A stretch of 64,000 bases of DNA from a virus: the IMG/VR virus record IMGVR_UViG_3300020452_000548, positions 1-64,000 of that record. The stretch is one strand, 5' to 3'. The notes beneath the pieces are model-generated. The model saw nothing but the letters and a program-made list of their open reading frames with translations, did no database searches and had not been told where the DNA came from. The translations under genes and the position numbers were made by a program. Each line of letters begins with the position of its first letter. Position 1 is the first letter of the stretch. This document shows positions 1 to 64,000 of the stretch, piece by piece.

Positions 1-339
1 GAGCAACAAGGAGGCGGGCAAACTCCCGTTCAGAAAATGGGGCAGTTTGAGCTATTCAAAAGAGATGTAACCGATCCTGTTCATGGTAGCATCCCAGACG
101 CTTCAGCTATGGTATCTACAAGAGGTTCTGGTATCAAGCCATTACGAGAAGGTGGCGTAGCTCAAACAAGAGGCGGGCAAACAAAAAAGAATCAAAGAGT
201 AATACACAATGAAGGCTCTCCTACATCTTCTAAAGGCAATAAAGATACAGACAAAACATCAGCCGAGAAGATAGCTGATGCTAAACTGAAAAGATTGAAT
301 ATAGACGGGCAAAGAGGTAAGAGTGATGAAAACTCTTGA
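1..339 (+). CDS. C-terminal fragment of a head protein, possibly portal (5' cut by window edge)
   Basis: The reading frame is open from base 1, so only the last 112 residues are visible and the start lies outside the window; the ATG at 37 is probably internal. The visible part is low-complexity, polar and rich in Gly, Lys, Ser and Asp, with two GGGQT/RGGQT-like stretches, and looks like a disordered tail. I recognise no domain. Its place ahead of a run of small head genes and the prohead protease would fit the end of a portal protein (the usual order is terminase, portal, protease, capsid), but that is inference from position only. Sequence upstream of this window would settle it. Confidence 0.6.
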   Translation, partial: EQQGGGQTPVQKMGQFELFKRDVTDPVHGSIPDASAMVSTRGSGIKPLREGGVAQTRGGQTKKNQRVIHNEGSPTSSKGNKDTDKTSAEKIADAKLKRLNIDGQRGKSDENS

Positions 340-349
340 ATAGGATTGT
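336..349 (+). promoter_or_regulatory. TATA-like promoter, TTGAATAGGATTGT
   Basis: The element overlaps the stop codon of the preceding gene. The first T lies exactly 31 nt ahead of the ATG at 367. The same string with one change (TTAAATAGGATTGT, 9912-9925) lies exactly 31 nt ahead of the ATG at 9943. In archaea the TATA box sits about 25 nt upstream of the transcription start, so both genes would have leaderless mRNAs. Confidence 0.5.
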
Positions 350-366
350 ATATGCTAAGAGGGTTG

Positions 367-723
367 ATGGATATGGGCGAAGCACTATTTGACCTCTCAA
401 AAATGGATCCTATGGCTCGCAGATGTGTAGCTTCTGTTGAAGCCATGCAGAAAGCAATTGATTTGAATAATCGTGACGATGTAGCAAAACATCTTGAAGC
501 TGCTACGAATGCTCTCAAAGCTCTTTCAGAAGATTTAGTTCTTCACGATACCCTGCATAAAGCACTTGGTAATCAAATCCCTTCGGATGAGATAAGAAAG
601 GGTGTTACATACACCCCCCAGAACACGGAAGGCAACTTCAATGGTGGAGAAGATGCTATTGCTTATGGTGTTGTAAGACCCGGCAGAAGCGATAAGCTCT
701 ATCGAAAGCATCAAGTGTTCTGA
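367..723 (+). CDS. small alpha-helical head-region protein, unknown function
   Basis: 118 aa from the ATG at 367; in-frame TTG 346 and ATG 352 and 373 are alternatives. I chose 367 because it lies exactly 31 nt downstream of a TATA-like element, as a second gene (9943) does from its copy, and because an AGAGGG sequence is close by. The protein is largely helical (residues about 1-65 rich in Ala, Leu, Glu, Met) with a polar C-terminal third. No family recognised. It is followed after 9 bp by the next gene, whose SD sequence overlaps this stop codon. It is probably a minor head or portal-associated protein, judged only by neighbours. Confidence 0.7.
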   Translation: MDMGEALFDLSKMDPMARRCVASVEAMQKAIDLNNRDDVAKHLEAATNALKALSEDLVLHDTLHKALGNQIPSDEIRKGVTYTPQNTEGNFNGGEDAIAYGVVRPGRSDKLYRKHQVF

Positions 724-732
724 GGTGAAAAG

Positions 733-1275
733 GTGGCGGGATTTACATCAGATAGAGGTTCAATAGCAGACCGAATGAGGTCTTTGTCTATTCGTTCAAC
801 TCTTATTCAGAAAGCAGGGCCAGCAGATCCTAATGCTGCTATGATGGCTTCTGACCCAAATACACCCGCAGGTGCAGGGTTAGCTAATACTCAACCTGTT
901 CAAGACCAATCTCTCGTTCCCCCGGTAGTACCTGCTTCCGCAGCAGGTAAGAAATACTACGATGAGCTATTATCGGCAGCCGGACAGTTAGGAGATATGC
1001 TTGGTTCAAGGAAGGGCTATTTGGCTCAATGGGCAAGTAATGGTATGCCGAGTGAAGGCATATCCCAATTTGATATGGTATTGGGGTTAGTTATGGAAAA
1101 ATACGATGAGATGTTTTCTTTGTTGGCCGCTATGCAGAAAGACCCACAGGTTATGACGATGTTAGAGTATGACGCACCAGTCCAAGCCCCTAACATGACG
1201 GATATAGCAAACCCTAATGTGGCTAACCCGCCCGTAAATGGTTTGAATAGTATGTTTGGAGGTATGGGATTATGA
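733..1275 (+). CDS. hypothetical head-region protein
   Basis: 180 aa with a GTG start preceded by a strong GAGGTGA site 4 nt away; that site overlaps the previous stop codon. Residues about 30-75 are Pro/Ala/Gln-rich and look like a flexible linker; residues 75-145 are predicted helical (KKYYDELLSAAGQLGDML and following); the tail is Asn/Pro-rich and ends in FGGMGL. No catalytic motif seen. The next gene starts inside its stop codon (ATGA at 1272), so translation is probably coupled. Likely a virion or scaffolding accessory protein; function unknown. Confidence 0.75.
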   Translation: MAGFTSDRGSIADRMRSLSIRSTLIQKAGPADPNAAMMASDPNTPAGAGLANTQPVQDQSLVPPVVPASAAGKKYYDELLSAAGQLGDMLGSRKGYLAQWASNGMPSEGISQFDMVLGLVMEKYDEMFSLLAAMQKDPQVMTMLEYDAPVQAPNMTDIANPNVANPPVNGLNSMFGGMGL

Positions 1276-1601
1276 GCGATGAAAGTGGCGAATTAGAAAT
1301 ATTGAAACAAGTCGTAGGAGAGCTTCGTGCATTAAATGAAAGAATTGCTTTTGTTGAGAATGAGAACCTAGAGCTACGCAAAGCAGTTTCTGATCCAGAA
1401 ACAATGATGCAAAAAGCAGGTTGGATGAGAGTTACTACACCTCATGCGGCTGAAACATTTGACCCCCTAAATAGAGCAGGTACAGATGATATGAGAATTG
1501 ATACTCCTTTCGATGGTTCGGGCGACCTATTTACAAAATCAAAAAGTCGCTATGATGAGCTACAGGAATGGATAGATGCGGAAGAGGCGACACGAACATG
1601 A
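1272..1601 (+). CDS. small coiled-coil protein, unknown function
   Basis: 109 aa; the ATG overlaps the upstream TGA (ATGA). Residues about 5-45 form a clear heptad-type coiled coil (ELEILKQVVGELRALNERIA and on), followed by an acidic, polar region. No enzyme motif. The product could be an oligomerising head or scaffold component; this is inferred from the coiled coil and the position before the protease gene. Its last four bases contain the start of the next gene. Confidence 0.75.
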   Translation: MSDESGELEILKQVVGELRALNERIAFVENENLELRKAVSDPETMMQKAGWMRVTTPHAAETFDPLNRAGTDDMRIDTPFDGSGDLFTKSKSRYDELQEWIDAEEATRT

Positions 1602-2389
1602 ATCACGGATTTGCATATCACGACCCAATGGAAGATACTCCCGAAGGCCAGCTTTTGGCAATCGTCAAGCAATTAGAAAATGTAGTCAAGTCAAAGAACG
1701 GCAGTATGGCTTACATGGATAAGAACATGAATTGCATGGGTTGTAAGAGTGATGAAGGAGAAACTTGTGAAGTGTGTTCTCCTAACTCCGATACTAAGAA
1801 ATCTGCAAAAGAGGGATACAAGTCTGACAGGGGCGATGGAAAAATGCCCAATCTTCCTTCTCCTAAAGGAAATAAGAATATGGCGGGCAAATCCAAAAAG
1901 GGCAAGAAACCTTTAGTCGGTGGTCAGAAAGAGCTTGATAAGGACAAGGATGGTGACATTGATGGTGACGACTTTAAGCAAATGAAGAAAGGCGATGCAA
2001 CTACTCAATTCCTAAGAGAGAGAGGTATTATCGTCAAATACGAACAAGAAACATCTGTTAATGATGTTGTTCCTCAACTTATGGAAGTATCAGGAAGCGA
2101 ACAGATACGAGCAACCGTGTATAGTACCAATCAAAGAGTTCCTTACATGGAAGATGGGCCATCAAGAAGCCCGATTAGCGAGGTTGCGAAAATGCCGTCA
2201 GTAGCTCAAACAGGCTACGGTGCAGACGGTTCATCCTTGCACATGAAACTAAACGATGGCGGTGGAGTAGCTGATAACATAGATCAATGGGAAGAAAAAT
2301 TGACTCAGCTCAAGAAATCTTATCCCGGTAAAGTCGGCATCATTGAAGAAATTGCGAGCCTTACCGAACAAGTCTATGCTCGCCTGTGA
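1598..2389 (+). CDS. hypothetical protein with Cys cluster and EF-hand-like loop
   Basis: 263 aa from the ATG at 1598 (ATGA overlap with the upstream stop, GAGGCGA 8 nt upstream); an upstream in-frame ATG at 1568 would overlap the previous gene for longer with no ribosome site. Visible parts: a Cys cluster near residues 45-62 (CMGC ... CEVC) that could bind zinc; a Lys/Gly-rich linker; an Asp-rich DKDKDGDIDGDDF segment near residue 114 that fits a calcium-binding EF-hand or dockerin-type loop; and a helical C-terminus. Metal binding is inferred from spacing. No family assigned. GAGGTGA after the stop serves the next gene. Confidence 0.7.
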   Translation: MNHGFAYHDPMEDTPEGQLLAIVKQLENVVKSKNGSMAYMDKNMNCMGCKSDEGETCEVCSPNSDTKKSAKEGYKSDRGDGKMPNLPSPKGNKNMAGKSKKGKKPLVGGQKELDKDKDGDIDGDDFKQMKKGDATTQFLRERGIIVKYEQETSVNDVVPQLMEVSGSEQIRATVYSTNQRVPYMEDGPSRSPISEVAKMPSVAQTGYGADGSSLHMKLNDGGGVADNIDQWEEKLTQLKKSYPGKVGIIEEIASLTEQVYARL

Positions 2390-2398
2390 GGTGAGTAT

Positions 2399-5300
2399 AT
2401 GTCGGATGAGTTAGTAAGAAGGAGAACAGAAACTTTACTCTCCGCACTTACTGGTGCTGATTATGACATAGACCTATACAAGGAAGAATTGGGTGTTGTT
2501 GATTCACCTCAAGATGCAGCTACTCTTGCAGTAGCTTCAGACCCGCCACCATATTCAATGAGAGATTTGGATAACCCGATGGATCCTTCAACGATGGTTA
2601 TCCCGCAAGACATGAATGCCTACCTTAGCGGTCATACAAAGATTTCAACGAGTTATGCAGGTGATTGGCCTGAAGCTGATATAGACAATAGATTTGGAAA
2701 ACATCATCCATTTCATCCCGAATCAAATAGCTGTCCTCTATTGCATGGTGCAGTTCATGGTAGCCCCATGTATGCCGAACACATTCTTGGATTCATTAAC
2801 CAGTTAGGCGATAATCGAGAAGCAGAAAGGAGAATCAGAAATGATGTTAGGCCAATCTTTGACATTATGGGCGATCCTACTGAATCTATGTTAGACCTTT
2901 ACAACATAGATAGAAGTCGTTTTGGCGAGCTTTCTGATGAAGGATACATTGAGAATAAGAAAACCGAGCTTACAAATGACTTTGGTTTGCTATCCTACTT
3001 GTTTGGCTTAGAGTATCAAACATCTCAACAGCGTGACTCATTCATGGATTTGATGAGTAGGTTAGGAGAAACAGAAGATGGTTCTCCCGAAGCTAAAACG
3101 ATATACAACAAGTTAGCTGAAAAGACAGGCGTATCATGGGGCAGGGCATTACGCAATTGGAGAGATAGATTCACGCCTTTGGCTTCATGGTGGATGCGAC
3201 CTGCTGATAAATCTGGGCCTGTTGAAGCAGGGGCTGATGCCTCAGCTCCAGATAGGCATCACAATTCACCTTGGAATCTAAGCGAAGAAGGGATAGTACC
3301 TAATCATAATCACCATTGGTGGCAACCATTCCTATATTGGGGTGGTGTAGGTCGAGATATTGGCTCTTTGAAAACAATGTTTTCTGAAAGCTACTCAAAG
3401 ATATTCAACGGTTCTTGGCTTGGAGATATGCTATTTGACGGAATACCCTTGATGGGTAGGCATTCGATTGCAGGTTCTCACTTCCCAATGGCTGCTAATA
3501 CTGAAGCAGGTCAAGGCGAGTTAGCTGGTGTTGTATCATCTGACTCAATGTCCGATTTAGATTTTGAAAGAAAGCGAGCTAATTGGAGTGGTGCTGCATC
3601 ATTCCATCACCATCTGCATCCTTCTGAGATACAATCTCAAGGCTCAATGATGGAGATACCGCATAGTGCCTACATGATTGCACCATTTGGTAGAGCTATG
3701 ATGAATGTTGGAGAGCATGGTGCGCCTCTTGCACAGTTTATTGGTATGAGTCATCCAAACTCTAACCCTGATTATCACAAGCTTCACAATTCTTTCTTTG
3801 CAGAAGCTGATAAGGCTTTGACTAGAGAAGCTATGCGACTTGCGGGTATAGTAAATCAGCAATTAGGTTCGGAAGTATTGATTGGAAGTCTAAGTGAAGA
3901 TGCTTGGAGTGATGTTGAAGCTAATACCGTAGCAAGAGGCAACATACAGCAATTGATGGTCGCTGCGAATTATTCACTAATGAAGTATGGAGATGCAGGT
4001 GGTCATTCAGTAATGCCCTTAGCAGACCTTAGTTCTGGGCAACTATCATCACAAGATGGAACATTAGGCCCTGTTGCCCCTACATCAATGGGGGTTGTTC
4101 CACCAATATTCAATACAGGCAATACCGATGCTTGGGGTCATAGAATGCCCGCTACATTGATTTGGTCTGACGATCCGACTACCGGGATAACTTTCTCATT
4201 AGCTGAACAGCCATTTACAATTATGCAAAGAACGGCTCATGAGGGTCATGTTCGTATGATAGACCCTGCATATAGCAAGAAACCTATTCAAACTAAAGAT
4301 GAGGACATTAGATTACTAACATCAAATCACATGGGTTATCCTTCTCTCGTTACTGATTTGCATAAATCGGATGATGATTATGAGCCAACGGGCGTGTTTG
4401 GTAAGAAGCTCATTACACCAGCTCATGTGGTGAAAGATATAGATGATTTGACTACATTGAAAGGATTTAGCGGTGATTGGATTGTTCAACACAAACCATC
4501 AGGTGAGCGTATGCTTATTGAGAAAAGGGGTAAAAGCATAGAACCCCGTGTTCCAAATACCGTATCTAAGGATTTGAAAGATATGAAAGGTGATTTTACC
4601 CTTGATGCGTATTTGGATGATGAAACATTGAATGTTGTTGATTTGTTGGTGCATAAAGGAACGGACTTATCCTTTGAACCATTAGAAGATAGAATCAATG
4701 TTTTGAGAACATTATACCATTCAACAGATAATATCCACTTCCCCGCACCTTCTAATTGTGTTAATTCAGATGATGAAGGACTGGTAAAGGCAATCGCTTC
4801 TTTTGATAGGGGCGAGTTCTTAATCCGAGATGCTACATCTACATTCATCAAAGAGAAGGAATTGCACCCCAAGTGGGTATTATTCGCCAACGATGATATT
4901 TCTAAATCAAAAATATACCCTCCTTTACCAGAAGTAATGGTCAAAGGAAATACCGTAATCTTGGAATATCCTGAAATCCTATCTCCAGTCAAAGTAATGT
5001 TGGCTAAAGATGACGATGGAATATACATTGATACTTACGAAGGGCAACCTCATTTGGTAAAACAAGCTCAATCTCAAGAAGTCCTTTGGACACCACCTGT
5101 TGCATTCTTGCTGAAAGAAGGCGGAGCTGGTGGTGGTGATGGCGGGGGTGGCGGTACAGGAATGGTATCTTCAACCACCGAAGGAACATACCAACCCGTT
5201 CATTCAGTAGCTACAAAGCGAAAAAAGCGTAAGCTTGTTGAAAAAGCACCTGCAATAATTGATGATGAAGAGGAAGATAGTGTTCATCACATGATGGGTC

Positions 5301-5812
5301 ATGTTAGAGAGGCAATAGATGATGCTGAAGAATCTCTTAGCTCAGAAGAGTTAGAAGAGAAGGTTGAGGGTTTGAAACATGATCACTTGCTAAGATTTGG
5401 TGGCGAATACGGCATTGAGCAAACGGAAGATAACAAATGGACTTTGAATGAAGCTATTGATGACGACATAGCCGATACTACTGTTGTTGAAAAGTTTGCA
5501 TTTCCTCGAATGAATAGAGCTTCATCCGATGGTGGAGCTTGGTCGGGTATGCAAGCAGACATTACAGCACCTATGGGTGCAACAGAAATAACTGACGAAA
5601 ACAATACCACATTTGCTGACCCTAAAAATGAAGATAGGGAAGCTGATGAGATAGATATTCCTAACCTTAAATTAGACCCTTCTTCTGAGGTTGAACAACC
5701 ACAAATTGAGTTTGAAGGCGAGAAAGTGATTATGAGAATACCAATCAAAGAAAAAAATGAAAAAAATGCAGATTTAGAGGCACAGCCTACGATTCGCACG
5801 GATTCGGTGTAA
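2399..5812 (+). CDS. 1137-aa head-region protein with DNA-ligase-like nucleotidyltransferase domain
   Basis: Start ATG with GAGGTGA 4 nt upstream. Residues 1 to about 640 show no family I know (His-rich patches, TWEEN-like acidic stretches absent). Residues about 680-860 align by eye with ATP-dependent DNA ligases: motif I as K699-PSGER (ligases have KxDGxR), motif III as LDAY 735-738 (usual LDGE), motif IIIa around LNVVDLLVHKGTDLSFEPLE followed by DRINVL, motif IV as EGLVK 793-797, and a motif V-like FIKEK 816-820. The nucleotide-accepting Lys is kept while the Asp of motif I and Glu of motif III are changed. A Gly-rich hinge (about 905-922) and an acidic tail follow. The gene sits directly ahead of the protease, so the product may be packaged or bound to the portal or DNA. 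Homology to ligases is fairly likely; activity is uncertain. Confidence 0.75.
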   Translation: MSDELVRRRTETLLSALTGADYDIDLYKEELGVVDSPQDAATLAVASDPPPYSMRDLDNPMDPSTMVIPQDMNAYLSGHTKISTSYAGDWPEADIDNRFGKHHPFHPESNSCPLLHGAVHGSPMYAEHILGFINQLGDNREAERRIRNDVRPIFDIMGDPTESMLDLYNIDRSRFGELSDEGYIENKKTELTNDFGLLSYLFGLEYQTSQQRDSFMDLMSRLGETEDGSPEAKTIYNKLAEKTGVSWGRALRNWRDRFTPLASWWMRPADKSGPVEAGADASAPDRHHNSPWNLSEEGIVPNHNHHWWQPFLYWGGVGRDIGSLKTMFSESYSKIFNGSWLGDMLFDGIPLMGRHSIAGSHFPMAANTEAGQGELAGVVSSDSMSDLDFERKRANWSGAASFHHHLHPSEIQSQGSMMEIPHSAYMIAPFGRAMMNVGEHGAPLAQFIGMSHPNSNPDYHKLHNSFFAEADKALTREAMRLAGIVNQQLGSEVLIGSLSEDAWSDVEANTVARGNIQQLMVAANYSLMKYGDAGGHSVMPLADLSSGQLSSQDGTLGPVAPTSMGVVPPIFNTGNTDAWGHRMPATLIWSDDPTTGITFSLAEQPFTIMQRTAHEGHVRMIDPAYSKKPIQTKDEDIRLLTSNHMGYPSLVTDLHKSDDDYEPTGVFGKKLITPAHVVKDIDDLTTLKGFSGDWIVQHKPSGERMLIEKRGKSIEPRVPNTVSKDLKDMKGDFTLDAYLDDETLNVVDLLVHKGTDLSFEPLEDRINVLRTLYHSTDNIHFPAPSNCVNSDDEGLVKAIASFDRGEFLIRDATSTFIKEKELHPKWVLFANDDISKSKIYPPLPEVMVKGNTVILEYPEILSPVKVMLAKDDDGIYIDTYEGQPHLVKQAQSQEVLWTPPVAFLLKEGGAGGGDGGGGGTGMVSSTTEGTYQPVHSVATKRKKRKLVEKAPAIIDDEEEDSVHHMMGHVREAIDDAEESLSSEELEEKVEGLKHDHLLRFGGEYGIEQTEDNKWTLNEAIDDDIADTTVVEKFAFPRMNRASSDGGAWSGMQADITAPMGATEITDENNTTFADPKNEDREADEIDIPNLKLDPSSEVEQPQIEFEGEKVIMRIPIKEKNEKNADLEAQPTIRTDSV

Positions 5813-5819
5813 AATATCC

Positions 5820-5833
5820 TGTCAGTATTGACA
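5820..5833. repeat. inverted repeat TGTCAGTATTGACA
   Basis: Five-base arms (TGTCA/TGACA) around four bases, just after the stop of the 1137-aa gene. A near-identical copy (TGTCAGCATTGACA) is at 45455-45468, and a shorter form (TGTCAATGACA) is at 5869-5879. Could be a protein binding site; could be chance. Confidence 0.35.
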
Positions 5834-5841
5834 ACCTACTA

Positions 5842-5849
5842 TTCATATA
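5842..5849 (+). promoter_or_regulatory. TATA-like box TTCATATA before prohead protease
   Basis: AT-rich element in the 61-nt gap between the 1137-aa gene and the protease. It begins 32 nt ahead of the ATG at 5874, the same spacing as at three other TATA-like elements in the window, consistent with leaderless transcription of the capsid operon. Confidence 0.4.
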
Positions 5850-5873
5850 CCATTGAATAACGATAGTCTGTCA

Positions 5874-7214
5874 ATGACAACCGCAGAAGCTGTGTTACAA
5901 CCCTCCCTTAAGTGGAGTGCAGTAGGTTCAGATTTCATTCTGAAATCACAGGTTGGTGGCGATCTATACATCGCTGGATATGCAAGTGTAGATATGGTAG
6001 ATAAGCAGGGTGACAGGATTCCCGGTGAGGCTTTGAAAAAGGCATTTGAGAAGTTCATGGATAACAAAGCGTTTAGAAATGTCCAGCTTGCTCATAGCGG
6101 AATACAGGTTGGAGAGGTTGTAGCCGACCACCAAGATTCACAAGGTCGTGTGTGGAAATCCGAAGTGGATGATCACGGCCTCTTTGTCGTTTGTAAGATA
6201 CGAAGCGACATACAGAAGGCAAGAGAGGTGCAGAACCAAATTAGGGATGGCGACCTACGAGCCTTTTCAATAGGAGGGCAAGCATTGTTCCGTGTATCAA
6301 AACATACACCAGAACATGGAAGCCACCGTGAGATTACCGAGCTAGAATTGCATGAGGTTACTCTATGCAAGAAAGGGATAAATCCTGAAGCTCGATATAC
6401 AATCCTAAAGATGGATGAATCTGAAATAGTAAAAGGAAGTGAAAAAGTGACAGAAAGTGAAGCATTGACTGAAATAAGAGATGGACTAGCCCGTGTGCTA
6501 AAACACATGGATGATGGATCATCGGTAGCAAAGACAGAAACTGAGAACAATGATGCAGTAGCATACATTGATACTCTTGAGAAGTTTGCCCATGAGCAAG
6601 GAATTGACCTCGATAAGCTACGAGGACATTTCGGACTTGAAAAGGCATACTTAGCAGGTGTAGATGGTAACAGCGGCCACACCCATAGGGGTCAGGGCGA
6701 TGAAATTGGTAGCGGAGAAGATGCTTCCGAGCCTTCATATCCATCTCTTGCAGCACCGGGCGGTAACAAATATGTTATCAAGCAACCCGGAGTATCCAAC
6801 ATGGCTTACAACAAACCATCTGGAAACAGAAATGTAATCAAATCCCGCAGAAGCAAGCCATCTGGTGAAATTACACCAGCAGGTCTTGAGAAGGGATACA
6901 GGGCATACGCCAGTCTAAGAGATGAAGAAGCTCTCAAAGACTTGGTAAAGTCTGACTGGGAGTCCCGCTACGATGCTGAAACAGCAAGAGCTTTGGCGGT
7001 TCAGAAATCAAAAGATTACTCAGGGCAAATTGACGCTCTAAAGAGTGAAATCGCAAATCTAAGAACAACTAACAGCGAGATTCAGAAATCTGCTGTTGTT
7101 CAACCAACAGATATTCGAGTCCCCACGCATGAAGAATATGCAGCTATGGGTACAGACCTTGATGGCTGGAGAGCCGTTGAGGACTTAGCACGGAGGGCTG
7201 TAAGGGGCAACTGA
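5874..7214 (+). CDS. HK97-type prohead maturation protease (S78) fused to scaffold domain
   Basis: 446 aa from ATG 5874; a TTG at 5853 is in frame but lies in promoter-like sequence without SD. The protease domain spans about residues 10-170: AGYASVDMVDKQGDRI, the catalytic His in NVQLAHSG (His 74), and the catalytic Ser in RAFSIGG (Ser 132), followed by LELHEVTLCKKGINPEA, all typical of the S78 family. The rest (about 180-446) is a long, charged region with a coiled coil (about 370-410) that fits the scaffolding delta-domain known from fused protease-scaffolds. It would process the head shell from inside and then digest itself. The major capsid gene follows after 41 nt. Confidence 0.9.
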   Translation: MTTAEAVLQPSLKWSAVGSDFILKSQVGGDLYIAGYASVDMVDKQGDRIPGEALKKAFEKFMDNKAFRNVQLAHSGIQVGEVVADHQDSQGRVWKSEVDDHGLFVVCKIRSDIQKAREVQNQIRDGDLRAFSIGGQALFRVSKHTPEHGSHREITELELHEVTLCKKGINPEARYTILKMDESEIVKGSEKVTESEALTEIRDGLARVLKHMDDGSSVAKTETENNDAVAYIDTLEKFAHEQGIDLDKLRGHFGLEKAYLAGVDGNSGHTHRGQGDEIGSGEDASEPSYPSLAAPGGNKYVIKQPGVSNMAYNKPSGNRNVIKSRRSKPSGEITPAGLEKGYRAYASLRDEEALKDLVKSDWESRYDAETARALAVQKSKDYSGQIDALKSEIANLRTTNSEIQKSAVVQPTDIRVPTHEEYAAMGTDLDGWRAVEDLARRAVRGN

Positions 7215-7255
7215 TTGTTCCTTAGAATACGGAGATAAAAATTGAGGTGAAAAAA

Positions 7256-8425
7256 ATGAGTGGATCAAGAGGATACATTAGAACAATTGAAGATATGGAA
7301 CGCCTGTACTACGGTGCAGGTGCTGGTGATAATGCGTGGGCATATAGTGGAACAGACCTTCTCAAGGCTGATTCTCCGCTAATGAGTACCACAGCAGGTA
7401 CTTACCAAGCAATTTTTGGCCGAAAGGTATGGTCGCAACTCAACCAAGAGTTCAACGCCTTTTCAATTCTGCCAAAGAAGCCATGGGAGAAGTCTGGATG
7501 GAGAGTCGTCACAGCCAAGCCTAACGCAGGTGCAGTAGGTGGCGGGCTTCCTGAGAACGGAACACTACCAGATACAATCAAGCCTACCTTTGCTCATGTA
7601 AGCGACAAACCACGCACAGTAGCTCACACATTCGATCTGAGCGAAACTGCTATGTTCCTTGCAGACAAAGATGACGGTCTTGGAGATGCAAGAGCTGTTA
7701 TGAAGATGGAGATGGCTAAGCATCACGCTGAGGTCATCAATAAGATGCTTCTAAGCGATGTAAGCAATCGTTCTACTACTTTGAATGACTTCGAGTCATT
7801 GGATCGCTGTCTTTCAGCAACCAACATTGAAACTACAAGCTTCAGCGATGTAGCTGCGGGCGACCACAAGCAATACAACATTGATAGGGCAGACGATGGT
7901 TCTTCCCAGTCTTGGTATGATTCCAATGTGGATGCGGGTACTACATCAGCTCAAAGGCCACTAACTTTGAACATCCTTGACGGAATGTTCCGAAGTGTGT
8001 GGGAGCGTGGTGGTCAGCCAAAGGTTATCCTAACTGGCTACGATACTCTTGAGAAGATTCAACAACTTCTCCAGCCTCAGCAAAGATTTACTGAGATGAA
8101 GAGAGTAGTTCCCGGTGTGAATGGTGTAAAGGGTGTTCCCGGTATGGAAGCCGGATTCATCGTAGCTACCTACAACGGTGTTCCTCTAATTCCTTCTAAA
8201 GATGTAGTCGAAGATGGTGGCGGTCTAAGTCGCCTTTACTACATGGATACTGATTATCTATACTTCTGCACAGCAAAACCAACTCTCTATCATGAGAGTG
8301 GTATCGAAACTGGCGATCCATTCGGAATCAACAGGCTCGGTCAAATGGGAATGTTCCACACAATGGGCGACCTATGGCAACTGTTTTACGGGGCGCATGG
8401 AAAAGTGAGGGACTTGAGCGCATAA
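7256..8425 (+). CDS. major capsid protein, HK97 fold
   Basis: 389 aa from ATG 7256 with a strong GAGGTGA 6 nt upstream; the in-frame GTG at 7247 is part of that site. The gene follows the S78 protease directly, as in HK97-like viruses, and the length is usual. The N-terminal helix region (IRTIEDMERLYY), the extended middle with QAIFGRKVWSQL, FNAFSILPKKPWEKSGWR, the central GMFRSVWERGGQPKVILTGY segment and the C-terminal YYMDTDYLYF section match the pattern of HK97-fold capsid proteins of archaeal tailed viruses. Assignment rests on this pattern and on synteny. The leader ATACGGAGATAAA ahead of the SD recurs before the next gene. Confidence 0.85.
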   Translation: MSGSRGYIRTIEDMERLYYGAGAGDNAWAYSGTDLLKADSPLMSTTAGTYQAIFGRKVWSQLNQEFNAFSILPKKPWEKSGWRVVTAKPNAGAVGGGLPENGTLPDTIKPTFAHVSDKPRTVAHTFDLSETAMFLADKDDGLGDARAVMKMEMAKHHAEVINKMLLSDVSNRSTTLNDFESLDRCLSATNIETTSFSDVAAGDHKQYNIDRADDGSSQSWYDSNVDAGTTSAQRPLTLNILDGMFRSVWERGGQPKVILTGYDTLEKIQQLLQPQQRFTEMKRVVPGVNGVKGVPGMEAGFIVATYNGVPLIPSKDVVEDGGGLSRLYYMDTDYLYFCTAKPTLYHESGIETGDPFGINRLGQMGMFHTMGDLWQLFYGAHGKVRDLSA

Positions 8426-8461
8426 GTGCTGAGGATATGGAGATAAAGAGGTGACAAGAAA

Positions 8462-8830
8462 ATGGCAAACACAAATCTAACAGAAGCAAGCTGCTCAGTA
8501 GTTCTTGATTTAGGACTATGGGCTGGAACGAGAGATGGTTCAACCTCATGGTTGAATGGAATAGCAGGTGTATCATCTGGTGATGCAGAAAACGGACTGA
8601 AGCTACTTGTAGTGGATCTAGTTCAAGCATCAACGGCAGCCTGTGAGTTCGACATAACAGATACAGGAATTACTGGCGTTAGCGGAACAAGAATCTTGGC
8701 TTTCCTTGGTGCAACCAATCCCGGCACAAGTCCGGCTTTGGCTACCGATTACGAGCTTAACAGCACTACATCCATTTCATGGACAGCTGCTGCGGCCGAT
8801 ACCGTAAGAATGACTGTGCTGTATGCTTGA
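8462..8830 (+). CDS. small beta-rich capsid-associated protein (decoration protein candidate)
   Basis: 122 aa, ATG with GAGGTGA 7 nt upstream, preceded by a leader (ATATGGAGATAAAG) that resembles the one before the major capsid gene. The sequence alternates Thr/Ser/Val/Ala-rich strands with Gly turns and ends in SWTAAAADTVRMTVLYA, a single beta-barrel or sandwich pattern. Two further proteins nearby (9406 and 9943) end similarly (IRMVIIYE, LTVYISVTGG). Position after the capsid gene and the shared leader suggest a head decoration or stabilising protein made in high amounts; this is inference. Confidence 0.7.
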   Translation: MANTNLTEASCSVVLDLGLWAGTRDGSTSWLNGIAGVSSGDAENGLKLLVVDLVQASTAACEFDITDTGITGVSGTRILAFLGATNPGTSPALATDYELNSTTSISWTAAAADTVRMTVLYA

Positions 8831-8839
8831 GGTGAGCCA

Positions 8840-9409
8840 GTGGCTCTAACCTTGAAATATGCAGGTGGGAAGGCTTACACCGAGCTATCAATAAATGGTG
8901 TTCGGTATGGCTTCGCAAGAGGCGTTAGCAGGGATGATATTCCCGATTGGTGGATAGAACAAGAGATACTACCTGCTATTGCTAACGGCACTACAATGTG
9001 GGTCGTATCTGGGGCAACCCCAAAATCACAAGGCAAAGAGATGATCAAAGCTCTTCAAGATGCAGCCAAGAAAGCTGAACCTGTAGCTGAGCCAACTCCT
9101 GAACCTGAACCCGAACCCGAACCCGAACCAGAACCCGAACCCGAACCTGAGCCAGTCGTTGAAGAACCAACTACTGTAACAAGTGAGGACTTAGTACCGG
9201 AAGTTCCAGAAATAGTAAGTGAAGAAACTACTCTAACTGCTGACGATGTGACTGATGAGATGCTAATGGGAGCTGGATTCTCGGCAGGTATGACAAGGGC
9301 GCAGATGCAGAATTGGTGTGGCTCAAGAGGAATAGCTACCGTTAATACCGACACGAAAGCATCACTAACTGGAAAAGCCCGCCAATATTTAGCGGGGGCT
9401 TCTGAGTGA
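8840..9409 (+). CDS. virion protein with Pro-Glu repeat and SAP-like C-terminus
   Basis: 189 aa, GTG start with GAGGTGA 4 nt upstream. Residues 1-75 form a compact domain (GGKAYTELSINGVRYGFARG at the start). Residues about 83-110 are a run of PEPEPE dipeptides, which would be a stiff, acidic spacer. The C-terminal 45 residues (MTRAQMQNWCGSRGI ... TKASLTGKARQYL) fit the helix-loop-helix of SAP-type DNA-binding domains, although weakly. Small spacer-linked proteins at this place often take part in head completion. The next gene starts within its stop codon (GTGA). Confidence 0.7.
   Translation: MALTLKYAGGKAYTELSINGVRYGFARGVSRDDIPDWWIEQEILPAIANGTTMWVVSGATPKSQGKEMIKALQDAAKKAEPVAEPTPEPEPEPEPEPEPEPEPEPVVEEPTTVTSEDLVPEVPEIVSEETTLTADDVTDEMLMGAGFSAGMTRAQMQNWCGSRGIATVNTDTKASLTGKARQYLAGASE
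9098..9154 (+). repeat. tandem hexanucleotide repeat (GAACCC/GAACCT) coding Pro-Glu
   Basis: About nine near-perfect 6-bp units inside the 189-aa gene, coding alternating Glu and Pro. The third positions vary only C/T/A, so the repeat is kept at protein level. Such tracts change length easily by slippage. Confidence 0.8.
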
Positions 9410-9891
9410 CCGATAATTTCACGGACATTGATGATGGCGATGGTCGCTACGCTTCAAGACAAAGAATCAACCGGAGGGTTGTGAGTTTTGACTTATCGGG
9501 TAGTAGTGTATCCGAAACCATACAGCTCAATGGTAAGATTGGAAGAATCGTCTTAGATCCAAGCCGAGCTACTTCTAATGGTTCTGTAACTTCATCATCA
9601 GGGTCTATGACTTTTTCAATGGATATTGAGGATTCAGGTAGCACCGAATACACTTACTGTAATGCAGTAAGTAGCTTGGACTTCAGAACAGCAAGTAATA
9701 CACCTTTGCACTTTCAAGTGGCGGAAGGAGCTAACACCGATACAGCAGGTGTTCATTTCACCGTTACCAGTCCGGGTAGTGTAGCTGCATCATGGAATGG
9801 TTTGGTCTGCGGGGCTTTGAAAATCACTTTAGCTACGAGTGCAGGTGCATTCACAGGCGGAACAATAAGAATGGTCATTATTTACGAATAA
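9406..9891 (+). CDS. small beta-sandwich virion protein
   Basis: 161 aa, GTG start overlapping the previous TGA (GTGA), with GGGGGC upstream. Dominated by Ser/Thr/Val/Gly-rich beta strands (RVVSFDLSGSSVSETIQLNG, FSMDIEDSGSTEYTY, ALKITLATSAGAFTGG) and ends in TIRMVIIYE, much like the 122-aa protein at 8462. It is probably a related beta-barrel that decorates the head or joins head and tail; no enzyme motif. A T-rich stretch after the stop suggests transcription ends or is reduced here. Confidence 0.7.
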   Translation: MTDNFTDIDDGDGRYASRQRINRRVVSFDLSGSSVSETIQLNGKIGRIVLDPSRATSNGSVTSSSGSMTFSMDIEDSGSTEYTYCNAVSSLDFRTASNTPLHFQVAEGANTDTAGVHFTVTSPGSVAASWNGLVCGALKITLATSAGAFTGGTIRMVIIYE

Positions 9892-9895
9892 GCCG

Positions 9896-9902
9896 TTTTT
9901 TT
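9896..9902 (+). terminator. oligo-T terminator candidate
   Basis: Seven consecutive T residues right after the stop at 9891 and just before a TATA-like promoter. Archaeal intrinsic termination uses T-runs without needing a hairpin. No stable hairpin is visible here. Confidence 0.4.
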
Positions 9903-9911
9903 CAAAATCCA

Positions 9912-9925
9912 TTAAATAGGATTGT
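9912..9925 (+). promoter_or_regulatory. TATA-like promoter, TTAAATAGGATTGT
   Basis: Lies in the 51-nt gap before the ATG at 9943, with its first base 31 nt upstream. Shares 13 of 14 bases and the exact spacing with the element at 336-349. No SD sequence precedes the ATG, as expected for a leaderless message. Confidence 0.55.
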
Positions 9926-9942
9926 CCCATGAATAGTTCTGT

Positions 9943-10266
9943 ATGGCACTAACTGTCGAGCAACTTGGAAGAACAAATGTAAGTGGTAATCGCTTGTCGG
10001 TTGCCTTGAAGATAACACCTGATTCGTCATGGCTTGCCGCAGGTGAGGAATTGATTCTCACAGATTATGTGGCTAATATTGATACGGTTCATATTGAATC
10101 TGATTTGGGTGGATACGCATGGGCCTATGACAGATCGGAAAATAAACTGCTTGCCTACTATGCAGACTACGATGCAGGTGCAGATGGAGCTTTGATAGCA
10201 GTAGCTAATGGAGTGGATCTATCAGCACTCACCGTATATATCTCGGTCACAGGTGGGCGAGCCTAA
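9943..10266 (+). CDS. small beta-rich virion protein
   Basis: 107 aa; ATG 31 nt downstream of the TATA-like element and without SD, so probably the first codon of a leaderless mRNA. The sequence has alternating strands (RLSVALKITPDSSWLAAGEE, DLGGYAWAYDRSENKLLAYY, LTVYISVTGG) and probably folds as one beta-barrel, similar in kind to the products of 8462 and 9406. No motif for catalysis or binding. Likely a head or connector accessory protein by position; function unknown. Confidence 0.7.
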   Translation: MALTVEQLGRTNVSGNRLSVALKITPDSSWLAAGEELILTDYVANIDTVHIESDLGGYAWAYDRSENKLLAYYADYDAGADGALIAVANGVDLSALTVYISVTGGRA

Positions 10267-10280
10267 GCGGGGCTTGCCTT

Positions 10281-10586
10281 ATGGGACTTCAAGTAGGTGA
10301 AATAAATCTCCAAGAAGCATTGGAGATAGAGAAGAGGCGTGGTAAGCGTCTTGCTGAGCTGACTACTGGTTCAGCTCGTTCCGATGAATCCATCTTCAGT
10401 AAGAAGAATATGGAGAAAAACTCTCATTCAGTCCGGGTTCAAACTAGAGGCCGAGAAAGATTTGATATTCAGAACATAGGTGCAGGTACAAGATGCACCG
10501 ACTGTGGACTACTACATTTCTGTTGGACTCCCGCCTGTGCAGGGTGTGGCGGTAAGATGGACTACAATATGGGGAAGTATTCATGA
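10281..10586 (+). CDS. zinc-ribbon protein
   Basis: 101 aa, ATG 14 nt after the previous stop. Residues about 1-60 are charged and helical (LQEALEIEKRRGKRLAEL near the start). The C-terminal part has CTDCGLLHFCWTPACAGCGG (from about residue 74): two CxxC pairs that fit a zinc ribbon. Zinc binding is inferred from spacing. The following gene, also Cys-rich, begins in its stop codon (ATGA), so the two are probably co-translated. Role in the particle unknown. Confidence 0.7.
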   Translation: MGLQVGEINLQEALEIEKRRGKRLAELTTGSARSDESIFSKKNMEKNSHSVRVQTRGRERFDIQNIGAGTRCTDCGLLHFCWTPACAGCGGKMDYNMGKYS

Positions 10587-10927
10587 GCAAAGACGATGTA
10601 AAGAAGTTCTTCGGCCCAAATTATTTTGATCCGTTGAGGGATTTGAAAAATCAAGCTATGGGTGGAACAGATAATTGCGAAGATTGCGGTATGCCCAAGA
10701 GAGGCGGGGATAACGAGCTGATGTTCGCAGACGATGAAATGTGCGATTGCTCTTTTGAAAAGGCATGGGCGGTTGCTAAAGCTGCACCCTGTCCTCAATG
10801 TGGTGCTGAAACAGGCGAGCGTTGCGGTAAAGATCCAAGAAAGCCCGCTAACAAATGCAAATCAAGGCGAAGGTCTATGGAATCGGGGCGTGACTTCGCA
10901 TCAGTTCCGAGTACATGGAAGGAGTGA
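10583..10927 (+). CDS. two-zinc-knuckle protein with FEKAWAVAKA motif
   Basis: 114 aa, ATGA overlap with the previous gene. Cys pairs NCEDCG (about residue 32) and EMCDC (about 53), then FEKAWAVAKA (about 58-67), then APCPQCGAETGERCG and a Lys/Arg-rich end with another Cys (NKCKSRRR). The last part resembles the CPxCGxxxGxxC ... R zinc fingers common in phage proteins. The FEKAWAVAKA piece is nearly the same as segments at the N-termini of the proteins at 46842 and 47363, which are otherwise unrelated; it may be a docking or packaging peptide. Confidence 0.7.
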   Translation: MSKDDVKKFFGPNYFDPLRDLKNQAMGGTDNCEDCGMPKRGGDNELMFADDEMCDCSFEKAWAVAKAAPCPQCGAETGERCGKDPRKPANKCKSRRRSMESGRDFASVPSTWKE

Positions 10928-10940
10928 TGGAGGGTGAAGG

Positions 10941-12779
10941 ATGCCAAGAACATTCAATCCCGGCCATAGACCAAGCCAACCGTTATTTCCAGACGCATTG
11001 GTTTATTCAACAGTAGCTAAGGTAGTTCAGTACCTTCAGCTACCTGATACAGAACCTGTAGCTCTTGGTGGAGATACATCAATATCAGGCACTACTATTC
11101 GAATACCTATTGCAGGTGCGGATTTCAGAAGGTGGGGTTTTGCTTCTGGTGATACTGTAAAGGTCTATGATGATGTTAATGCTAAAGGTATTGATTACAT
11201 TTTGAATGGAACACAATCAGCTGGTTCAAGTGGGTTGGTATGGTTGTTAGCACCAGAATCCCAAAATAACTCATTCACTACTGCTAACAATGCCTATGTT
11301 CAACCTGCAAGCATATTGACTGATAGTAATGAGAGAGGCATTACAAAATCGGGCGTTGAGAATCTAATCAAGAAAAGACAGGATTACATTGATACGATTA
11401 CAAGAATGGCTTGGCGACCCCGTATTGTAGTGGATGAATACAAAAACTTCACAACTTTCAAACCGTATAGAAGGAGATACTATACTGACTATGTAGGTGC
11501 TGTCTATCTAAATCATAGAAGCATTAGGCAGATTCTCAAAATGGGTGTTTGGCAAGGCGATTACTATCGTGAGCTTGCAGCGGGTCGTATGGAGCTGTAT
11601 GTAGATAAGACGCATAAGATGGCTGATACCGATAAAATATTCCTATGCCCTAATGTAGCTCATGTTGGAACACTACAAGCAGCTCAATCATCTGCTACAA
11701 CTACTACTAAATGGGTTAGAGATTTTGGTAAGAAATCAGTAGCTGAAGAAATTGGTGCGTTAATCAATGAAGATTCAGATACCAGTAAAGCTGCAATACA
11801 GATTGGAAGTCTTACTCAAAATGGTTCGGCTTTGAATGTATCAAACGAATACTTAGCTACAGCAAATAGCGATGAGGGTGATGGGGTAGTTTGCATTAGT
11901 AGTATGAGAGAAGGCGAAGATGGTATTAACAGCACTATTGCAGTTAGTCAAAGAAATAGCTTTACATTCGATAAGGGTAACGAAATCGCTGTTGATCTTC
12001 TAACAGAAACAGGAACGCCTACTACTTCCTTTACTACAACCGATGCAAGCGGTATGGTTCAAGGTTCTGGATTGTATTACATTGAAGGGTTAAATGGTGC
12101 AAATCATGTAGCATTGTGTTCAAGAGATGATGATAGTATAACAATTACCACCGATTTAACCTCAAGTTTCGCCTCAAATGTGGGGGGATTAAGCAATATT
12201 ACCCTAGTTAAGGGGGGTAGTGGATACAGTTCTGCACCAACTATCTCTATTTCGGGGGGTAGTGGAGTAAATGCGGCAGCTACCGCAACAGTCACTAATG
12301 GGTCTGTAACCAGTATTACAATCACAAATGCAGGTTCGGCTTACCTATCAACAGATAGTAACATAGCAGTTACCTTTAGTGGCGGTGGTGGATCGGGAGC
12401 TTCTGCTACTGCGGTTGTAGGCAAGATAAAGCAATACAGATTCAAAACAGATGTTAGTGATGAAGAAAGGCAAAAGGATTGGTGGTCTATTGAGGATAAC
12501 GGTGCAATCATGTTCAACAATCAATATCCCTTCTTTGAGAATCATAGCTTGAAAGTATCATACATTTATGGCGAGAGGTATTTGGATAAGGTCATTGAGG
12601 ATGTTTGCACTAAATTAGTAGTAAGAGATATTCTAATGTCTGACGATTACACATCTCTATTCCCAGAAGGAACGCAGAATGTTTCACTTGATGCTAAAAT
12701 CCAAAAGTTAGATGAAGAAACAAAGAGATTGCTAATACCCTATCAAGAAACCATTATCGTAGCAGGGGTGGGTGGTTGA
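10941..12779 (+). CDS. head-tail connector or adaptor-like protein with GSGY repeats
   Basis: 612 aa, ATG with GGAGGGTGA 5 nt upstream. Residues about 1-250 include an SGxENLIKKRQDYIDTITRM helix and a Trp-Arg-Pro/Tyr-Arg-rich section (FKPYRRRYYTDYVGAVYL); a long beta-rich insert follows. Residues about 415-495 hold Gly-rich repeats (VKGGSGYSSAPTISISGG, TNAGSAYLSTDSNIAVTFSG) of a kind found in many tail and fibre proteins and again in the 2605-aa tail protein (37247). The C-terminal part (about 540-610) is alpha-helical and recalls gp6/adaptor proteins. The connector role is inferred from place and shape, not from a clear family match. Confidence 0.6.
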   Translation: MPRTFNPGHRPSQPLFPDALVYSTVAKVVQYLQLPDTEPVALGGDTSISGTTIRIPIAGADFRRWGFASGDTVKVYDDVNAKGIDYILNGTQSAGSSGLVWLLAPESQNNSFTTANNAYVQPASILTDSNERGITKSGVENLIKKRQDYIDTITRMAWRPRIVVDEYKNFTTFKPYRRRYYTDYVGAVYLNHRSIRQILKMGVWQGDYYRELAAGRMELYVDKTHKMADTDKIFLCPNVAHVGTLQAAQSSATTTTKWVRDFGKKSVAEEIGALINEDSDTSKAAIQIGSLTQNGSALNVSNEYLATANSDEGDGVVCISSMREGEDGINSTIAVSQRNSFTFDKGNEIAVDLLTETGTPTTSFTTTDASGMVQGSGLYYIEGLNGANHVALCSRDDDSITITTDLTSSFASNVGGLSNITLVKGGSGYSSAPTISISGGSGVNAAATATVTNGSVTSITITNAGSAYLSTDSNIAVTFSGGGGSGASATAVVGKIKQYRFKTDVSDEERQKDWWSIEDNGAIMFNNQYPFFENHSLKVSYIYGERYLDKVIEDVCTKLVVRDILMSDDYTSLFPEGTQNVSLDAKIQKLDEETKRLLIPYQETIIVAGVGG

Positions 12780-13034
12780 GTGGATGCGTTTTTTAATGAA
12801 TTGGCAAAGGCTACTGAAGAATTAGTAGTAGCTATGGAAAATTATGTATCGAAGATGCCTATGATTCGTGAGAAGTTAATACAAACCGAGAAGCAATCAT
12901 CAATTGAAGATGGGTTGGAATACACCGATGTTGAGATAGAAGGTATAGTAGATAGGCAGATAGAACACCATCCTTTCACTAACACCTTAAGAGATGCTAT
13001 CAAGCCCTTTGAAGGGGTGATGCAGGGTGACTGA
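12780..13034 (+). CDS. small helical protein between connector and fibre genes
   Basis: 84 aa, GTG start immediately after the previous TGA. Mostly helical with an amphipathic N-terminal stretch (FFNELAKATEELVVAMENYV). No motif. The stop overlaps the start region of the fibre gene (GTG at 13027), pointing to translational coupling. Could be a head-tail joining or chaperone-like protein; unknown. Confidence 0.65.
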   Translation: MDAFFNELAKATEELVVAMENYVSKMPMIREKLIQTEKQSSIEDGLEYTDVEIEGIVDRQIEHHPFTNTLRDAIKPFEGVMQGD

Positions 13035-16000
13035 CGCAATCGCAATTCTCGTCAATATTCTTGACGCTAATTGGTCTAAAGCACCTAAGCCATCTATACA
13101 AGATATTGCTAACATAGACAAGGGCGATGGTAAGAGAGTAAGGCTACAAGATAAAGATGTAATCAGAATCTTTGAAACAGCTCACAATGAATCACAACCA
13201 GAGCTTTTGTATGATTTCGTCAATGAGCATATCAACCTCACAATAGACATTAGAACAGTCAAGAGCAGAAAGCGTTTGTCTGAAATAAGAAATGAGGTTA
13301 GAAGAATACTTCATGGGTTTAGGAAGGGAGATAACAAAAACATTGATCGTGTTATCTTCAAGACTCGAACCGACTTATCGGACAGGGCAAAGAAGCTGTT
13401 TAGATACACAATGCAATTTGAGGTAGTCACCTTTAGCCTATCAGCTGGTAGTGATGTATCATTCATCAATCCTTCAACGAATGACATTGTTGGTGCAGAT
13501 GTATGGCAAAGTTATGATCCTCAACTGACCGAGTTTGCTAATCTTACACCTACAAACAATCACGCTGTTGTAGCTATTGATGGAGTTTGGACTACTCAAG
13601 AGTTAGGCGATATTACTTCCGTCACAGCCGGAACAGGTTTGACGGGTGGTGGCTCAAGCGGTGCAGTTACCTTGAATGTAAGTGGAATTACAGTATCTGA
13701 GATAGCAGCAAATAGCCTTCAGATTAGTTCTGAGTCGTTTGCAGACAATGATACTTCATTGATGACTTCTGCCGCCATACAAGATAAGATTCTGAGCTAT
13801 GGCTACACTACACAAGTAGGCGATATTACAGGTGTGACCGCAGGGACTGGCCTATCAGGTGGTGGCTCATCGGGTTCAGTTACTCTCAATCTTGATTTGA
13901 AAGACGAAGATGATATGTCGTCTGACTCAGCTACCCATGCTTCATCTCAACAATCAATAAAGGCGTATGTTGATACAAAAGTTACAGATTTGGTTGCATC
14001 TGCTCCGGGTGCGTTAGATACACTAAATGAATTGGCCGCTGCAATCAATGACGACTCATCATTTCATACTACAATTACCAATCTTGTTGGGACTAAGTTA
14101 GCAAAATCAAGTAATCTTTCTGACCTTACTAATGCGGGAACAGCTCGGACTAACTTAGGTGTTGATGCAGCAGGTACTGATAACTCAACTAATGTGACTC
14201 TCATAACATCTAGTCATGACTATCTATCAATAAGCAGCCAAGCAATCACATTAGGTCAGATTGATGTTAGTGATGATACGAATCTTGCTGTTTCATCCCC
14301 AATCACTTTGACGGGCGATACGGTTGGACTTGCAGATCCGGTAACATTATCTCAACTTGATGAAGCTTCAGATGCTACCGATGATAAGATATTGCTTTGG
14401 GATGAATCCGCTTCTGCTTGGAAATACATGACTCTTGATAATCTACAAGACTCAATAGATACATCGTCAGCTAATACAGATACGACTTACACGCTCGCTG
14501 CATCTGATAGCTCAAGTGATGCTTTGATTGATTTGATAGCAGGTGGTAGTGGTTCTGGAACGGTATCGGTGAAATTGGTTGCGGGTTCTAACATCACTAT
14601 AACGCCCGATACTTCAACAACACCCGATCAGATAACCATAGCTTCAGCTCATCCCAACATTAGTGCAGCCAGCTCAGTAGATAATAGTGGTAGGACTTAC
14701 ATTCAAGACATTACTCTTGATTCAGACGGCCATGTAACAGGCATAGCTTCAGCTACTGAATCCGTAACAGATACAGATACTACTTACTCAATTAGTGCCG
14801 TTGATTCTGGTGATGATGCAATTATCCGCCTTACAGCAGGGGGTAGTGGAACGGGTAATGACGATATTACGCTTGAAGCAGGTACTAACATCACCATAAC
14901 CCCAAGCGGAGATACAATCACAATAGCCACCAATGCAGCTGATATTGAAGGCGTTGTTGCAGGGACTGGTTTGACGGGTGGTGGAACATCAGGCACGGTG
15001 ACTCTCAATGTTAGTGGATTGACGGTATCGGAATTGGCCGCCAACAGTATTCAACTTAGCTCAGAATCTTTTGCTGATAATGATACGAGCTTAATGACTT
15101 CTGCCGCTATACAAGACAAGATATTGTCTTATGGATATAGCACCGATTCTAACTCATTTAGGACAGTCACCGCAGGTGGCAACACATTAGGGGCATCAGA
15201 AACATTGGCCTTTACTGCCGGAACGGGGATTACTATCGCTGAAAGCGGTGGTGCAGTAACAATTACTAATTCTGTTAGCGATACTAATACATTCAGACCC
15301 ATTACGGCAGGTGGAAATACATTAGGTTCTTCTGAAACATTGGCTTTTACGGCAGGATCTAACATAACGATTAGTGAAAGTAGCGGTGCAGTAACTATTG
15401 CATCAACAGATACGAATACACAATTAACACTACATGATGAAGATGATTTTTCATCAAATAGTGCTACTGCTGCCGCAAGTCAGCAATCAATCAAGGCTTA
15501 TGTTGATTCACAGGTATCTGGAATTGTAGATACTGCACCTGCCGCATTGAACACATTAAATGAGTTAGCAGCCGCATTGAATGACGATGCTTCTTTCTCA
15601 ACAACAATTACCACTAGCATCGGTACTAAATTAGCAAAGTCAAGCAATCTTTCGGACTTAGCTAATGCGGGAACAGCTCGAACAAACTTAGGATTGGGGG
15701 CTGCTGCGGTAAAGGGCGTTGCTACTGATGGTTCGGGCGGTGTTGCCGATGGTGAGGGTGATTTGGTTACGGGTAATGCTGTGTTTGATTATATCGCAGC
15801 TCAAAACTTCGCTACATCAGGCTCATCTAACTTTGTTGTAGGGGATATAACAGGTCAAGCTGCAATTACAAGCGGATTAGCAAGCACCGATGAGTTTGTG
15901 ATTAGCGATGCAGGTGTTCTTAAAAAAATGGATACATCTGTATTGCAGACCTATATGCAGAACAATCTAACATTTACCACTAATACAAACACTACTTATA

Positions 16001-19000
16001 CTGCCGGAACGGGGCTTTTGTTGAATGGTACTGTATTTTCTCTCAATGACCCTGCTTCCGTATCTCAATTGACGGATGATGGTGCGGGAAGCACTACAAT
16101 TGTTGATGATGCAGATCAGATTTACATTTGGGATAACAGCGAAGGTGATTGGAATTACATTAGAATAGATGACCTTCAAGACAAGATAGATACAAACACA
16201 GTCAGAACAGTAACTGCGGGGGGCAATACTCTTGGGGCATCAGAAACCCTTGCCTTTACTGCGGGTTCTAATGTAACAATAACTGAAAGTGCAGGTGCAG
16301 TAACAATCGCATCAACAGATACTAACACCACATATAGCGTTGGTGACGGGGGATTAACGCAGAATAACTTCACTAATACTCTCAAGACTAAGTTAGACGG
16401 TATAGCTACAAGTGCGAATAACTACGCTATCTCATCCGATTTGTTAGATGAAGATGACATGGCGAGCAATAGTGCTACAAAAGTAGCATCTCAACAGTCT
16501 ATCAAGACATACATAGACAATAAGACGGCAAGTATTGTTGATTCTGCACCAGACGCATTAGATACTCTAAACGAGCTTGCAGCCGCTTTGAATGATGATG
16601 CGTCATTCTCAACAACAGTTACAACCAGTATAGGTACTAAGCTTGCTAAATCAAGCAACCTTTCTGATTTGGTCAATGCTGGAACGGCACGGACTAATTT
16701 GGGATTAGGCACGGCTGCGGTAAAGGCAGTAGCTACAGATGGTTCATCGGGCGTTGCAGACGGAGAAGCAGGTTTAGTTACAGGTAATGCAGTATATGAT
16801 TACATAGATGCTCAAGGTTTTGGTTCGGGTGCGGGAGATATTACTGCTGTCGTAGCTGGAACAGGGCTATCGGGCGGGGCAACATCTGGATCGGCTACGC
16901 TTAATGTAAGTGGATTAACCGTGTCCGAGTTTGCTGCTAATAGCATCCAGCTCAGCTCAGAATCTTTTGCAGACAATGACACTTCTGTAATGACTTCCGC
17001 TGCAATTGCAGATAAGATTGAATCATACGGATATTCTACTACTACGGGAGATATTACAGGAGTTACAGCCGGGACAGGATTATCCGGTGGAGGCAGTAGT
17101 GGTTCTGTAACATTGAATGTAAGTGGGATAACAGTATCTGAATTAGCAGGTGCATCTCTAACTACATCGTCAGAATCGTTTGCAGACAATGATACAACTC
17201 TAATGACTTCTGCCGCAATTAACGATAGAATAGAATCATTTGGTTATACTACAAATGCGGGTGATATTACTGGTGTGACCGCTGGAACAGGATTATCGGG
17301 TGGAGGGTCAAGTGGTAGTGTTACGCTTAATGTTGATTTGAAAGATGAAGATGACATGGCTTCAGACTCCGCAACACACGCAGCTTCTCAGCAATCAATC
17401 AAAGCGTATGTGGATGCAGAAGTATCTGGATTAGTCGCTTCAGCCCCCGGTGCATTAGATACCTTGAATGAATTAGCTGCCGCTATCAATGACGATGCAA
17501 GCTTCTCATCCACTATTACTACCAGTATTGGTACTAAACTCGCAAAATCAAGTAATCTATCGGATCTAGCCAATGCAGGTACGGCTCGAACAAACTTAGG
17601 ATTAGGCACAGGTGCGGTTTTAGATACTGCTGCGATAGCCGATGGGGGTTCGGGGTTAGCTACAGCAGATCAGATACATACATTTGTTACTGATTTCGGT
17701 TACACTACGAATACAGGAGATATTACTGCGGTAGTAGCAGGGACAGGACTTTCTGGTGGAGCTACGAGTGGGTCTGCAACCCTCAATGTTAGTGGGCTAA
17801 CAGTATCTGAGTTCGCTGCTAACAGTATTCAACTCAGTTCTGAGTCCTTTGCTGATAATGATACTTCTGTAATGACAAGTGCCGCAATTCAAGATAAGAT
17901 AGAGGCATACGGATACACAACCAACACAGGCGACATAACTGCTGTTGTAGCGGGAACGGGCTTATCGGGCGGGGCTACGAGTGGGTCTGCGACTCTCAAT
18001 GTTAGTGGCCTTACTGTGTCTGAATTGGCTGCAAATAGCTTACAACTCAGTTCTGAGTCTTTCTCAGATGACGATACGAGCTTGATGACCTCAGCTGCAA
18101 TTCAAGATAAGATAGAAGCATACGGTTATACTACGAATACAGGAGATATTACGGGTGTTGATTTAACCGTCACATCTCCGATTACAATTTCAAGTGAAAC
18201 AAACACAACATCTGGTTCATACTCGGCAACACTTGGTTTAGATGACCCTGCTAATCTATCTGAGCTTAATGAAAGCACGGATGCTACTGACGATAAGATT
18301 CTGCTTTGGGATGAGTCTGCCGGATCTTGGAAATACATGACGCTTGATAACCTACAAGATTCCATTGACACTACTGCATCGGGAGGGATTGGGGGTAGCA
18401 TCGCTAATACTCAGGTAGCGTTTGGAAGCGGAACGAACATTACAGGGTCATCCACTTTCTTCTATACTGATGCGACTAACACGCTCAATATAGCCAATGG
18501 TGCGGCAGCGGGAACGCTCACATCGGGTTCTCATAACTTGATATTGAGGAATAGTGCGGCAACAGGACACTCGAAAATCACAATTGCGTATGATAGTGTC
18601 GCAGCAGCTAATTCTCATATTGAATTAGAAACTGATGGTACGGGGAATGTTGAGATACATAAGGAGGGTGCGGTTGTTTTCAAACTACCTAACACAATAG
18701 GTTCTTCTGGTCAGATATTGAAAGTTCCATCAAGCGGTACTATCTTAGAATGGGGAGATTCGGGAACGACTTACTCAGCAGGTACTAACATCTCATTGAG
18801 TGGTACTACTTTCAATGTGGATGATGCTTTCTTAGTCAATAACGCTAACGATACAACATCAGGTGTAATTACTGCGGGCGGATTTACTACCGCAGGTTCG
18901 GTAACAATAGGCGGTCATGCGTTTGATGATATTGATATTGGTTCTGAGTTTGTTGATACTGATGACCATATTATGTCATCTGGTGCAATTAAGGAGAAAA

Positions 19001-21594
19001 TTGAGAGCTATGGATATACGACTAACACAGGAGATATTACATCAGTAGTAGCCGGAACAAATCTTTCGGGTGGAGCTACAAGTGGTGCAGCTACTCTCAA
19101 TGTAAGTGCAGATCCGTCATTCAGCACCGTTACAGTAGAAACAGAAATTATTCACGATGGGGATACAAATACAAAAATTGGATTTACTCCTGATGTGATA
19201 ACACTTGGTACAGGTGGCTCAACCAAACTCACAGCAAACAATTCGGGTATTAAGATAGGAAGCGGTGCTACTGTTACTACAATCGCCACCAGTTTTACAG
19301 ATAACGACACATCTTTGATGACTTCTGCCGCTATTGCAGATAAAATAGAATCATACGGATATGGAACAGGCGGGGGCGACATTACAGCAGTAGTAGCTGG
19401 AACAGGTCTGAGTGGCGGTGCAACAAGTGGTTCTGCAACTCTCAATGTAAGTGGTCTTACTGTTTCAGAATTAGCAGCAGGTAGTATTCAGTTAAGTTCC
19501 GAGTCATTTTCTGATGACGACACTTCTTTGATGACTTCTGCTGCTATTGCCGATAAGATTGAGGCTTATGGATATACTACCAACACAGGCGACATAACTG
19601 GGGTTACTGCGGGTACAGGTCTATCTGGTGGCGGTTCAAGTGGCGGTGTCACGCTCAATATTGATTTGAAAGATGAAGATGATATGACTTCAAACTCAGC
19701 GACTCACGCTGCATCCCAACAGTCAATCAAGACCTATGTTGATACTTCTGTATCTAACTTGGTCGCTTCTGCCCCTGCTGCGTTAGACACGCTAAACGAA
19801 TTGGCGGCAGCGATTAACGATGATGCTTCCTTCTCATCCACTATTACTACAAGCATCGGCACTAAGCTCGCTAAATCGAGCAACTTATCTGACTTAGCTA
19901 ATGCCGGAACAGCAAGAACCAACTTAGGGTTAGGAACGGGTGCGGTCTTAGATACCGCTACAATTGCTGATGGTGGAAGTGGTTTAGCCACCGCCGATCA
20001 GATACATACTTTCGTCACGGACTTTGGCTATACGACCAATACAGGCGACATTACAGCAGTAGTAGCTGGAACGGGATTGAGTGGCGGAGCTACCAGTGGA
20101 TCTGCTACGCTTAATGTGAGTGGATTGACTGTATCTGAGTTTGCAGCCAACTCAATTCAATTATCATCAGAATCCTTCGCCAATAACGATACATCAATAA
20201 TGACCTCAGCTGCTATTGAAGATAAGATTCTATCATACAGCTACACTACCAATACAGGTGACATTACAGGCGTAACTGCCGGAACGGGGTTATCGGGTGG
20301 AGGGTCAAGCGGTGGCGTAACTCTCAATGTAAGCGGTTTGACTGTATCTGAGTTTGCCGCTAATAGCATACAGCTCAGTAGCGAGTCCTTTTCTAACAAT
20401 GATACATCAATAATGACTTCTGCCGCTATTGAAGATAAGATTTTAGCATACGGATATACAACAAATACGGGCGATATAACTGGTGTTGATTTAACAGTAA
20501 CTTCTCCTATTACAATATCAAGTGAAACAAATACTGGTTCGGGTAGTTATTCAGCTACATTAGGGTTAGATGATCCTGCAAACCTATCGGAATTAAATGA
20601 ATCAACTGATGCTACCGATGATAAAATCCTGTTATGGGATGAATCGGCTGATGCTTGGAAGTATATGACACTTGATAATTTACAAGATGCAATTGATACT
20701 AATACGACATATTCTACAATGGGTAGCGGTAACTCATACGCTGCGGGTCTAACACCTGCGGGTAATGCTACTCATGGTGGGTATTTCCTTCGAAGAGATG
20801 GAACATGGGTAGTTCCGCCCGATACCGACACTAACACGACATATAGTGCGATGGGTAGCGGTAACTCATACGCAGCAGGGCTTGTTATTGCAGGTAGCTC
20901 TACTCACAATGATACATTCTTGAGGAAGGATGGAACATGGGCAACGCCTACCGATACTAATACTAACACTAACCAATTAACTACATTCAATATTGGTGTA
21001 GATACAAATAGTAATTCTACAACAATTGCTCATGGAGAAACATTGACATTTACAGGTGGAACAGGAATAGAAACTGAAACAACTGCTGATGGAACAGTTA
21101 CTATTACATCTACTGTTACAGATACTAACACTACCTACTCAGCTGGAACAGGTTTAGATTTGAGCAGTACTACCTTCAGCGTAGATGTATCTGACTTCAT
21201 GTCTAACGGCTCTAACAATAGAGTCCTAACGGCAACAGGCGCAGACGCTATGAACGCAGAAGCAAATATGACCTTTGATGGTTCAGCTTTGACTGTTGCC
21301 GGAACAATTCAAGGCTACAAGACCGTTATCAAGGCAGTTAGCTCTAACACATCATTAGTAGATGCTGATTCGGGCAAGACCATTTATTGGACTGGTGGGA
21401 CACTTACATTACCCGCTAATGCCGAAGCAGGTCAGCAGTTCGTTATCATCAACAATACAAATGGTGCAGCAACACCAAGCTTAGGTTCAGGCAACGCAAT
21501 CGCAACAAACTGGACAGCTCACGCTGCTATGGCCGATGAAACCGCAAGAACCTACATTAGCCCTGTAGCTGATAAGTGGATATACATCGGGTGA
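13027..21594 (+). CDS. giant repeat-built tail fibre protein
   Basis: 2855 aa, GTG start with GGGGTGA 5 nt upstream. Residues 1 to about 170 are a non-repetitive, charged domain (virion-attachment candidate, RLSEIRNEVRRILHGFRKGD). From about residue 195 to 2480 the protein is built from three repeat modules: a Gly/Thr strand module (GDITGVTAGTGLSGGGSSG type, about 13 copies), a helix module (SSESFADNDTSLMTSAAI type, about 11 copies) and a longer module starting DEDDMxSxSATxxxSQQSIK (5 copies). These families are common in fibres of marine phages. The last 130 residues (from about TFDGSALTVAGTIQGYK) are unique and end in DKWIYIG, probably the tip. Host contact is the expected role. Confidence 0.85.
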   Translation: MTDAIAILVNILDANWSKAPKPSIQDIANIDKGDGKRVRLQDKDVIRIFETAHNESQPELLYDFVNEHINLTIDIRTVKSRKRLSEIRNEVRRILHGFRKGDNKNIDRVIFKTRTDLSDRAKKLFRYTMQFEVVTFSLSAGSDVSFINPSTNDIVGADVWQSYDPQLTEFANLTPTNNHAVVAIDGVWTTQELGDITSVTAGTGLTGGGSSGAVTLNVSGITVSEIAANSLQISSESFADNDTSLMTSAAIQDKILSYGYTTQVGDITGVTAGTGLSGGGSSGSVTLNLDLKDEDDMSSDSATHASSQQSIKAYVDTKVTDLVASAPGALDTLNELAAAINDDSSFHTTITNLVGTKLAKSSNLSDLTNAGTARTNLGVDAAGTDNSTNVTLITSSHDYLSISSQAITLGQIDVSDDTNLAVSSPITLTGDTVGLADPVTLSQLDEASDATDDKILLWDESASAWKYMTLDNLQDSIDTSSANTDTTYTLAASDSSSDALIDLIAGGSGSGTVSVKLVAGSNITITPDTSTTPDQITIASAHPNISAASSVDNSGRTYIQDITLDSDGHVTGIASATESVTDTDTTYSISAVDSGDDAIIRLTAGGSGTGNDDITLEAGTNITITPSGDTITIATNAADIEGVVAGTGLTGGGTSGTVTLNVSGLTVSELAANSIQLSSESFADNDTSLMTSAAIQDKILSYGYSTDSNSFRTVTAGGNTLGASETLAFTAGTGITIAESGGAVTITNSVSDTNTFRPITAGGNTLGSSETLAFTAGSNITISESSGAVTIASTDTNTQLTLHDEDDFSSNSATAAASQQSIKAYVDSQVSGIVDTAPAALNTLNELAAALNDDASFSTTITTSIGTKLAKSSNLSDLANAGTARTNLGLGAAAVKGVATDGSGGVADGEGDLVTGNAVFDYIAAQNFATSGSSNFVVGDITGQAAITSGLASTDEFVISDAGVLKKMDTSVLQTYMQNNLTFTTNTNTTYTAGTGLLLNGTVFSLNDPASVSQLTDDGAGSTTIVDDADQIYIWDNSEGDWNYIRIDDLQDKIDTNTVRTVTAGGNTLGASETLAFTAGSNVTITESAGAVTIASTDTNTTYSVGDGGLTQNNFTNTLKTKLDGIATSANNYAISSDLLDEDDMASNSATKVASQQSIKTYIDNKTASIVDSAPDALDTLNELAAALNDDASFSTTVTTSIGTKLAKSSNLSDLVNAGTARTNLGLGTAAVKAVATDGSSGVADGEAGLVTGNAVYDYIDAQGFGSGAGDITAVVAGTGLSGGATSGSATLNVSGLTVSEFAANSIQLSSESFADNDTSVMTSAAIADKIESYGYSTTTGDITGVTAGTGLSGGGSSGSVTLNVSGITVSELAGASLTTSSESFADNDTTLMTSAAINDRIESFGYTTNAGDITGVTAGTGLSGGGSSGSVTLNVDLKDEDDMASDSATHAASQQSIKAYVDAEVSGLVASAPGALDTLNELAAAINDDASFSSTITTSIGTKLAKSSNLSDLANAGTARTNLGLGTGAVLDTAAIADGGSGLATADQIHTFVTDFGYTTNTGDITAVVAGTGLSGGATSGSATLNVSGLTVSEFAANSIQLSSESFADNDTSVMTSAAIQDKIEAYGYTTNTGDITAVVAGTGLSGGATSGSATLNVSGLTVSELAANSLQLSSESFSDDDTSLMTSAAIQDKIEAYGYTTNTGDITGVDLTVTSPITISSETNTTSGSYSATLGLDDPANLSELNESTDATDDKILLWDESAGSWKYMTLDNLQDSIDTTASGGIGGSIANTQVAFGSGTNITGSSTFFYTDATNTLNIANGAAAGTLTSGSHNLILRNSAATGHSKITIAYDSVAAANSHIELETDGTGNVEIHKEGAVVFKLPNTIGSSGQILKVPSSGTILEWGDSGTTYSAGTNISLSGTTFNVDDAFLVNNANDTTSGVITAGGFTTAGSVTIGGHAFDDIDIGSEFVDTDDHIMSSGAIKEKIESYGYTTNTGDITSVVAGTNLSGGATSGAATLNVSADPSFSTVTVETEIIHDGDTNTKIGFTPDVITLGTGGSTKLTANNSGIKIGSGATVTTIATSFTDNDTSLMTSAAIADKIESYGYGTGGGDITAVVAGTGLSGGATSGSATLNVSGLTVSELAAGSIQLSSESFSDDDTSLMTSAAIADKIEAYGYTTNTGDITGVTAGTGLSGGGSSGGVTLNIDLKDEDDMTSNSATHAASQQSIKTYVDTSVSNLVASAPAALDTLNELAAAINDDASFSSTITTSIGTKLAKSSNLSDLANAGTARTNLGLGTGAVLDTATIADGGSGLATADQIHTFVTDFGYTTNTGDITAVVAGTGLSGGATSGSATLNVSGLTVSEFAANSIQLSSESFANNDTSIMTSAAIEDKILSYSYTTNTGDITGVTAGTGLSGGGSSGGVTLNVSGLTVSEFAANSIQLSSESFSNNDTSIMTSAAIEDKILAYGYTTNTGDITGVDLTVTSPITISSETNTGSGSYSATLGLDDPANLSELNESTDATDDKILLWDESADAWKYMTLDNLQDAIDTNTTYSTMGSGNSYAAGLTPAGNATHGGYFLRRDGTWVVPPDTDTNTTYSAMGSGNSYAAGLVIAGSSTHNDTFLRKDGTWATPTDTNTNTNQLTTFNIGVDTNSNSTTIAHGETLTFTGGTGIETETTADGTVTITSTVTDTNTTYSAGTGLDLSSTTFSVDVSDFMSNGSNNRVLTATGADAMNAEANMTFDGSALTVAGTIQGYKTVIKAVSSNTSLVDADSGKTIYWTGGTLTLPANAEAGQQFVIINNTNGAATPSLGSGNAIATNWTAHAAMADETARTYISPVADKWIYIG
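13606..20480 (+). repeat. protein-level tandem repeats of the fibre gene
   Basis: Interspersed copies of three modules. The longest module (about 90 codons) begins near 13894, 15429, 16441, 17335 and 19663. Copies encode nearly the same residues, but their DNA differs at many third positions, so the repeats are old and kept by selection on protein rather than recent duplications. Confidence 0.85.
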
Positions 21595-21598
21595 TTCA

Positions 21599-23557
21599 AT
21601 GGCATACATGAAAGGTCTGATTGGCTGTATTCAACAATTTGAATCTGCTAACGAAGCAGACCCCGATATTTGGGCTAAGACATTATCCGGCTTCAATAGT
21701 GGCAATATTGATCAGACTTACGATTTAGACGGCAAAACAACATACGCTCATGGCGTTGGGCTAAAACCAGACGGTTCTATTTTGTTTGCGGGTTCAATGG
21801 CGGGAACATTCAATGATTATGTGATTGAATACCCCCTAAGTACCAACTTTGACCTTTCAACGGCATCCGTATCAAGCACAGCTTCAGACCACTTATCTAT
21901 CGGCACTTACGAACACCTACTCGGTGGTTTTGATTTTGCAGATGATGGTAGTAAGCTCTTCACATTTGGAAGGACTGTTGTTGATAGGTGGGATTTATCC
22001 ACCGCTTATGACCTCTCAACAGGATCTCATGTAACGAACACATTATCAGTTTCAAGTCAAACCACTACTATGTATGATGGCTATGTGAGAAATGATGGCC
22101 TAAAGCTATATGTTGTTGGCTATCAACCAGACAATGTAGATGAATATGACTTATCAACGGCTTATGATTTAGGCACAGCGAGTCATAATCAATCATTTGA
22201 CATATCGGCAAAATCAGTAGTTACATCTGGACTCCATTTTTCAAGTGATGGATATGCCTTTGTAGTGTATGATAATAGTGGTGGCGATTGTCACAAATAC
22301 AATCTTACAACTGCATGGGATATATCAACAGCAGCATTTCATTCGTCATCGGGGGGTTTTGGATTAAGCACGGGTGGCGGTATTTGGTTTGATGACGATT
22401 GGAGTTATCTGTATATCATAGAAGAAACGGATGATGAAGTTAATAGAGTCGTGTTAGCTCAAATACCCGGAGTGCCTACAAGTTTAGCAATAACCACAGC
22501 TTCAACTTCACAGCTAAACCTATCTTGGTCAGATGGTTCGGGTAGTGGAAGCACGGATTCATACACAATTGATCGCTCTCTTTCATCCGGTTCGGGATAT
22601 TCGCAAATTGCGTCAGGTGTTACGGCAACATCATATAACGATACTGGATTAAGTGCAGGGACACGGTACTATTACAGAATCAAAGCTGTAAATACTGAAG
22701 GCACCAGTGCATATTCAAGTATAGAGAACCGTTTTACATTACCTAATCAAGTTTCTGGACTGTCTGCAAGTGCGGTATCAAATACTCAAATCAATTTGTC
22801 ATGGAATAACCCCACAGGCACGGAAGCCGGATACAAAATTGAACGATCCACATCATCCGGTTCGGGATATTCTCAGATTGGGACTACAGCATCCACATCT
22901 TATAATGCAACGGGATTGACATTGAATACCACTTATTACTTTAGAGTTCGAGCATATACCGACCCCGGAGGGGATGGAGCTTATTCTTCTGTAGCTAACG
23001 CAACTACTCAGAATAATGCAAGCGCACCATCAGGGGTAAGCATAGCAACCAGCTCAAGTGGAAATTACAATAATGCGGTCAGTATTGAATTGACTACACT
23101 TGGGGCTTCCGGTCAAAATCCTATGACATCAGCACCCGCATCTGATGGTAGTGGTTTTTCAAGTAATCAAGTGACATTAGATCTGGTTTTTGGTCAAGAT
23201 TACAATCAGGCTCTATTGAATAATAGCGGTATTCTAAGATGGGCTGTGAGAGCTTATATTCGTGCATCAGGGGCTACTAGCTACGCATGGGATTTAAGCG
23301 GTGCTACTGTAAATCAAGACACCTTTAGCGCACTTGCGAGTGTCAGCACATCTGGTACGCCATCAACAGCTCAAGATTGCACGGGTACGGGCGGAATAGG
23401 CGAAACGGCTGTTGCGGAACACAATTCAGGAGGAAGAGGATATTTGTTGTTGAGTCAATCGGGCGATGGGTTTCATTTTGATGTTGATGCTACTGCTACT
23501 AATAGCTCAGGCAGTACCACAGCCACGCAACTTAAAGTGAATATAGAGATTCCGTGA
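21599..23557 (+). CDS. propeller-like protein with two fibronectin type III domains
   Basis: 652 aa, ATG with GGGTGA 4 nt upstream. Residues about 40-285 consist of repeated blade-like units (DGSILFAGS, DGSKLFTFGR, DGLKLYVVGY, DGYAFVVYD, DWSYLYIIEE) with DLSTAYDLSTA linkers: a beta-propeller pattern with about five or six visible blades. Residues about 290-380 and 382-475 are two FN3 domains (LNLSWSDGSG, YYYRIKAVNTEGTSAYS; INLSWNNPTG, YYFRVRAYTD). The C-terminal about 170 residues are Ser/Thr-rich strands. FN3 and propeller units in phage tails commonly bind surface sugars. The gene lies just after the fibre and is probably part of the host-contact apparatus. Confidence 0.75.
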   Translation: MAYMKGLIGCIQQFESANEADPDIWAKTLSGFNSGNIDQTYDLDGKTTYAHGVGLKPDGSILFAGSMAGTFNDYVIEYPLSTNFDLSTASVSSTASDHLSIGTYEHLLGGFDFADDGSKLFTFGRTVVDRWDLSTAYDLSTGSHVTNTLSVSSQTTTMYDGYVRNDGLKLYVVGYQPDNVDEYDLSTAYDLGTASHNQSFDISAKSVVTSGLHFSSDGYAFVVYDNSGGDCHKYNLTTAWDISTAAFHSSSGGFGLSTGGGIWFDDDWSYLYIIEETDDEVNRVVLAQIPGVPTSLAITTASTSQLNLSWSDGSGSGSTDSYTIDRSLSSGSGYSQIASGVTATSYNDTGLSAGTRYYYRIKAVNTEGTSAYSSIENRFTLPNQVSGLSASAVSNTQINLSWNNPTGTEAGYKIERSTSSGSGYSQIGTTASTSYNATGLTLNTTYYFRVRAYTDPGGDGAYSSVANATTQNNASAPSGVSIATSSSGNYNNAVSIELTTLGASGQNPMTSAPASDGSGFSSNQVTLDLVFGQDYNQALLNNSGILRWAVRAYIRASGATSYAWDLSGATVNQDTFSALASVSTSGTPSTAQDCTGTGGIGETAVAEHNSGGRGYLLLSQSGDGFHFDVDATATNSSGSTTATQLKVNIEIP

Positions 23558-23561
23558 TAAT

Positions 23562-24173
23562 ATGAGTCGTTGGGAGGTAACAGGAATACCTGAAGGAGAA
23601 TCAGGGCGATTTTCTATACAGATATTAGATTATCAAAGGGTTGATACCGAGCCAAAAGGCCCTTTATCTTGGCAGACTTATTGTAAATATGCAGATTTGC
23701 CCGATGGAACATATACTGTTTTGTTTGAGGCTTATGGCCCTCAAAACGCTAAGCTCAATATAATGCAAGACTCACCGAGAGAATACAAAGAACATAAATG
23801 GGTTACTGAGAGAAGTGGTTCTGTTCTTATTGGCGGTTTAGGGATAGGGATGATTAACATCCCCCTATTAGCTTCAGACGATATTACAAGCGTTACTATT
23901 GTTGAAAAAGAGCAAGATGTGATTGATTTGGTTTGGGAACATTGTTCGAAAGATGACCGATTTACATTGATTCATGCCGATATAGACACATGGGAAGCCC
24001 CAGAAGGAAGCTATTGGGATTTCGCTTGGTTTGATACTTGGCTTACTCACGAAGAACCGATAGAAGAATACATCCAAAGAATGTTTGAGAAGTATGGAGA
24101 TTTCGTAGGCGACATAAACGGTTGGAATTGGCCTTACATTCCTGTCAAGGATGATAGCATTCAAGAACCATAA
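23562..24173 (+). CDS. Rossmann-fold SAM-methyltransferase-like protein
   Basis: 203 aa, ATG 4 nt after the previous stop. Residues 1 to about 80 form a beta-rich lead domain. From about residue 85 the order is that of a class I SAM-binding fold of the spermidine-synthase type: SVLIGGLGIGMINIPLL (Gly-rich motif I), VTIVEKEQDVIDL (acidic residue after strand 2), LIHADIDTWEAP, and YWDFAWFDTW (strand 4). The segments after strand 4 are short, so a substrate-binding domain is small or missing. A methyl acceptor cannot be named. It lies among tail-fibre genes, where it could modify a virion protein or be a retained structural fold. Confidence 0.65.
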   Translation: MSRWEVTGIPEGESGRFSIQILDYQRVDTEPKGPLSWQTYCKYADLPDGTYTVLFEAYGPQNAKLNIMQDSPREYKEHKWVTERSGSVLIGGLGIGMINIPLLASDDITSVTIVEKEQDVIDLVWEHCSKDDRFTLIHADIDTWEAPEGSYWDFAWFDTWLTHEEPIEEYIQRMFEKYGDFVGDINGWNWPYIPVKDDSIQEP

Positions 24174-24190
24174 GCCATCCCCCTGCACTA

Positions 24191-24466
24191 ATGGCGAAGA
24201 AAGGCAAGTCTGAAAAGGTCGAAGAAACAGTAGAACCGCAAGAGCGTGTTATATCAGGAGAAGAGCTTTTGAATATGCTCAAGCGATCTGAAGTTATTTC
24301 TGCCGATAGATTAGTTTTCGTTAGAGCTTTAGAGAGATTCTATGCAGCCGTTGATGGTGCAAGAACGCAATTATTGAACGATATTAGCGAGATTCAGAAT
24401 GCAATCCGCATTAGAGATGAGGGCGTTATACCGGAAAATCAAGAACCAGACGCTGAAGAAGAATGA
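24191..24466 (+). CDS. small charged protein of unknown function
   Basis: 91 aa, ATG with poor SD. Lys/Glu-rich start, a helical core (ISADRLVFVRALERFYAAV), and an acidic end. No motif. It closes the fibre block; a short gap with a T-rich stretch and a TATA-like element follows before the tail tube candidate. Could be a fibre-assembly chaperone by position; unknown. Confidence 0.6.
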   Translation: MAKKGKSEKVEETVEPQERVISGEELLNMLKRSEVISADRLVFVRALERFYAAVDGARTQLLNDISEIQNAIRIRDEGVIPENQEPDAEEE

Positions 24467-24480
24467 TTTTTAGCAACTGC

Positions 24481-24496
24481 TTAAGAACGATTGTCC
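24481..24496 (+). promoter_or_regulatory. TATA-like promoter TTAAGAACGATTGTCC
   Basis: Lies in the gap before the tail tube candidate and resembles the elements at 336 and 9912 (shared TTRA...GATTGT). The first base is 37 nt ahead of the ATG at 24518, giving a very short leader. A T5 run at 24466-24470 precedes it. Confidence 0.35.
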
Positions 24497-24517
24497 TTCG
24501 TAGTCTATTTGATAGCC

Positions 24518-26719
24518 ATGGCGAACACGCTTTACAAAGGTGACTTAGCGGAAGTATCATTCGGCAAGGAAACCGGACTTAGAATTGATGGAAAAACATC
24601 TCAAGCCAATTGGGTTCATACTTCGGTATCTGGAAATACCAGTCTTTTGACATTGGGTGCTGACGAATACTGGACAGCAACAGGCCCTGATTTGAAACTG
24701 CCCGATAACATACTTGTTGGTTGCACAATGAGGATTGAAGGCGGGGGTGCTTATTCCGCAGATGACTTTGCTACCACTAAGAGAACATATTACATTACTG
24801 CAAATGATACTGGAGCAGGTACGATTACCGTTCAACCTGCTTTATTGACTACTGCCGCAACAGCGACTACAGATGACGATAACTTGGTAATTGATTTCTA
24901 TCGGTGTCCTACCTTTGAATCAACTATGACTACAACTAATCAGCAGGTAAAGACGGATCAGTTCATTGGCTTGTTGAATGAGTTCGCAATACCCGAACCA
25001 GAAATTGATGTTAGACAACAGCACATTGTAGGTCTTGGAAGAGATGTAAATATCCTAACAAGCGGGAGAGAAACCCTATCGGGCGGTTCTATGCAACTAA
25101 ATGCACATACTCTAAGGTGGATGAAATACGCATTGGGCGGTCATTCGGCCAAGAGTCAAGGTGAGTTCGCATACAGCTCGGCAGCAGGGACAGCGATAGG
25201 TGGCTTCCCTCTAAATATCAAAACGGGTTCAGTTTCCGCTACTTTTGCAGCTCAAGGATATGGCGTTTCAGACGACACAGACACTTCAATCACCGCAACA
25301 AATAGCTCGGCTCTTACTATGACAGGAAATAGCCTAACGGGTAATTTCCTATTGGGTGGAATGGTTACGGCAGACACAGGCACGGACATTACATTTGATA
25401 CTGCAATCGCAACCACATTCGAAAACGCCCTTACAACGGGTGGAATCTTCAAGGTTCTCTCAGCTACGGGTGCTGTCCTCTATGGATCCTACGGTTCAGC
25501 TTCTGGGGCGGTTTTGAGTAGCTGTGCAGATATAGATTCTGGAGCTTTAGCGAGGGCGCAGACTGAAGATAAAGCGGTTTATCTGTTAGGTAGTGTTACT
25601 GCTAACATATCTGCGGGCGATATTAGAATCAAAGTCGGTTCGGCTAATGCTGCTAAGTTCACAGCTGGAACAAGTTATGTGCAAATCATAGACAAAGACA
25701 AGCACACCATACCGGGGCAAGATGCAGCTGAAACAGATCGTCAGATATTCAAGAATGAGCTTAGAAGAGTTATAGCAATAGGCACATCTAACGGTAATGA
25801 TGCCGATTATATTTATGTGGAAGAACCACTAACATTTGACCACACATCTACATCATGTGGCGTTGAGAGGCTACAATACACCGGAACGAGCAATCAAAGA
25901 GGAAGCCCACACATAGATGCAACATCAAAAGAGCTACAATTCGGTGTGACTCATACTTTGTTCGGACACAATGTATTGCCTTCATTCACGGTTGAGCAAT
26001 CCTTTAGGCAGAAAGACGCAGATGTGGATTCAAAGCAATTGCTTCGTCTGTATAGCGGGTGCAAGGCTACTGAAGCTACCATTGATGCTGATTCTGAGGG
26101 CGAAGTCAAACTAAACCTAAGTTATGAAGCTGCAAGGCACTACACCGCTACAACAAACACGATGAAGCCTCACAGGATGTTTGACAATACTGCTGAATCT
26201 GCGGTAAATAGAAAAATATCTGGTATTGCAGTAGATGGTGAGAAACCATATCTGTTCCAAGATGTGAATGTTGAAGTGTTCGGCAGACCAGTCCTTAGAG
26301 GAACACAGTTCAGCCTATCTGTAACTAATAATTTGGAATCACGATGGTTTATTCGAGGATATGAAGGCACTACCGTTGATAACGATCAGATTCAACACGG
26401 TGCAACACAACTTCCACTTGAGATTACTGAGGGCAAGAGAGAATACAGCTTCTCTATGCAGGTAATGGTTGAGGATGAGAGGCTTTGGGATGAATTGAGA
26501 ACCAGAAAACATCACAAAAACACCAATGACATTACAATCACTATGACTAAGGTTGGAAGTAATGCAACAAGAGAAACTGCGACCATTACTTTAGAGGACT
26601 ATACGATTACTAAATCGGAACACCAAGTTCCGTCTGATAAATCTCCCGTCATGGCTGATGTGGAGATAGTCGTAAGGCACATGAAGGTGTCTGAAAACTC
26701 GCCATACTTCATACTATGA
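24518..26719 (+). CDS. probable major tail tube protein
   Basis: 733 aa from ATG 24518; the in-frame TTG at 24491 lies in promoter-like sequence. Residues about 145-215 (QFIGLLNEFAIPEPEIDVRQ, GLGRDVNILTSGRETLSGGS, LRWMKYALGG) and about 500-730 (SFRQKDADVDSKQLLRLYSG, LPLEITEGKREYSFSMQVMV) have the look of tail tube proteins, with beta-rich inserts in the middle. It is much longer than a usual tube protein (150-400 aa), so added surface domains are likely. Assignment leans on position: it is followed by the SAP gene, the frameshifted chaperones and the tape measure, the usual order in long-tailed viruses. Confidence 0.6.
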   Translation: MANTLYKGDLAEVSFGKETGLRIDGKTSQANWVHTSVSGNTSLLTLGADEYWTATGPDLKLPDNILVGCTMRIEGGGAYSADDFATTKRTYYITANDTGAGTITVQPALLTTAATATTDDDNLVIDFYRCPTFESTMTTTNQQVKTDQFIGLLNEFAIPEPEIDVRQQHIVGLGRDVNILTSGRETLSGGSMQLNAHTLRWMKYALGGHSAKSQGEFAYSSAAGTAIGGFPLNIKTGSVSATFAAQGYGVSDDTDTSITATNSSALTMTGNSLTGNFLLGGMVTADTGTDITFDTAIATTFENALTTGGIFKVLSATGAVLYGSYGSASGAVLSSCADIDSGALARAQTEDKAVYLLGSVTANISAGDIRIKVGSANAAKFTAGTSYVQIIDKDKHTIPGQDAAETDRQIFKNELRRVIAIGTSNGNDADYIYVEEPLTFDHTSTSCGVERLQYTGTSNQRGSPHIDATSKELQFGVTHTLFGHNVLPSFTVEQSFRQKDADVDSKQLLRLYSGCKATEATIDADSEGEVKLNLSYEAARHYTATTNTMKPHRMFDNTAESAVNRKISGIAVDGEKPYLFQDVNVEVFGRPVLRGTQFSLSVTNNLESRWFIRGYEGTTVDNDQIQHGATQLPLEITEGKREYSFSMQVMVEDERLWDELRTRKHHKNTNDITITMTKVGSNATRETATITLEDYTITKSEHQVPSDKSPVMADVEIVVRHMKVSENSPYFIL

Positions 26720-26758
26720 TGAAAACTGTTATGAAAGAGAGAAAGATGAGATGATACA

Positions 26759-27148
26759 ATGAGGATACATGGAACAGTAATTGTCGGTGGTTCAAGCCAC
26801 CTTGTTGATTGGACTATTGATGAAACGGGAACAATAACATCTGCGGGTGGTTTAAGCTCAGCAGGGCTATCTTGGACTGGTTCTTTGTTTATCCCTGTTG
26901 AGGTTGAAGCGGAAGCGGTTGTGACTGATAATTACGAAAGTTTGACGGTAGTAGATTTGAGAGTTCTCTTAACAGAAAGGGGAGAGCCAATTTATGGTAA
27001 CAAGAGCGATTTAATTACTCGACTTAGGGCTTGGGAAGCATCCAACCCCGATGGTGTTGGGGTTGTAGTGGAAGAAGCTGTGGAGGATTCGGGGGAGTCT
27101 GATGAAATAGCGGTTGATGGCGAGTCAGAAGGTGATACGATTGAGTAG
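26759..27148 (+). CDS. SAP-domain protein
   Basis: 129 aa, ATG after a 39-nt purine-rich gap. Residues 1-55 are beta-rich. Residues about 62-96 (LTVVDLRVLLTERGEPIYGN, then KSDLITRLRAWE) are a good match to the SAP helix-extension-helix domain that binds AT-rich DNA in many DNA-linked proteins. The tail is strongly acidic. The gene overlaps the first tail chaperone frame by 8 bp. A DNA-binding domain next to tail chaperones is unusual; it may act on genome ejection or be a structural reuse of the fold. Confidence 0.7.
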   Translation: MRIHGTVIVGGSSHLVDWTIDETGTITSAGGLSSAGLSWTGSLFIPVEVEAEAVVTDNYESLTVVDLRVLLTERGEPIYGNKSDLITRLRAWEASNPDGVGVVVEEAVEDSGESDEIAVDGESEGDTIE

Positions 27149-27488
27149 TCGTTTCATAATTAGTAGTGATCCAGATCATCATACAATAGAAACCAAAGAG
27201 GGCAACCTTGAGGTTTGGATTAAACCATTATCTTGGATTGAGCAACAAGAAGCTCTTACTAAGTTCGTTGAGTTCAATATGGAGGGAGATGATATTAGCC
27301 CCCAATTGGATTTTGGCGGTTATTGGAAATATGTTCTAAACAAGTGTGTAGTGAAAACCGAGCCTCAAATCAAAAAGTCGGATCTGAATAAGCTAAAGCC
27401 TGAAGTCGGCTCAAAGCTACAGGCAGTATTGCCTAGCCTTACTCAATTGATGGAGAACATAGGTGGCGAAACATCCCCTTTGGGATAA
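27141..27488 (+). CDS. tail assembly chaperone, gpG-like (upstream frame)
   Basis: 115 aa from TTG 27141, which overlaps the previous stop (TTGAGTAG) with AGGTGA 5 nt upstream; in-frame TTG 27114 and GTG 27131 are alternatives. The compact alpha/beta sequence (GNLEVWIKPLSWIEQQEALT) resembles the small chaperones encoded just before tape measure genes. Near its end is a perfect slippery heptamer C CCT TTG (27476-27482), two codons before the TAA, from which a -1 shift enters the next open frame. In lambda and relatives the same layout gives gpG and gpGT, both needed to load the tape measure. Confidence 0.75.
   Translation: MSSRFIISSDPDHHTIETKEGNLEVWIKPLSWIEQQEALTKFVEFNMEGDDISPQLDFGGYWKYVLNKCVVKTEPQIKKSDLNKLKPEVGSKLQAVLPSLTQLMENIGGETSPLG
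27476..27482 (+). promoter_or_regulatory. -1 ribosomal frameshift site, C CCT TTG
   Basis: Matches the X XXY YYZ rule in the frame of the upstream chaperone. After slipping, decoding continues GGG ATA ACC into the frame ending at 27856. The frame offset is exactly -1. No hairpin was checked downstream. Confidence 0.7.
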
Positions 27489-27856
27489 CCTTCCCCAACT
27501 TGAAGAAGTATATTGATAGTGAAGGGAAGGTCAATCCTTTCAGCAAGGAACAAACAAACGCCTTGACCTTTCAAACGATTAGATTTGTTCTTGGAACGCA
27601 TTTTAATTGCCCACCTCATTCATGGGATGACCAACCATATGATCGTGTTATGCTCGATTATATGTTCGTGCAGGTGTCGCAAGAAAAACAGGCAGAAGCT
27701 TTGGATAAACAGCGTAAAGAGCAACAAAGGCAGTATAACAAAGGCAACAATAAAGGCGGGCGTGTTATACGGACTACCAGTGATGCGGGGGAGCTGGAAG
27801 ATTTCTTTGATCGTGTCAATGCTGACATGAGGGGAGAGGGAGATGGCGGCAGGTGA
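27482..27856 (+). CDS. frameshift extension of tail assembly chaperone (T part of GT)
   Basis: 124 codons read after the -1 shift at 27482, giving a fusion of about 238 aa with the upstream frame. The frame is open upstream across the end of gpG, and its first in-frame start codon (TTG 27500) has no ribosome binding site, so expression as a fusion is more likely than independent initiation. The extension has an N-terminal part like DUF-type T domains (ITFPNLKKYID, FQTIRFVLGTHFNCPPHSWD) and a charged helical end (QEKQAEALDKQRKEQQRQYN), as known for T domains that bind tube subunits. It overlaps the tape measure start by 14 bp. Confidence 0.7.
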   Translation, partial: GITFPNLKKYIDSEGKVNPFSKEQTNALTFQTIRFVLGTHFNCPPHSWDDQPYDRVMLDYMFVQVSQEKQAEALDKQRKEQQRQYNKGNNKGGRVIRTTSDAGELEDFFDRVNADMRGEGDGGR

Positions 27857-29462
27857 TTTTACAGCCGGGTTAAGTGGATTAGCCAACGCTATGGTTGGGA
27901 TGAAAAAATCTAGCAAAGAAGCACAAGTAGCCGCATTGAAGTACAAAGTTCTGAATACGACATTAGGGCCACTAACTGATATATTCATGAAGGCAAAACA
28001 GTATCTTATTCTGTTAGCTGAGGCATTTACAGACACGGATAAGACCGTTGATGAAACAACAGAATCCGTTGAAGCGTTGAGTGACGCATTAAGCCCACTA
28101 ACAAAGACGCTTCAAGCCATGAAAATGACGATTTTATTCCTTGTTGGAATATTTGCTTTGGTATCAACAGCTCTTGTGATATTTACAGGATCAATAGGAG
28201 GGGCTACGGCAGCGTTCCCTGAGTTCTTTGCCGCATTTGAAAATATTAAGGACTCTATAATGGAAGTCATTGGTCATCTTCAGACTATCGGAGCTACAAT
28301 TCTTGCATTAGACTGGTCGCCTTTACTGAATGTAGCAACAGTAGCAATCATGGGTCTTATATCACTAATAATGCAATTCTATGTGTTTGCATTCAATGTA
28401 ATTGCTATGGTAATTGGAGAGTTCGCTAGATTATTCACATATATGGCCGAAACAGGTGCATTCCAAGCTATTATTGATGGCTATTCAGGCATTTTGACCG
28501 CAGTATTATTGGTCTTTGGTTACATTGGAGAGATATTGAATGCCTTCGGTATAAACTTTGATTCGGTGTTTGCGGCAGTATCAGCAATCTTTGGCGGTTT
28601 TGTTGATTTCATGATAAATAGCGGGTTATTGCTATTCTTTGCGGATTTGATTGGTTGGATAGGTGCGGTTTTACCACCCTTTGTAATCGTAGTAGGGGAG
28701 ATATTGGTTCTAACCGCAAAAGTTCTCGCATTCTTCTTAGGGCCAATTGCTGTTGGAATTGTTAGTGTAGTTAAAATCATCATAAATGTAATTGCGGGGG
28801 CAATAGCAATAGTAGTAGCTGCATTTAGAATCGCTTTTGCCGTGATGAAAACAATTGCAGATGTATGGATGGCTATATTCACAGGGAATTGGCGTGACAT
28901 ACCGGGAATCATCGGTGGCTTGTTTAGCAAGGTTTTGGATATAGCCGGAGATTTGTTTGACTCTTTGGTAGCGATATTCATCAACATTGGGGAAGCGATT
29001 ATCGCACCATTTGTGTATGTATTTGAAGAAGTAGCGGGCATATTCGAATCAATGTATGATGCAATAAAGGATCCAATAACAGAAGCTATTGATTATGTTA
29101 TGTCCCCAATCAATGAGTTAATTGATGCAATTGACTCAATATCATTAGGTGGCCTTATGGATGCGGGTGGTGGTTTGTTAGATAGTCTGAATCCGTTTGC
29201 TTCTGGGGGTATATCAAGAGGGCCAACAAGCGGATACCCTGTCGCATTACACGGAACGGAAGCGGTAGTTCCTCTTCCAGACGGTAGGACTATCCCTGTA
29301 ACCGTCAAAGGAATGGGTGGCGGTAGTGGAGATAACATCACGGTTAATATCGCTGTGAAGGGTGGCGGTAATGCTAAGGATATAGCTAGAGCCGTCAGTC
29401 AAGAGGTTCAACGCACATTCAGAAATAGGTCAAGAGGAATGGGCTTCACAAGGGGTGTCTGA
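27843..29462 (+). CDS. tail tape measure protein
   Basis: 539 aa, ATG with GAGGGAG upstream, directly after the frameshifted chaperones. The N-terminal 90 residues are helical and charged; residues about 95-370 carry several very hydrophobic segments (MTILFLVGIFALVSTALVIF, VAIMGLISLIMQFYVFAFNV, IVSVVKIIINVIAGAIAIVV) typical of tape measures that enter the host membrane. The end has ASGGISRGPTSGYPVALHGT followed by EAVVPLPDGRTIPV, a hallmark of tape measure C-termini. By the rule of about 0.15 nm per residue the tail would be about 80 nm long. Confidence 0.9.
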   Translation: MAAGDFTAGLSGLANAMVGMKKSSKEAQVAALKYKVLNTTLGPLTDIFMKAKQYLILLAEAFTDTDKTVDETTESVEALSDALSPLTKTLQAMKMTILFLVGIFALVSTALVIFTGSIGGATAAFPEFFAAFENIKDSIMEVIGHLQTIGATILALDWSPLLNVATVAIMGLISLIMQFYVFAFNVIAMVIGEFARLFTYMAETGAFQAIIDGYSGILTAVLLVFGYIGEILNAFGINFDSVFAAVSAIFGGFVDFMINSGLLLFFADLIGWIGAVLPPFVIVVGEILVLTAKVLAFFLGPIAVGIVSVVKIIINVIAGAIAIVVAAFRIAFAVMKTIADVWMAIFTGNWRDIPGIIGGLFSKVLDIAGDLFDSLVAIFINIGEAIIAPFVYVFEEVAGIFESMYDAIKDPITEAIDYVMSPINELIDAIDSISLGGLMDAGGGLLDSLNPFASGGISRGPTSGYPVALHGTEAVVPLPDGRTIPVTVKGMGGGSGDNITVNIAVKGGGNAKDIARAVSQEVQRTFRNRSRGMGFTRGV

Positions 29463-29464
29463 TA

Positions 29465-30748
29465 ATGCCGAAGATACAGCTCATTAGAAGGGATAGCTCA
29501 ATTATCGAGTTAGATGCGAATACCATCACCTTTGATTTGAAAAGAAACACTACGGTTGCACCGATACCATTCTTAGGTCAGCGTTTTGGTATTGATACCA
29601 ACCTAACCGATGTAGGAATCAGCATAGGTGGAATAGTTACAGATGACGATAGCGAAGTATTGGGTACAGGGTCAGCTTTTACCATAGATCTATCTCAAGC
29701 TTCAGGAACAATCCCTAGCTCAACATGGTATGGGCAGTATTCAACATCATCAGGTGCATGGAACACAGTAAAAGCAGATTTAGACGGTGTTGAGATTTCA
29801 TTCAAATCAAAAGGGCAACTTGATGCAGGGCTAGGAGAAACTACTGCCATAAGGCTCGCCAACGGCACTACAACATCAAGTGTAGGAGATAGTATAATCG
29901 GTGTAAATATCAGCTCAACGACTACATCAGACTCTCTTGCTACTACTATTGTAAATGCACTCAATTCTGCAAGTATAACCATTGATGGTGCAACAACCGC
30001 CTTCACAACGGCCTTTTCCATATCTCAAGCCAAAGGCCAACAGATGAATAATTCATATTTTCACCAAACAGGCGATATAAGCACCGTCTATAATGGCGAG
30101 CAGATCTTAATCAAGAATAAATCAATAGGATCGGGCGGAGATGTTGCGGTTTCAATTCAAAAAGGCGTGAATGCAGGTAGTAATACATACGCTTTGGTTG
30201 ATGGTTCAAGAGCTAAATGGGATAAGTCGTTCTATGTTAGCAATATGACTGGTGGCGTTAATTCCAATAAAATGACAATGGGAGATAAGGTGCAAGAATT
30301 ACTGAATCTTGCTAATATGTCTGCGGGTGGTGCTTTACTCTCCCCAAATACACTAACGGGCGATGTAATTGATTTGCCCGATAGCGTTGCATCTTTTGAC
30401 GCATCAAGGTTCTTACAAATTGAAGATGCCGAAGTGGTGAAGAAGTATATCGTAGGTGTTCGAGTTCCTTATGAGTCAATAGCAAGTTCAAGCACAGGCC
30501 AAGAAGTATTGAGGCAATTCATAATACCCGCAGGGCCGGGAACAAACTATTCTGCCTCACAAAACACAAGAGAGTTTGACCCTGTGTCAATTGTAAATAA
30601 CGAAAAAGTGCGACCCAACCCATATTTGGAACAGGGTGTTGCATTACCTTGTACTCTTCTGACTTGGAATCCTTCATACGAAGCTGGCGATGGATTTTGG
30701 AGTTATGAATTGAGCTTGGCTGTTGTTGAGCAATTGGTCGGTATTTGA
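29465..30748 (+). CDS. distal tail or baseplate protein
   Basis: 427 aa, ATG with GGGGTG 8 nt upstream, next to the tape measure. Beta-rich throughout: the start (IQLIRRDSSIIELDANTITF) and the end (LEQGVALPCTLLTWNPSYEA, FWSYELSLAVVEQLVGI) form a core that may be a tube-like beta-sandwich, with a Ser/Thr-rich insert between. Position directly downstream of the tape measure is that of distal tail proteins. No precise family match seen. Confidence 0.6.
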   Translation: MPKIQLIRRDSSIIELDANTITFDLKRNTTVAPIPFLGQRFGIDTNLTDVGISIGGIVTDDDSEVLGTGSAFTIDLSQASGTIPSSTWYGQYSTSSGAWNTVKADLDGVEISFKSKGQLDAGLGETTAIRLANGTTTSSVGDSIIGVNISSTTTSDSLATTIVNALNSASITIDGATTAFTTAFSISQAKGQQMNNSYFHQTGDISTVYNGEQILIKNKSIGSGGDVAVSIQKGVNAGSNTYALVDGSRAKWDKSFYVSNMTGGVNSNKMTMGDKVQELLNLANMSAGGALLSPNTLTGDVIDLPDSVASFDASRFLQIEDAEVVKKYIVGVRVPYESIASSSTGQEVLRQFIIPAGPGTNYSASQNTREFDPVSIVNNEKVRPNPYLEQGVALPCTLLTWNPSYEAGDGFWSYELSLAVVEQLVGI

Positions 30749-30749
30749 G

Positions 30750-33700
30750 ATGGGGTTGATTCGTTATCATGGTAAAGCCGTTAGGCTAAATGGCCTAACT
30801 GATGGATTAGTCGTGCCGACAGGCAAGTTCCGTGAATCGGGCATAGATCTAAGACACCCTGCATTTGCCGCAACAGCAAAATCACCTAAGAGCGATGCAC
30901 CAAGAATAGGTAGGTTGCATGAGCCTTCGATTTCTAATCCGTTGAATACGATTAGAGGTTCATTTACTATTGATGCGTGTATTATCCCAGATTATGGTGG
31001 TGTTGTTCTTGAAAAACCCGGACAATTCAAGCTAACCTATGGGAATCCTTTTTCTTCTGGGCCGATGGTTTTTGATGTTATTACTGATGAACGCACATAT
31101 CGCTTAGAAACCACATACAATGCACCTGTAGCTACTCAAAGCAACTCAGGAACATATAGTGGTAGTGAGCATAAGCCACACGACCTTACTCTTGGAGAAC
31201 AACCATTGGTAATGCTCACAGCTCAATTCACAAGGCAGTTCATTCGCTGTTATATCAATGGCGATCTTGTTGCTGAACAAAATCTCGCAGGTGAAAAACC
31301 GTTAGTAGCTGAGAAATCTTCTGACTTGTTTATAGGGGGTCAAGGTGGAGAGTTTAGGGGGATAATAGAGTCAATAAGATTGAATCGAGGGATTACAGAC
31401 CCTAAATTAGAACCATTAACCAACAACGACACCACACTTGGACTGTGGTTATTTGAAGATGATTTTGAAATGCCCGATATTTACTTCTTTGATAATGCCC
31501 GTGCAGCAGTTACCAATCAAGGGAGAGATGGGCCGGATACTCATGATGGTTTGATGCCTTTACCTATGGTAGCAGTAGGACATACATTCACAGGCGATAG
31601 CGGGACTACATTCAAGATCCGTGATTATCCAGCTAATCCCAATGCAAGTGTGGATCGTTATACCGCATTGGAAAAGTTAGCATCTTACATCACAGGCGTT
31701 GATTTGGAGGACATTAAGAATCAAACATGGTATGCTTCGGGAACATTGAGCTTAACCGATGCAGAATACTTTAGCGGGGTTGCCTCAACTTCATTAAATG
31801 CGATAATCAACCATTCTGGAACGCACCCACTAACTGGTCTTTGCACCAGTCCGGCAAGCAAGATGATTAGGTGGTCTGATGATGTAGCAACAGCTTCAGC
31901 TACTGCGGTTGATATGAATCCCATGTCAATAGTTCCAGAAAGAGTTAGGATTACTGCAATAGATTTCGTAAATAGTAAATTGAGTTATACATCTATTCAT
32001 TTGGCTAATGATGAGCAGAACAATGGTGTTGATAATCTCCCCGAAACCCAAAAGCCATTGTTCCCACCAAGCACGGATGCACTTGTATGGTTTGTATTAG
32101 GAAAATCCGATGTATTGATTGATCAAGGTAATGAGAATACCCATGCAAGCGTAGGCGGTCAGAAAACAAGGGCAAAGGACACATTTACAAAATACACATT
32201 TACTCAGAATCAAAGATTCTCGGATAGCACCGAGTTCAACAATGACGCATATTTCATATCTCCAAAAAGTCGCACACTTTCATCAAATAGTGCTACTGTG
32301 TTAGCTGACCCTGCTGATACATATCCAGCTATGGGTGGTGTTACATCATACACATTGGTTGATGGTGATTTCTTCCTCAAAAAATTACCACAGCCCGATG
32401 AGCAGACGGTGAAGCAGACTGTTCAAGGAATTGCTAACTCGTTTGAATACATTAGCGATGATATGTCTATTGGCTCTATTATTGGGCAGAACGATATAGT
32501 CAAAGTTACTGAGAATGTATATTCTGGTGGAATTACAAGAGTTACTAATACTTCGTCATCAGTATTAGCTACAGATGCAAGTAGCGTTCCTTTCAACAGG
32601 ATAATTACGGAATCAGGAGTAGGGGCATACGCTACCAACAGCTTTTCTGCATCAACCCGTGATGAAATAGTCGCTTTGGCGGTTGAAGATATTAGGCCAT
32701 TCATGCTAAAGGGCTTAGATACGGATCATACAGCTCAATTATCCAATGGCGTTCCCACCAATGACGCATACATCCGACACCTAACCCCAGAGAAGGAAGC
32801 TCGGATTGCAGTTATCAAATCACCAACCGCACTTGTTAGTGCAGGTGGCCCTTCGAAAGTGTTAGTCTATTATGATGCAATAGATTTGACTGGAGAAGTA
32901 GTAGCTGGAACAGGGTTTAATCTTAGAAGCGGAATCAACACCAAACTTACGGGCTATCATGCAATAGGGAATACAGGCTATTTGGTCGTGCGTAAGACCG
33001 TTCCCTGTGGTAGTGCATACTTTGGCTCTAAGTCGCTCTCAGAATGGCTTAGAAAGCCCTTTTCAAGCACACCTGCTAATCACAAAGACATACTATTCAA
33101 GATTACAGCTCCGGGCGGGCTGATTTCAGTTCCAACAGCATCATTCAACGGCACATTCTCAAGCCATTCGCTAACAGCTTCACCGACAGGCGACATAACA
33201 CCCTCTCCTTTCATCAATATCGAAGATTGCGTAGTTACAGTAGGCACGGGCATTCAAGGATATGGCCGACCCAAGCCCGTTCCAAGCACTAACACCCCCG
33301 ATGACACAAGCAACTCGGAATACCATTCATTATTCATAGAAAACATACAACGGTCAAAACAGACCGATTATAGAGGGCAAACCCAAACACCTGCATCATT
33401 TAGACGGTCTAATCTAACAGGCTTTGATTTGATAGACAATGACCTCAAAACAGACGAGAGCTTAGTCTTAGTCCATCCAGCTAAGAGAAGCAGATTTGCT
33501 ACATTAGACGATATACTGACTACAAGAGATGGGGGTGGCAATTCATCAACCGCTATAATTGAATTGAATCTTATGAAAGGAAGAATCGAAGAGGTAGCCC
33601 CTATATCTGACGATATGGGTACTACTCAATTGGTATTGAGGGGGCGTTCAATACTGATGGATATTGCAGATAGCAGGGCGATACGAGATTTTAATTTGAG

Positions 33701-36700
33701 TCAGGGTTCTCCGATTAAGGAAATAGGAGATTTAGGAACACCGACTGTTAGCTTGACTTTAGGCGGATTAGGACAGGGCGGAATAGATATTCAACCCACA
33801 TACACCGAACACCCGCTATTTCCCGGTTGGAAAGACAGGATAGTGGGTAGTGGTAATGCTTCAGTTAGGAATGACAAGCAAGCATCCACCTATTATGCCT
33901 CAACAAGAGCTATTACCGAAATACCATTATTCCCGTCTATGTTTTTCGATGTTGATTCAATTGAAAACTCGGATAACGATTCAAGGACACCGCTATCCTC
34001 AGTCCGATCCACTAAGATGAGTATTGATTGCACCATGACGGCAACAAACAGACCTCAGATGAAAACATACGAAAGCAGGTTTTCTATTGATTGGGGGATG
34101 GCTGACGATGTGTCGTCAATTGAAATTACAGACCAGTATTGGGATTTCCTTACGGCTGATACAGGCAGATGGATTTCAAGATGTCAAAGGCCATCGGTTC
34201 AAGGCGTTATCACGACTTACAATAGCGGTGTTTTCACACTGGATGATGCTTCTGCATTTGCTAAATCTACTTTGGAGAGGGGTAGTGCAGATTATTGTGA
34301 TAATACATTTTGGATCACAATAGGTGAAGGCCATCCTACGATTAACGATGGCTTAGGTCAATTAGTAAAGGTCACATATACCAACGCCACTACTTTGACG
34401 AGAGTAAATGGAATCCCCATACGCCATCCAGTGACATTGGCCGACCAAGACTCAACAACACCTAACGGGCTTTTTACAGGTTCTGTAGCTACATTGGGCG
34501 GATACATACACTTGGGCGTAGGGTATGTGCAAAACGCAGATGGTAGTAACAGCTCAACCGCAGTAACAAATGCAGACTTCATAGCTAGTTTGGCTGATGT
34601 AATTGCAGCTTACAACTCAGCACATGGTACACCAAGCTCGTTAGATGGTTATGAGTTCTCAAAATTAGCACCATTGTTAGCTGAAGAAATGGCTACCGCA
34701 GCTTGTAATTTGTTAGGCAAGACTTCATCTGCAAGACAACAAGACCCCGATAATGTAGCTCGATACCTAATCAAAGAAGGCCCTAACATGGAAGCCTTTG
34801 ATTGGGATATAGCTGAGGTTCAAGAAGCATCTGCTGACCGTTATACCGATCCTCCAGTCATAATGAAATGTAGCCACCTTTCATTGAAAGGCAAAAAATC
34901 CGATGGTTCTGCATTGGACTATGTTCGACCATTAGAGCTAGATTTCAACGATATTGCCGTCAAAATGGGCGACTTCAATCTATGTGTTGAAGAAGTCATT
35001 AGGCGAATCAACATGGCGGGCCATCCCCAAGCTAAGAATAGTCAAAGTGGTAGTGCCTTTGACCCGCCACCTTTGTTTGCTACGACTAATGCAGATACAG
35101 GAACGCACATGGGGTATGTTCGAGCTTTCATGGGCAAGGATACTGAGAGTAGAGATGGTGAAGCAGGGGCTTCAATTGTAATACACAGTACCGTTCCCGG
35201 TGCAACAGGCAGAAACTTCTGCGTACACATCAACAACAACACACCCTATGCCTACAAACCAGCTACGGTAATAGGGTATGGGGGGTTGTCGGCTAACAAT
35301 AGTAGGTCGTATCACCCCAACTCATTCCCTGCACCGTTACCGATAGGTTCGGATGGAGAAACCTATGTACCTATATCCACATTTAGAGGCGCACCGCACG
35401 GCTCTATACACGATGCCGAGGGCAACATAAGGTCATACGATGGGTTAGGTGGCGTATGCAAGATAAAGACAGTCGCAACTCCTTCCGTTGTTCAAACATC
35501 CGATGGAAATACATACGCACTATGGAACGGCAAAATGGTATTTCCTCAAGCAAATGTATCATCAGCAGTATCAACAGGATATATCTCAGGATTAGCTGTT
35601 AGCATAAAAACTGAGGATTGGATGAAGAGGATAGGGGCATTGACTTCTGCTGCTAACAAAGGCATAATGAGAGTAAAAGGTCAATTAGCCGATTTTGAAT
35701 ACATCAGTCAATCGGTAGGTTCGGGAACATCAACAAACGCATTCTATATCCACAAGATATATCCCAGAGAGGATTTGGATTCTTTCTATCAGATATTCTA
35801 TGAGGATGTAGGAGATGCAGCTACGGAGATTAACAACATAGATGTTGAGATTCTTTGGCCTCGCCTCGATCCCAATGGGATAGTGTTCTTTGGTGGCGGT
35901 CATACGGGTGTGGTGCTTGATATAAGCGATGGAACGGCAAATGATTACTCATCGGACTACAAACACTTCCTATCTAAAGGCCCTACCGGATTTAGCGGAT
36001 TCCAAAACCTACACGAAACATCAACAGCTTCAGCCGTTCTTGATTTTACAGACATAACAAATGAAGATACGATAAACGAAAACACCCTAAGAGGATTCCA
36101 TCACAAGTTAATCGTGGATAGTTCTGGTAACATGGTTGATGGTTGCCGAGTATATGTGAGGATGAATGAAACGGTTGCATCGGGTTCTCATAGTCAGAAC
36201 AATGCCCAAATGACTGAGGACATATATGGATCCCCGATTCGTGTAACAGGAACAGGTGCTAATTTCACGCTTGTAAATGGCCCTGCAAATAGCGTTGATA
36301 GTGCAGATAAAGGCATTCAGTTTAATGATGGCGGAACAGGAGAGAAAGACCAGTGTATTGCGCTATACAATTACAATTCGGGTGTAGAAGCTGAGTATGG
36401 GCCAATGGCAGATTTTGATTGCCGGACTGATTTTTCAATTAGTGCATTCTTTAATCAGGGGTCATTATCAAATCCTACTTGTGGGCCAATAATCTCCGGT
36501 TTAGATTCCAATGGTCGGCCTTGGGGTTTGTTTTTAGCTGGAAAGAATGCGGGTGTGAATCAGTATATCCAAGTCGCCTTCTGTTATGCCACATCATCGG
36601 GTAATAAGAAAGTGGTTTTTAATGATGTAGATAGGGGCGGGCTGAGAATAGATCGTGACGCATGGTCTTGTGTTGTTGCATCTAAGTCAGGCGATAACGC

Positions 36701-37247
36701 AACAATCTATTTGGCTAACGCAACGGGGTTGAAGTTCGGTGGCAACAACATAGGCGGTTCATGGGATATTGGGACTGTTAATTTAACAGGAATGCAAGAC
36801 ATTACCACATCTCGAAGAGTTCACGATGGGGGTTCTTTGAGTAATGAAGTGAATGTATCTACTACTTCTTCATCTTCGGCTCTCTATGTTGCAGCATCCA
36901 TACCCTCAGCTCTCGGCACTACTGCTGCAACAAAGATGAGTTTGATTGGCGTTTCTGCATTGAAGAAAATTAGTTTCGGTTCTTCAACAACTACGAATAT
37001 GATTGGAAAAATGTATCAACATCCCTATGATGCAATAACAAGCAGTTCCTATGTGGAGATGAGTCATATAGCCAAGAAAGGTTCTGATGGCACATTCATA
37101 GACGCATCCGATGGGGCTAATGATGGAAGAATGGATATTAGCGATACCCTCTTCTTTTCGGGAACGCTATCAAATGTAGCAATACATAATTATCCATTGA
37201 CACAAGCCGATGCAACGGCTTTATGGGATGCTAAGGGGGTATGGTGA
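30750..37247 (+). CDS. giant baseplate/tail protein with LamG-like domains
   Basis: 2165 aa from ATG 30750, one base after the previous stop; an in-frame TTG at 30723 would overlap. Residues about 60-235 form a concanavalin/LamG-like domain (SFTIDACIIPDYGGVVLEKP, MLTAQFTRQFIRCYINGDLV, SSDLFIGGQGGEFRGIIESI). A second LamG-like unit lies near the end, about 1870-2150 (DCRTDFSISAFFNQGSLSNP, IDRDAWSCVVASKSGDNATI, LSNVAIHNYPLTQADATALW). The middle is beta-rich without a family I know. Such domains usually bind sugars. Together with the next gene it would form the tail tip. Confidence 0.75.
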   Translation: MGLIRYHGKAVRLNGLTDGLVVPTGKFRESGIDLRHPAFAATAKSPKSDAPRIGRLHEPSISNPLNTIRGSFTIDACIIPDYGGVVLEKPGQFKLTYGNPFSSGPMVFDVITDERTYRLETTYNAPVATQSNSGTYSGSEHKPHDLTLGEQPLVMLTAQFTRQFIRCYINGDLVAEQNLAGEKPLVAEKSSDLFIGGQGGEFRGIIESIRLNRGITDPKLEPLTNNDTTLGLWLFEDDFEMPDIYFFDNARAAVTNQGRDGPDTHDGLMPLPMVAVGHTFTGDSGTTFKIRDYPANPNASVDRYTALEKLASYITGVDLEDIKNQTWYASGTLSLTDAEYFSGVASTSLNAIINHSGTHPLTGLCTSPASKMIRWSDDVATASATAVDMNPMSIVPERVRITAIDFVNSKLSYTSIHLANDEQNNGVDNLPETQKPLFPPSTDALVWFVLGKSDVLIDQGNENTHASVGGQKTRAKDTFTKYTFTQNQRFSDSTEFNNDAYFISPKSRTLSSNSATVLADPADTYPAMGGVTSYTLVDGDFFLKKLPQPDEQTVKQTVQGIANSFEYISDDMSIGSIIGQNDIVKVTENVYSGGITRVTNTSSSVLATDASSVPFNRIITESGVGAYATNSFSASTRDEIVALAVEDIRPFMLKGLDTDHTAQLSNGVPTNDAYIRHLTPEKEARIAVIKSPTALVSAGGPSKVLVYYDAIDLTGEVVAGTGFNLRSGINTKLTGYHAIGNTGYLVVRKTVPCGSAYFGSKSLSEWLRKPFSSTPANHKDILFKITAPGGLISVPTASFNGTFSSHSLTASPTGDITPSPFINIEDCVVTVGTGIQGYGRPKPVPSTNTPDDTSNSEYHSLFIENIQRSKQTDYRGQTQTPASFRRSNLTGFDLIDNDLKTDESLVLVHPAKRSRFATLDDILTTRDGGGNSSTAIIELNLMKGRIEEVAPISDDMGTTQLVLRGRSILMDIADSRAIRDFNLSQGSPIKEIGDLGTPTVSLTLGGLGQGGIDIQPTYTEHPLFPGWKDRIVGSGNASVRNDKQASTYYASTRAITEIPLFPSMFFDVDSIENSDNDSRTPLSSVRSTKMSIDCTMTATNRPQMKTYESRFSIDWGMADDVSSIEITDQYWDFLTADTGRWISRCQRPSVQGVITTYNSGVFTLDDASAFAKSTLERGSADYCDNTFWITIGEGHPTINDGLGQLVKVTYTNATTLTRVNGIPIRHPVTLADQDSTTPNGLFTGSVATLGGYIHLGVGYVQNADGSNSSTAVTNADFIASLADVIAAYNSAHGTPSSLDGYEFSKLAPLLAEEMATAACNLLGKTSSARQQDPDNVARYLIKEGPNMEAFDWDIAEVQEASADRYTDPPVIMKCSHLSLKGKKSDGSALDYVRPLELDFNDIAVKMGDFNLCVEEVIRRINMAGHPQAKNSQSGSAFDPPPLFATTNADTGTHMGYVRAFMGKDTESRDGEAGASIVIHSTVPGATGRNFCVHINNNTPYAYKPATVIGYGGLSANNSRSYHPNSFPAPLPIGSDGETYVPISTFRGAPHGSIHDAEGNIRSYDGLGGVCKIKTVATPSVVQTSDGNTYALWNGKMVFPQANVSSAVSTGYISGLAVSIKTEDWMKRIGALTSAANKGIMRVKGQLADFEYISQSVGSGTSTNAFYIHKIYPREDLDSFYQIFYEDVGDAATEINNIDVEILWPRLDPNGIVFFGGGHTGVVLDISDGTANDYSSDYKHFLSKGPTGFSGFQNLHETSTASAVLDFTDITNEDTINENTLRGFHHKLIVDSSGNMVDGCRVYVRMNETVASGSHSQNNAQMTEDIYGSPIRVTGTGANFTLVNGPANSVDSADKGIQFNDGGTGEKDQCIALYNYNSGVEAEYGPMADFDCRTDFSISAFFNQGSLSNPTCGPIISGLDSNGRPWGLFLAGKNAGVNQYIQVAFCYATSSGNKKVVFNDVDRGGLRIDRDAWSCVVASKSGDNATIYLANATGLKFGGNNIGGSWDIGTVNLTGMQDITTSRRVHDGGSLSNEVNVSTTSSSSALYVAASIPSALGTTAATKMSLIGVSALKKISFGSSTTTNMIGKMYQHPYDAITSSSYVEMSHIAKKGSDGTFIDASDGANDGRMDISDTLFFSGTLSNVAIHNYPLTQADATALWDAKGVW

Positions 37248-40200
37248 TGACTCGTTATACCAAGCAGTTATACCCCGCAGTAGTCAAACCATTAGCTGGT
37301 GCATCCGGTTATCCCGCAAGCGGTTATTTCGCCATGCACATTACTTATCCCAATACTGAATACGCAGATGATGTTACCACTTGGCAGTATGGTGCTAATA
37401 GCAATAACTGGAAGCAAGGGCTAACGGTACTTATTAGAACGCCATTAGCAACATCTTCTGTACCATCTGAAGCTGACAATGTAATAGTGGTTGATTTGCA
37501 TCAGCTCAATGCTGATTTGGGCAGTAATGGAACAGGCTTCACATACAACTTAGGAAGCCAAGAAGCAACAAGAGCTATCGCTGCGAAAATAAACAGTAGG
37601 CGGGTAAAACAGGTATCAAAGAACGGAACAAGGTATCTTCGAGCAAGGTATGTTAGAATGTCTGGGAAGCCGACATACACAGGATCTGCGTTTAGAACAA
37701 CAAGCGATAGCAATTTGATATTGAGGTTTGACGGGGCTTACAGAAATGGATTCCCTTCCGATTTGCCTACAACAGGAACAATTACTTACAATGATTCCAG
37801 TCATACAAATCTAACTTTGAATTACACTAACATATCTGGATATTACTATGGCCCTAAGCGATTAGGCCATGTAGTCACAGGACAGGATAGCAAAGCCAAC
37901 TTCACTATTACAGAAAACCTATCATCAACTATTACTCAAGTGAGTAGCCATCCTGATACACTTAGCGGTGCAACCTTTGAGATTGCGGGTGAGCCGGAGA
38001 AGCATACAATAGTGCTTACTTGGGAACAACGGGCTACAAGCCCGAATTGGGATAGCGATCACAACTATTGGTCGCCAGCTAATGGTGGCCCAGTAATTCA
38101 AGGATTGGGGCAAAGCGTTCCTACATGGAATCTGTTAGCTAAACCGTTAGATGGGGGCAACATGGGGCTACCTGCGACTAACTACGATTGTAAGGGGTCA
38201 GTAGCAACAGCTCATTCATCGGGACACGGATATGTCCGATTTAGCATAGAGGGACTTAACTCATGCGACCTGCCCGATATTCCCCCGCCTGATTACACAG
38301 TAACACAGCCATCTCTTAGAGGAATCACAAAGGTTGATTCAGATACCACAGGTTCTAACAAGGTTAAGATGGCGAATATGGAATATGGGACTAAGCTACC
38401 TATGACTTCGGGAGATATACTCCATACTAAGGAAGGATACAAGGCAACAACAGGCACATCCACGAATATAGTCGCCCATACTACTGATGAATTAACATCC
38501 GTGACCACATATTCTGGTGACTTTGTAGCTCAAGGTCTGAAATATGATAACGATAGGTACGCCCCTCGACCCATATTCACTACCAAATCCTTGAACACAT
38601 CATCCAAAGTTAGGGGGTTGCAGATAAGTAATGAGAATATGGTCTTTGATGATTTGACTACCAAAGACGACCAAGGCAACATATTGACTTTATTCGGTGG
38701 TTCGCCTTGGGGCGTAGTGATTCAAGATTACAAGCTACAGAACACAAGAGAAGATCCAATTACAGGAGAAGAAGTTACAGGGCCATCAACAACAGACGGC
38801 AAATTAACGCCAAATCTCGCAATCCAGCTTCCAGACCCATCCGAAATACCGGGAGAAATATTCGTTAGAAGCGGGCATGATCGCATCCAAGCTCATTCAA
38901 ACATGACTTGGGGGTTGGGTGGATTGACCGCCCCCGACCCTCGAAAACCCGGTATAGCTGAGGATTCAAACGAAGCTTCCCAATTTGACACTCATGACCG
39001 CACACTAATTTTCCACACACAAAGGCTTCTGCATCCCGATTTAAGCACGAAACAGGGTCTAACCCCTCATACCCCCGCTGGTGCTGTTCCAAGCGGTACT
39101 ACACGCTTATTCTCAGCACATAGAATAACTGACCATGCAGAAAGAGGTTCGGTATTGACTCAAACGAACAACGGTAGCCCCACAGGAAATGCCTATCCAC
39201 ACCATAGAATACGCTTTGCACGGCAAGGACACAGTTTCGTTACCCCGTTAATGCACCGAGGCACACCGTCTGCTATGAGGCGACAATTGCATCGTTCTCA
39301 CGGTTCTTCCTACACTTTGTTGTTTGAAGCTGAAACAGAACACAAGCATCATGGCTTTGGATCGGGTAAGAGTTCTAACAGCACTACCGTATTTGAGCTT
39401 GATACGCTTGATACAAAGGCTCAGACGGGGTATGACCACTCAACAGGTTCTTTTGCCTCAGACGGGCTTCCATTGGGTGAAATTAAGGGATTCAGATTGC
39501 CCGATGTGAAAGCTGCATACAACTCAGTCACGCCAAGAGATGATTTGGACTACCTTATTGCACCCGGACAAGAACACACTAAACGATTAGGGGCGGGGAA
39601 TCAAGTCAGAAGGGGTGCATTAAGTGAAGATGCTTCCTTCTCAGTAGCTGGCCCTACAAAGCTCACTTTAGCTACTGCATTATCGGGCGGAACACGCTAT
39701 AACACGGCCTCAGAAGTCAGTATAAACGGTATATTGCTTGGGGACTACCATCTCGGTGGTGGCTCTCCAATACCTACAATTACCTATGTTGGTTCGTCTG
39801 CTTACTTCGTAACAGGAAGGGAAGAAGGCGTAGCAGTACCCCGAATCGGCACGGAGTTAGCAACAGTCCCACCTCTCTTGTGTCACGACCCTGAGTATGT
39901 CAATTTGGCTGCACGGAATAGTGGGGGTGGTGGTATAACGGCAAGCAACGCAGATTTAGCTCTCCTTGGTGCTTCGAACACCGGAACGGGTGCAAAACCT
40001 GACGCATTTCTATGTAATTGGCTTGCCGAATACAATCATCCCGCTTTCTTTGGAACAAGCCGAGAACACTTCCTCACATTCCGCTATCGGGAAGCAGGGA
40101 TGCCCCGTTCTCTCAACTACCCACCCGTAAGAGGACTGTATCTGCGTAATCATTCACACGCATCCACCACAGCTCAAGCTGAAAACGCACTTCCGATAGA

Positions 40201-43200
40201 ACGACTATATGTGTATCAATGGCTTCAGAATTATGGATACAACGGATTGAATGCTGGAGGACATGGGAATACAGATGGTTTGCGTAGTGCGAATGCTGTC
40301 CTTATGGGTCATACTACTGTTAGAGAACCGCACGGCACTATCAGATTACTCAAACAATATGAGAATATAAGATACTCAAGAGGTGAAGGTATAGGAGATG
40401 GTATCAATCCAGAGAGAGAAGGTGGTATCATATCTTATGATGTGGATACCGATAGTCAAACTTTCACGAAATATATAGCAGTTAGAGATAGTATGGTCGC
40501 CTATGATATGAGTAGGAGATTACCAATAAGGGCATGGGGCATTAGGACAGCTTCAGATGCACTGGATATGTTAGCGGGCGACCCCAATGAAGGCACTAAC
40601 ACACAAGGAGTATATGGTAAGGCAAGATTTGACGGTGGAATACATGATTCCGTTCAGAAAATACCTAACGCCACAGATCACGGTGCTTCTTGGTTCTTCG
40701 ACAAAGATTACTCCGGTGTTGAGCGTTCAACCCCTATTGGATTAGTCCTTAGCGGGCATACGGCTGATGCTACACCTTACTCAAGCACAGTAAGAAGGTC
40801 TAATCTGCCCGTCAATTCGGGAGAGTCACCAATTGGTATCGGAATTACATTAGGACTTGAATCTGGGGGGATGACTCTCCCTACATCCATGCCCGCAGGT
40901 CTTTGGGATACAGAATACCTTGAAACACCGTTGAAAGCAAGACCTCACAACAAAGGTTCGGATCCATTCATTGACCTAACGCAATATACTGGTTCAAAAT
41001 CCTACGATCAATCAAAATCGAGTTCTGCTGTCGGTGAAACAACAGCATTTGGGGTAACAGGTGGCTTCTATCACCTTCGAGGAAATGCTTTGCATACCAA
41101 TGCGTCAGCAATTGACCATTCAGGGATGCGTCAGCTCGCTGCATCTAACGGTGAGAAGAAAACACACTATCCTACAACAGGATGGGGAGAGGCTACATAC
41201 AATTCAAGTAATAACGCCACTAAAACCGTGAAAGCAATTCCTCTATCTGAAATAGCCGACCATCGCCAAGTTCAATCAAGAACCGAACCAAGATTGGGAT
41301 TGATTATTGATACTGAGAATGAAAGAAACCTCAATAAAACGGTTGAATACCAAATTATGGGAACAAAAGCGACCTCTCTAAATACAGACTTATCAGTAGG
41401 TCAGCACTTCCCAATCACGCCTTCTTGGGTTGTTAAGACCAAGCTTGAGAAAGACGCATTCACACTTGATGGGGGGGCAGGTAGCACAGTCACCCACTCA
41501 AATGAATATGTAGCTCCGACATGGAGTCCAGATAGTGATGATGCAAAGGGAATGGGCGGTGCTGCAATAACGGCACTATCACTCACAGCAGGTGGTTCGG
41601 GATATTCTGATGGAACATTAACAGCTTCTGGTGGTGGCGGTTCAAGCTTTGCAGGTACTTACATCGTGAATAAATCTGTATCTGGACTATCTCATAGCGG
41701 TGGTTCAGGGGCTTACAGCTCAAGTGAAACGGGGGGAAGCATATCGGTATCGGGTGGTAATCCTACAACGGCTTTTACAGGAACATATACGACTACATCA
41801 GATGGTGCTGCGGTTTCTTCAATTTCAATTTCTTCTGCGGGTAGCGGATACAACAACACCAATGCGGGCTGTGGAGTATCGGGTGGGGGCGGTTCTAACT
41901 TTGCAGCTACTTACTATGTAGGACACGCACTTTCAGCAGTAGATGTAACAGGCTCAACTGCTATGCGATTGAGTGATTCCTTTGAAGCGGGTTCGTCATG
42001 GAGATTATTGATTAACGGTGCTAAAAGTGGTAGCGATTATTATCCTAACACCAATGCTACGCAAGCTATACTAACATTGAATCTAAATGAAGTAACTCAA
42101 GTGCTTACAAATAATACACTTTCTGGGGGCAACCATTTCCAATCTAATCACACCTTGTCTTACGAATTACAATTTAACGCAGGTTCACTGTGGGAAGCTT
42201 ATCCCGGAAATTACCAATTCGGCAACGGTGCGCCAACCGTGACTCTAAACACGGCTGCGAGTTCGGGAACAGTAAGGCAGATCCATGTTACTAACTATGG
42301 TTCGGGATACACATCTAACCCCACAGTAACAGCTCCTTTGCTTCTTGGCGGGATTACGCTTGCATCTCTTTCACCGACTCTTGCATCTGCTACTCGTTCT
42401 TTGAGTGGTGTATCAACAACTAATGCAGGTGCAGGGTATGAAACAGCACCTACCTTATCTATTCCTCATGGAACAGTAACTGCCTCTATGACCTCAACAG
42501 GATCGGTAAAGAGCATTACCATGACAAATGGGGGTTCGGGTTATACTTCAGAACCTACAATCGTATTCAGTAATGCAGGGTCAAATGCGTTAGTGTCCGT
42601 AACTGTTGGTTCGGGTACAACAGAAGAACCCGTAGTGCATTCAAATAGCCATGCACTTGACGCTTGGGCAGTTAGGGGTTCAGCAGATTTACCTGCTTGG
42701 GGCGGAGTCTATGTCCTTCGTAAGAGCTACCTAAACAGATCACAAGAGGGGTCATTATCTACTGAGATATTCGGCACGGGCGGAAAACCGATGACCAGTC
42801 ATCCTCGAAGAAAGTATGTTGATTATATCGTTAGACCTGTAAGGCCGTTGAAGTTATTTGGTTTTGCATCAAGCCTTCTGCAAGATGGTTGGACTCATGG
42901 TGCGAGATGTAAAACGACCAATACTGATAACATAGCATATCAGCCATTCACAAGAGATGGAAGATATGGTCTGTTTGAAACCGATGTATCTCAAGGACTA
43001 GGCAACAGTAGTTTCGTTGGCTCACCCGAAGGTGCATTCACTATGGATTGGCCTGATGCGAATGACTACGACATAGCGTGGCATCTGATTCCAACGGCAT
43101 CTATGCTTCAATTCTTCAAATCAGACGCAGCTCGAAAAACAATTGACGGTTCATTTAACCCAGAGATAGAACCCCGATATTCTCAAACGCTTCATCCCGG

Positions 43201-45064
43201 TGGTGGTGAGCCGATATATCAAACACAAGTTCGTTATATCAACGATGGAACAGGCATTGGTGGCGACTTTGCTAAGCACGGATTAGAAGATGAGGTCACG
43301 CACATCTCAATGAAATCATTGATGAGAACCTATCCTTCTTTTGAAGTCAAATCCCACTATACTGCGGGTAGCACCTTCCTAATACTTGATGATGCAAGCA
43401 TACTTCCCTCATCCGGTGTCTTATTCATACCGGGAATAAGCGGCAAGTTTTCTTACTCCGCTAAATCGGGCAACAAGCTCACGCAATCCGGCAACACTAT
43501 CACAGGATACACATCTGTTGGGGATTTAGAAGGCAAGGTGTTGCATTACACAACCGTAGCCTCACCATCAACCATCAACGACATAAGGTCGCTCACACTA
43601 CCCTATCCAGTCATACCAACATTAACGGACAACACACTTGTAATAGCTAAATTGGAATCAGACAGCTGGAGAAGATACGATACATCATTAGATTCCGTGA
43701 AAGAAACATCTCTAACATATCGTGGCCTATTGGAATACGATCCATCCGACTTTATCATGACCAGTCAAAGGCCATTGAAGATAGCCAACAGTAAGAATAT
43801 AGCTGAGCTGAAAAACATATCAACATCTATTCAAAAGATAAGAATTGATGGTAGGGAGCTGTCTGAAACATTCTCTCCACCATATCTATTTGATAAGAAT
43901 GGTATGAGATTGAGAGTAGGTGGAGTCAAGATTGAAAACCACACCACATCCTTAATTTTCAAGAATATCAATGCAGATACATTATCCGATCATGGTTTGG
44001 ATGTGGAGAATGGTATTCTTCTGGGCCAGTTAGGGTATGTAGGTATCAGAACATCGGATGCAGCTTTGATGATGTTAGATGATGCTGAAGCTGATGTGGC
44101 GGGATACAATGTTACACCGACTTCTGCGTTGATTGCTAATGATAGAGATATATCTGATACACTCAAAGCTCATCCTTCATTACGCATCATCAATGACCAT
44201 TCTTCAACATTCGTAGCTCGAAAGACAAGGGGCATAAGCATCATGGAAGCAATAAAGAATCTGACTCAGTTAGATGGTCGCCAGCTCGTCAATGAAAGAA
44301 ATGGCGGGCTGATATACGGCAGTAGTACCTTCAAAAATAAGGGTGCTACTATCGGTATGGGGAGTATCGTCAAGTCGGTTGGAGTTAGTCGTATGATAGA
44401 TTCGCCTAATGAAGTGATTGTTAGTGGTGATGATTTAGCTTCTAATGAGAAGGTATTCGTTGCTATCAAAGACCCAGAAAGGATGAGAAGCGAAGCAGGT
44501 AGGGGTGCTACATCCAACTTAGCAAGAGTTCTAAGACAAAACATTCCCGGTTTGAAAACCAAACAGGAAGCCATGAAGTTAGCCAAGTCAATCTTAGCAA
44601 GAACGGAGAATACCACACCTGTAATAGAAATCAAGGGTGCTGTTCGAGCTACAGATATAACACCCGGAGATATGATTAACATTGATTTACCACTACATGG
44701 TCTAAGGGGAGAATATGCTGTCTTTGAGTCTGAACACAATTACAATCGGCTTGAGAGTAACTTTGTAGTAGGCCAATATGACAAAGGAATTGAAGGTCTG
44801 CTGTCCGATCTGCAATCTGTATCTTCAACGAATGAACCAACAGATGAGTCAGCTTCTACGATTGTAGATTTGGTTGAGCTTGCAGTATCTGGGGCTATCA
44901 AAGTAAAGGCGGTTCATCGTATATCAGTTCGTTCCGTGAGCAATAGAGGATTCCTCATCGGTGCGAAAGAGGCAAAAGGAATGGGGAAAATAGGTGTGCG
45001 TAGTGGGAATAAGCGAGCTTTGCCTATCGGTCAATCAAAATCAATATTTTATGTGGTGAAATAA
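37247..45064 (+). CDS. giant tail hub protein
   Basis: 2605 aa from ATG 37247, which overlaps the previous stop as TGATG; ATG 37241 is an alternative. The first about 1400 residues are mixed beta with many His and Thr residues and no clear family. Residues about 1440-1800 hold Gly-rich GSGY repeats (TAGGSGYSDGTLTASGGGGS, ISSAGSGYNNTNAG, VTNYGSGYTSNPTVTAP, MTNGGSGYTSEPTIVFS). The last about 350 residues (ISIMEAIKNLTQLDGRQLVN, KTKQEAMKLAKSILARTEN, IEIKGAVRATDITPGDMINI) match the pattern of gp27/gpD-type hub domains that close the tail tube. A hub with large surface additions is the likely reading. Confidence 0.75.
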   Translation: MTRYTKQLYPAVVKPLAGASGYPASGYFAMHITYPNTEYADDVTTWQYGANSNNWKQGLTVLIRTPLATSSVPSEADNVIVVDLHQLNADLGSNGTGFTYNLGSQEATRAIAAKINSRRVKQVSKNGTRYLRARYVRMSGKPTYTGSAFRTTSDSNLILRFDGAYRNGFPSDLPTTGTITYNDSSHTNLTLNYTNISGYYYGPKRLGHVVTGQDSKANFTITENLSSTITQVSSHPDTLSGATFEIAGEPEKHTIVLTWEQRATSPNWDSDHNYWSPANGGPVIQGLGQSVPTWNLLAKPLDGGNMGLPATNYDCKGSVATAHSSGHGYVRFSIEGLNSCDLPDIPPPDYTVTQPSLRGITKVDSDTTGSNKVKMANMEYGTKLPMTSGDILHTKEGYKATTGTSTNIVAHTTDELTSVTTYSGDFVAQGLKYDNDRYAPRPIFTTKSLNTSSKVRGLQISNENMVFDDLTTKDDQGNILTLFGGSPWGVVIQDYKLQNTREDPITGEEVTGPSTTDGKLTPNLAIQLPDPSEIPGEIFVRSGHDRIQAHSNMTWGLGGLTAPDPRKPGIAEDSNEASQFDTHDRTLIFHTQRLLHPDLSTKQGLTPHTPAGAVPSGTTRLFSAHRITDHAERGSVLTQTNNGSPTGNAYPHHRIRFARQGHSFVTPLMHRGTPSAMRRQLHRSHGSSYTLLFEAETEHKHHGFGSGKSSNSTTVFELDTLDTKAQTGYDHSTGSFASDGLPLGEIKGFRLPDVKAAYNSVTPRDDLDYLIAPGQEHTKRLGAGNQVRRGALSEDASFSVAGPTKLTLATALSGGTRYNTASEVSINGILLGDYHLGGGSPIPTITYVGSSAYFVTGREEGVAVPRIGTELATVPPLLCHDPEYVNLAARNSGGGGITASNADLALLGASNTGTGAKPDAFLCNWLAEYNHPAFFGTSREHFLTFRYREAGMPRSLNYPPVRGLYLRNHSHASTTAQAENALPIERLYVYQWLQNYGYNGLNAGGHGNTDGLRSANAVLMGHTTVREPHGTIRLLKQYENIRYSRGEGIGDGINPEREGGIISYDVDTDSQTFTKYIAVRDSMVAYDMSRRLPIRAWGIRTASDALDMLAGDPNEGTNTQGVYGKARFDGGIHDSVQKIPNATDHGASWFFDKDYSGVERSTPIGLVLSGHTADATPYSSTVRRSNLPVNSGESPIGIGITLGLESGGMTLPTSMPAGLWDTEYLETPLKARPHNKGSDPFIDLTQYTGSKSYDQSKSSSAVGETTAFGVTGGFYHLRGNALHTNASAIDHSGMRQLAASNGEKKTHYPTTGWGEATYNSSNNATKTVKAIPLSEIADHRQVQSRTEPRLGLIIDTENERNLNKTVEYQIMGTKATSLNTDLSVGQHFPITPSWVVKTKLEKDAFTLDGGAGSTVTHSNEYVAPTWSPDSDDAKGMGGAAITALSLTAGGSGYSDGTLTASGGGGSSFAGTYIVNKSVSGLSHSGGSGAYSSSETGGSISVSGGNPTTAFTGTYTTTSDGAAVSSISISSAGSGYNNTNAGCGVSGGGGSNFAATYYVGHALSAVDVTGSTAMRLSDSFEAGSSWRLLINGAKSGSDYYPNTNATQAILTLNLNEVTQVLTNNTLSGGNHFQSNHTLSYELQFNAGSLWEAYPGNYQFGNGAPTVTLNTAASSGTVRQIHVTNYGSGYTSNPTVTAPLLLGGITLASLSPTLASATRSLSGVSTTNAGAGYETAPTLSIPHGTVTASMTSTGSVKSITMTNGGSGYTSEPTIVFSNAGSNALVSVTVGSGTTEEPVVHSNSHALDAWAVRGSADLPAWGGVYVLRKSYLNRSQEGSLSTEIFGTGGKPMTSHPRRKYVDYIVRPVRPLKLFGFASSLLQDGWTHGARCKTTNTDNIAYQPFTRDGRYGLFETDVSQGLGNSSFVGSPEGAFTMDWPDANDYDIAWHLIPTASMLQFFKSDAARKTIDGSFNPEIEPRYSQTLHPGGGEPIYQTQVRYINDGTGIGGDFAKHGLEDEVTHISMKSLMRTYPSFEVKSHYTAGSTFLILDDASILPSSGVLFIPGISGKFSYSAKSGNKLTQSGNTITGYTSVGDLEGKVLHYTTVASPSTINDIRSLTLPYPVIPTLTDNTLVIAKLESDSWRRYDTSLDSVKETSLTYRGLLEYDPSDFIMTSQRPLKIANSKNIAELKNISTSIQKIRIDGRELSETFSPPYLFDKNGMRLRVGGVKIENHTTSLIFKNINADTLSDHGLDVENGILLGQLGYVGIRTSDAALMMLDDAEADVAGYNVTPTSALIANDRDISDTLKAHPSLRIINDHSSTFVARKTRGISIMEAIKNLTQLDGRQLVNERNGGLIYGSSTFKNKGATIGMGSIVKSVGVSRMIDSPNEVIVSGDDLASNEKVFVAIKDPERMRSEAGRGATSNLARVLRQNIPGLKTKQEAMKLAKSILARTENTTPVIEIKGAVRATDITPGDMINIDLPLHGLRGEYAVFESEHNYNRLESNFVVGQYDKGIEGLLSDLQSVSSTNEPTDESASTIVDLVELAVSGAIKVKAVHRISVRSVSNRGFLIGAKEAKGMGKIGVRSGNKRALPIGQSKSIFYVVK

Positions 45065-45405
45065 TGCCTGTGTTAGATACTCTCAAGTCAGCTCTTACCG
45101 ACCATCTCTCCACATTAGTTACAAGGATGACATTGGGTTCAACGGGTGGAGATTCTTCAAGTAAAGACGGTGGGGCGGGTAATCCTCAGATTACAGTTAC
45201 GCCCAATGTAAGAAGGATAGATGATAGAACCCTATCTGTATCAGCTATATTTGATACTCAGCAATCCTCATCCCAATCAATCAAAGAGCTGGTAGTGCAT
45301 GGCGACACGGCACTTGACACCCCTGCCTACCGTGCTACATTCATGCCGATTACAAAGGACTCGACCAATGAAATAAAGGTGGATGTTCTACTGGAGGTAC
45401 GCTGA
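45064..45405 (+). CDS. small tail protein after the hub
   Basis: 113 aa; the ATG shares a base with the hub stop codon (TAATG), with GTGGTGA 4 nt upstream. An N-terminal helix (MPVLDTLKSALTDHLSTLVT) is followed by a Gly/Ser/Asp-rich link and a beta-rich part (IDDRTLSVSAIFDTQQSSSQ, TNEIKVDVLLEVR). No family recognised. By position it is a baseplate or fibre-joining component. The next, very small gene starts in its stop codon (TGATG). Confidence 0.7.
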   Translation: MPVLDTLKSALTDHLSTLVTRMTLGSTGGDSSSKDGGAGNPQITVTPNVRRIDDRTLSVSAIFDTQQSSSQSIKELVVHGDTALDTPAYRATFMPITKDSTNEIKVDVLLEVR

Positions 45406-45482
45406 TGGACTCATATTCTCAATTTCGCCACCGCCCCAATTTGCTGAAAAAAGCTGTCAGCATTGACAGGAGGGATAATTGA
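45405..45482 (+). CDS. 25-residue microprotein
   Basis: 26 codons including stop. The ATG shares a base with the upstream stop (TGATG) and has GGAGGT 6 nt ahead; its own stop shares a base with the next ATG (again TGATG), and its end supplies the AGGAGGG site of the next gene. The product is basic (starts MDSYSQFRHRPNLLKK). Tight coupling on both sides argues that it is translated, or at least carries ribosomes to the next gene. Function unknown; could be a coupling leader only. Confidence 0.5.
   Translation: MDSYSQFRHRPNLLKKAVSIDRRDN
45455..45468. repeat. inverted repeat TGTCAGCATTGACA
   Basis: Copy of the inverted repeat at 5820-5833 with one base changed in the spacer; here it lies inside the 25-codon gene, just upstream of the SD of the 382-aa fibre gene. 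Confidence 0.35.
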
Positions 45483-46630
45483 TGGCGGGCTTGGGTCAAG
45501 GGCATGAATCTGCGGAACAATCCTATCAGAATGATGGATTAAGAGATACTGATGTGTTAGCCAGTCCAACGCTGACTAACTTCAATGAGAGAGCTTTGTT
45601 GAATGGCGTAGTTCCGACTACAATAAATGATTACCACACATCAAACTCCAATCGAAACTCACATACAGTAGGAAATTGCTCGGTATCTAAGACTGGAACA
45701 AGTGTAGTGGTTGCAGCGGGTACTGTTCTATTGGATGGTATGTTCTATGAAATCTCAAGCACCACGATAGATATTACATCGGGGGGCAACGCTTCAAAGT
45801 TCTTGGGTGGGGCTATACCTACTCTTACGGGTGCGAATTATGAAAGAATACTATTGGTATATGTTGATCCTACAATATCGGGATACATCAAAATGGCCTT
45901 TGGCGATGAGATAGACACATCCGGTGGCTCATACCCTCAAAGCCCGTCTGGTCATTTGGTCAATCAATCAGTAGTTCTTGGTTCTTGCAGACTCACATAC
46001 AGTAGCGGTGTCGTAATTACTACCGTTGAAGATAAGAGGGTGTTTGTAAGACCCGGCCCTGTTCCTCTATCCGCATTAACCAATCACGCATCAAATGGTA
46101 GCTTCCCTGCTAACGATTTCATATCAGGCTCACAAGCAGGGACATTACCTGTAGCTAACTTGGGATTCCTATTCGCAAGAGATCCGGCAGGGATTACAAA
46201 CGCACAGGGTTCAGGGCAACTTCATTTGTTTTGGCAATCCGATCAAGGTTTAGGAGAAAACGCAGGTGGTGGTGGTGCTTACCAGCTGACCCCCACTCAT
46301 CGGACTTCAAAAAAGATATTTACATGGGATGCGACTTCATCAAAAACAATTACATTTGGAACAGATATTCTATACACACCCTTACAATCACAAGACCAAA
46401 CGGATTTGTATCTAATTGAAATAACAGCTTTTGATGTTAGCGATACAGGTTCAAATAAACTAAATGATGGTGTTTTGATTCAAGGGCCAAAGGGTGGTGG
46501 TGGCACACCTGCCGGAGAGTTCTATGTCGCAAGCGATGGTAATAGTATCACTATCCCTGCTCATACAGGGTACAATTCCGGTGGAGCTGATAGAATCATA
46601 CTTACTTACACCCATGCGGGGCATAACTGA
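45482..46630 (+). CDS. tail fibre / receptor-binding-region protein
   Basis: 382 aa from ATG 45482 with AGGAGGG 7 nt upstream; TTG 45479 is less likely. Residues about 45-200 are a beta-rich domain of the type found near the N-termini of tail fibres (TVGNCSVSKTGTSVVVAAGT, LLDGMFYEISSTTIDITSGG, YERILLVYVDPTISGYIKMA). A Ser/Gly/Pro-rich middle and a short beta-rich C-terminal domain (ITFGTDILYTPLQSQDQTDL, DRIILTYTHAGHN) follow. Probably attached to the baseplate. No enzymatic motif. Confidence 0.7.
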   Translation: MAGLGQGHESAEQSYQNDGLRDTDVLASPTLTNFNERALLNGVVPTTINDYHTSNSNRNSHTVGNCSVSKTGTSVVVAAGTVLLDGMFYEISSTTIDITSGGNASKFLGGAIPTLTGANYERILLVYVDPTISGYIKMAFGDEIDTSGGSYPQSPSGHLVNQSVVLGSCRLTYSSGVVITTVEDKRVFVRPGPVPLSALTNHASNGSFPANDFISGSQAGTLPVANLGFLFARDPAGITNAQGSGQLHLFWQSDQGLGENAGGGGAYQLTPTHRTSKKIFTWDATSSKTITFGTDILYTPLQSQDQTDLYLIEITAFDVSDTGSNKLNDGVLIQGPKGGGGTPAGEFYVASDGNSITIPAHTGYNSGGADRIILTYTHAGHN

Positions 46631-46845
46631 TGTTATCTGGTCGAGCAAGAGCTAAAGCATATCAAGATAAGATTAGTCAAGACTGTCCTGAATGCAATCA
46701 ACGGGTTTTAGCTATTCGAATAAACGGGTTCTATGCAGGGTCAAGAGATAGGATATTCCTGTGGGAATGCCCTATATGCGAGTCCGTTTGGAAGAAAACT
46801 CGGCCTAAAGTCCATGTATCATTGTCCGATGTGGGTCAAGCATGA
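46630..46845 (+). CDS. zinc-ribbon microprotein
   Basis: 71 aa; the ATG shares a base with the upstream stop (TGATG). Two Cys pairs (CPEC about residue 19, CPIC about residue 47) 28 residues apart around aromatic and Arg-rich strands (VLAIRINGFYAGSRDRIFLW) give a classic zinc ribbon. The following gene overlaps by 4 bp (ATGA). Placed between fibre and AW-motif genes; could bind nucleic acid or be structural. Function unknown. Confidence 0.75.
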   Translation: MLSGRARAKAYQDKISQDCPECNQRVLAIRINGFYAGSRDRIFLWECPICESVWKKTRPKVHVSLSDVGQA

Positions 46846-47369
46846 GCGATGCCTTTGACCAAGCTTGGGGTGTAGCAAAGGCATATCCCCTACTTTGGCC
46901 GAAAGAATTAGACAATGACCCCGATTTTGGTGATTTCTTCAATACCAGTGAGCCAAGTGCCTTCACCGTAATTCCTACTCAGCAAGGTCGTAGTAAAGGA
47001 AAAGGAGCTGCAAGCTTTGTTCGTTTGCCTAATCTATGGAGGGGAACATCAAGGAGAAGGAGAAATGAAAGCCCAGACGATAAAGAGCTGAGGCTTATTC
47101 ACGATTATTTGGAATCTGATGTGCATGAAGATGTTCATGTTGCTATGGATAATATCGGAGAAACATCAGATGTTCCGCTTCATAATGAAATCCCTGCTAC
47201 TATCGGCCAAGCACTACAATTTCAAAGAAGGCCAAGACACTTAGATCCTCATGACAAAACATGGGAGAATATTGATGCAGGGGTATCACCTACTAAGACA
47301 GCCGTTGATACTGCTTTTGGGCTTGCACCTCATCATCATCAAGCAAAAAGGGGGAATTACAAATGGTAA
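46842..47369 (+). CDS. AW-motif protein of unknown function
   Basis: 175 aa, ATGA overlap. The N-terminus is MSDAFDQAWGVAKAYP, which matches the N-terminus of the next gene (DPFDEAWDVAKG) and an internal segment of the protein at 10583 (FEKAWAVAKA). The rest is unrelated: an Arg/Lys-rich patch (GTSRRRRN about residues 68-75), an acidic helical part and a His-rich end. No enzyme family. A short shared N-terminal peptide on unlike proteins suggests a targeting or docking signal; experimentally untested. Confidence 0.7.
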   Translation: MSDAFDQAWGVAKAYPLLWPKELDNDPDFGDFFNTSEPSAFTVIPTQQGRSKGKGAASFVRLPNLWRGTSRRRRNESPDDKELRLIHDYLESDVHEDVHVAMDNIGETSDVPLHNEIPATIGQALQFQRRPRHLDPHDKTWENIDAGVSPTKTAVDTAFGLAPHHHQAKRGNYKW

Positions 47370-48904
47370 CTGACCCTTTTGACGAAGCTTGGGATGTAGC
47401 TAAGGGCAAGTTCCGAGGATATTCTCGAAACAATATTAGCGATAGAGATAGCAAGGCAAGCAAAGCCCGTGCATGGAGTCAATCACGCAAGAATAAGCGT
47501 AAAAGAACCAGTAGAAGGTATAATCGTAATAAAACAAGAGGTAATGTGCGACCTAAGATGAGAAGGCAATTAGGGGCAGGTGGCTCAAGAGAGCAGGTGG
47601 CTAAAGCAGTAAATATTCCTGATTTGTCGAGTTTGAATCTTGGTAATATGTATGCAGGTCTTGGTGGTTCTGAGCTTACACAATATCGGCCTTTAGGCTT
47701 GGGTGGCTTCATGGGGGCAGGTAAGCAAAGAGGACACAATGTCCAGTCTTTTGACTGGGGGATGCGTGAAGATGGCATTACTGATGCCGAGCTAAAACAG
47801 AATGATCCCAACTATCACTATGACGATATTACTGAAGGTTCGGTTTCTGCATTAGCAGATAGGGTTCTTGATCGGTTTGATGGGGATTACATACACGGTC
47901 TAACTGCCGGAACACCATGCAAGGCATTCAGTATGGGTGGAGAGAATGTAGGTTGGAAATTAGAAGAGGATTCTATTCAAAGATTATGGGATAAACTCTA
48001 TCCCGGTCAAGATTATCCAGAAGTTACAAGAGATATGAGAAGGACATTCACACCTGAAGCTTTGGCGTGGAGTAGGGGTAGCATCCATAGCCCCAAAAGC
48101 ATCAAAGGATACTTGAATAGCATAAGAGGTCAAGAAGGCGGTTGGGGTATGCCCACCTTTGTTCCTCGTAGTATTGATGAGATAATGTTCGATTCATTTG
48201 GTGAGCCAAGAATTAGGCACGGCAAGGAAATGACCGAGAGTGCAGCTGAAAGGATTCGTGGTAATACGCAGACTGGTGTTGATATGCTAGAGAGAACGGT
48301 TGCCCTGTATGATGAATTAAAGAGAAGAGGAAAATTGGGTTATGGATTCATTGAAAACCCAATGGGTAAAATGCGATATATGAATCAAATATCTCATTTG
48401 CCTCTCCATGCAATATCGGCCGCATCGTATAGAGAACCCGCACATTCAAGATTATTCGGCCTACCGCCTGAACCCGATGAGTTTGATATGGGAGCTTACA
48501 TGAGGCATACAAGACCGAATATGGATATTTCTGGTTTGCCACCTTTGAAGATGACTGATTTATTTGGCGATTTGCCCCCGCAAATGACATTACGGCCTTC
48601 ATTGAAAACAATGAATGTGGCGGGTGATTTGTATGCTCATGGGCCGAGAGGAAGTATAGATGAATCAATACAGGGGATGAAGGGATTACCTGCTAACACA
48701 TTGTTCGCAGGTTCTCCAAAAATAGATCCGTATCATGTTCGCTCAATTGCACCATTCCAATTGGGCAAGGATTTTGTTCAAGCTCTTGAGTCGGATTATG
48801 AGATACCTGCACCTATCCCTCAATATAGAAAACAATTAGACCAGAATAGAGCATTACGGGAATTAGCTGATGCTGCTCGAAACAAGACCCTGTTTGATTA
48901 TTGA
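47363..48904 (+). CDS. C5-cytosine DNA methyltransferase with AW-motif N-terminus
   Basis: 513 aa, ATG with AGGGGGA upstream, overlapping the previous gene by 7 bp. Residues 4-14 (DPFDEAWDVAK) carry the shared AW motif; residues 40-70 are very basic (SRKNKRKRTSRRYNRNK). The catalytic part starts about residue 90: motif I MYAGLGG (97-102), HNVQSFDWG, motif IV TPCKAFSMGG with the nucleophile Cys 186, and motif VI as ENP (331-333; usual ENV). Motif X is not evident. It is encoded at the end of the virion block, unlike the other methyltransferases, so it may be made late or carried in the particle. Target sequence unknown. The gene meets the - strand block tail to tail. Confidence 0.75.
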   Translation: MVTDPFDEAWDVAKGKFRGYSRNNISDRDSKASKARAWSQSRKNKRKRTSRRYNRNKTRGNVRPKMRRQLGAGGSREQVAKAVNIPDLSSLNLGNMYAGLGGSELTQYRPLGLGGFMGAGKQRGHNVQSFDWGMREDGITDAELKQNDPNYHYDDITEGSVSALADRVLDRFDGDYIHGLTAGTPCKAFSMGGENVGWKLEEDSIQRLWDKLYPGQDYPEVTRDMRRTFTPEALAWSRGSIHSPKSIKGYLNSIRGQEGGWGMPTFVPRSIDEIMFDSFGEPRIRHGKEMTESAAERIRGNTQTGVDMLERTVALYDELKRRGKLGYGFIENPMGKMRYMNQISHLPLHAISAASYREPAHSRLFGLPPEPDEFDMGAYMRHTRPNMDISGLPPLKMTDLFGDLPPQMTLRPSLKTMNVAGDLYAHGPRGSIDESIQGMKGLPANTLFAGSPKIDPYHVRSIAPFQLGKDFVQALESDYEIPAPIPQYRKQLDQNRALRELADAARNKTLFDY

Positions 48905-49611
48905 TTTTCATTATCCTCAAATAATTCTGGATTCTCAATCCAAGCTTGAGGTAGGATATGGTCGTATATGTCAATTGGTATGGTTTCTAACCTTCCTGTA
49001 TCGGGGTCAATTATCTTCACACGCTTCTTTCTTCGCAATTTATGACCAAACTTAGCTACCATTTCACATTCAGCACATAGGCTCTTAGCTACGCTTCTAA
49101 ATCTTTGATTGAACCATTCCTCAAACAGCTCAAAGGAATTGAATATCCATGAGAGATGAGGAAGCCATGTCTGCTTTACGCCATTCCACCGTATCACTTC
49201 TCTCATAGGGTATCTTCTCTTTGCGAGGCTGAAAGCTTCAGCACCAGTCAATCCAACGGCATCCATCAAATCAATCGTCTTGAAATTGATACTGTATGCC
49301 TTTGCTAAGAGCTGGTAATCTAACTTTGTTGAGTTATATCCCATCAATGTAGTATCTTCTGGTAGCTCTTTCAACCAATCTTCTAATTCAGATAAGCTCA
49401 GCATCTCCGACTCGTATCTCTTGTGTTTGATTGGTTTGTTCAACACATCTGAGAATACAAAGAAGCAATCACCACTAAAGAAAACCGCAGTATCAATGTG
49501 AAACTTGTCTAAGTTTGAGTAGTCCTTATCTGGATCTTCGCTACTAAATATTCTGAAAGCAAGCACCTTTTCTGTATTCATCCATGTAGGTAATCTTGAC
49601 CATATTCTCAT
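48898..49611 (-). CDS. DnaQ/PolB-exonuclease-like protein, partly degenerate
   Basis: 237 aa, ATG with GGTGA 4 nt upstream and 4 nt after the helicase stop. Residues about 15-120 recall the RNase H-like 3'-5' exonuclease fold: a first strand VLAFRIFSSE where DEDD exonucleases have DxE, LMGYNSTKLDYQLLAKAY (Exo II-like NxxxLD), and FKTIDLMDAVG. The first acidic residue of the usual Exo I motif appears replaced (FRI), so activity is doubtful. The C-terminal part has CAEC (about 177) and a basic section. It could assist a DNA polymerase encoded elsewhere. The 3' end overlaps the + strand methyltransferase by 7 bp. Confidence 0.55.
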   Translation of the reverse strand: MRIWSRLPTWMNTEKVLAFRIFSSEDPDKDYSNLDKFHIDTAVFFSGDCFFVFSDVLNKPIKHKRYESEMLSLSELEDWLKELPEDTTLMGYNSTKLDYQLLAKAYSINFKTIDLMDAVGLTGAEAFSLAKRRYPMREVIRWNGVKQTWLPHLSWIFNSFELFEEWFNQRFRSVAKSLCAECEMVAKFGHKLRRKKRVKIIDPDTGRLETIPIDIYDHILPQAWIENPELFEDNENQ

Positions 49612-49615
49612 GTTA

Positions 49616-51073
49616 TCACCAATTCATTTGGATGTATGCGACCCTACCCTTCATGTGCCTCTCGGCAGTATTGTTCTGTATATGCTTATCCAATCGCCTT
49701 TGTGCCGTCTTGACGCTCACATCGTTTAGCTGAGCATACACGGATTCAAGCTCGGCTTTCTTAACAACTTCTCTACCAGTCTTAGGGTGAATCTCCTTAG
49801 ACACTTTGTTGAATGCTTGCTTCCATGCGTGTTGCTCGGCCTGTGTCCTCTTTCGGGTCTTGACGCTTTGCTTCTGTTCCAACCAAATGATTGTGTTATA
49901 CAGATTGTCATAGATAATTTCCTTAGCCATCATCACATACTCCGCAGTAATGACTGAGCTTTTCATGATTGAAGCTATGTGATTAGCCATTATTACTGTG
50001 TAATTCTCAACATTAGGTAGGAAGCTGGTTGCCGTATCTCTAATCTCATCGTTTGATATGCCTCTTACCAAATCATAGTAGTCATCAACGGCATTTAGCA
50101 AAGCAGCGTGGTATGATGGGCCAACGCTGAATATATCGTATGCGTGTCTGATAGCAGTATCCTCACGCTCGCCATCAGATAGTGCATTCCACTCTTCCTC
50201 AGTCAAGCCCGCAGCTTTGAACAGTCTGCTTTTGACTTCATCCCTGCATTCCATGAGATACTTAGCTAAGTCCTCATACCCCCATAGCTTATCAGGAACA
50301 GGAACATAAGTGCCGGACATACGGTGTTCGCTTGTAGTCTGCCTTGTTTCCATCGTTACATCGTTTTGATAAAAGAATACACGCTGAAAGAATCCCTTCT
50401 CAAGCACATGAACCATAATGTCCTTTGGCGGGAATGTGGTCATCCACATAGAAACGCCTGATGGTGTCCTTACTGTTCCAGATACCAAGTGCTTGACCAA
50501 CACATTTGTTTCTGAACCAATCGGAGCCATGGCCTGTTGTAGATAGAGTATCTTATCTGAGAAATACGCCTTCTGGTCATTCAACAACACGCTTGCTTCA
50601 TCAAAGGTCAGCGATTTGTATCCATTCAACAGACCGGGAACAACTTCGTAATCCACTTTGCCTGTTGGCTTACCATCCTCATCATACAATGGGACTTCTT
50701 TGACCGTACCTATCATCTTAGCATCAGAACCTGAGCTGAACATTTCTGTTTCAATTTCGCATAACTTCAGTATCTTGGCAAGAAACTCATAGGCAACAGA
50801 TTTACCGGATCGAGAACCTTGAACCCAATACACATGGAATCTGCAATCAACAAAAATACCGTGAATAGGTATTCTCATGTATGGGGCGCACATCAAACCC
50901 ATAGTGAAAAAGAAAGACAGGATACCTGCATATTCATTGAAATAACTAACGCTATTGAACCTGCTAAGATATTCCTTTAGAAACTTTGAACCCTCATAAT
51001 CCGATGAAATTAACTTGTAATCACTCCACTTCCTTGTAGTTTGAGTTTCGTTTCGGAGTAGCATGGGAATCAC
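49616..51073 (-). CDS. AAA+ ATPase, probable replicative helicase (MCM/DUF3987-like)
   Basis: 485 aa from GTG 51073, which lies 32 nt from a TATA-like box and has no SD (leaderless); ATG 51064 is the alternative. Walker A GSRSGKS (86-92), Walker B SLTFDEAS (154-161), a sensor-like SMWMTTFPP, and LEKGFFQRVFFY, equivalent in place to the arginine-finger LSRF of MCM and DUF3987 proteins. The last about 70 residues (VVKKAELESVYAQLNDVSVK) look like a winged helix, as at the C-terminus of MCM. No zinc domain. It probably unwinds the viral DNA with the primase encoded upstream in the same block. The family assignment is by motif order. Confidence 0.65.
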   Translation of the reverse strand: MIPMLLRNETQTTRKWSDYKLISSDYEGSKFLKEYLSRFNSVSYFNEYAGILSFFFTMGLMCAPYMRIPIHGIFVDCRFHVYWVQGSRSGKSVAYEFLAKILKLCEIETEMFSSGSDAKMIGTVKEVPLYDEDGKPTGKVDYEVVPGLLNGYKSLTFDEASVLLNDQKAYFSDKILYLQQAMAPIGSETNVLVKHLVSGTVRTPSGVSMWMTTFPPKDIMVHVLEKGFFQRVFFYQNDVTMETRQTTSEHRMSGTYVPVPDKLWGYEDLAKYLMECRDEVKSRLFKAAGLTEEEWNALSDGEREDTAIRHAYDIFSVGPSYHAALLNAVDDYYDLVRGISNDEIRDTATSFLPNVENYTVIMANHIASIMKSSVITAEYVMMAKEIIYDNLYNTIIWLEQKQSVKTRKRTQAEQHAWKQAFNKVSKEIHPKTGREVVKKAELESVYAQLNDVSVKTAQRRLDKHIQNNTAERHMKGRVAYIQMNW

Positions 51074-51105
51074 TGGGAATGTTCGGTAGTATCAACTGAT
51101 TATAA
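51074..51105 (-). promoter_or_regulatory. promoter with TATA box and shared operator-like motif
   Basis: On the - strand TTATAAT (51105-51099) lies 32 nt ahead of GTG 51073. Between them is a motif that reads GGGAATGTTCGGTAGT on the + strand (51075-51090); almost the same sequence sits at the same place in the promoter at 58091-58122. It would overlap the transcription start and may be an operator. Confidence 0.55.
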
Positions 51106-51113
51106 CACCTTAC

Positions 51114-51821
51114 TCAAGACCGAGCCATTCTGACCCTTTCGCTCGCCATTTTCGTTTCGCTATTTAGAACCTCAGAAATACGGGTTGCTCGAATCTTACC
51201 TAAACCTACAATCTCCGTCAGCTCTTTGACTGATACTGAGCTAATCTCAGCTACAGACCCAAACTTCTCAAGGAGCTTGTGAGCTATGGCTTCGCTTGCC
51301 CCCGCAGCTCGTAGTGTATCCACCCTCATATCCTCAGAAGTGGTTTTTCTTAGAACACGATATGTGGATGATGAACCAAGCGTTCCATCCTTCTCAAATC
51401 TTTTACAGATGAATCGAGCTGCCGATGATCTATCGGGCAGGGTGATGATTTGTATGTCGTAGTCCGTGCAATACCTTGCTAAAGAGCCGACATAGCTTGA
51501 CCATGCCTGTTGGTATCTGATTTTCCTACCACTCTTCATGACTTGAGTAAGATACTGGTCAAGAGTACCCCATACCAATAGTATTGCATTGTTGTAGTTA
51601 TCATCCAGATTGTTGAGCTGTTGCTCAAGATGCCCACTCATCATGCTACCCATGTAGTCATGAATGCTCTTTGCTTCTATGCCTACGCTGTTGAATGCGT
51701 AGTCAGCAATCATGTTCTGCTTAGTCTTGTGATGCAGACCATCTTTCTTGTCAATATACTTCTTCACTAAGTCCTCTAATCCAGATCGCTCTCTATTATC
51801 AATAAACAATACTTTTGTCAT
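51114..51821 (-). CDS. XPF/ERCC4-type structure-specific nuclease with HhH domain
   Basis: 235 aa from ATG 51821, overlapping the dpdA stop (ATGA). The nuclease core shows FIDNRER (residues 6-12, the DxRE part), ADYAF (39-43, usual GDY), and IEAKSIHDY (48-56, usual VERKxxxDL), so the metal-binding Asp 8, Glu 11, Asp 40, Glu 49 and Lys 51 are kept while the usual Arg of VERK is Ala. A tandem helix-hairpin-helix follows (about 172-228, LLEKFGSVAEISSVSVKELT, EIVGLGKIRATRI). Archaeal XPF/Hef enzymes cut branched DNA; here it would resolve replication or recombination forks. No helicase domain is attached. Followed by a promoter for the next gene. Confidence 0.85.
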   Translation of the reverse strand: MTKVLFIDNRERSGLEDLVKKYIDKKDGLHHKTKQNMIADYAFNSVGIEAKSIHDYMGSMMSGHLEQQLNNLDDNYNNAILLVWGTLDQYLTQVMKSGRKIRYQQAWSSYVGSLARYCTDYDIQIITLPDRSSAARFICKRFEKDGTLGSSSTYRVLRKTTSEDMRVDTLRAAGASEAIAHKLLEKFGSVAEISSVSVKELTEIVGLGKIRATRISEVLNSETKMASERVRMARS

Positions 51822-52579
51822 ACGCTCGCCCCTATTCTTTCCGCCCAGCTCAATGCAAAATTGATACAATTCCTACAACTTGACGCACAGTCTGGTAATT
51901 TGACACACTTTGATTCGTCTTTTCTTGCTCGAAAAGACCAAGCCATAGAATCAGCAGATGCGATATATTCCTTTGACTTGACCAATCCTAACTTCTTCAC
52001 ACCAAATGCGTGAAGCTTCAGATTGTATTTGCCTGTTGAAAATGTCTTGAGGATATGTGAAATCTCATCGGTGTTTTGCCTTCTACATACAGAACCTATA
52101 CCCACCAATGGTTCGTCTTGAAGATTCACGCCATGTTCAACATATAGCTCAAAGCAATCTTGATACTCATTCATCTCAAAACCCTGCAAAACGGGAATAA
52201 TAGGTAAATCAGGTGCAAGGCTTTTCAGCTTGAGATAATTATCAACAGTAAGCTTTTGATGTTCCTTTACCGATAGCCCTGTTTTTTCAATCATGTGCGG
52301 TTCGCACATCCAGTCTTGAGGTGCAATAAAATCAAAGCTCAAACCTATATCACTCATCAAACGCCTAATTCCAGCCACATATTCTTGAGGCGTTACAGTC
52401 CATTCGCCATACTTTTCCAATTCGGTGAAGCCACCGGAATCTAAGGCCAATGGTGCTTTCTGCTCAATTTTCTTCTTTCTGTTTTTGAGCCACCTGTAAG
52501 ATACCATCAACGGGTGATTCGTTCTTTCAATATGTTTCAACTGCCATGTTCCAATATAAAACTCATTCAAGATTGACAC
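51818..52579 (-). CDS. dpdA: DpdA-type DNA transglycosylase (7-deazaguanine insertion)
   Basis: 253 aa, GTG start inside the preceding microgene. It belongs to the phage branch of the tRNA-guanine transglycosylase superfamily: LALDSGGF (44-51, containing the active-site Asp 47), FIAPQDWMCEP (84-94), IPVLQGF, GIGSVCRR (160-167), LHAFGVKKLG, and SADSMAWS (208-215). A Cys cluster at 225, 231, 235, 238 may hold zinc. Known DpdA proteins swap guanine in DNA for a 7-deazaguanine such as preQ0, which blocks restriction enzymes. No base-synthesis gene is in the window; an archaeal host already makes preQ0 for archaeosine. It is co-transcribed with replication genes. Confidence 0.85.
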   Translation of the reverse strand: MSILNEFYIGTWQLKHIERTNHPLMVSYRWLKNRKKKIEQKAPLALDSGGFTELEKYGEWTVTPQEYVAGIRRLMSDIGLSFDFIAPQDWMCEPHMIEKTGLSVKEHQKLTVDNYLKLKSLAPDLPIIPVLQGFEMNEYQDCFELYVEHGVNLQDEPLVGIGSVCRRQNTDEISHILKTFSTGKYNLKLHAFGVKKLGLVKSKEYIASADSMAWSFRARKDESKCVKLPDCASSCRNCINFALSWAERIGASV

Positions 52580-52688
52580 CCCCGTTTTTCATTAGACAAT
52601 CATAACACACCTTATGTTCTGGATCCCAAACAAGATTACGCTTCTTTTTGCATTGATGACAAGTCAGCATTTGGTATGGGTTAATCAT
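52563..52688 (-). CDS. 41-aa zinc-ribbon microprotein
   Basis: Short frame between the 80-aa zinc protein and dpdA. The ATG overlaps the upstream stop (ATGA at 52688-52685) and the end overlaps the dpdA GTG start by 17 bp, so it fills the only space between those genes. Two Cys pairs (CHQC residues 10-13, CYDC 28-31) with a basic stretch between them (KKKRNL) are a textbook zinc ribbon. Function unknown; it could bind DNA or assist neighbouring enzymes. The Cys spacing and double overlap make it a probable real gene in spite of its size. Confidence 0.7.
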   Translation of the reverse strand: MINPYQMLTCHQCKKKRNLVWDPEHKVCYDCLMKNGGVNLE

Positions 52689-52927
52689 CCATCCACCTTC
52701 TCTAACCAATGTTCCCATTCAGAACCGAAGCGATAGTCTGCCTTCTGATTATCACTTAGCTTATTCACGAAGGCAGCCATAGCACCACAATGAGAGCATT
52801 CCAATGTTACTAACATACCTTCGCCTTCCAACCCCATTTCCTCAAAGGGTATATCTGACTTCCACAGTAATTGTTCGCCACAAAAAATGCAAGAGCAGAC
52901 ACCTTGAGGCACTACAATATTACTCAT
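52685..52927 (-). CDS. 80-aa zinc-ribbon protein
   Basis: Start at ATG 52927, which overlaps the upstream stop as ATGAGTAA; a longer in-frame start at 52939 lies within the preceding gene. Two Cys pairs, CSCIFCGE (Cys about 10-15) and ECSHCGA (about 44-47), fit one zinc ribbon, followed by a helical, acidic end (GSEWEHWLEKVDG). Lies in the replication block between a 110-aa unknown and another zinc microprotein. No named family; nucleic-acid or protein binding is possible. Confidence 0.75.
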   Translation of the reverse strand: MSNIVVPQGVCSCIFCGEQLLWKSDIPFEEMGLEGEGMLVTLECSHCGAMAAFVNKLSDNQKADYRFGSEWEHWLEKVDG

Positions 52928-53252
52928 TATCCTCACCATTTATCTCAGCTACAGACATACCTGATTCATGGATTAAGAAGGCTCGATTTAGCATATCAGT
53001 AATCATATCTGCCCATTCAGGATCCATAGCTAATGCTACAACATCTGCTTGGTCTTGACTTTGCCTCATCTGAGGGTGATGGCATATCTCAGTAACACCC
53101 GTTGATACATTCAATCTGAAAGACCAAGGCAGTATGTCTTTGATTTCTTCCAAATCCTTTGCATATTCTTCCTCAGTCTTGTCGCCACTCTTTAGGCTCT
53201 CAAACAATTCTCTCGCTTTCTTTTTCCTTATTTCATCTATGTCGTCTGTCAT
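52920..53252 (-). CDS. small charged protein of the replication block
   Basis: 110 aa from ATG 53252, two bases after the primase stop (TAA TT ATG). The first about 50 residues (MTDDIDEIRKKKARELFESL) form a charged helix that recalls the N-terminus of archaeal PDCD5-type proteins, but the rest does not follow that family. The middle has VSTGVTEICHHPQMRQSQDQ and a helical end. Function unknown. It overlaps the next gene by 8 bp. Confidence 0.7.
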   Translation of the reverse strand: MTDDIDEIRKKKARELFESLKSGDKTEEEYAKDLEEIKDILPWSFRLNVSTGVTEICHHPQMRQSQDQADVVALAMDPEWADMITDMLNRAFLIHESGMSVAEINGEDNE

Positions 53253-53254
53253 AA

Positions 53255-54352
53255 TTATGTCCCCTTTCCATCGTAATACGGGCAACGCCCTACACATAAG
53301 CCCTCGCTGAAAAGCTTAGGGCAACTGGGAGTTTTGTAATACCTGTTAGCACCGTGAGATAACATTTGGTGCGTAACACTTGGTTTGTAATCTGACCATT
53401 CAAGTGATTTGATGAATGCGTGAGCTTTTGATACTGCCTCTTTGTTTGATATTGAGCTGGTTTCGGGTGGCCGTGCGAATCTTCTGAAGTAATCAAGCAG
53501 ATACATCATGAGATACACACGGGGCTGATGTGCAGGGTTATCACCTTTGGTGCAAGCCGCAGCGTGAAGGCAGGGTAGCATTGGTATTCCCTCTATATTC
53601 TTCATATCCACCGAAATCTCGTCAGCGTCAAACTTACCAAAGAATCCTGTCAGTCCTGTCATACGATATTCTGGGTCATCAATTTTGATTAGCTTGAGAG
53701 GCATACCTCTCTTACCCCTAATGTGCATACCGCTTGACGGCTTCTCAGCCTTCAATATGATAGCATCCCAACCTCTTGATAATAACTCAGCAGATACTGG
53801 TATAGACCAAAGCCCCCTCTTTACATTGTATGTGTTGGGGATTCGAATATGTCTATCGGGTCTGAATGATACGACAGGATCAAGAGATACCAAATCCAAA
53901 TCACGAACCCACTTATTCACAATCATCCTTCCAGAGAACAACAACTGACTAAGCTCATCCGGTGGTAAATCGTATGTCTTGTCTAACAGAACCCAAATGT
54001 GGAATCCGCCACCGCTAAAGAATACCGTGTGCTTCCAACCGTTATCCAATAAATGTGCAGATAGCTTCCAAGTATCCTCAGCACATCTTTCTCCAGCTTC
54101 TTCATCAGACATACCTAACTGTTCTATGGCCCTGCCTTTGTCAAGATCCACTACGAAATGAGGAACAATAGCTGTGGTATATTCGCATCTTTTACCTCCC
54201 GGCTTAGTTTCTTTGAAGGGATATACGGTCACGGTTAGGTTTGCTTTACCGTTAGTGTTTGAGATGTATCTTTGAAACTCTTTCTTGGAATGGATGACTC
54301 TCCTTACACGCATATCCACTTCTCTTGGATAACCATCGAAAACGCTACTCAT
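53255..54352 (-). CDS. archaeo-eukaryotic primase fused to PriL-like Fe-S domain
   Basis: 365 aa from ATG 54352, which overlaps the preceding microgene stop (ATGAGTAG); ATG 54355 is also possible. AEP motifs: I HFVVDLD (Asp 69, Asp 71), II FFSGGGFHIW (Ser 113, His 118), III SLDPVVS with RHIRIPNTYN downstream. The C-terminal about 110 residues resemble the Fe-S domain of the large primase subunit: LPCLHAAA (PPCI-like), HQPRVYLMMYLLDYFRRF, then Cys in TPSCPKLF, EGLC and GRCPYY, so four ligands for a 4Fe-4S cluster. Thus PriS-like and PriL-like parts are on one chain. It would lay primers for viral replication. Confidence 0.85.
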   Translation of the reverse strand: MSSVFDGYPREVDMRVRRVIHSKKEFQRYISNTNGKANLTVTVYPFKETKPGGKRCEYTTAIVPHFVVDLDKGRAIEQLGMSDEEAGERCAEDTWKLSAHLLDNGWKHTVFFSGGGFHIWVLLDKTYDLPPDELSQLLFSGRMIVNKWVRDLDLVSLDPVVSFRPDRHIRIPNTYNVKRGLWSIPVSAELLSRGWDAIILKAEKPSSGMHIRGKRGMPLKLIKIDDPEYRMTGLTGFFGKFDADEISVDMKNIEGIPMLPCLHAAACTKGDNPAHQPRVYLMMYLLDYFRRFARPPETSSISNKEAVSKAHAFIKSLEWSDYKPSVTHQMLSHGANRYYKTPSCPKLFSEGLCVGRCPYYDGKGT

Positions 54353-54467
54353 CATCTGCCCCCTTCTTACAAGTACAGGCTGCAAATAACATCTGTTTGA
54401 GCTTTGAACGCTGAAGGTTAGCCTCATTTGAGTATTGAGAATGATATGGGCAATTAGGGTCTGACAT
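54345..54467 (-). CDS. 40-aa Cys-containing microprotein
   Basis: ATG 54467 follows directly on the TAA of the nuclease gene (54470-54468), with GGGAGG about 8 nt upstream; its TAG overlaps the primase ATG (ATGAGTAG). The product starts MSDPNCPYHSQYSNEANL and has Cys 6, His 9, Cys 31 and Cys 33 (CPYH ... CTC), which could hold one zinc. It fills the whole 112-nt space between the nuclease and the primase. Function unknown, possibly primase- or nuclease-associated. Confidence 0.65.
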   Translation of the reverse strand: MSDPNCPYHSQYSNEANLQRSKLKQMLFAACTCKKGADDE

Positions 54468-55430
54468 TTACTCATCCTCCCAAGGTATTGCTGTTGCACC
54501 ATATCGTGGGCAGAACGCCTTGACCCTGCACCATGGCTCACAAATGTATGGAACAGCACCTAACGGCTTCAATAGAAAGCTATCTCCGTTATAGCTACCG
54601 TCATACCCTTGATGTGATTTGATTAAATCGCTAATGTCCTTCTTCATTAGAGCTATTTCTGGTGACTTTACGGTTTCAATGACTCTAAACACACGGTCAT
54701 CGTATTCTTCAAACAAACCACCTGTATGATCCCACCCCCAGTATGATGTATTCACGCCTTTCAACTTGGGATGGTCGCAGATAGTAAGAAGATAGACATA
54801 GAACGCCATCTCCTTACGCATTGATTCCCATTTGCTTTTCTTATCCTTGAATACACCCGTTTTCAATTCATGAAGATGAATAGCTCCATCCTCATCCATG
54901 AACATCCTATCTATTATCCCGGTAAGATGTACCTTTTGACCGTCTATCTCAACCAAAGCATTCAATGTAATTTCATTACCGACTGGTTTGAAATATTCAG
55001 GGTTGCTAACCATGAATCTCTTAGCTTCAGCGACAAAGAGCTTGTCGAGATGTTCTTGCTCTCCTAGCTCAAAGACACCCCTCTTAGGACTGGAATTAGG
55101 TATGAATGTTCGAAAGTGCTTGAGGACTTTTTCATAGCCGTGCTTCTTTAGAGCAACGGCATCTTCAATATCAAGGTCGTTGTAAAAGTCCTCAGTAGCA
55201 TCATGCACATTACTTCCCCGTATCATAGCTTCAGTTTCTGGTTCTTTGACACCAAGAACCCGCTTGATGAAGTATTGTTGTTGGCAGAAGCTGTAATCGC
55301 CTACTGATGACTTAGACATTCTGAGTATAACATTCTCCGGCATACCGGGATGATATTGGTAGCTGGATTCTAAATCAGGATGACCCGGCACGGGATATGA
55401 TCGTGCAGGTCTGATTTCCATTCCTCTCAC
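54468..55430 (-). CDS. Cas4/AddB-like Fe-S nuclease (PD-(D/E)XK)
   Basis: 320 aa from GTG 55430 (GTGA overlap with the ATPase gene); ATG 55421 is an alternative. RecB-family nuclease motifs: GSNVHDATE (His 76), GIIDRMF (Asp 174), HLHELKTG (Glu 188, Lys 190), and EMAFYVYLL in place of the usual QxxxY. Four Cys (49 in SFCQQQYF, and 297, 301, 307 in CEPWCRVKAFC) match the Fe-S ligand layout of Cas4, Dna2 and AddB. Viral Cas4-like enzymes resect DNA ends and act with RecA/Sak4-type proteins, here encoded just upstream. No CRISPR array or cas gene is nearby, so a replication/recombination role is more likely. Confidence 0.85.
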   Translation of the reverse strand: MRGMEIRPARSYPVPGHPDLESSYQYHPGMPENVILRMSKSSVGDYSFCQQQYFIKRVLGVKEPETEAMIRGSNVHDATEDFYNDLDIEDAVALKKHGYEKVLKHFRTFIPNSSPKRGVFELGEQEHLDKLFVAEAKRFMVSNPEYFKPVGNEITLNALVEIDGQKVHLTGIIDRMFMDEDGAIHLHELKTGVFKDKKSKWESMRKEMAFYVYLLTICDHPKLKGVNTSYWGWDHTGGLFEEYDDRVFRVIETVKSPEIALMKKDISDLIKSHQGYDGSYNGDSFLLKPLGAVPYICEPWCRVKAFCPRYGATAIPWEDE

Positions 55431-56725
55431 TCCGATGAATCCTTTACATCATCGGGGTGTGAAAACGAACCATCTCTTAATCCCGGCCAACCATACCATG
55501 CTGAACCTGCGGGATCTCTTCTGAATATCTTGACCCTGCCTGTTGCATACAAGCTCGCTCTATTCTCAACAAGAGTAGCAAAGGACTCACTAACGCCTGT
55601 TAGCTTACCTGTCGCATCTCTTTCTTGAACCACTTCACCGACTACTAATTGTTGCAGCTTACCTTCTGTTCCGTCTAACCAAGCAGGTACTTCGCCACCT
55701 ACAACGACATTACCATCGCCATCGTAGTTTTTCTTCATGTGAGTTAGAAGATAGACATGAACGCCTCTTCGAGATAACTCTTGAAGTGCCGTAATAGCTG
55801 AATAATATCTCACCTTTCTGATGTTCCAATTGAATCTACCTGAGCCAAGAAGCTCTTTGTGAGGCTTACCCGATACAGATATTCCATCAACACCTAATCC
55901 CAAATCCTCAACCTTCATGAGAGTTTCACAGATGTTTAACCATTGGTCTGCACCGTCAAAAACTACGGTCTTGAGATAAGGACTGGGCATACGGCCATGC
56001 TGTCTAAAATATTCATTCTGCTTATCTGCCATTTCTATCTGCGCTCTTAGAATATCCATGACCTTCTGATATGTTGCAGGGAAATCGTAAGGTATTCTGC
56101 TTGTACTGTCGGGGTCAATAACCCAAGGGTCTAGCACAACAATGTTAGCTGAGCCACCATGATGAGCTGACTTGGTTGTTTCACCCGCAGTATCAAAATC
56201 ATGTAAATGAACCTCAGCACCATTGGCTTTTTCTTCATCAGTCAATGAATCAAGAGCCGAACCAGTCTTACCCGATTTGGGTGGTGCAGCCCAACCAACA
56301 AACACAGGTGGCTTGTTAGATAGGTGTGCTATGTTTCTCGCACCTTTGATTTGATTCCATGCAGGGTTGCTACTGTGAGTCATCCAATTCTTCTGGGCCT
56401 GTGCAGGTTTAGTCTGCTTAACTACAACAGGTTCTGGATCAGCTTTGGCGATTTGCGGAGCTACGGGTGGCGTAGGTGTTGATGCACCTGTGGCCTTCTT
56501 GTATTCCTCTTCAAGAGCTTCCATCTCATCCAACATCTCATCAGGCATACCATCCTTTAGCTCGGATACGAAATCATTCGTAGGAGCTTCTGGTACATTA
56601 CCCTCAAACCCCGAAGGGAGATTGAAGGACTGGGTAGGTGTTTTTGATGGCTTCTTCTCGATTGCGCCCTTTTCTGAGCTGGTATCAATCGGTTCAAAAC
56701 TCTCAAAGAATCCTGTTCCACTCAC
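55427..56725 (-). CDS. RecA-like ATPase, Sak4-type recombinase candidate
   Basis: 432 aa from GTG 56725, overlapping the upstream stop (GTGA); GTG 56740 would overlap further. Residues 1-115 are acidic and Pro-rich, probably disordered. Then Walker A APPKSGKT (147-154), LHDFDTAG, and Walker B YLKTVVFDGADQW (Asp 257), with LQELSRRGVHVYLLTHMKKN behind, as in Sak4/AAA_24 and RadA-like single-domain ATPases. C-terminal beta part to the end. Sak4 proteins aid strand annealing together with an SSB, and the gene next upstream looks like an SSB. It likely drives recombination-based replication. Confidence 0.75.
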   Translation of the reverse strand: MSGTGFFESFEPIDTSSEKGAIEKKPSKTPTQSFNLPSGFEGNVPEAPTNDFVSELKDGMPDEMLDEMEALEEEYKKATGASTPTPPVAPQIAKADPEPVVVKQTKPAQAQKNWMTHSSNPAWNQIKGARNIAHLSNKPPVFVGWAAPPKSGKTGSALDSLTDEEKANGAEVHLHDFDTAGETTKSAHHGGSANIVVLDPWVIDPDSTSRIPYDFPATYQKVMDILRAQIEMADKQNEYFRQHGRMPSPYLKTVVFDGADQWLNICETLMKVEDLGLGVDGISVSGKPHKELLGSGRFNWNIRKVRYYSAITALQELSRRGVHVYLLTHMKKNYDGDGNVVVGGEVPAWLDGTEGKLQQLVVGEVVQERDATGKLTGVSESFATLVENRASLYATGRVKIFRRDPAGSAWYGWPGLRDGSFSHPDDVKDSSE

Positions 56726-58065
56726 GGCAAGCCACTCCACTTGTCGTCTGAGTTACCAAATCCATCAAATTGGGCAACATCGTTAGTGTCGGCAGGTGGG
56801 GGCGGAGATACGATTGAGCGTAGCGGTAGTGCATACACATTCAATCCATCCATGTTGTAGTTAATATCTCCAGAATCACGGCTAATCCATGTCCTTGTTT
56901 GAATAACGCACCATACCCTTGAGCCTTGTTGGTAGTCATGCCAACCATCTTCCTTCTTTACCTTGTGAGCATGATGGTCATTCACATGAGTAGCATTGAG
57001 ATTTACCCATACGCCTGAGTTAGATGGATCTTCCCTTCTCAAGCTTTGATTAGTCAGAACGATAGGATGCCTTGCACCACCTTCTGCATACTCATCGGGC
57101 TTACCATCAGAATTGATGTAATCTACTTCACCCATAACGGCAAATATCGGGCCAATTTCTCCACCGTTGTTCATGGTGATTTTATTCTCGGCTGAATCGT
57201 GGTAATTCATGTAGTCCTCAAGAGGGCATACAGGAACGAATTGAGCTATGTATTGGTCGGGTTGGAACATAGCGTTGGCCTTAGACAACGATTCTTCTGG
57301 AACCCAATCAAGACCATAGTTAGGGTCAAGGTTGCGAGCTTCTAAGATTCTTTCTTCTGTACCCCATGATGTTGCTTCTTCTGCTCTAAAGCTGATTGGG
57401 ACATTCATCACTAGCTTAACATTTGCCGCATCAAAGGCACACTCCAATATGACTGGAGCTTGTGGGCCTTCGGATAGAAACTTGTCAATGGTATTACCGG
57501 AGAACACCCATCGTGCCTTCCAAAGATATGCAATCTTTGGCTTACGATCTTGCTTCAATAGACAAATGTTAGCCACGCCACTATTGATTGGTATAACCCA
57601 ATTCGGTGGGTTCTCTTGCGTTCCGGGTTCAGTATGCAATCTGTTATCAGTCGCATCAACGGCAACCCAATTGCCGTTATCGAAATAAACACGGCCAATG
57701 GGGATATTCTTATCGTTATTCACGATACCATACTTGAGAACATTATCCATGTTGATTTCAGCTGCATCAACGGCATTCTGCCTTTGCCTTCTCATGTTGT
57801 CTTGCCTACCTAAGTATCCGATAATCATACCAACTTGTGTTTCACCTGAGCCACTACCGCCACCTGCTCTCCTTGCTGATGCTGCGTAGTATTGCTTGAA
57901 TACATCCAATTTGTCGTCTTTGTCCCAGTTATCTAATGATTCGCCCTGTGCGACCCATAAATCGGATAGAGCTGTTTTCAGCCATTCCGTAAATGCTGTT
58001 TCAACCTCATCCTTAGACAATCCTCTTTCTTTTGCTGTTGCTTTCAATTCCTGTGCGTATGTCAT
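56722..58065 (-). CDS. probable single-stranded DNA-binding protein
   Basis: 447 aa, ATG with GGAGAGAG upstream, first gene after a promoter. No strong signature, but beta-rich stretches with exposed aromatic and basic residues (VYFDNGNWVAVDATDNRLHT, KIAYLWKARWVFSGN, SRVWCVIQTRTWISRDSGDI) fit OB-type folds, and the end is Pro-rich then acidic with an aromatic (DDKWSGLP) as in SSB tails. Position directly ahead of a Sak4-like ATPase and a Cas4-like nuclease supports the SSB role. All of this is inference; another nucleic-acid-binding role is possible. Confidence 0.5.
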   Translation of the reverse strand: MTYAQELKATAKERGLSKDEVETAFTEWLKTALSDLWVAQGESLDNWDKDDKLDVFKQYYAASARRAGGGSGSGETQVGMIIGYLGRQDNMRRQRQNAVDAAEINMDNVLKYGIVNNDKNIPIGRVYFDNGNWVAVDATDNRLHTEPGTQENPPNWVIPINSGVANICLLKQDRKPKIAYLWKARWVFSGNTIDKFLSEGPQAPVILECAFDAANVKLVMNVPISFRAEEATSWGTEERILEARNLDPNYGLDWVPEESLSKANAMFQPDQYIAQFVPVCPLEDYMNYHDSAENKITMNNGGEIGPIFAVMGEVDYINSDGKPDEYAEGGARHPIVLTNQSLRREDPSNSGVWVNLNATHVNDHHAHKVKKEDGWHDYQQGSRVWCVIQTRTWISRDSGDINYNMDGLNVYALPLRSIVSPPPPADTNDVAQFDGFGNSDDKWSGLP

Positions 58066-58090
58066 TCTCTTCTCTCTCCAATTACTGTTC

Positions 58091-58122
58091 GGGGAATCTT
58101 CGGATAGTCATACAATACTTAA
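58091..58122 (-). promoter_or_regulatory. promoter with TATA box and shared operator-like motif
   Basis: On the - strand TTAAGTAT (58122-58115) overlaps the upstream stop codon. Six bases further is a motif that reads GGGAATCTTCGGATAGT on the + strand (58092-58108), matching the motif at 51075-51090 except for two differences. The transcription start would be near 58091, leaving a 26-nt leader with SD. Confidence 0.5.
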
Positions 58123-58490
58123 CATCTCACACCCAATAGCTGTTCTAGGTGTGATATTGTAGCTACAACTTCATCATGCGTTGTTGGCTGTGTAATTTCT
58201 CCATTAGTAACTCTAACCATTTCTATACCATAAGAAGTAGGAGATAAATCTTCAATACCATCTATGGCCTCAAGTAGTAATGATATTTCATCGGGCTTAG
58301 AATACGACCCTCTTGCTTCCACACCGATGTTATCTAAAGCTCGAAGAATACTTTTGTTAGTCCTATTGAACCATAATTCTGGTCTGATTATGTATCCACA
58401 GCTAATCTCTTTGGTTATCTGACACTTGATACCACCACGAAGATTGGTCGCCAACACAATCAAATCTTTGATTTCTGGTGTTAGCTCCAT
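58119..58490 (-). CDS. hypothetical protein
   Basis: 123 aa, ATG overlapping the end of the ligase-like gene by 10 bp. Helix-rich at the start (LTPEIKDLIVLATNLRGGIK), then a mixed region (SILRALDNIGVEARGSYSKP, DEISLLLEAIDGIEDL) that slightly recalls LAGLIDADG-type segments but lacks their conserved ends, and a helical C-terminus. No function assigned. It closes the methyltransferase group before the promoter of the recombination genes. Confidence 0.65.
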   Translation of the reverse strand: MELTPEIKDLIVLATNLRGGIKCQITKEISCGYIIRPELWFNRTNKSILRALDNIGVEARGSYSKPDEISLLLEAIDGIEDLSPTSYGIEMVRVTNGEITQPTTHDEVVATISHLEQLLGVRC

Positions 58491-59899
58491 CCAATTTCCT
58501 CCACACCTATTACATCTGAAATGCCCGATGATGGACTTCCTTTGACTATATTACCTGATATGTATGGGCCGTAATCACCCCACCCCGCAGCATCAACAGC
58601 TACTTCAACAAAGCATGGAACATCAACTCTAATGTTCTCCCCTTCTTGCATCTTGTAAGTGGATTCTATGTGTCTCTTGATGTATTTTGTAGCTTCAGCA
58701 TTTGATTCTAGCTCGCCAAGAGGATAGTACCCTAATCCATCTCTTGCAGATACAGTCCAGACGGGATAAGGTGCAGATCCAGTCTGAAGCTGAACCACCT
58801 TACCATTAGTCACTCTCAAAACTCTTGGCTTTTTCTCAGCTCTAATCAGAACCAACTCATCGGATGTATTCTCATAAGACAATATCCCCCTCGCATTTCT
58901 TAGCACTACCGGGTTCTTTTCAGATAACTCAACAACCGATAATGGATCATCTAATTCAGTAAGAACCTTGATTGCCCATCGTGCTATTGTTTCTTTAACC
59001 CACTTCCTACGAGATTCAAATGACATTTTCGTATCATCGGGCGTGAGCCAATCAACAATCAACAACGGATTATCTCTCATCTCAGCATAATCGCACAGGT
59101 AAATCCCGTTTGGTATGTTAGCACCCTGCGCCCAACCTCTCAATGTAGTGGGGGCTTCCGGCAACTCGCCACCCGATGCCGTGAATCCCAAACATTGGTT
59201 GTCATTGATATGTATAGTTACCCACGCACCTTCAGCATTTTCAACAAAACATTTGGTGAATTGGATTGAGGCGGGGTCATCAACAAAGGTCGGAGATGGA
59301 ATCACCAAAGGCCAACCGTTTCTGGGCCTAATTACTTCATACTCAAAAGCCCCACCCGATAACAACATGGCCGTTTTCTTCAAACCAGTTAGGTTGATTG
59401 ATGAACGAATATGATGGAATCTCTCTCCATTAGCCTTAGCAAGCCCAGAAATAATATCACGCCTCTTTGCAGGGCCACCCCTAACACTTAACCTATGCAA
59501 AAACACCTTCATATCTCGACTGTTGAGTTTGAAGAATAATGGATGAAGAAGCTTAGACCTTGTTTCATTGTCTATGTTTGGTTTCAATATGCCTTCTATG
59601 CGAGTATAAGCAGATAACATAGACATATCCGTAACTTCGCTTTCACAAAGCTGACTGAGCAACACCAATGGATCTGGACTATCCTCAACCTCAGATGGGA
59701 ATGCACCAGTCAGCAGGTAATACATCTCACGAAAATCCTCATCAGACAATCTAAACTCAGAAGCTGGAGAATAGAAGAAAAAGGCCACAGGCCATTGATT
59801 GCTTGATGCGGCAATTAAATTGTTAGCAATTAAATCTGAACGGTTTCGAGCTTTAGTCAAGACTCTCCATGTTTCTGCGATAGCTCGGTATGATAGCAT
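58481..59899 (-). CDS. DNA-ligase-like protein with lost catalytic residues
   Basis: 472 aa from ATG 59899 with GGTGA 5 nt upstream; GTG 59908 overlaps the upstream stop and is also possible. The order of parts is that of ATP-dependent DNA ligases: a helical N-terminal DNA-binding domain (about 1-165; KLLHPLFFKLNSRDMKVFLH), a nucleotidyltransferase-like part starting near GWPLVIPSP, and an OB-like C-terminus (VDVPCFVEVAVDAAGWGDYG, PYISGNIV). The motif I place reads VENAEGAWVTIH (no Lys), motif III YLCDYAEM, motif IIIa LLIVDWLTPDDTKMSFESRR, motif IV RGIL. Without the nucleophile Lys it should not form the ligase-AMP intermediate. A DNA-binding or partner role is possible. Confidence 0.55.
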   Translation of the reverse strand: MLSYRAIAETWRVLTKARNRSDLIANNLIAASSNQWPVAFFFYSPASEFRLSDEDFREMYYLLTGAFPSEVEDSPDPLVLLSQLCESEVTDMSMLSAYTRIEGILKPNIDNETRSKLLHPLFFKLNSRDMKVFLHRLSVRGGPAKRRDIISGLAKANGERFHHIRSSINLTGLKKTAMLLSGGAFEYEVIRPRNGWPLVIPSPTFVDDPASIQFTKCFVENAEGAWVTIHINDNQCLGFTASGGELPEAPTTLRGWAQGANIPNGIYLCDYAEMRDNPLLIVDWLTPDDTKMSFESRRKWVKETIARWAIKVLTELDDPLSVVELSEKNPVVLRNARGILSYENTSDELVLIRAEKKPRVLRVTNGKVVQLQTGSAPYPVWTVSARDGLGYYPLGELESNAEATKYIKRHIESTYKMQEGENIRVDVPCFVEVAVDAAGWGDYGPYISGNIVKGSPSSGISDVIGVEEIGWS

Positions 59900-59904
59900 C
59901 GTAA

Positions 59905-61374
59905 TCACCAATAATCAGACAGTCTAATCTGCCCCAATCTAAATCCACTTGCGATAGATGCGACTCTATTTGGAATTAAAGCTGCAAACTCTTCATTCAA
60001 TTCGCAGATAACTGCATTTCTATTGTGTAGTATTGCGACACCTGCTGTTGTTCCCGAACCCCCAAACGGATCCAAAACAACTGAAGAAATGACTGGATGT
60101 TCATCAAGAGGCATATCGCTCTTGTATATCTGCATAATCTTGATTCTATCTTTTGTTTTGTTTTCTATGATTCTCTTCTTTACATCACTTGCAGGTTGAG
60201 CCATTGAAGATTCGTAATCCTTCTGATTATCTCCAAAGTACTCTCCCTTTGTAGTAACGCCCCATGTCGTTTTAGCCACCTGTGCAGGTGTCATCTCAGC
60301 AGGGATTACTACTTCTTCCATCACTAACTCACCAAAGCATTCACAACTTGGTTGCCAATCATTTCCTATTCTTGTATATGGTGAGCCACATTCGCCACAG
60401 CAACCGTGAGCTGATGTTGAAGCTAACACGCATGGTTCAATCAGCTCTGGTGGAAATACTGCGAAGTGTGCGCCTTTGTATGGCTTGGTAGTAACAGTCC
60501 ATACTGAACGCTTGTTTCTACCACTACCATTTGATACCCATTCATCACCACCAATCCCACCAGATACTGCTTGATGGTCTGCACCACCCTGCCTACTTCT
60601 GAAGCTATTGCCTGAACGACCACCACCATCTCTTTCTTTGATTGCTACATGATCGTAGTAATACTTCTTGTTCTTAGTGAGTAGGAATATGTATTCATGG
60701 GATTTAGTAGGTCTATCTTTAACACTCTCAGGCATGGGATTAGGCTTATTCCAAATAACATCTGAACGCAGATACCAACCATCAGCTCGTAATGCGAAAG
60801 CAAGCATCCAAGGTATTCCAATCAAGTCTTTTGGCTTGATTTCATCGTGAGTCCTATCTGTTGGCCTTGTCTTGCCCTTACCGCCTGTTGCATTATGATG
60901 AGCTTTGTTCAGACTGTCTGTTCTCGCAGCTTGGACTTCTGCATCTTTCATACCGCTACGACCTTTACCGCCCCAGTATGAATCACCTATGTTCAGCCAT
61001 AAGCTACCTGTTGGCTTCAGCTTCTTTCTTACCAGTCTAAACACTTCGACCAAGTTTTCTATGAATTGCTCAGGCGTATCTTCCAAACCTATTTGCTCAT
61101 CAATCCGTGTAGCACCGCATTTTAGACAGGCGTTTGATTTACCGCCTCTATGAGCCACTTCGGGTCTGAGAACATTCTTACCCCTCTTAGGATCATTCCA
61201 TTTGGTATCCATAGATACTGTATGCTCGCAGTTAGGGTCGCCCCCTTCCCATTCAGCCGTTCCGTAATCTCGAAGGCCGTAATATGGCGGAGATGTTATG
61301 CAAGTATCAATGGACTCATCCTCTAATTCATGTAATGAATCGAGGCAGTTACCTAATAGCAACCTGTAGCTCAC
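59905..61374 (-). CDS. beta-class DNA methyltransferase (N4-cytosine type motif)
   Basis: 489 aa, GTG start overlapping the previous stop (GTGA). Motif IV TSPPYYGL (28-33) comes first and motif I LDPFGGSGTTAGVA last, the beta-class order; the SPPY form is frequent in N4-cytosine enzymes, though N6-adenine cannot be excluded. Between them are LRADGWYLRSDVIWNKPNPM (motif VIII-like) and a long insert with Cys pairs (CLKCG, CCGEC, CECF) that may bind zinc. No restriction endonuclease gene is next to it, so it is probably an orphan that protects viral DNA. Confidence 0.85.
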   Translation of the reverse strand: MSYRLLLGNCLDSLHELEDESIDTCITSPPYYGLRDYGTAEWEGGDPNCEHTVSMDTKWNDPKRGKNVLRPEVAHRGGKSNACLKCGATRIDEQIGLEDTPEQFIENLVEVFRLVRKKLKPTGSLWLNIGDSYWGGKGRSGMKDAEVQAARTDSLNKAHHNATGGKGKTRPTDRTHDEIKPKDLIGIPWMLAFALRADGWYLRSDVIWNKPNPMPESVKDRPTKSHEYIFLLTKNKKYYYDHVAIKERDGGGRSGNSFRSRQGGADHQAVSGGIGGDEWVSNGSGRNKRSVWTVTTKPYKGAHFAVFPPELIEPCVLASTSAHGCCGECGSPYTRIGNDWQPSCECFGELVMEEVVIPAEMTPAQVAKTTWGVTTKGEYFGDNQKDYESSMAQPASDVKKRIIENKTKDRIKIMQIYKSDMPLDEHPVISSVVLDPFGGSGTTAGVAILHNRNAVICELNEEFAALIPNRVASIASGFRLGQIRLSDYW

Positions 61375-62912
61375 TCAGACCCCCCTAAGAAATCAAGAAG
61401 CGATGGTTGTTTGATTCTCTTCATAGTCAAATCCTCAGTTATTTCGTATTCACCCGAATGAGCTATCCTTGCCCGTGCGATTTTCACATAATTCTCATCC
61501 ATCTCTATACCAATGAAGCTGAATCCTTCCAAGTTTGCAGCTATCCCGGTTGTCCCACTACCCATGAATGGGTCAAGTGTGATGCCGTTTGGTGGTGTAA
61601 CAAGCCTACACAAATATCTCATCAAATCTACTGGTTTGACTGTGGGGTGGGTATTCTTTCTCAGAATGCCCCCTCTATTACGAGGATTGTTAGCTCCATC
61701 CTTTGATGTATCTTCTCTATCACTAACATTCTGAGCTTCAAAATTATCCAACCCTGCTTCTTTCTCTTTACCCGATGGTTTGGCGCAATAGAAGAATCGA
61801 GATGCACCGCCTTCATCGCCAATCTGGAATGTATGTCTTTCTTGTTGAACGCCATAGGTATTGAATTGCCCGCCTTTAGCTATTGAATCCATATCTCCTG
61901 ATTTCAAATGCCCGCTTTGCTCATCAAGAGCCTCGCCCGCTTCTTCATCAAGAATCACATTTGAGGGGAATCTACCTTGTTTTGGTTGATAGAAGAATCG
62001 AGATGCACCACCCAATCCGTCAAAGACACCGTTTGAATCACCTTCATTCTTTGATGAGGTACTCCATGAATTACCTGTTCCGCCTGATGTTGTTGTCTTT
62101 CTTGTAGCACTCATCATGTTGCCTACATTTGGTGCTTGCTCGTCAAGAATCTCGCCAGCTTCCTTATCCATAATTACATTCGCAGGGAAGCGACCTTTAC
62201 CTATGTCTTGAACACCGAAATTGCCCCCATGTAATTTGTTTCTTTCTTTACCTGCATTTGAGCCATCAATTCGTGAAGTGCCACCTTCTGCACCAATTCG
62301 GCAACCATCAATGTTTATCCCACCAGTCCCATGCTCAAGCACATTCTCAATTACTGTGCCGTCAATAGGCTTACGAGCTACTACAACAGGCTCATGAGCT
62401 GGTTTGAGAGCTGTCCCCCAACCTTCCCATTCTTTCGCTTTGGGTGATGTGGCTTTAGTAATATCATACTCGCCACCCATTTCACTTGAACCGCCTGTAC
62501 TCATATTGTAAGATGTTAGATGTGTTTCTGGTGAGCCACTACGACCTATCCCAATTACTTCTGATTCTACACCTTCGGCCTTGTCTATCGCCTTGCTGAT
62601 GTTCAATGACTTTGGGAATCCGCTACCATAAATCCACATGATTTGATCACGAATCTCAAACCCCGCATCCTCGACATTGACAGCTAACCTATGATATGTC
62701 CTTGAACCTGCAAATGCGAGAAGATGACCTCCGGGCTTGAGAACCCTAAGAGCTTCTTTCCAGATTTCAACTGAAGGCACATCATAATCCCATTGTTTGC
62801 CCATAAAGCTGAGTCCGTATGGTGGATCGGTCACAATTGAATCAACCGAATTATCCGCCATTTCCCTCATCGCTACTAAACAATCATTACAAATTAACTG
62901 ACTTGATACCAT
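61371..62912 (-). CDS. beta-class DNA methyltransferase with duplicated target-region module
   Basis: 513 aa, ATG with GAGGTGA 6 nt upstream. Motif IV VTDPPYGL (27-34) precedes motif I LDPFMGSGTTGIAAN near the end. The central region has two copies of a module: GRFPANVIMDKEAGEILDEQ ... GGASRFFYQPK and GRFPSNVILDEEAGEALDEQ ... GGASRFFYCAK. One such module is usual in phage enzymes of this type; two suggest a widened or double recognition region. DPPY fits N6-adenine or N4-cytosine methylation. Lies between two other methyltransferase genes, no nuclease partner. Confidence 0.85.
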   Translation of the reverse strand: MVSSQLICNDCLVAMREMADNSVDSIVTDPPYGLSFMGKQWDYDVPSVEIWKEALRVLKPGGHLLAFAGSRTYHRLAVNVEDAGFEIRDQIMWIYGSGFPKSLNISKAIDKAEGVESEVIGIGRSGSPETHLTSYNMSTGGSSEMGGEYDITKATSPKAKEWEGWGTALKPAHEPVVVARKPIDGTVIENVLEHGTGGINIDGCRIGAEGGTSRIDGSNAGKERNKLHGGNFGVQDIGKGRFPANVIMDKEAGEILDEQAPNVGNMMSATRKTTTSGGTGNSWSTSSKNEGDSNGVFDGLGGASRFFYQPKQGRFPSNVILDEEAGEALDEQSGHLKSGDMDSIAKGGQFNTYGVQQERHTFQIGDEGGASRFFYCAKPSGKEKEAGLDNFEAQNVSDREDTSKDGANNPRNRGGILRKNTHPTVKPVDLMRYLCRLVTPPNGITLDPFMGSGTTGIAANLEGFSFIGIEMDENYVKIARARIAHSGEYEITEDLTMKRIKQPSLLDFLGGSE

Positions 62913-62923
62913 ACATTTTCACC

Positions 62924-64000
62924 TCAAAAGTCAAAGATAGATTTCTGCTCAACACGCACAGGCTCTTGTCTATCCTCAAGGCCATCCAAGATACCATCAA
63001 CAGCTTCGATGCCCATAGCAATCCATCTCATGACTGGAACGGCCATTGAATTGCCGAGAGCTTTGTATCTCACACCATCAGGGCATTCCTCAGCAGGTTT
63101 GCCCCGCCATGGTATCTGCGTGTAGTTATCTGGGAATCCCTGCAATCTCTCACATTCAATAGGTGTTAAACGCCTAACTACATGATGTGCTTGCGTGGCC
63201 TTTGAAACAAGTGTTTCAGAACCACCGCCCTGCGCCCCACCGGATGCCCTAACAGTACCCGCAACATCTGATTCCTTGTATTCTGTTTTCTTGCCGAACC
63301 CAGATGCAACTGCTGATTCATCTTCTGCAACCAATGGAACATTACCTCTATCTGCATTTGCAGCTAATGTGGGAGCTACACCCTCAAGCTCATCGTGCCT
63401 TGAGGTCATGAAATGGTTATCGAAAAGCTTCCGTTCCTCAGTTTGGAATACTGAATGATTACCTGCCGTGTCTAATGTAGGGCATGGGTCGCCCTCTTTA
63501 CCTATGCCAAGACCATTCTGAGCTTTGGTTCTCGTAGTCTTATCATGAATCGGGATTGCCGATGTTTCTGATACCAATGGAAGGTTGTTGCCCCCTGTTC
63601 CAGCTCTTGCTGTGATAGTAGGGCTTACATCAACCTCAGATACTCTTGAGTCTGTTCCATGATTCTCATACACCTTCTGCGTTATACCCATGAAATTGCC
63701 CTTATCAGGCATGGTTTGGTCTATGGATCGTGTAGTCAAGGTGCTTGTCTTGTCTGTTCCATCCCAAAACTCACCGATTATCTGACGCTCAATACCTGCT
63801 CTCTCTCCTGTGCCTTTACCGTATGAGGCATCAAGAGTATTACTTACAGGGCCATGTAGTGGTTCTTGATTAGATGTAGCTACAGCTTGACCTTGACCGC
63901 CAGCTCGAAGTGTTGGGAATACATCTTCTGATGGTTGGGCATCCAATCCTTGAGTATGAGAAAAACCAATCATTCCTCTTCCGTCTGACTGTTTTGAGTC
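62924..64000 (-). CDS. C5-cytosine DNA methyltransferase, C-terminal part (5' cut by window edge)
   Basis: The frame is open through 64000, so the N-terminal catalytic half (motifs I-VIII) lies outside; the ATG at 63973 is probably internal. The visible end has the standard last motifs: VVRRLTPIECERLQGFPDNY (motif IX) and RYKALGNSMAVPVMRWIAMG (motif X). Before it, about 270 residues form a long target-recognition region with repeated segments around Thr-Leu (VFPTLRAGGQGQ, VSPTITARAGTGGNNLPLV, VAPTLAANADRGNVPLV, PCPTLDTAGNHSV and weaker copies). The stop overlaps the GAGGTGA site of the next methyltransferase. Confidence 0.85.
   Translation of the reverse strand, partial: DSKQSDGRGMIGFSHTQGLDAQPSEDVFPTLRAGGQGQAVATSNQEPLHGPVSNTLDASYGKGTGERAGIERQIIGEFWDGTDKTSTLTTRSIDQTMPDKGNFMGITQKVYENHGTDSRVSEVDVSPTITARAGTGGNNLPLVSETSAIPIHDKTTRTKAQNGLGIGKEGDPCPTLDTAGNHSVFQTEERKLFDNHFMTSRHDELEGVAPTLAANADRGNVPLVAEDESAVASGFGKKTEYKESDVAGTVRASGGAQGGGSETLVSKATQAHHVVRRLTPIECERLQGFPDNYTQIPWRGKPAEECPDGVRYKALGNSMAVPVMRWIAMGIEAVDGILDGLEDRQEPVRVEQKSIFDF

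Follow-up and report, generated by a model that had tools for sequence, protein, structure and literature searches.

A degenerate, conserved DNA ligase fold in a head-module protein of uncultured tailed viruses, with an intact relative in a sister lineage

Head proteins that are trimmed by a protease and enter the cell have been described for T4, namely its internal proteins and Alt (PMC9958956), and for P1, namely DarA (PMC12810830). With respect to head gene organization, druskavirus HVTV-1 provides a comparison, as its head block (gp113-gp115) runs from the portal to the protease and the major capsid protein (MCP) with large proteins in between. The Aoguangviridae, in which the family B polymerase is in two pieces, have an ATP-dependent DNA ligase listed in their profile, and viruses of this type are uncultured (PMC10768690). 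The open-access literature that we searched contained no report that a tailed virus has a DNA ligase in its virion or among its head genes, which is weak evidence given that subscription papers lie mostly outside it. The view taken in the preliminary description of the present locus, that a ligase fold in a head-module protein is unusual among tailed viruses, is supported.

The stretch of DNA analysed here, referred to as the window, consists of the first 64 kb (64,000 nucleotides) of an 80,544-bp IMG/VR virus record and contains the following head genes:

2399-5812, plus strand: open reading frame (ORF) of a 1137-aa head-module protein with a degenerate ligase domain, found in relatives in the order portal, ligase protein, protease, MCP
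5853-7214, plus strand: head maturation protease (PHROG head maturation protease, E 2e-20)
7247-8425, plus strand: MCP of the HK97 type (PHROG major head protein, E 1e-51; 34% identity to the HVTV-1 MCP)

The 1137-aa ORF directly precedes the maturation protease, as had been noted before, and the HK97-type MCP follows. The order from portal to MCP was seen at 120 loci, some contigs entering this count as more than one locus, and was contradicted at none, the remaining loci being cut by the end of the sequence. A true absence of portal and terminase from the window genome was considered and rejected, because both genes are present in a near-identical record (G012, L168), immediately upstream of the point at which the window record starts, and the latter is thus simply cut there. 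HVTV-1 has a related MCP and the same order of portal, protease and MCP; its large head-block proteins, in contrast, have no detectable similarity to the family described here, and gp112-gp120 were rejected as homologues of the window protein on these grounds. Between portal and protease, HVTV-1 (L069) encodes a 1313-aa protein annotated as zeta toxin (8563-12504).

The structural half of the window also contains, further downstream, three very large ORFs (13027-21594, 30723-37247 and 37241-45064, encoding 2855, 2174 and 2607 aa). In addition, six small proteins of the record share a short motif like [SD]xF[ED][KRQ]AWxx[AV]K, often near the N-terminus and absent from 20 shuffles, at window positions 10754 and 46854 and at record positions 78447, 79069, 79692 and 80293 (L068), with one of the six carrying an FSKAW variant. 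This motif could be a sorting or capsid-targeting tag.

The preliminary description proposed a DNA-ligase-like nucleotidyltransferase domain at about residues 680-860 of the 1137-aa protein (window 4436-4978), and our comparisons of structures and of profiles bear this out, dividing the protein as follows:

2399-4366, plus strand: N-terminal domain, residues 1-656, mostly helical and of no known fold (AlphaFold pLDDT 81.7, pTM 0.83)
4367-4888, plus strand: degenerate ATP-ligase nucleotidyltransferase domain, residues 657-830 (Foldseek, Pfam, BLASTP to the intact ligase of locus L136, hhalign)
4889-5113, plus strand: residues 831-905, where the OB domain is apparently deleted and a weak post-OB remnant is seen (weak hhalign match, P 0.003 to 0.05)
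5246-5809, plus strand: acidic C-terminal region, residues 950-1137, with a net charge of -33

The full-length protein gave no match in sequence searches of Pfam and the PDB, a profile search of the PDB with the domain alignment returned only ankyrin noise, and tblastn found no relative in phage records. The domain alignment, with which 60 viral loci were gathered, has 32 members, of which 22 match Pfam DNA_ligase_A_M, more than match any other family (best E 0.0018); E 1.9e-4 was reached in the genome of one relative and 0.014 at best by the window protein itself, and the score of 15.5 bits lies below the curated PF01068 cut-off of 26.2. The AlphaFold model of the domain, based on the 32-sequence alignment, has a pLDDT of about 90 across its core, and the top Foldseek matches of this model among known structures were DNA ligases (E 6.8e-8, probability 1.00), with modest TM-scores (about 0.4) and a large rmsd that we attribute to multi-domain targets and to disorder in the N-terminal stretch of the model. 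Ligases and capping enzymes were also among the matches in a viral structure library. Profile-profile comparison (hhalign) connected the degenerate domain with intact head-module ligases (E 1.5e-15) and the latter with cellular ligases (E 3.9e-18); since the direct match between the degenerate domain and cellular ligases reached only P 0.0026, sequence homology depends on the intact family as the link between them. Chance origin of the ligase-like match is excluded, and residues about 657-830 are an ATP-dependent DNA ligase nucleotidyltransferase fold.

The first member of this intact family, L136, was found by a genome-collection scan on a contig that carries head genes of the window virus type and is binned in a Maricaulis MAG; being an archaeal-type virus contig in a bacterial MAG, it is probably misbinned. 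The 842-aa ORF that immediately precedes the protease and MCP genes on this contig encodes a complete ligase with the motifs EKYDGIR, LDAEL, FDIMSHDGEDHTDNPLRER, SEGVVIKD and PKWIKFKK, and shares 30% identity with the window domain (E 6e-18 in a single BLASTP comparison). Adding 17 further loci yielded 15 distinct intact proteins (lineage L136-L153, 841-848 aa) that exceed the Pfam cut-off (1.2e-29), with every catalytic residue present in 15 of 15. They belong to a lineage that resembles the Aoguangviridae and are encoded in the same order (portal, ligase, protease, MCP) as the degenerate protein, with which they share, in addition to the slot between portal and protease, a collinear stretch from a candidate K|[SA] boundary to motif V, whereas their catalytic residues are intact, their OB domain is present and their N-terminal domain is unrelated. 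In the ligase tree, the degenerate sequences are monophyletic (100/100) on a long stem (1.87), and degenerate and intact head-module ligases together are split from cellular and replicative viral ligases (100/99). The two kinds of head ligase thus share descent as well as their position between portal and protease; the tree is unrooted, and the direction from intact to dead is favoured because an active site, once lost, is unlikely to be regained in full.

Alignment to the intact and cellular ligases places the motifs of the window protein as follows:

4493-4510, plus strand: motif I, K699-PSGER (K[YF]DGIR in intact relatives), with the Asp lost and the Lys variable in the family
4601-4615, plus strand: motif III, LDAYL (LDAEL in intact relatives), with Glu changed to Tyr
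4640-4693, plus strand: motif IIIa, DLLVHKGTDLSFEPLEDR, the best preserved of the ligase motifs
4814-4831, plus strand: motif IV, E806-FLIRD-811 (EGVVIKD in intact relatives), with the Gly lost and Lys changed to Arg
4868-4888, plus strand: motif V, PKWVLFA 824-830 (PKWIKFKK in intact relatives), with both Lys lost

Motifs I, III and IIIa lie where the preliminary description had located them, while its motif IV (EGLVK, 793-797) and motif V (FIKEK, 816-820) were misassigned to segments neighbouring the true motifs. It was also right that the Asp of motif I and the Glu of motif III are changed, yet degeneration goes much further than it had noted. Among 80 aligned dead relatives (four more, which the extraction pattern missed, were excluded), the motif I Asp, the motif III Glu (Y, V or F in 79, a gap in one) and the second Lys of motif V are each found in none; the first Lys of motif V is replaced by L, R, H, C or T in 78 and is K in one and a gap in one; and in motif IV the Gly is lost in nearly all and the Lys is Arg in 79. 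When compared with ATP-dependent DNA ligases of PF01068, such as 4eq5 of Thermococcus sibiricus and human LIG1, the window protein retains the nucleotidyltransferase core, the motif order and motif IIIa, but is without the active-site residues of motifs I, III, IV and V, has apparently no OB domain and no ligase DNA-binding domain, and is fused to a new N-terminal domain within a head gene block. Beyond motif V, the alignment skips the OB stretch and picks up again, if at all, with a weak post-OB match, and the C-terminal OB domain therefore appears, at the level of sequence, to have been deleted.

The preliminary description had suggested that the protein might still seal the genome or transfer AMP, and a rebuilt active site that transfers AMP or GMP to a capsid or host target would be in line with the nucleophile K699 being retained in 56 of 80 relatives and with R810, D811 and motif IIIa being invariant or nearly so, as are D748, R765 and W826. 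The same lysine is, however, M in 22 relatives, R in one and Q in one. Free variation at K699 and at the motif III and IV positions among homologues had been named in the preliminary description as counting against its proposal, and this applies here as far as catalysis is concerned; the Asp, the Glu and both motif V Lys are lost, the segment that links motif III to motif IIIa is shorter, and the OB domain has apparently been deleted. We consider an active nucleotidyltransferase to be highly improbable, and AMP transfer or sealing by the window protein is unsupported. As judged from its residues, the ligase-like domain is instead a catalytically dead pseudoenzyme.

This pseudoenzyme is maintained and is not a decaying gene, since pairwise dN/dS across residues 657-905 is between 0.017 and 0.046 and falls below the value for the C-terminal part wherever a pair allowed both to be computed. 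The N-terminal domain was never found without the ligase-like domain (paired in 78 of 78), and its model had no match below E 0.9 among PDB structures. The possibility that the N-terminal part of the intact or the dead protein is a ligase DNA-binding domain was also examined and dismissed, there being no match. The ligase-like domain has a net charge of -15, which is a mild argument against plain DNA binding.

The domain is flanked by two potential processing sites that resemble a site in the MCP:

4364-4369, plus strand: K656-S657, where the ligase-like domain starts, a putative cleavage site for the maturation protease (59 of 59 nonredundant relatives have K-[SA])
5243-5248, plus strand: K949-A950, a further putative protease site that follows a Gly-rich linker (49 of 59 relatives have [KR]A)
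7364-7369, plus strand: MCP K40-A41, a putative site of this type at which the propeptide would be cleaved off (17 of 17 MCPs have K-[AS])

Among 13 conserved Lys columns of the dead family, K656 is the only one that always precedes A or S, and the stretch collinear with the intact ligase begins at K656|S657. It counts against processing that the second site has K or R and is conserved less strictly, and that in the intact lineage a Lys is kept ahead of the ligase but the residue after it varies. The K40 site of the MCP precedes the HK97 fold, and the HVTV-1 MCP has, by eye, K-A at the corresponding place; in HK97 itself, the mature capsid protein starts at Ser104 (PMC5701804). Because K656|[SA] and [KR]949|A bracket the domain and resemble K40|[AS] of the MCP, the maturation protease may cut out the ligase-like domain in the prohead.

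Here we propose that tailed viruses of marine archaea acquired a head-module ATP-dependent DNA ligase within their portal-to-capsid gene block, and that it was kept intact in one, Aoguangviridae-like lineage (841-848 aa) and became a dead, strongly conserved domain of the 1137-aa protein in the window lineage. Given the conservation of the sites and the position of the gene, we infer that the N-terminal domain most likely brings the 1137-aa protein into the prohead during co-assembly and that the neighbouring protease would cut at K656|S657 and K949|A950, leaving a pseudo-ligase of about 32 kDa inside the capsid with the DNA. In what is the weakest step of the proposal, this pseudo-ligase would most likely be a non-catalytic internal head protein that binds DNA or a partner, rather than an enzyme, while the active ligase of the sister lineage could act on packaged or entering DNA by sealing its nicks or ends. 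We regard this scenario, taken as a whole, as somewhat probable. The T4 internal proteins, Alt and P1 DarA, which are packaged in the head, trimmed by the prohead protease and enter the cell together with DNA, are functional analogues only and are not claimed as relatives by sequence; packaging and cleavage of the window protein are predictions.

A purely structural role in the head or at the portal vertex, with the domain never excised and not acting at the DNA, would likewise account for the invariable fusion to the N-terminal domain, for constraint in spite of catalytic death and for the acidic charge, but does not explain why the domain boundaries coincide with an invariant K|[SA] and with [KR]|A, nor why the fold is that of an intact DNA enzyme in the sister lineage; we consider this reading rather unlikely. 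The location next to the protease and the cleavage-like flanking sites would also suit an ejected effector, comparable to the T4 internal and P1 Dar proteins, that acts as a counter-defence decoy by titrating a nick- or ligase-related host factor. Related HVTV-1 has the zeta toxin-annotated protein in the same block, and an ADP-ribosyltransferase has been reported for this virus (PMC8651126). However, no partner is known and proteins in an arms race are less often conserved this strongly, which makes such a decoy improbable in our view. Relative to these alternatives, an internal head protein that is cut out by the protease and binds DNA or a partner remains our preferred reading.

Two genomes (G021, G022) encode, besides the head-module ligase, a separate replication-type ligase (516 and 520 aa) and a family B polymerase in two pieces. 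This second ligase shares the ATP ligase fold with the window protein, but is intact, is located away from the head genes and falls on the opposite side of the main split in the tree; an intact ligase was not found in the other records examined, many of which are possibly fragments. With regard to the host, a relative at 54% identity (L135) lies within a Poseidoniales single-cell assembly and the window genome encodes, by eye, a chaperonin of archaeal thermosome-like type; the hosts are probably Poseidoniales, which are marine archaea. Among 30 genomes of the family of this assembly, an ATP-dependent ligase was found in none and an NAD-dependent ligase in 29.

Elsewhere in its genome, the window virus encodes a 534-aa thermosome-like archaeal chaperonin, recognised by eye (L068, 6764-8368, minus strand). 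A DpdA-like protein (51818-52579 of the window, minus strand; E 1e-71) suggests 7-deazaguanine modification of the viral DNA, and two adjacent N6/N4 DNA methylases and a C5 cytosine methylase are encoded at 59905-63973 (minus strand).

Genome sealing is still a conceivable role only in the sister lineage, given its intact head-module ligase. We speculate that some marine archaeal tailed viruses package an active ligase, distinct from the replication ligase and processed with the capsid, that enters hosts with NAD-dependent ligases together with the DNA and seals the incoming genome, and that the window lineage has turned it into a non-catalytic head protein that binds nicks or ends. In this specific form, the idea is doubtful.

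Together, the data suggest that a DNA ligase is, or once was, a component of the particles of these viruses, with a ligase located between portal and protease in one group among the abundant marine archaeal viruses and a conserved dead descendant in another. The annotation 'DNA ligase' in Poseidoniales viruses may thus conflate two distinct genes, and the pair of intact and dead proteins offers a direct way to test the role of a ligase in a capsid and what stays useful once catalysis is lost.
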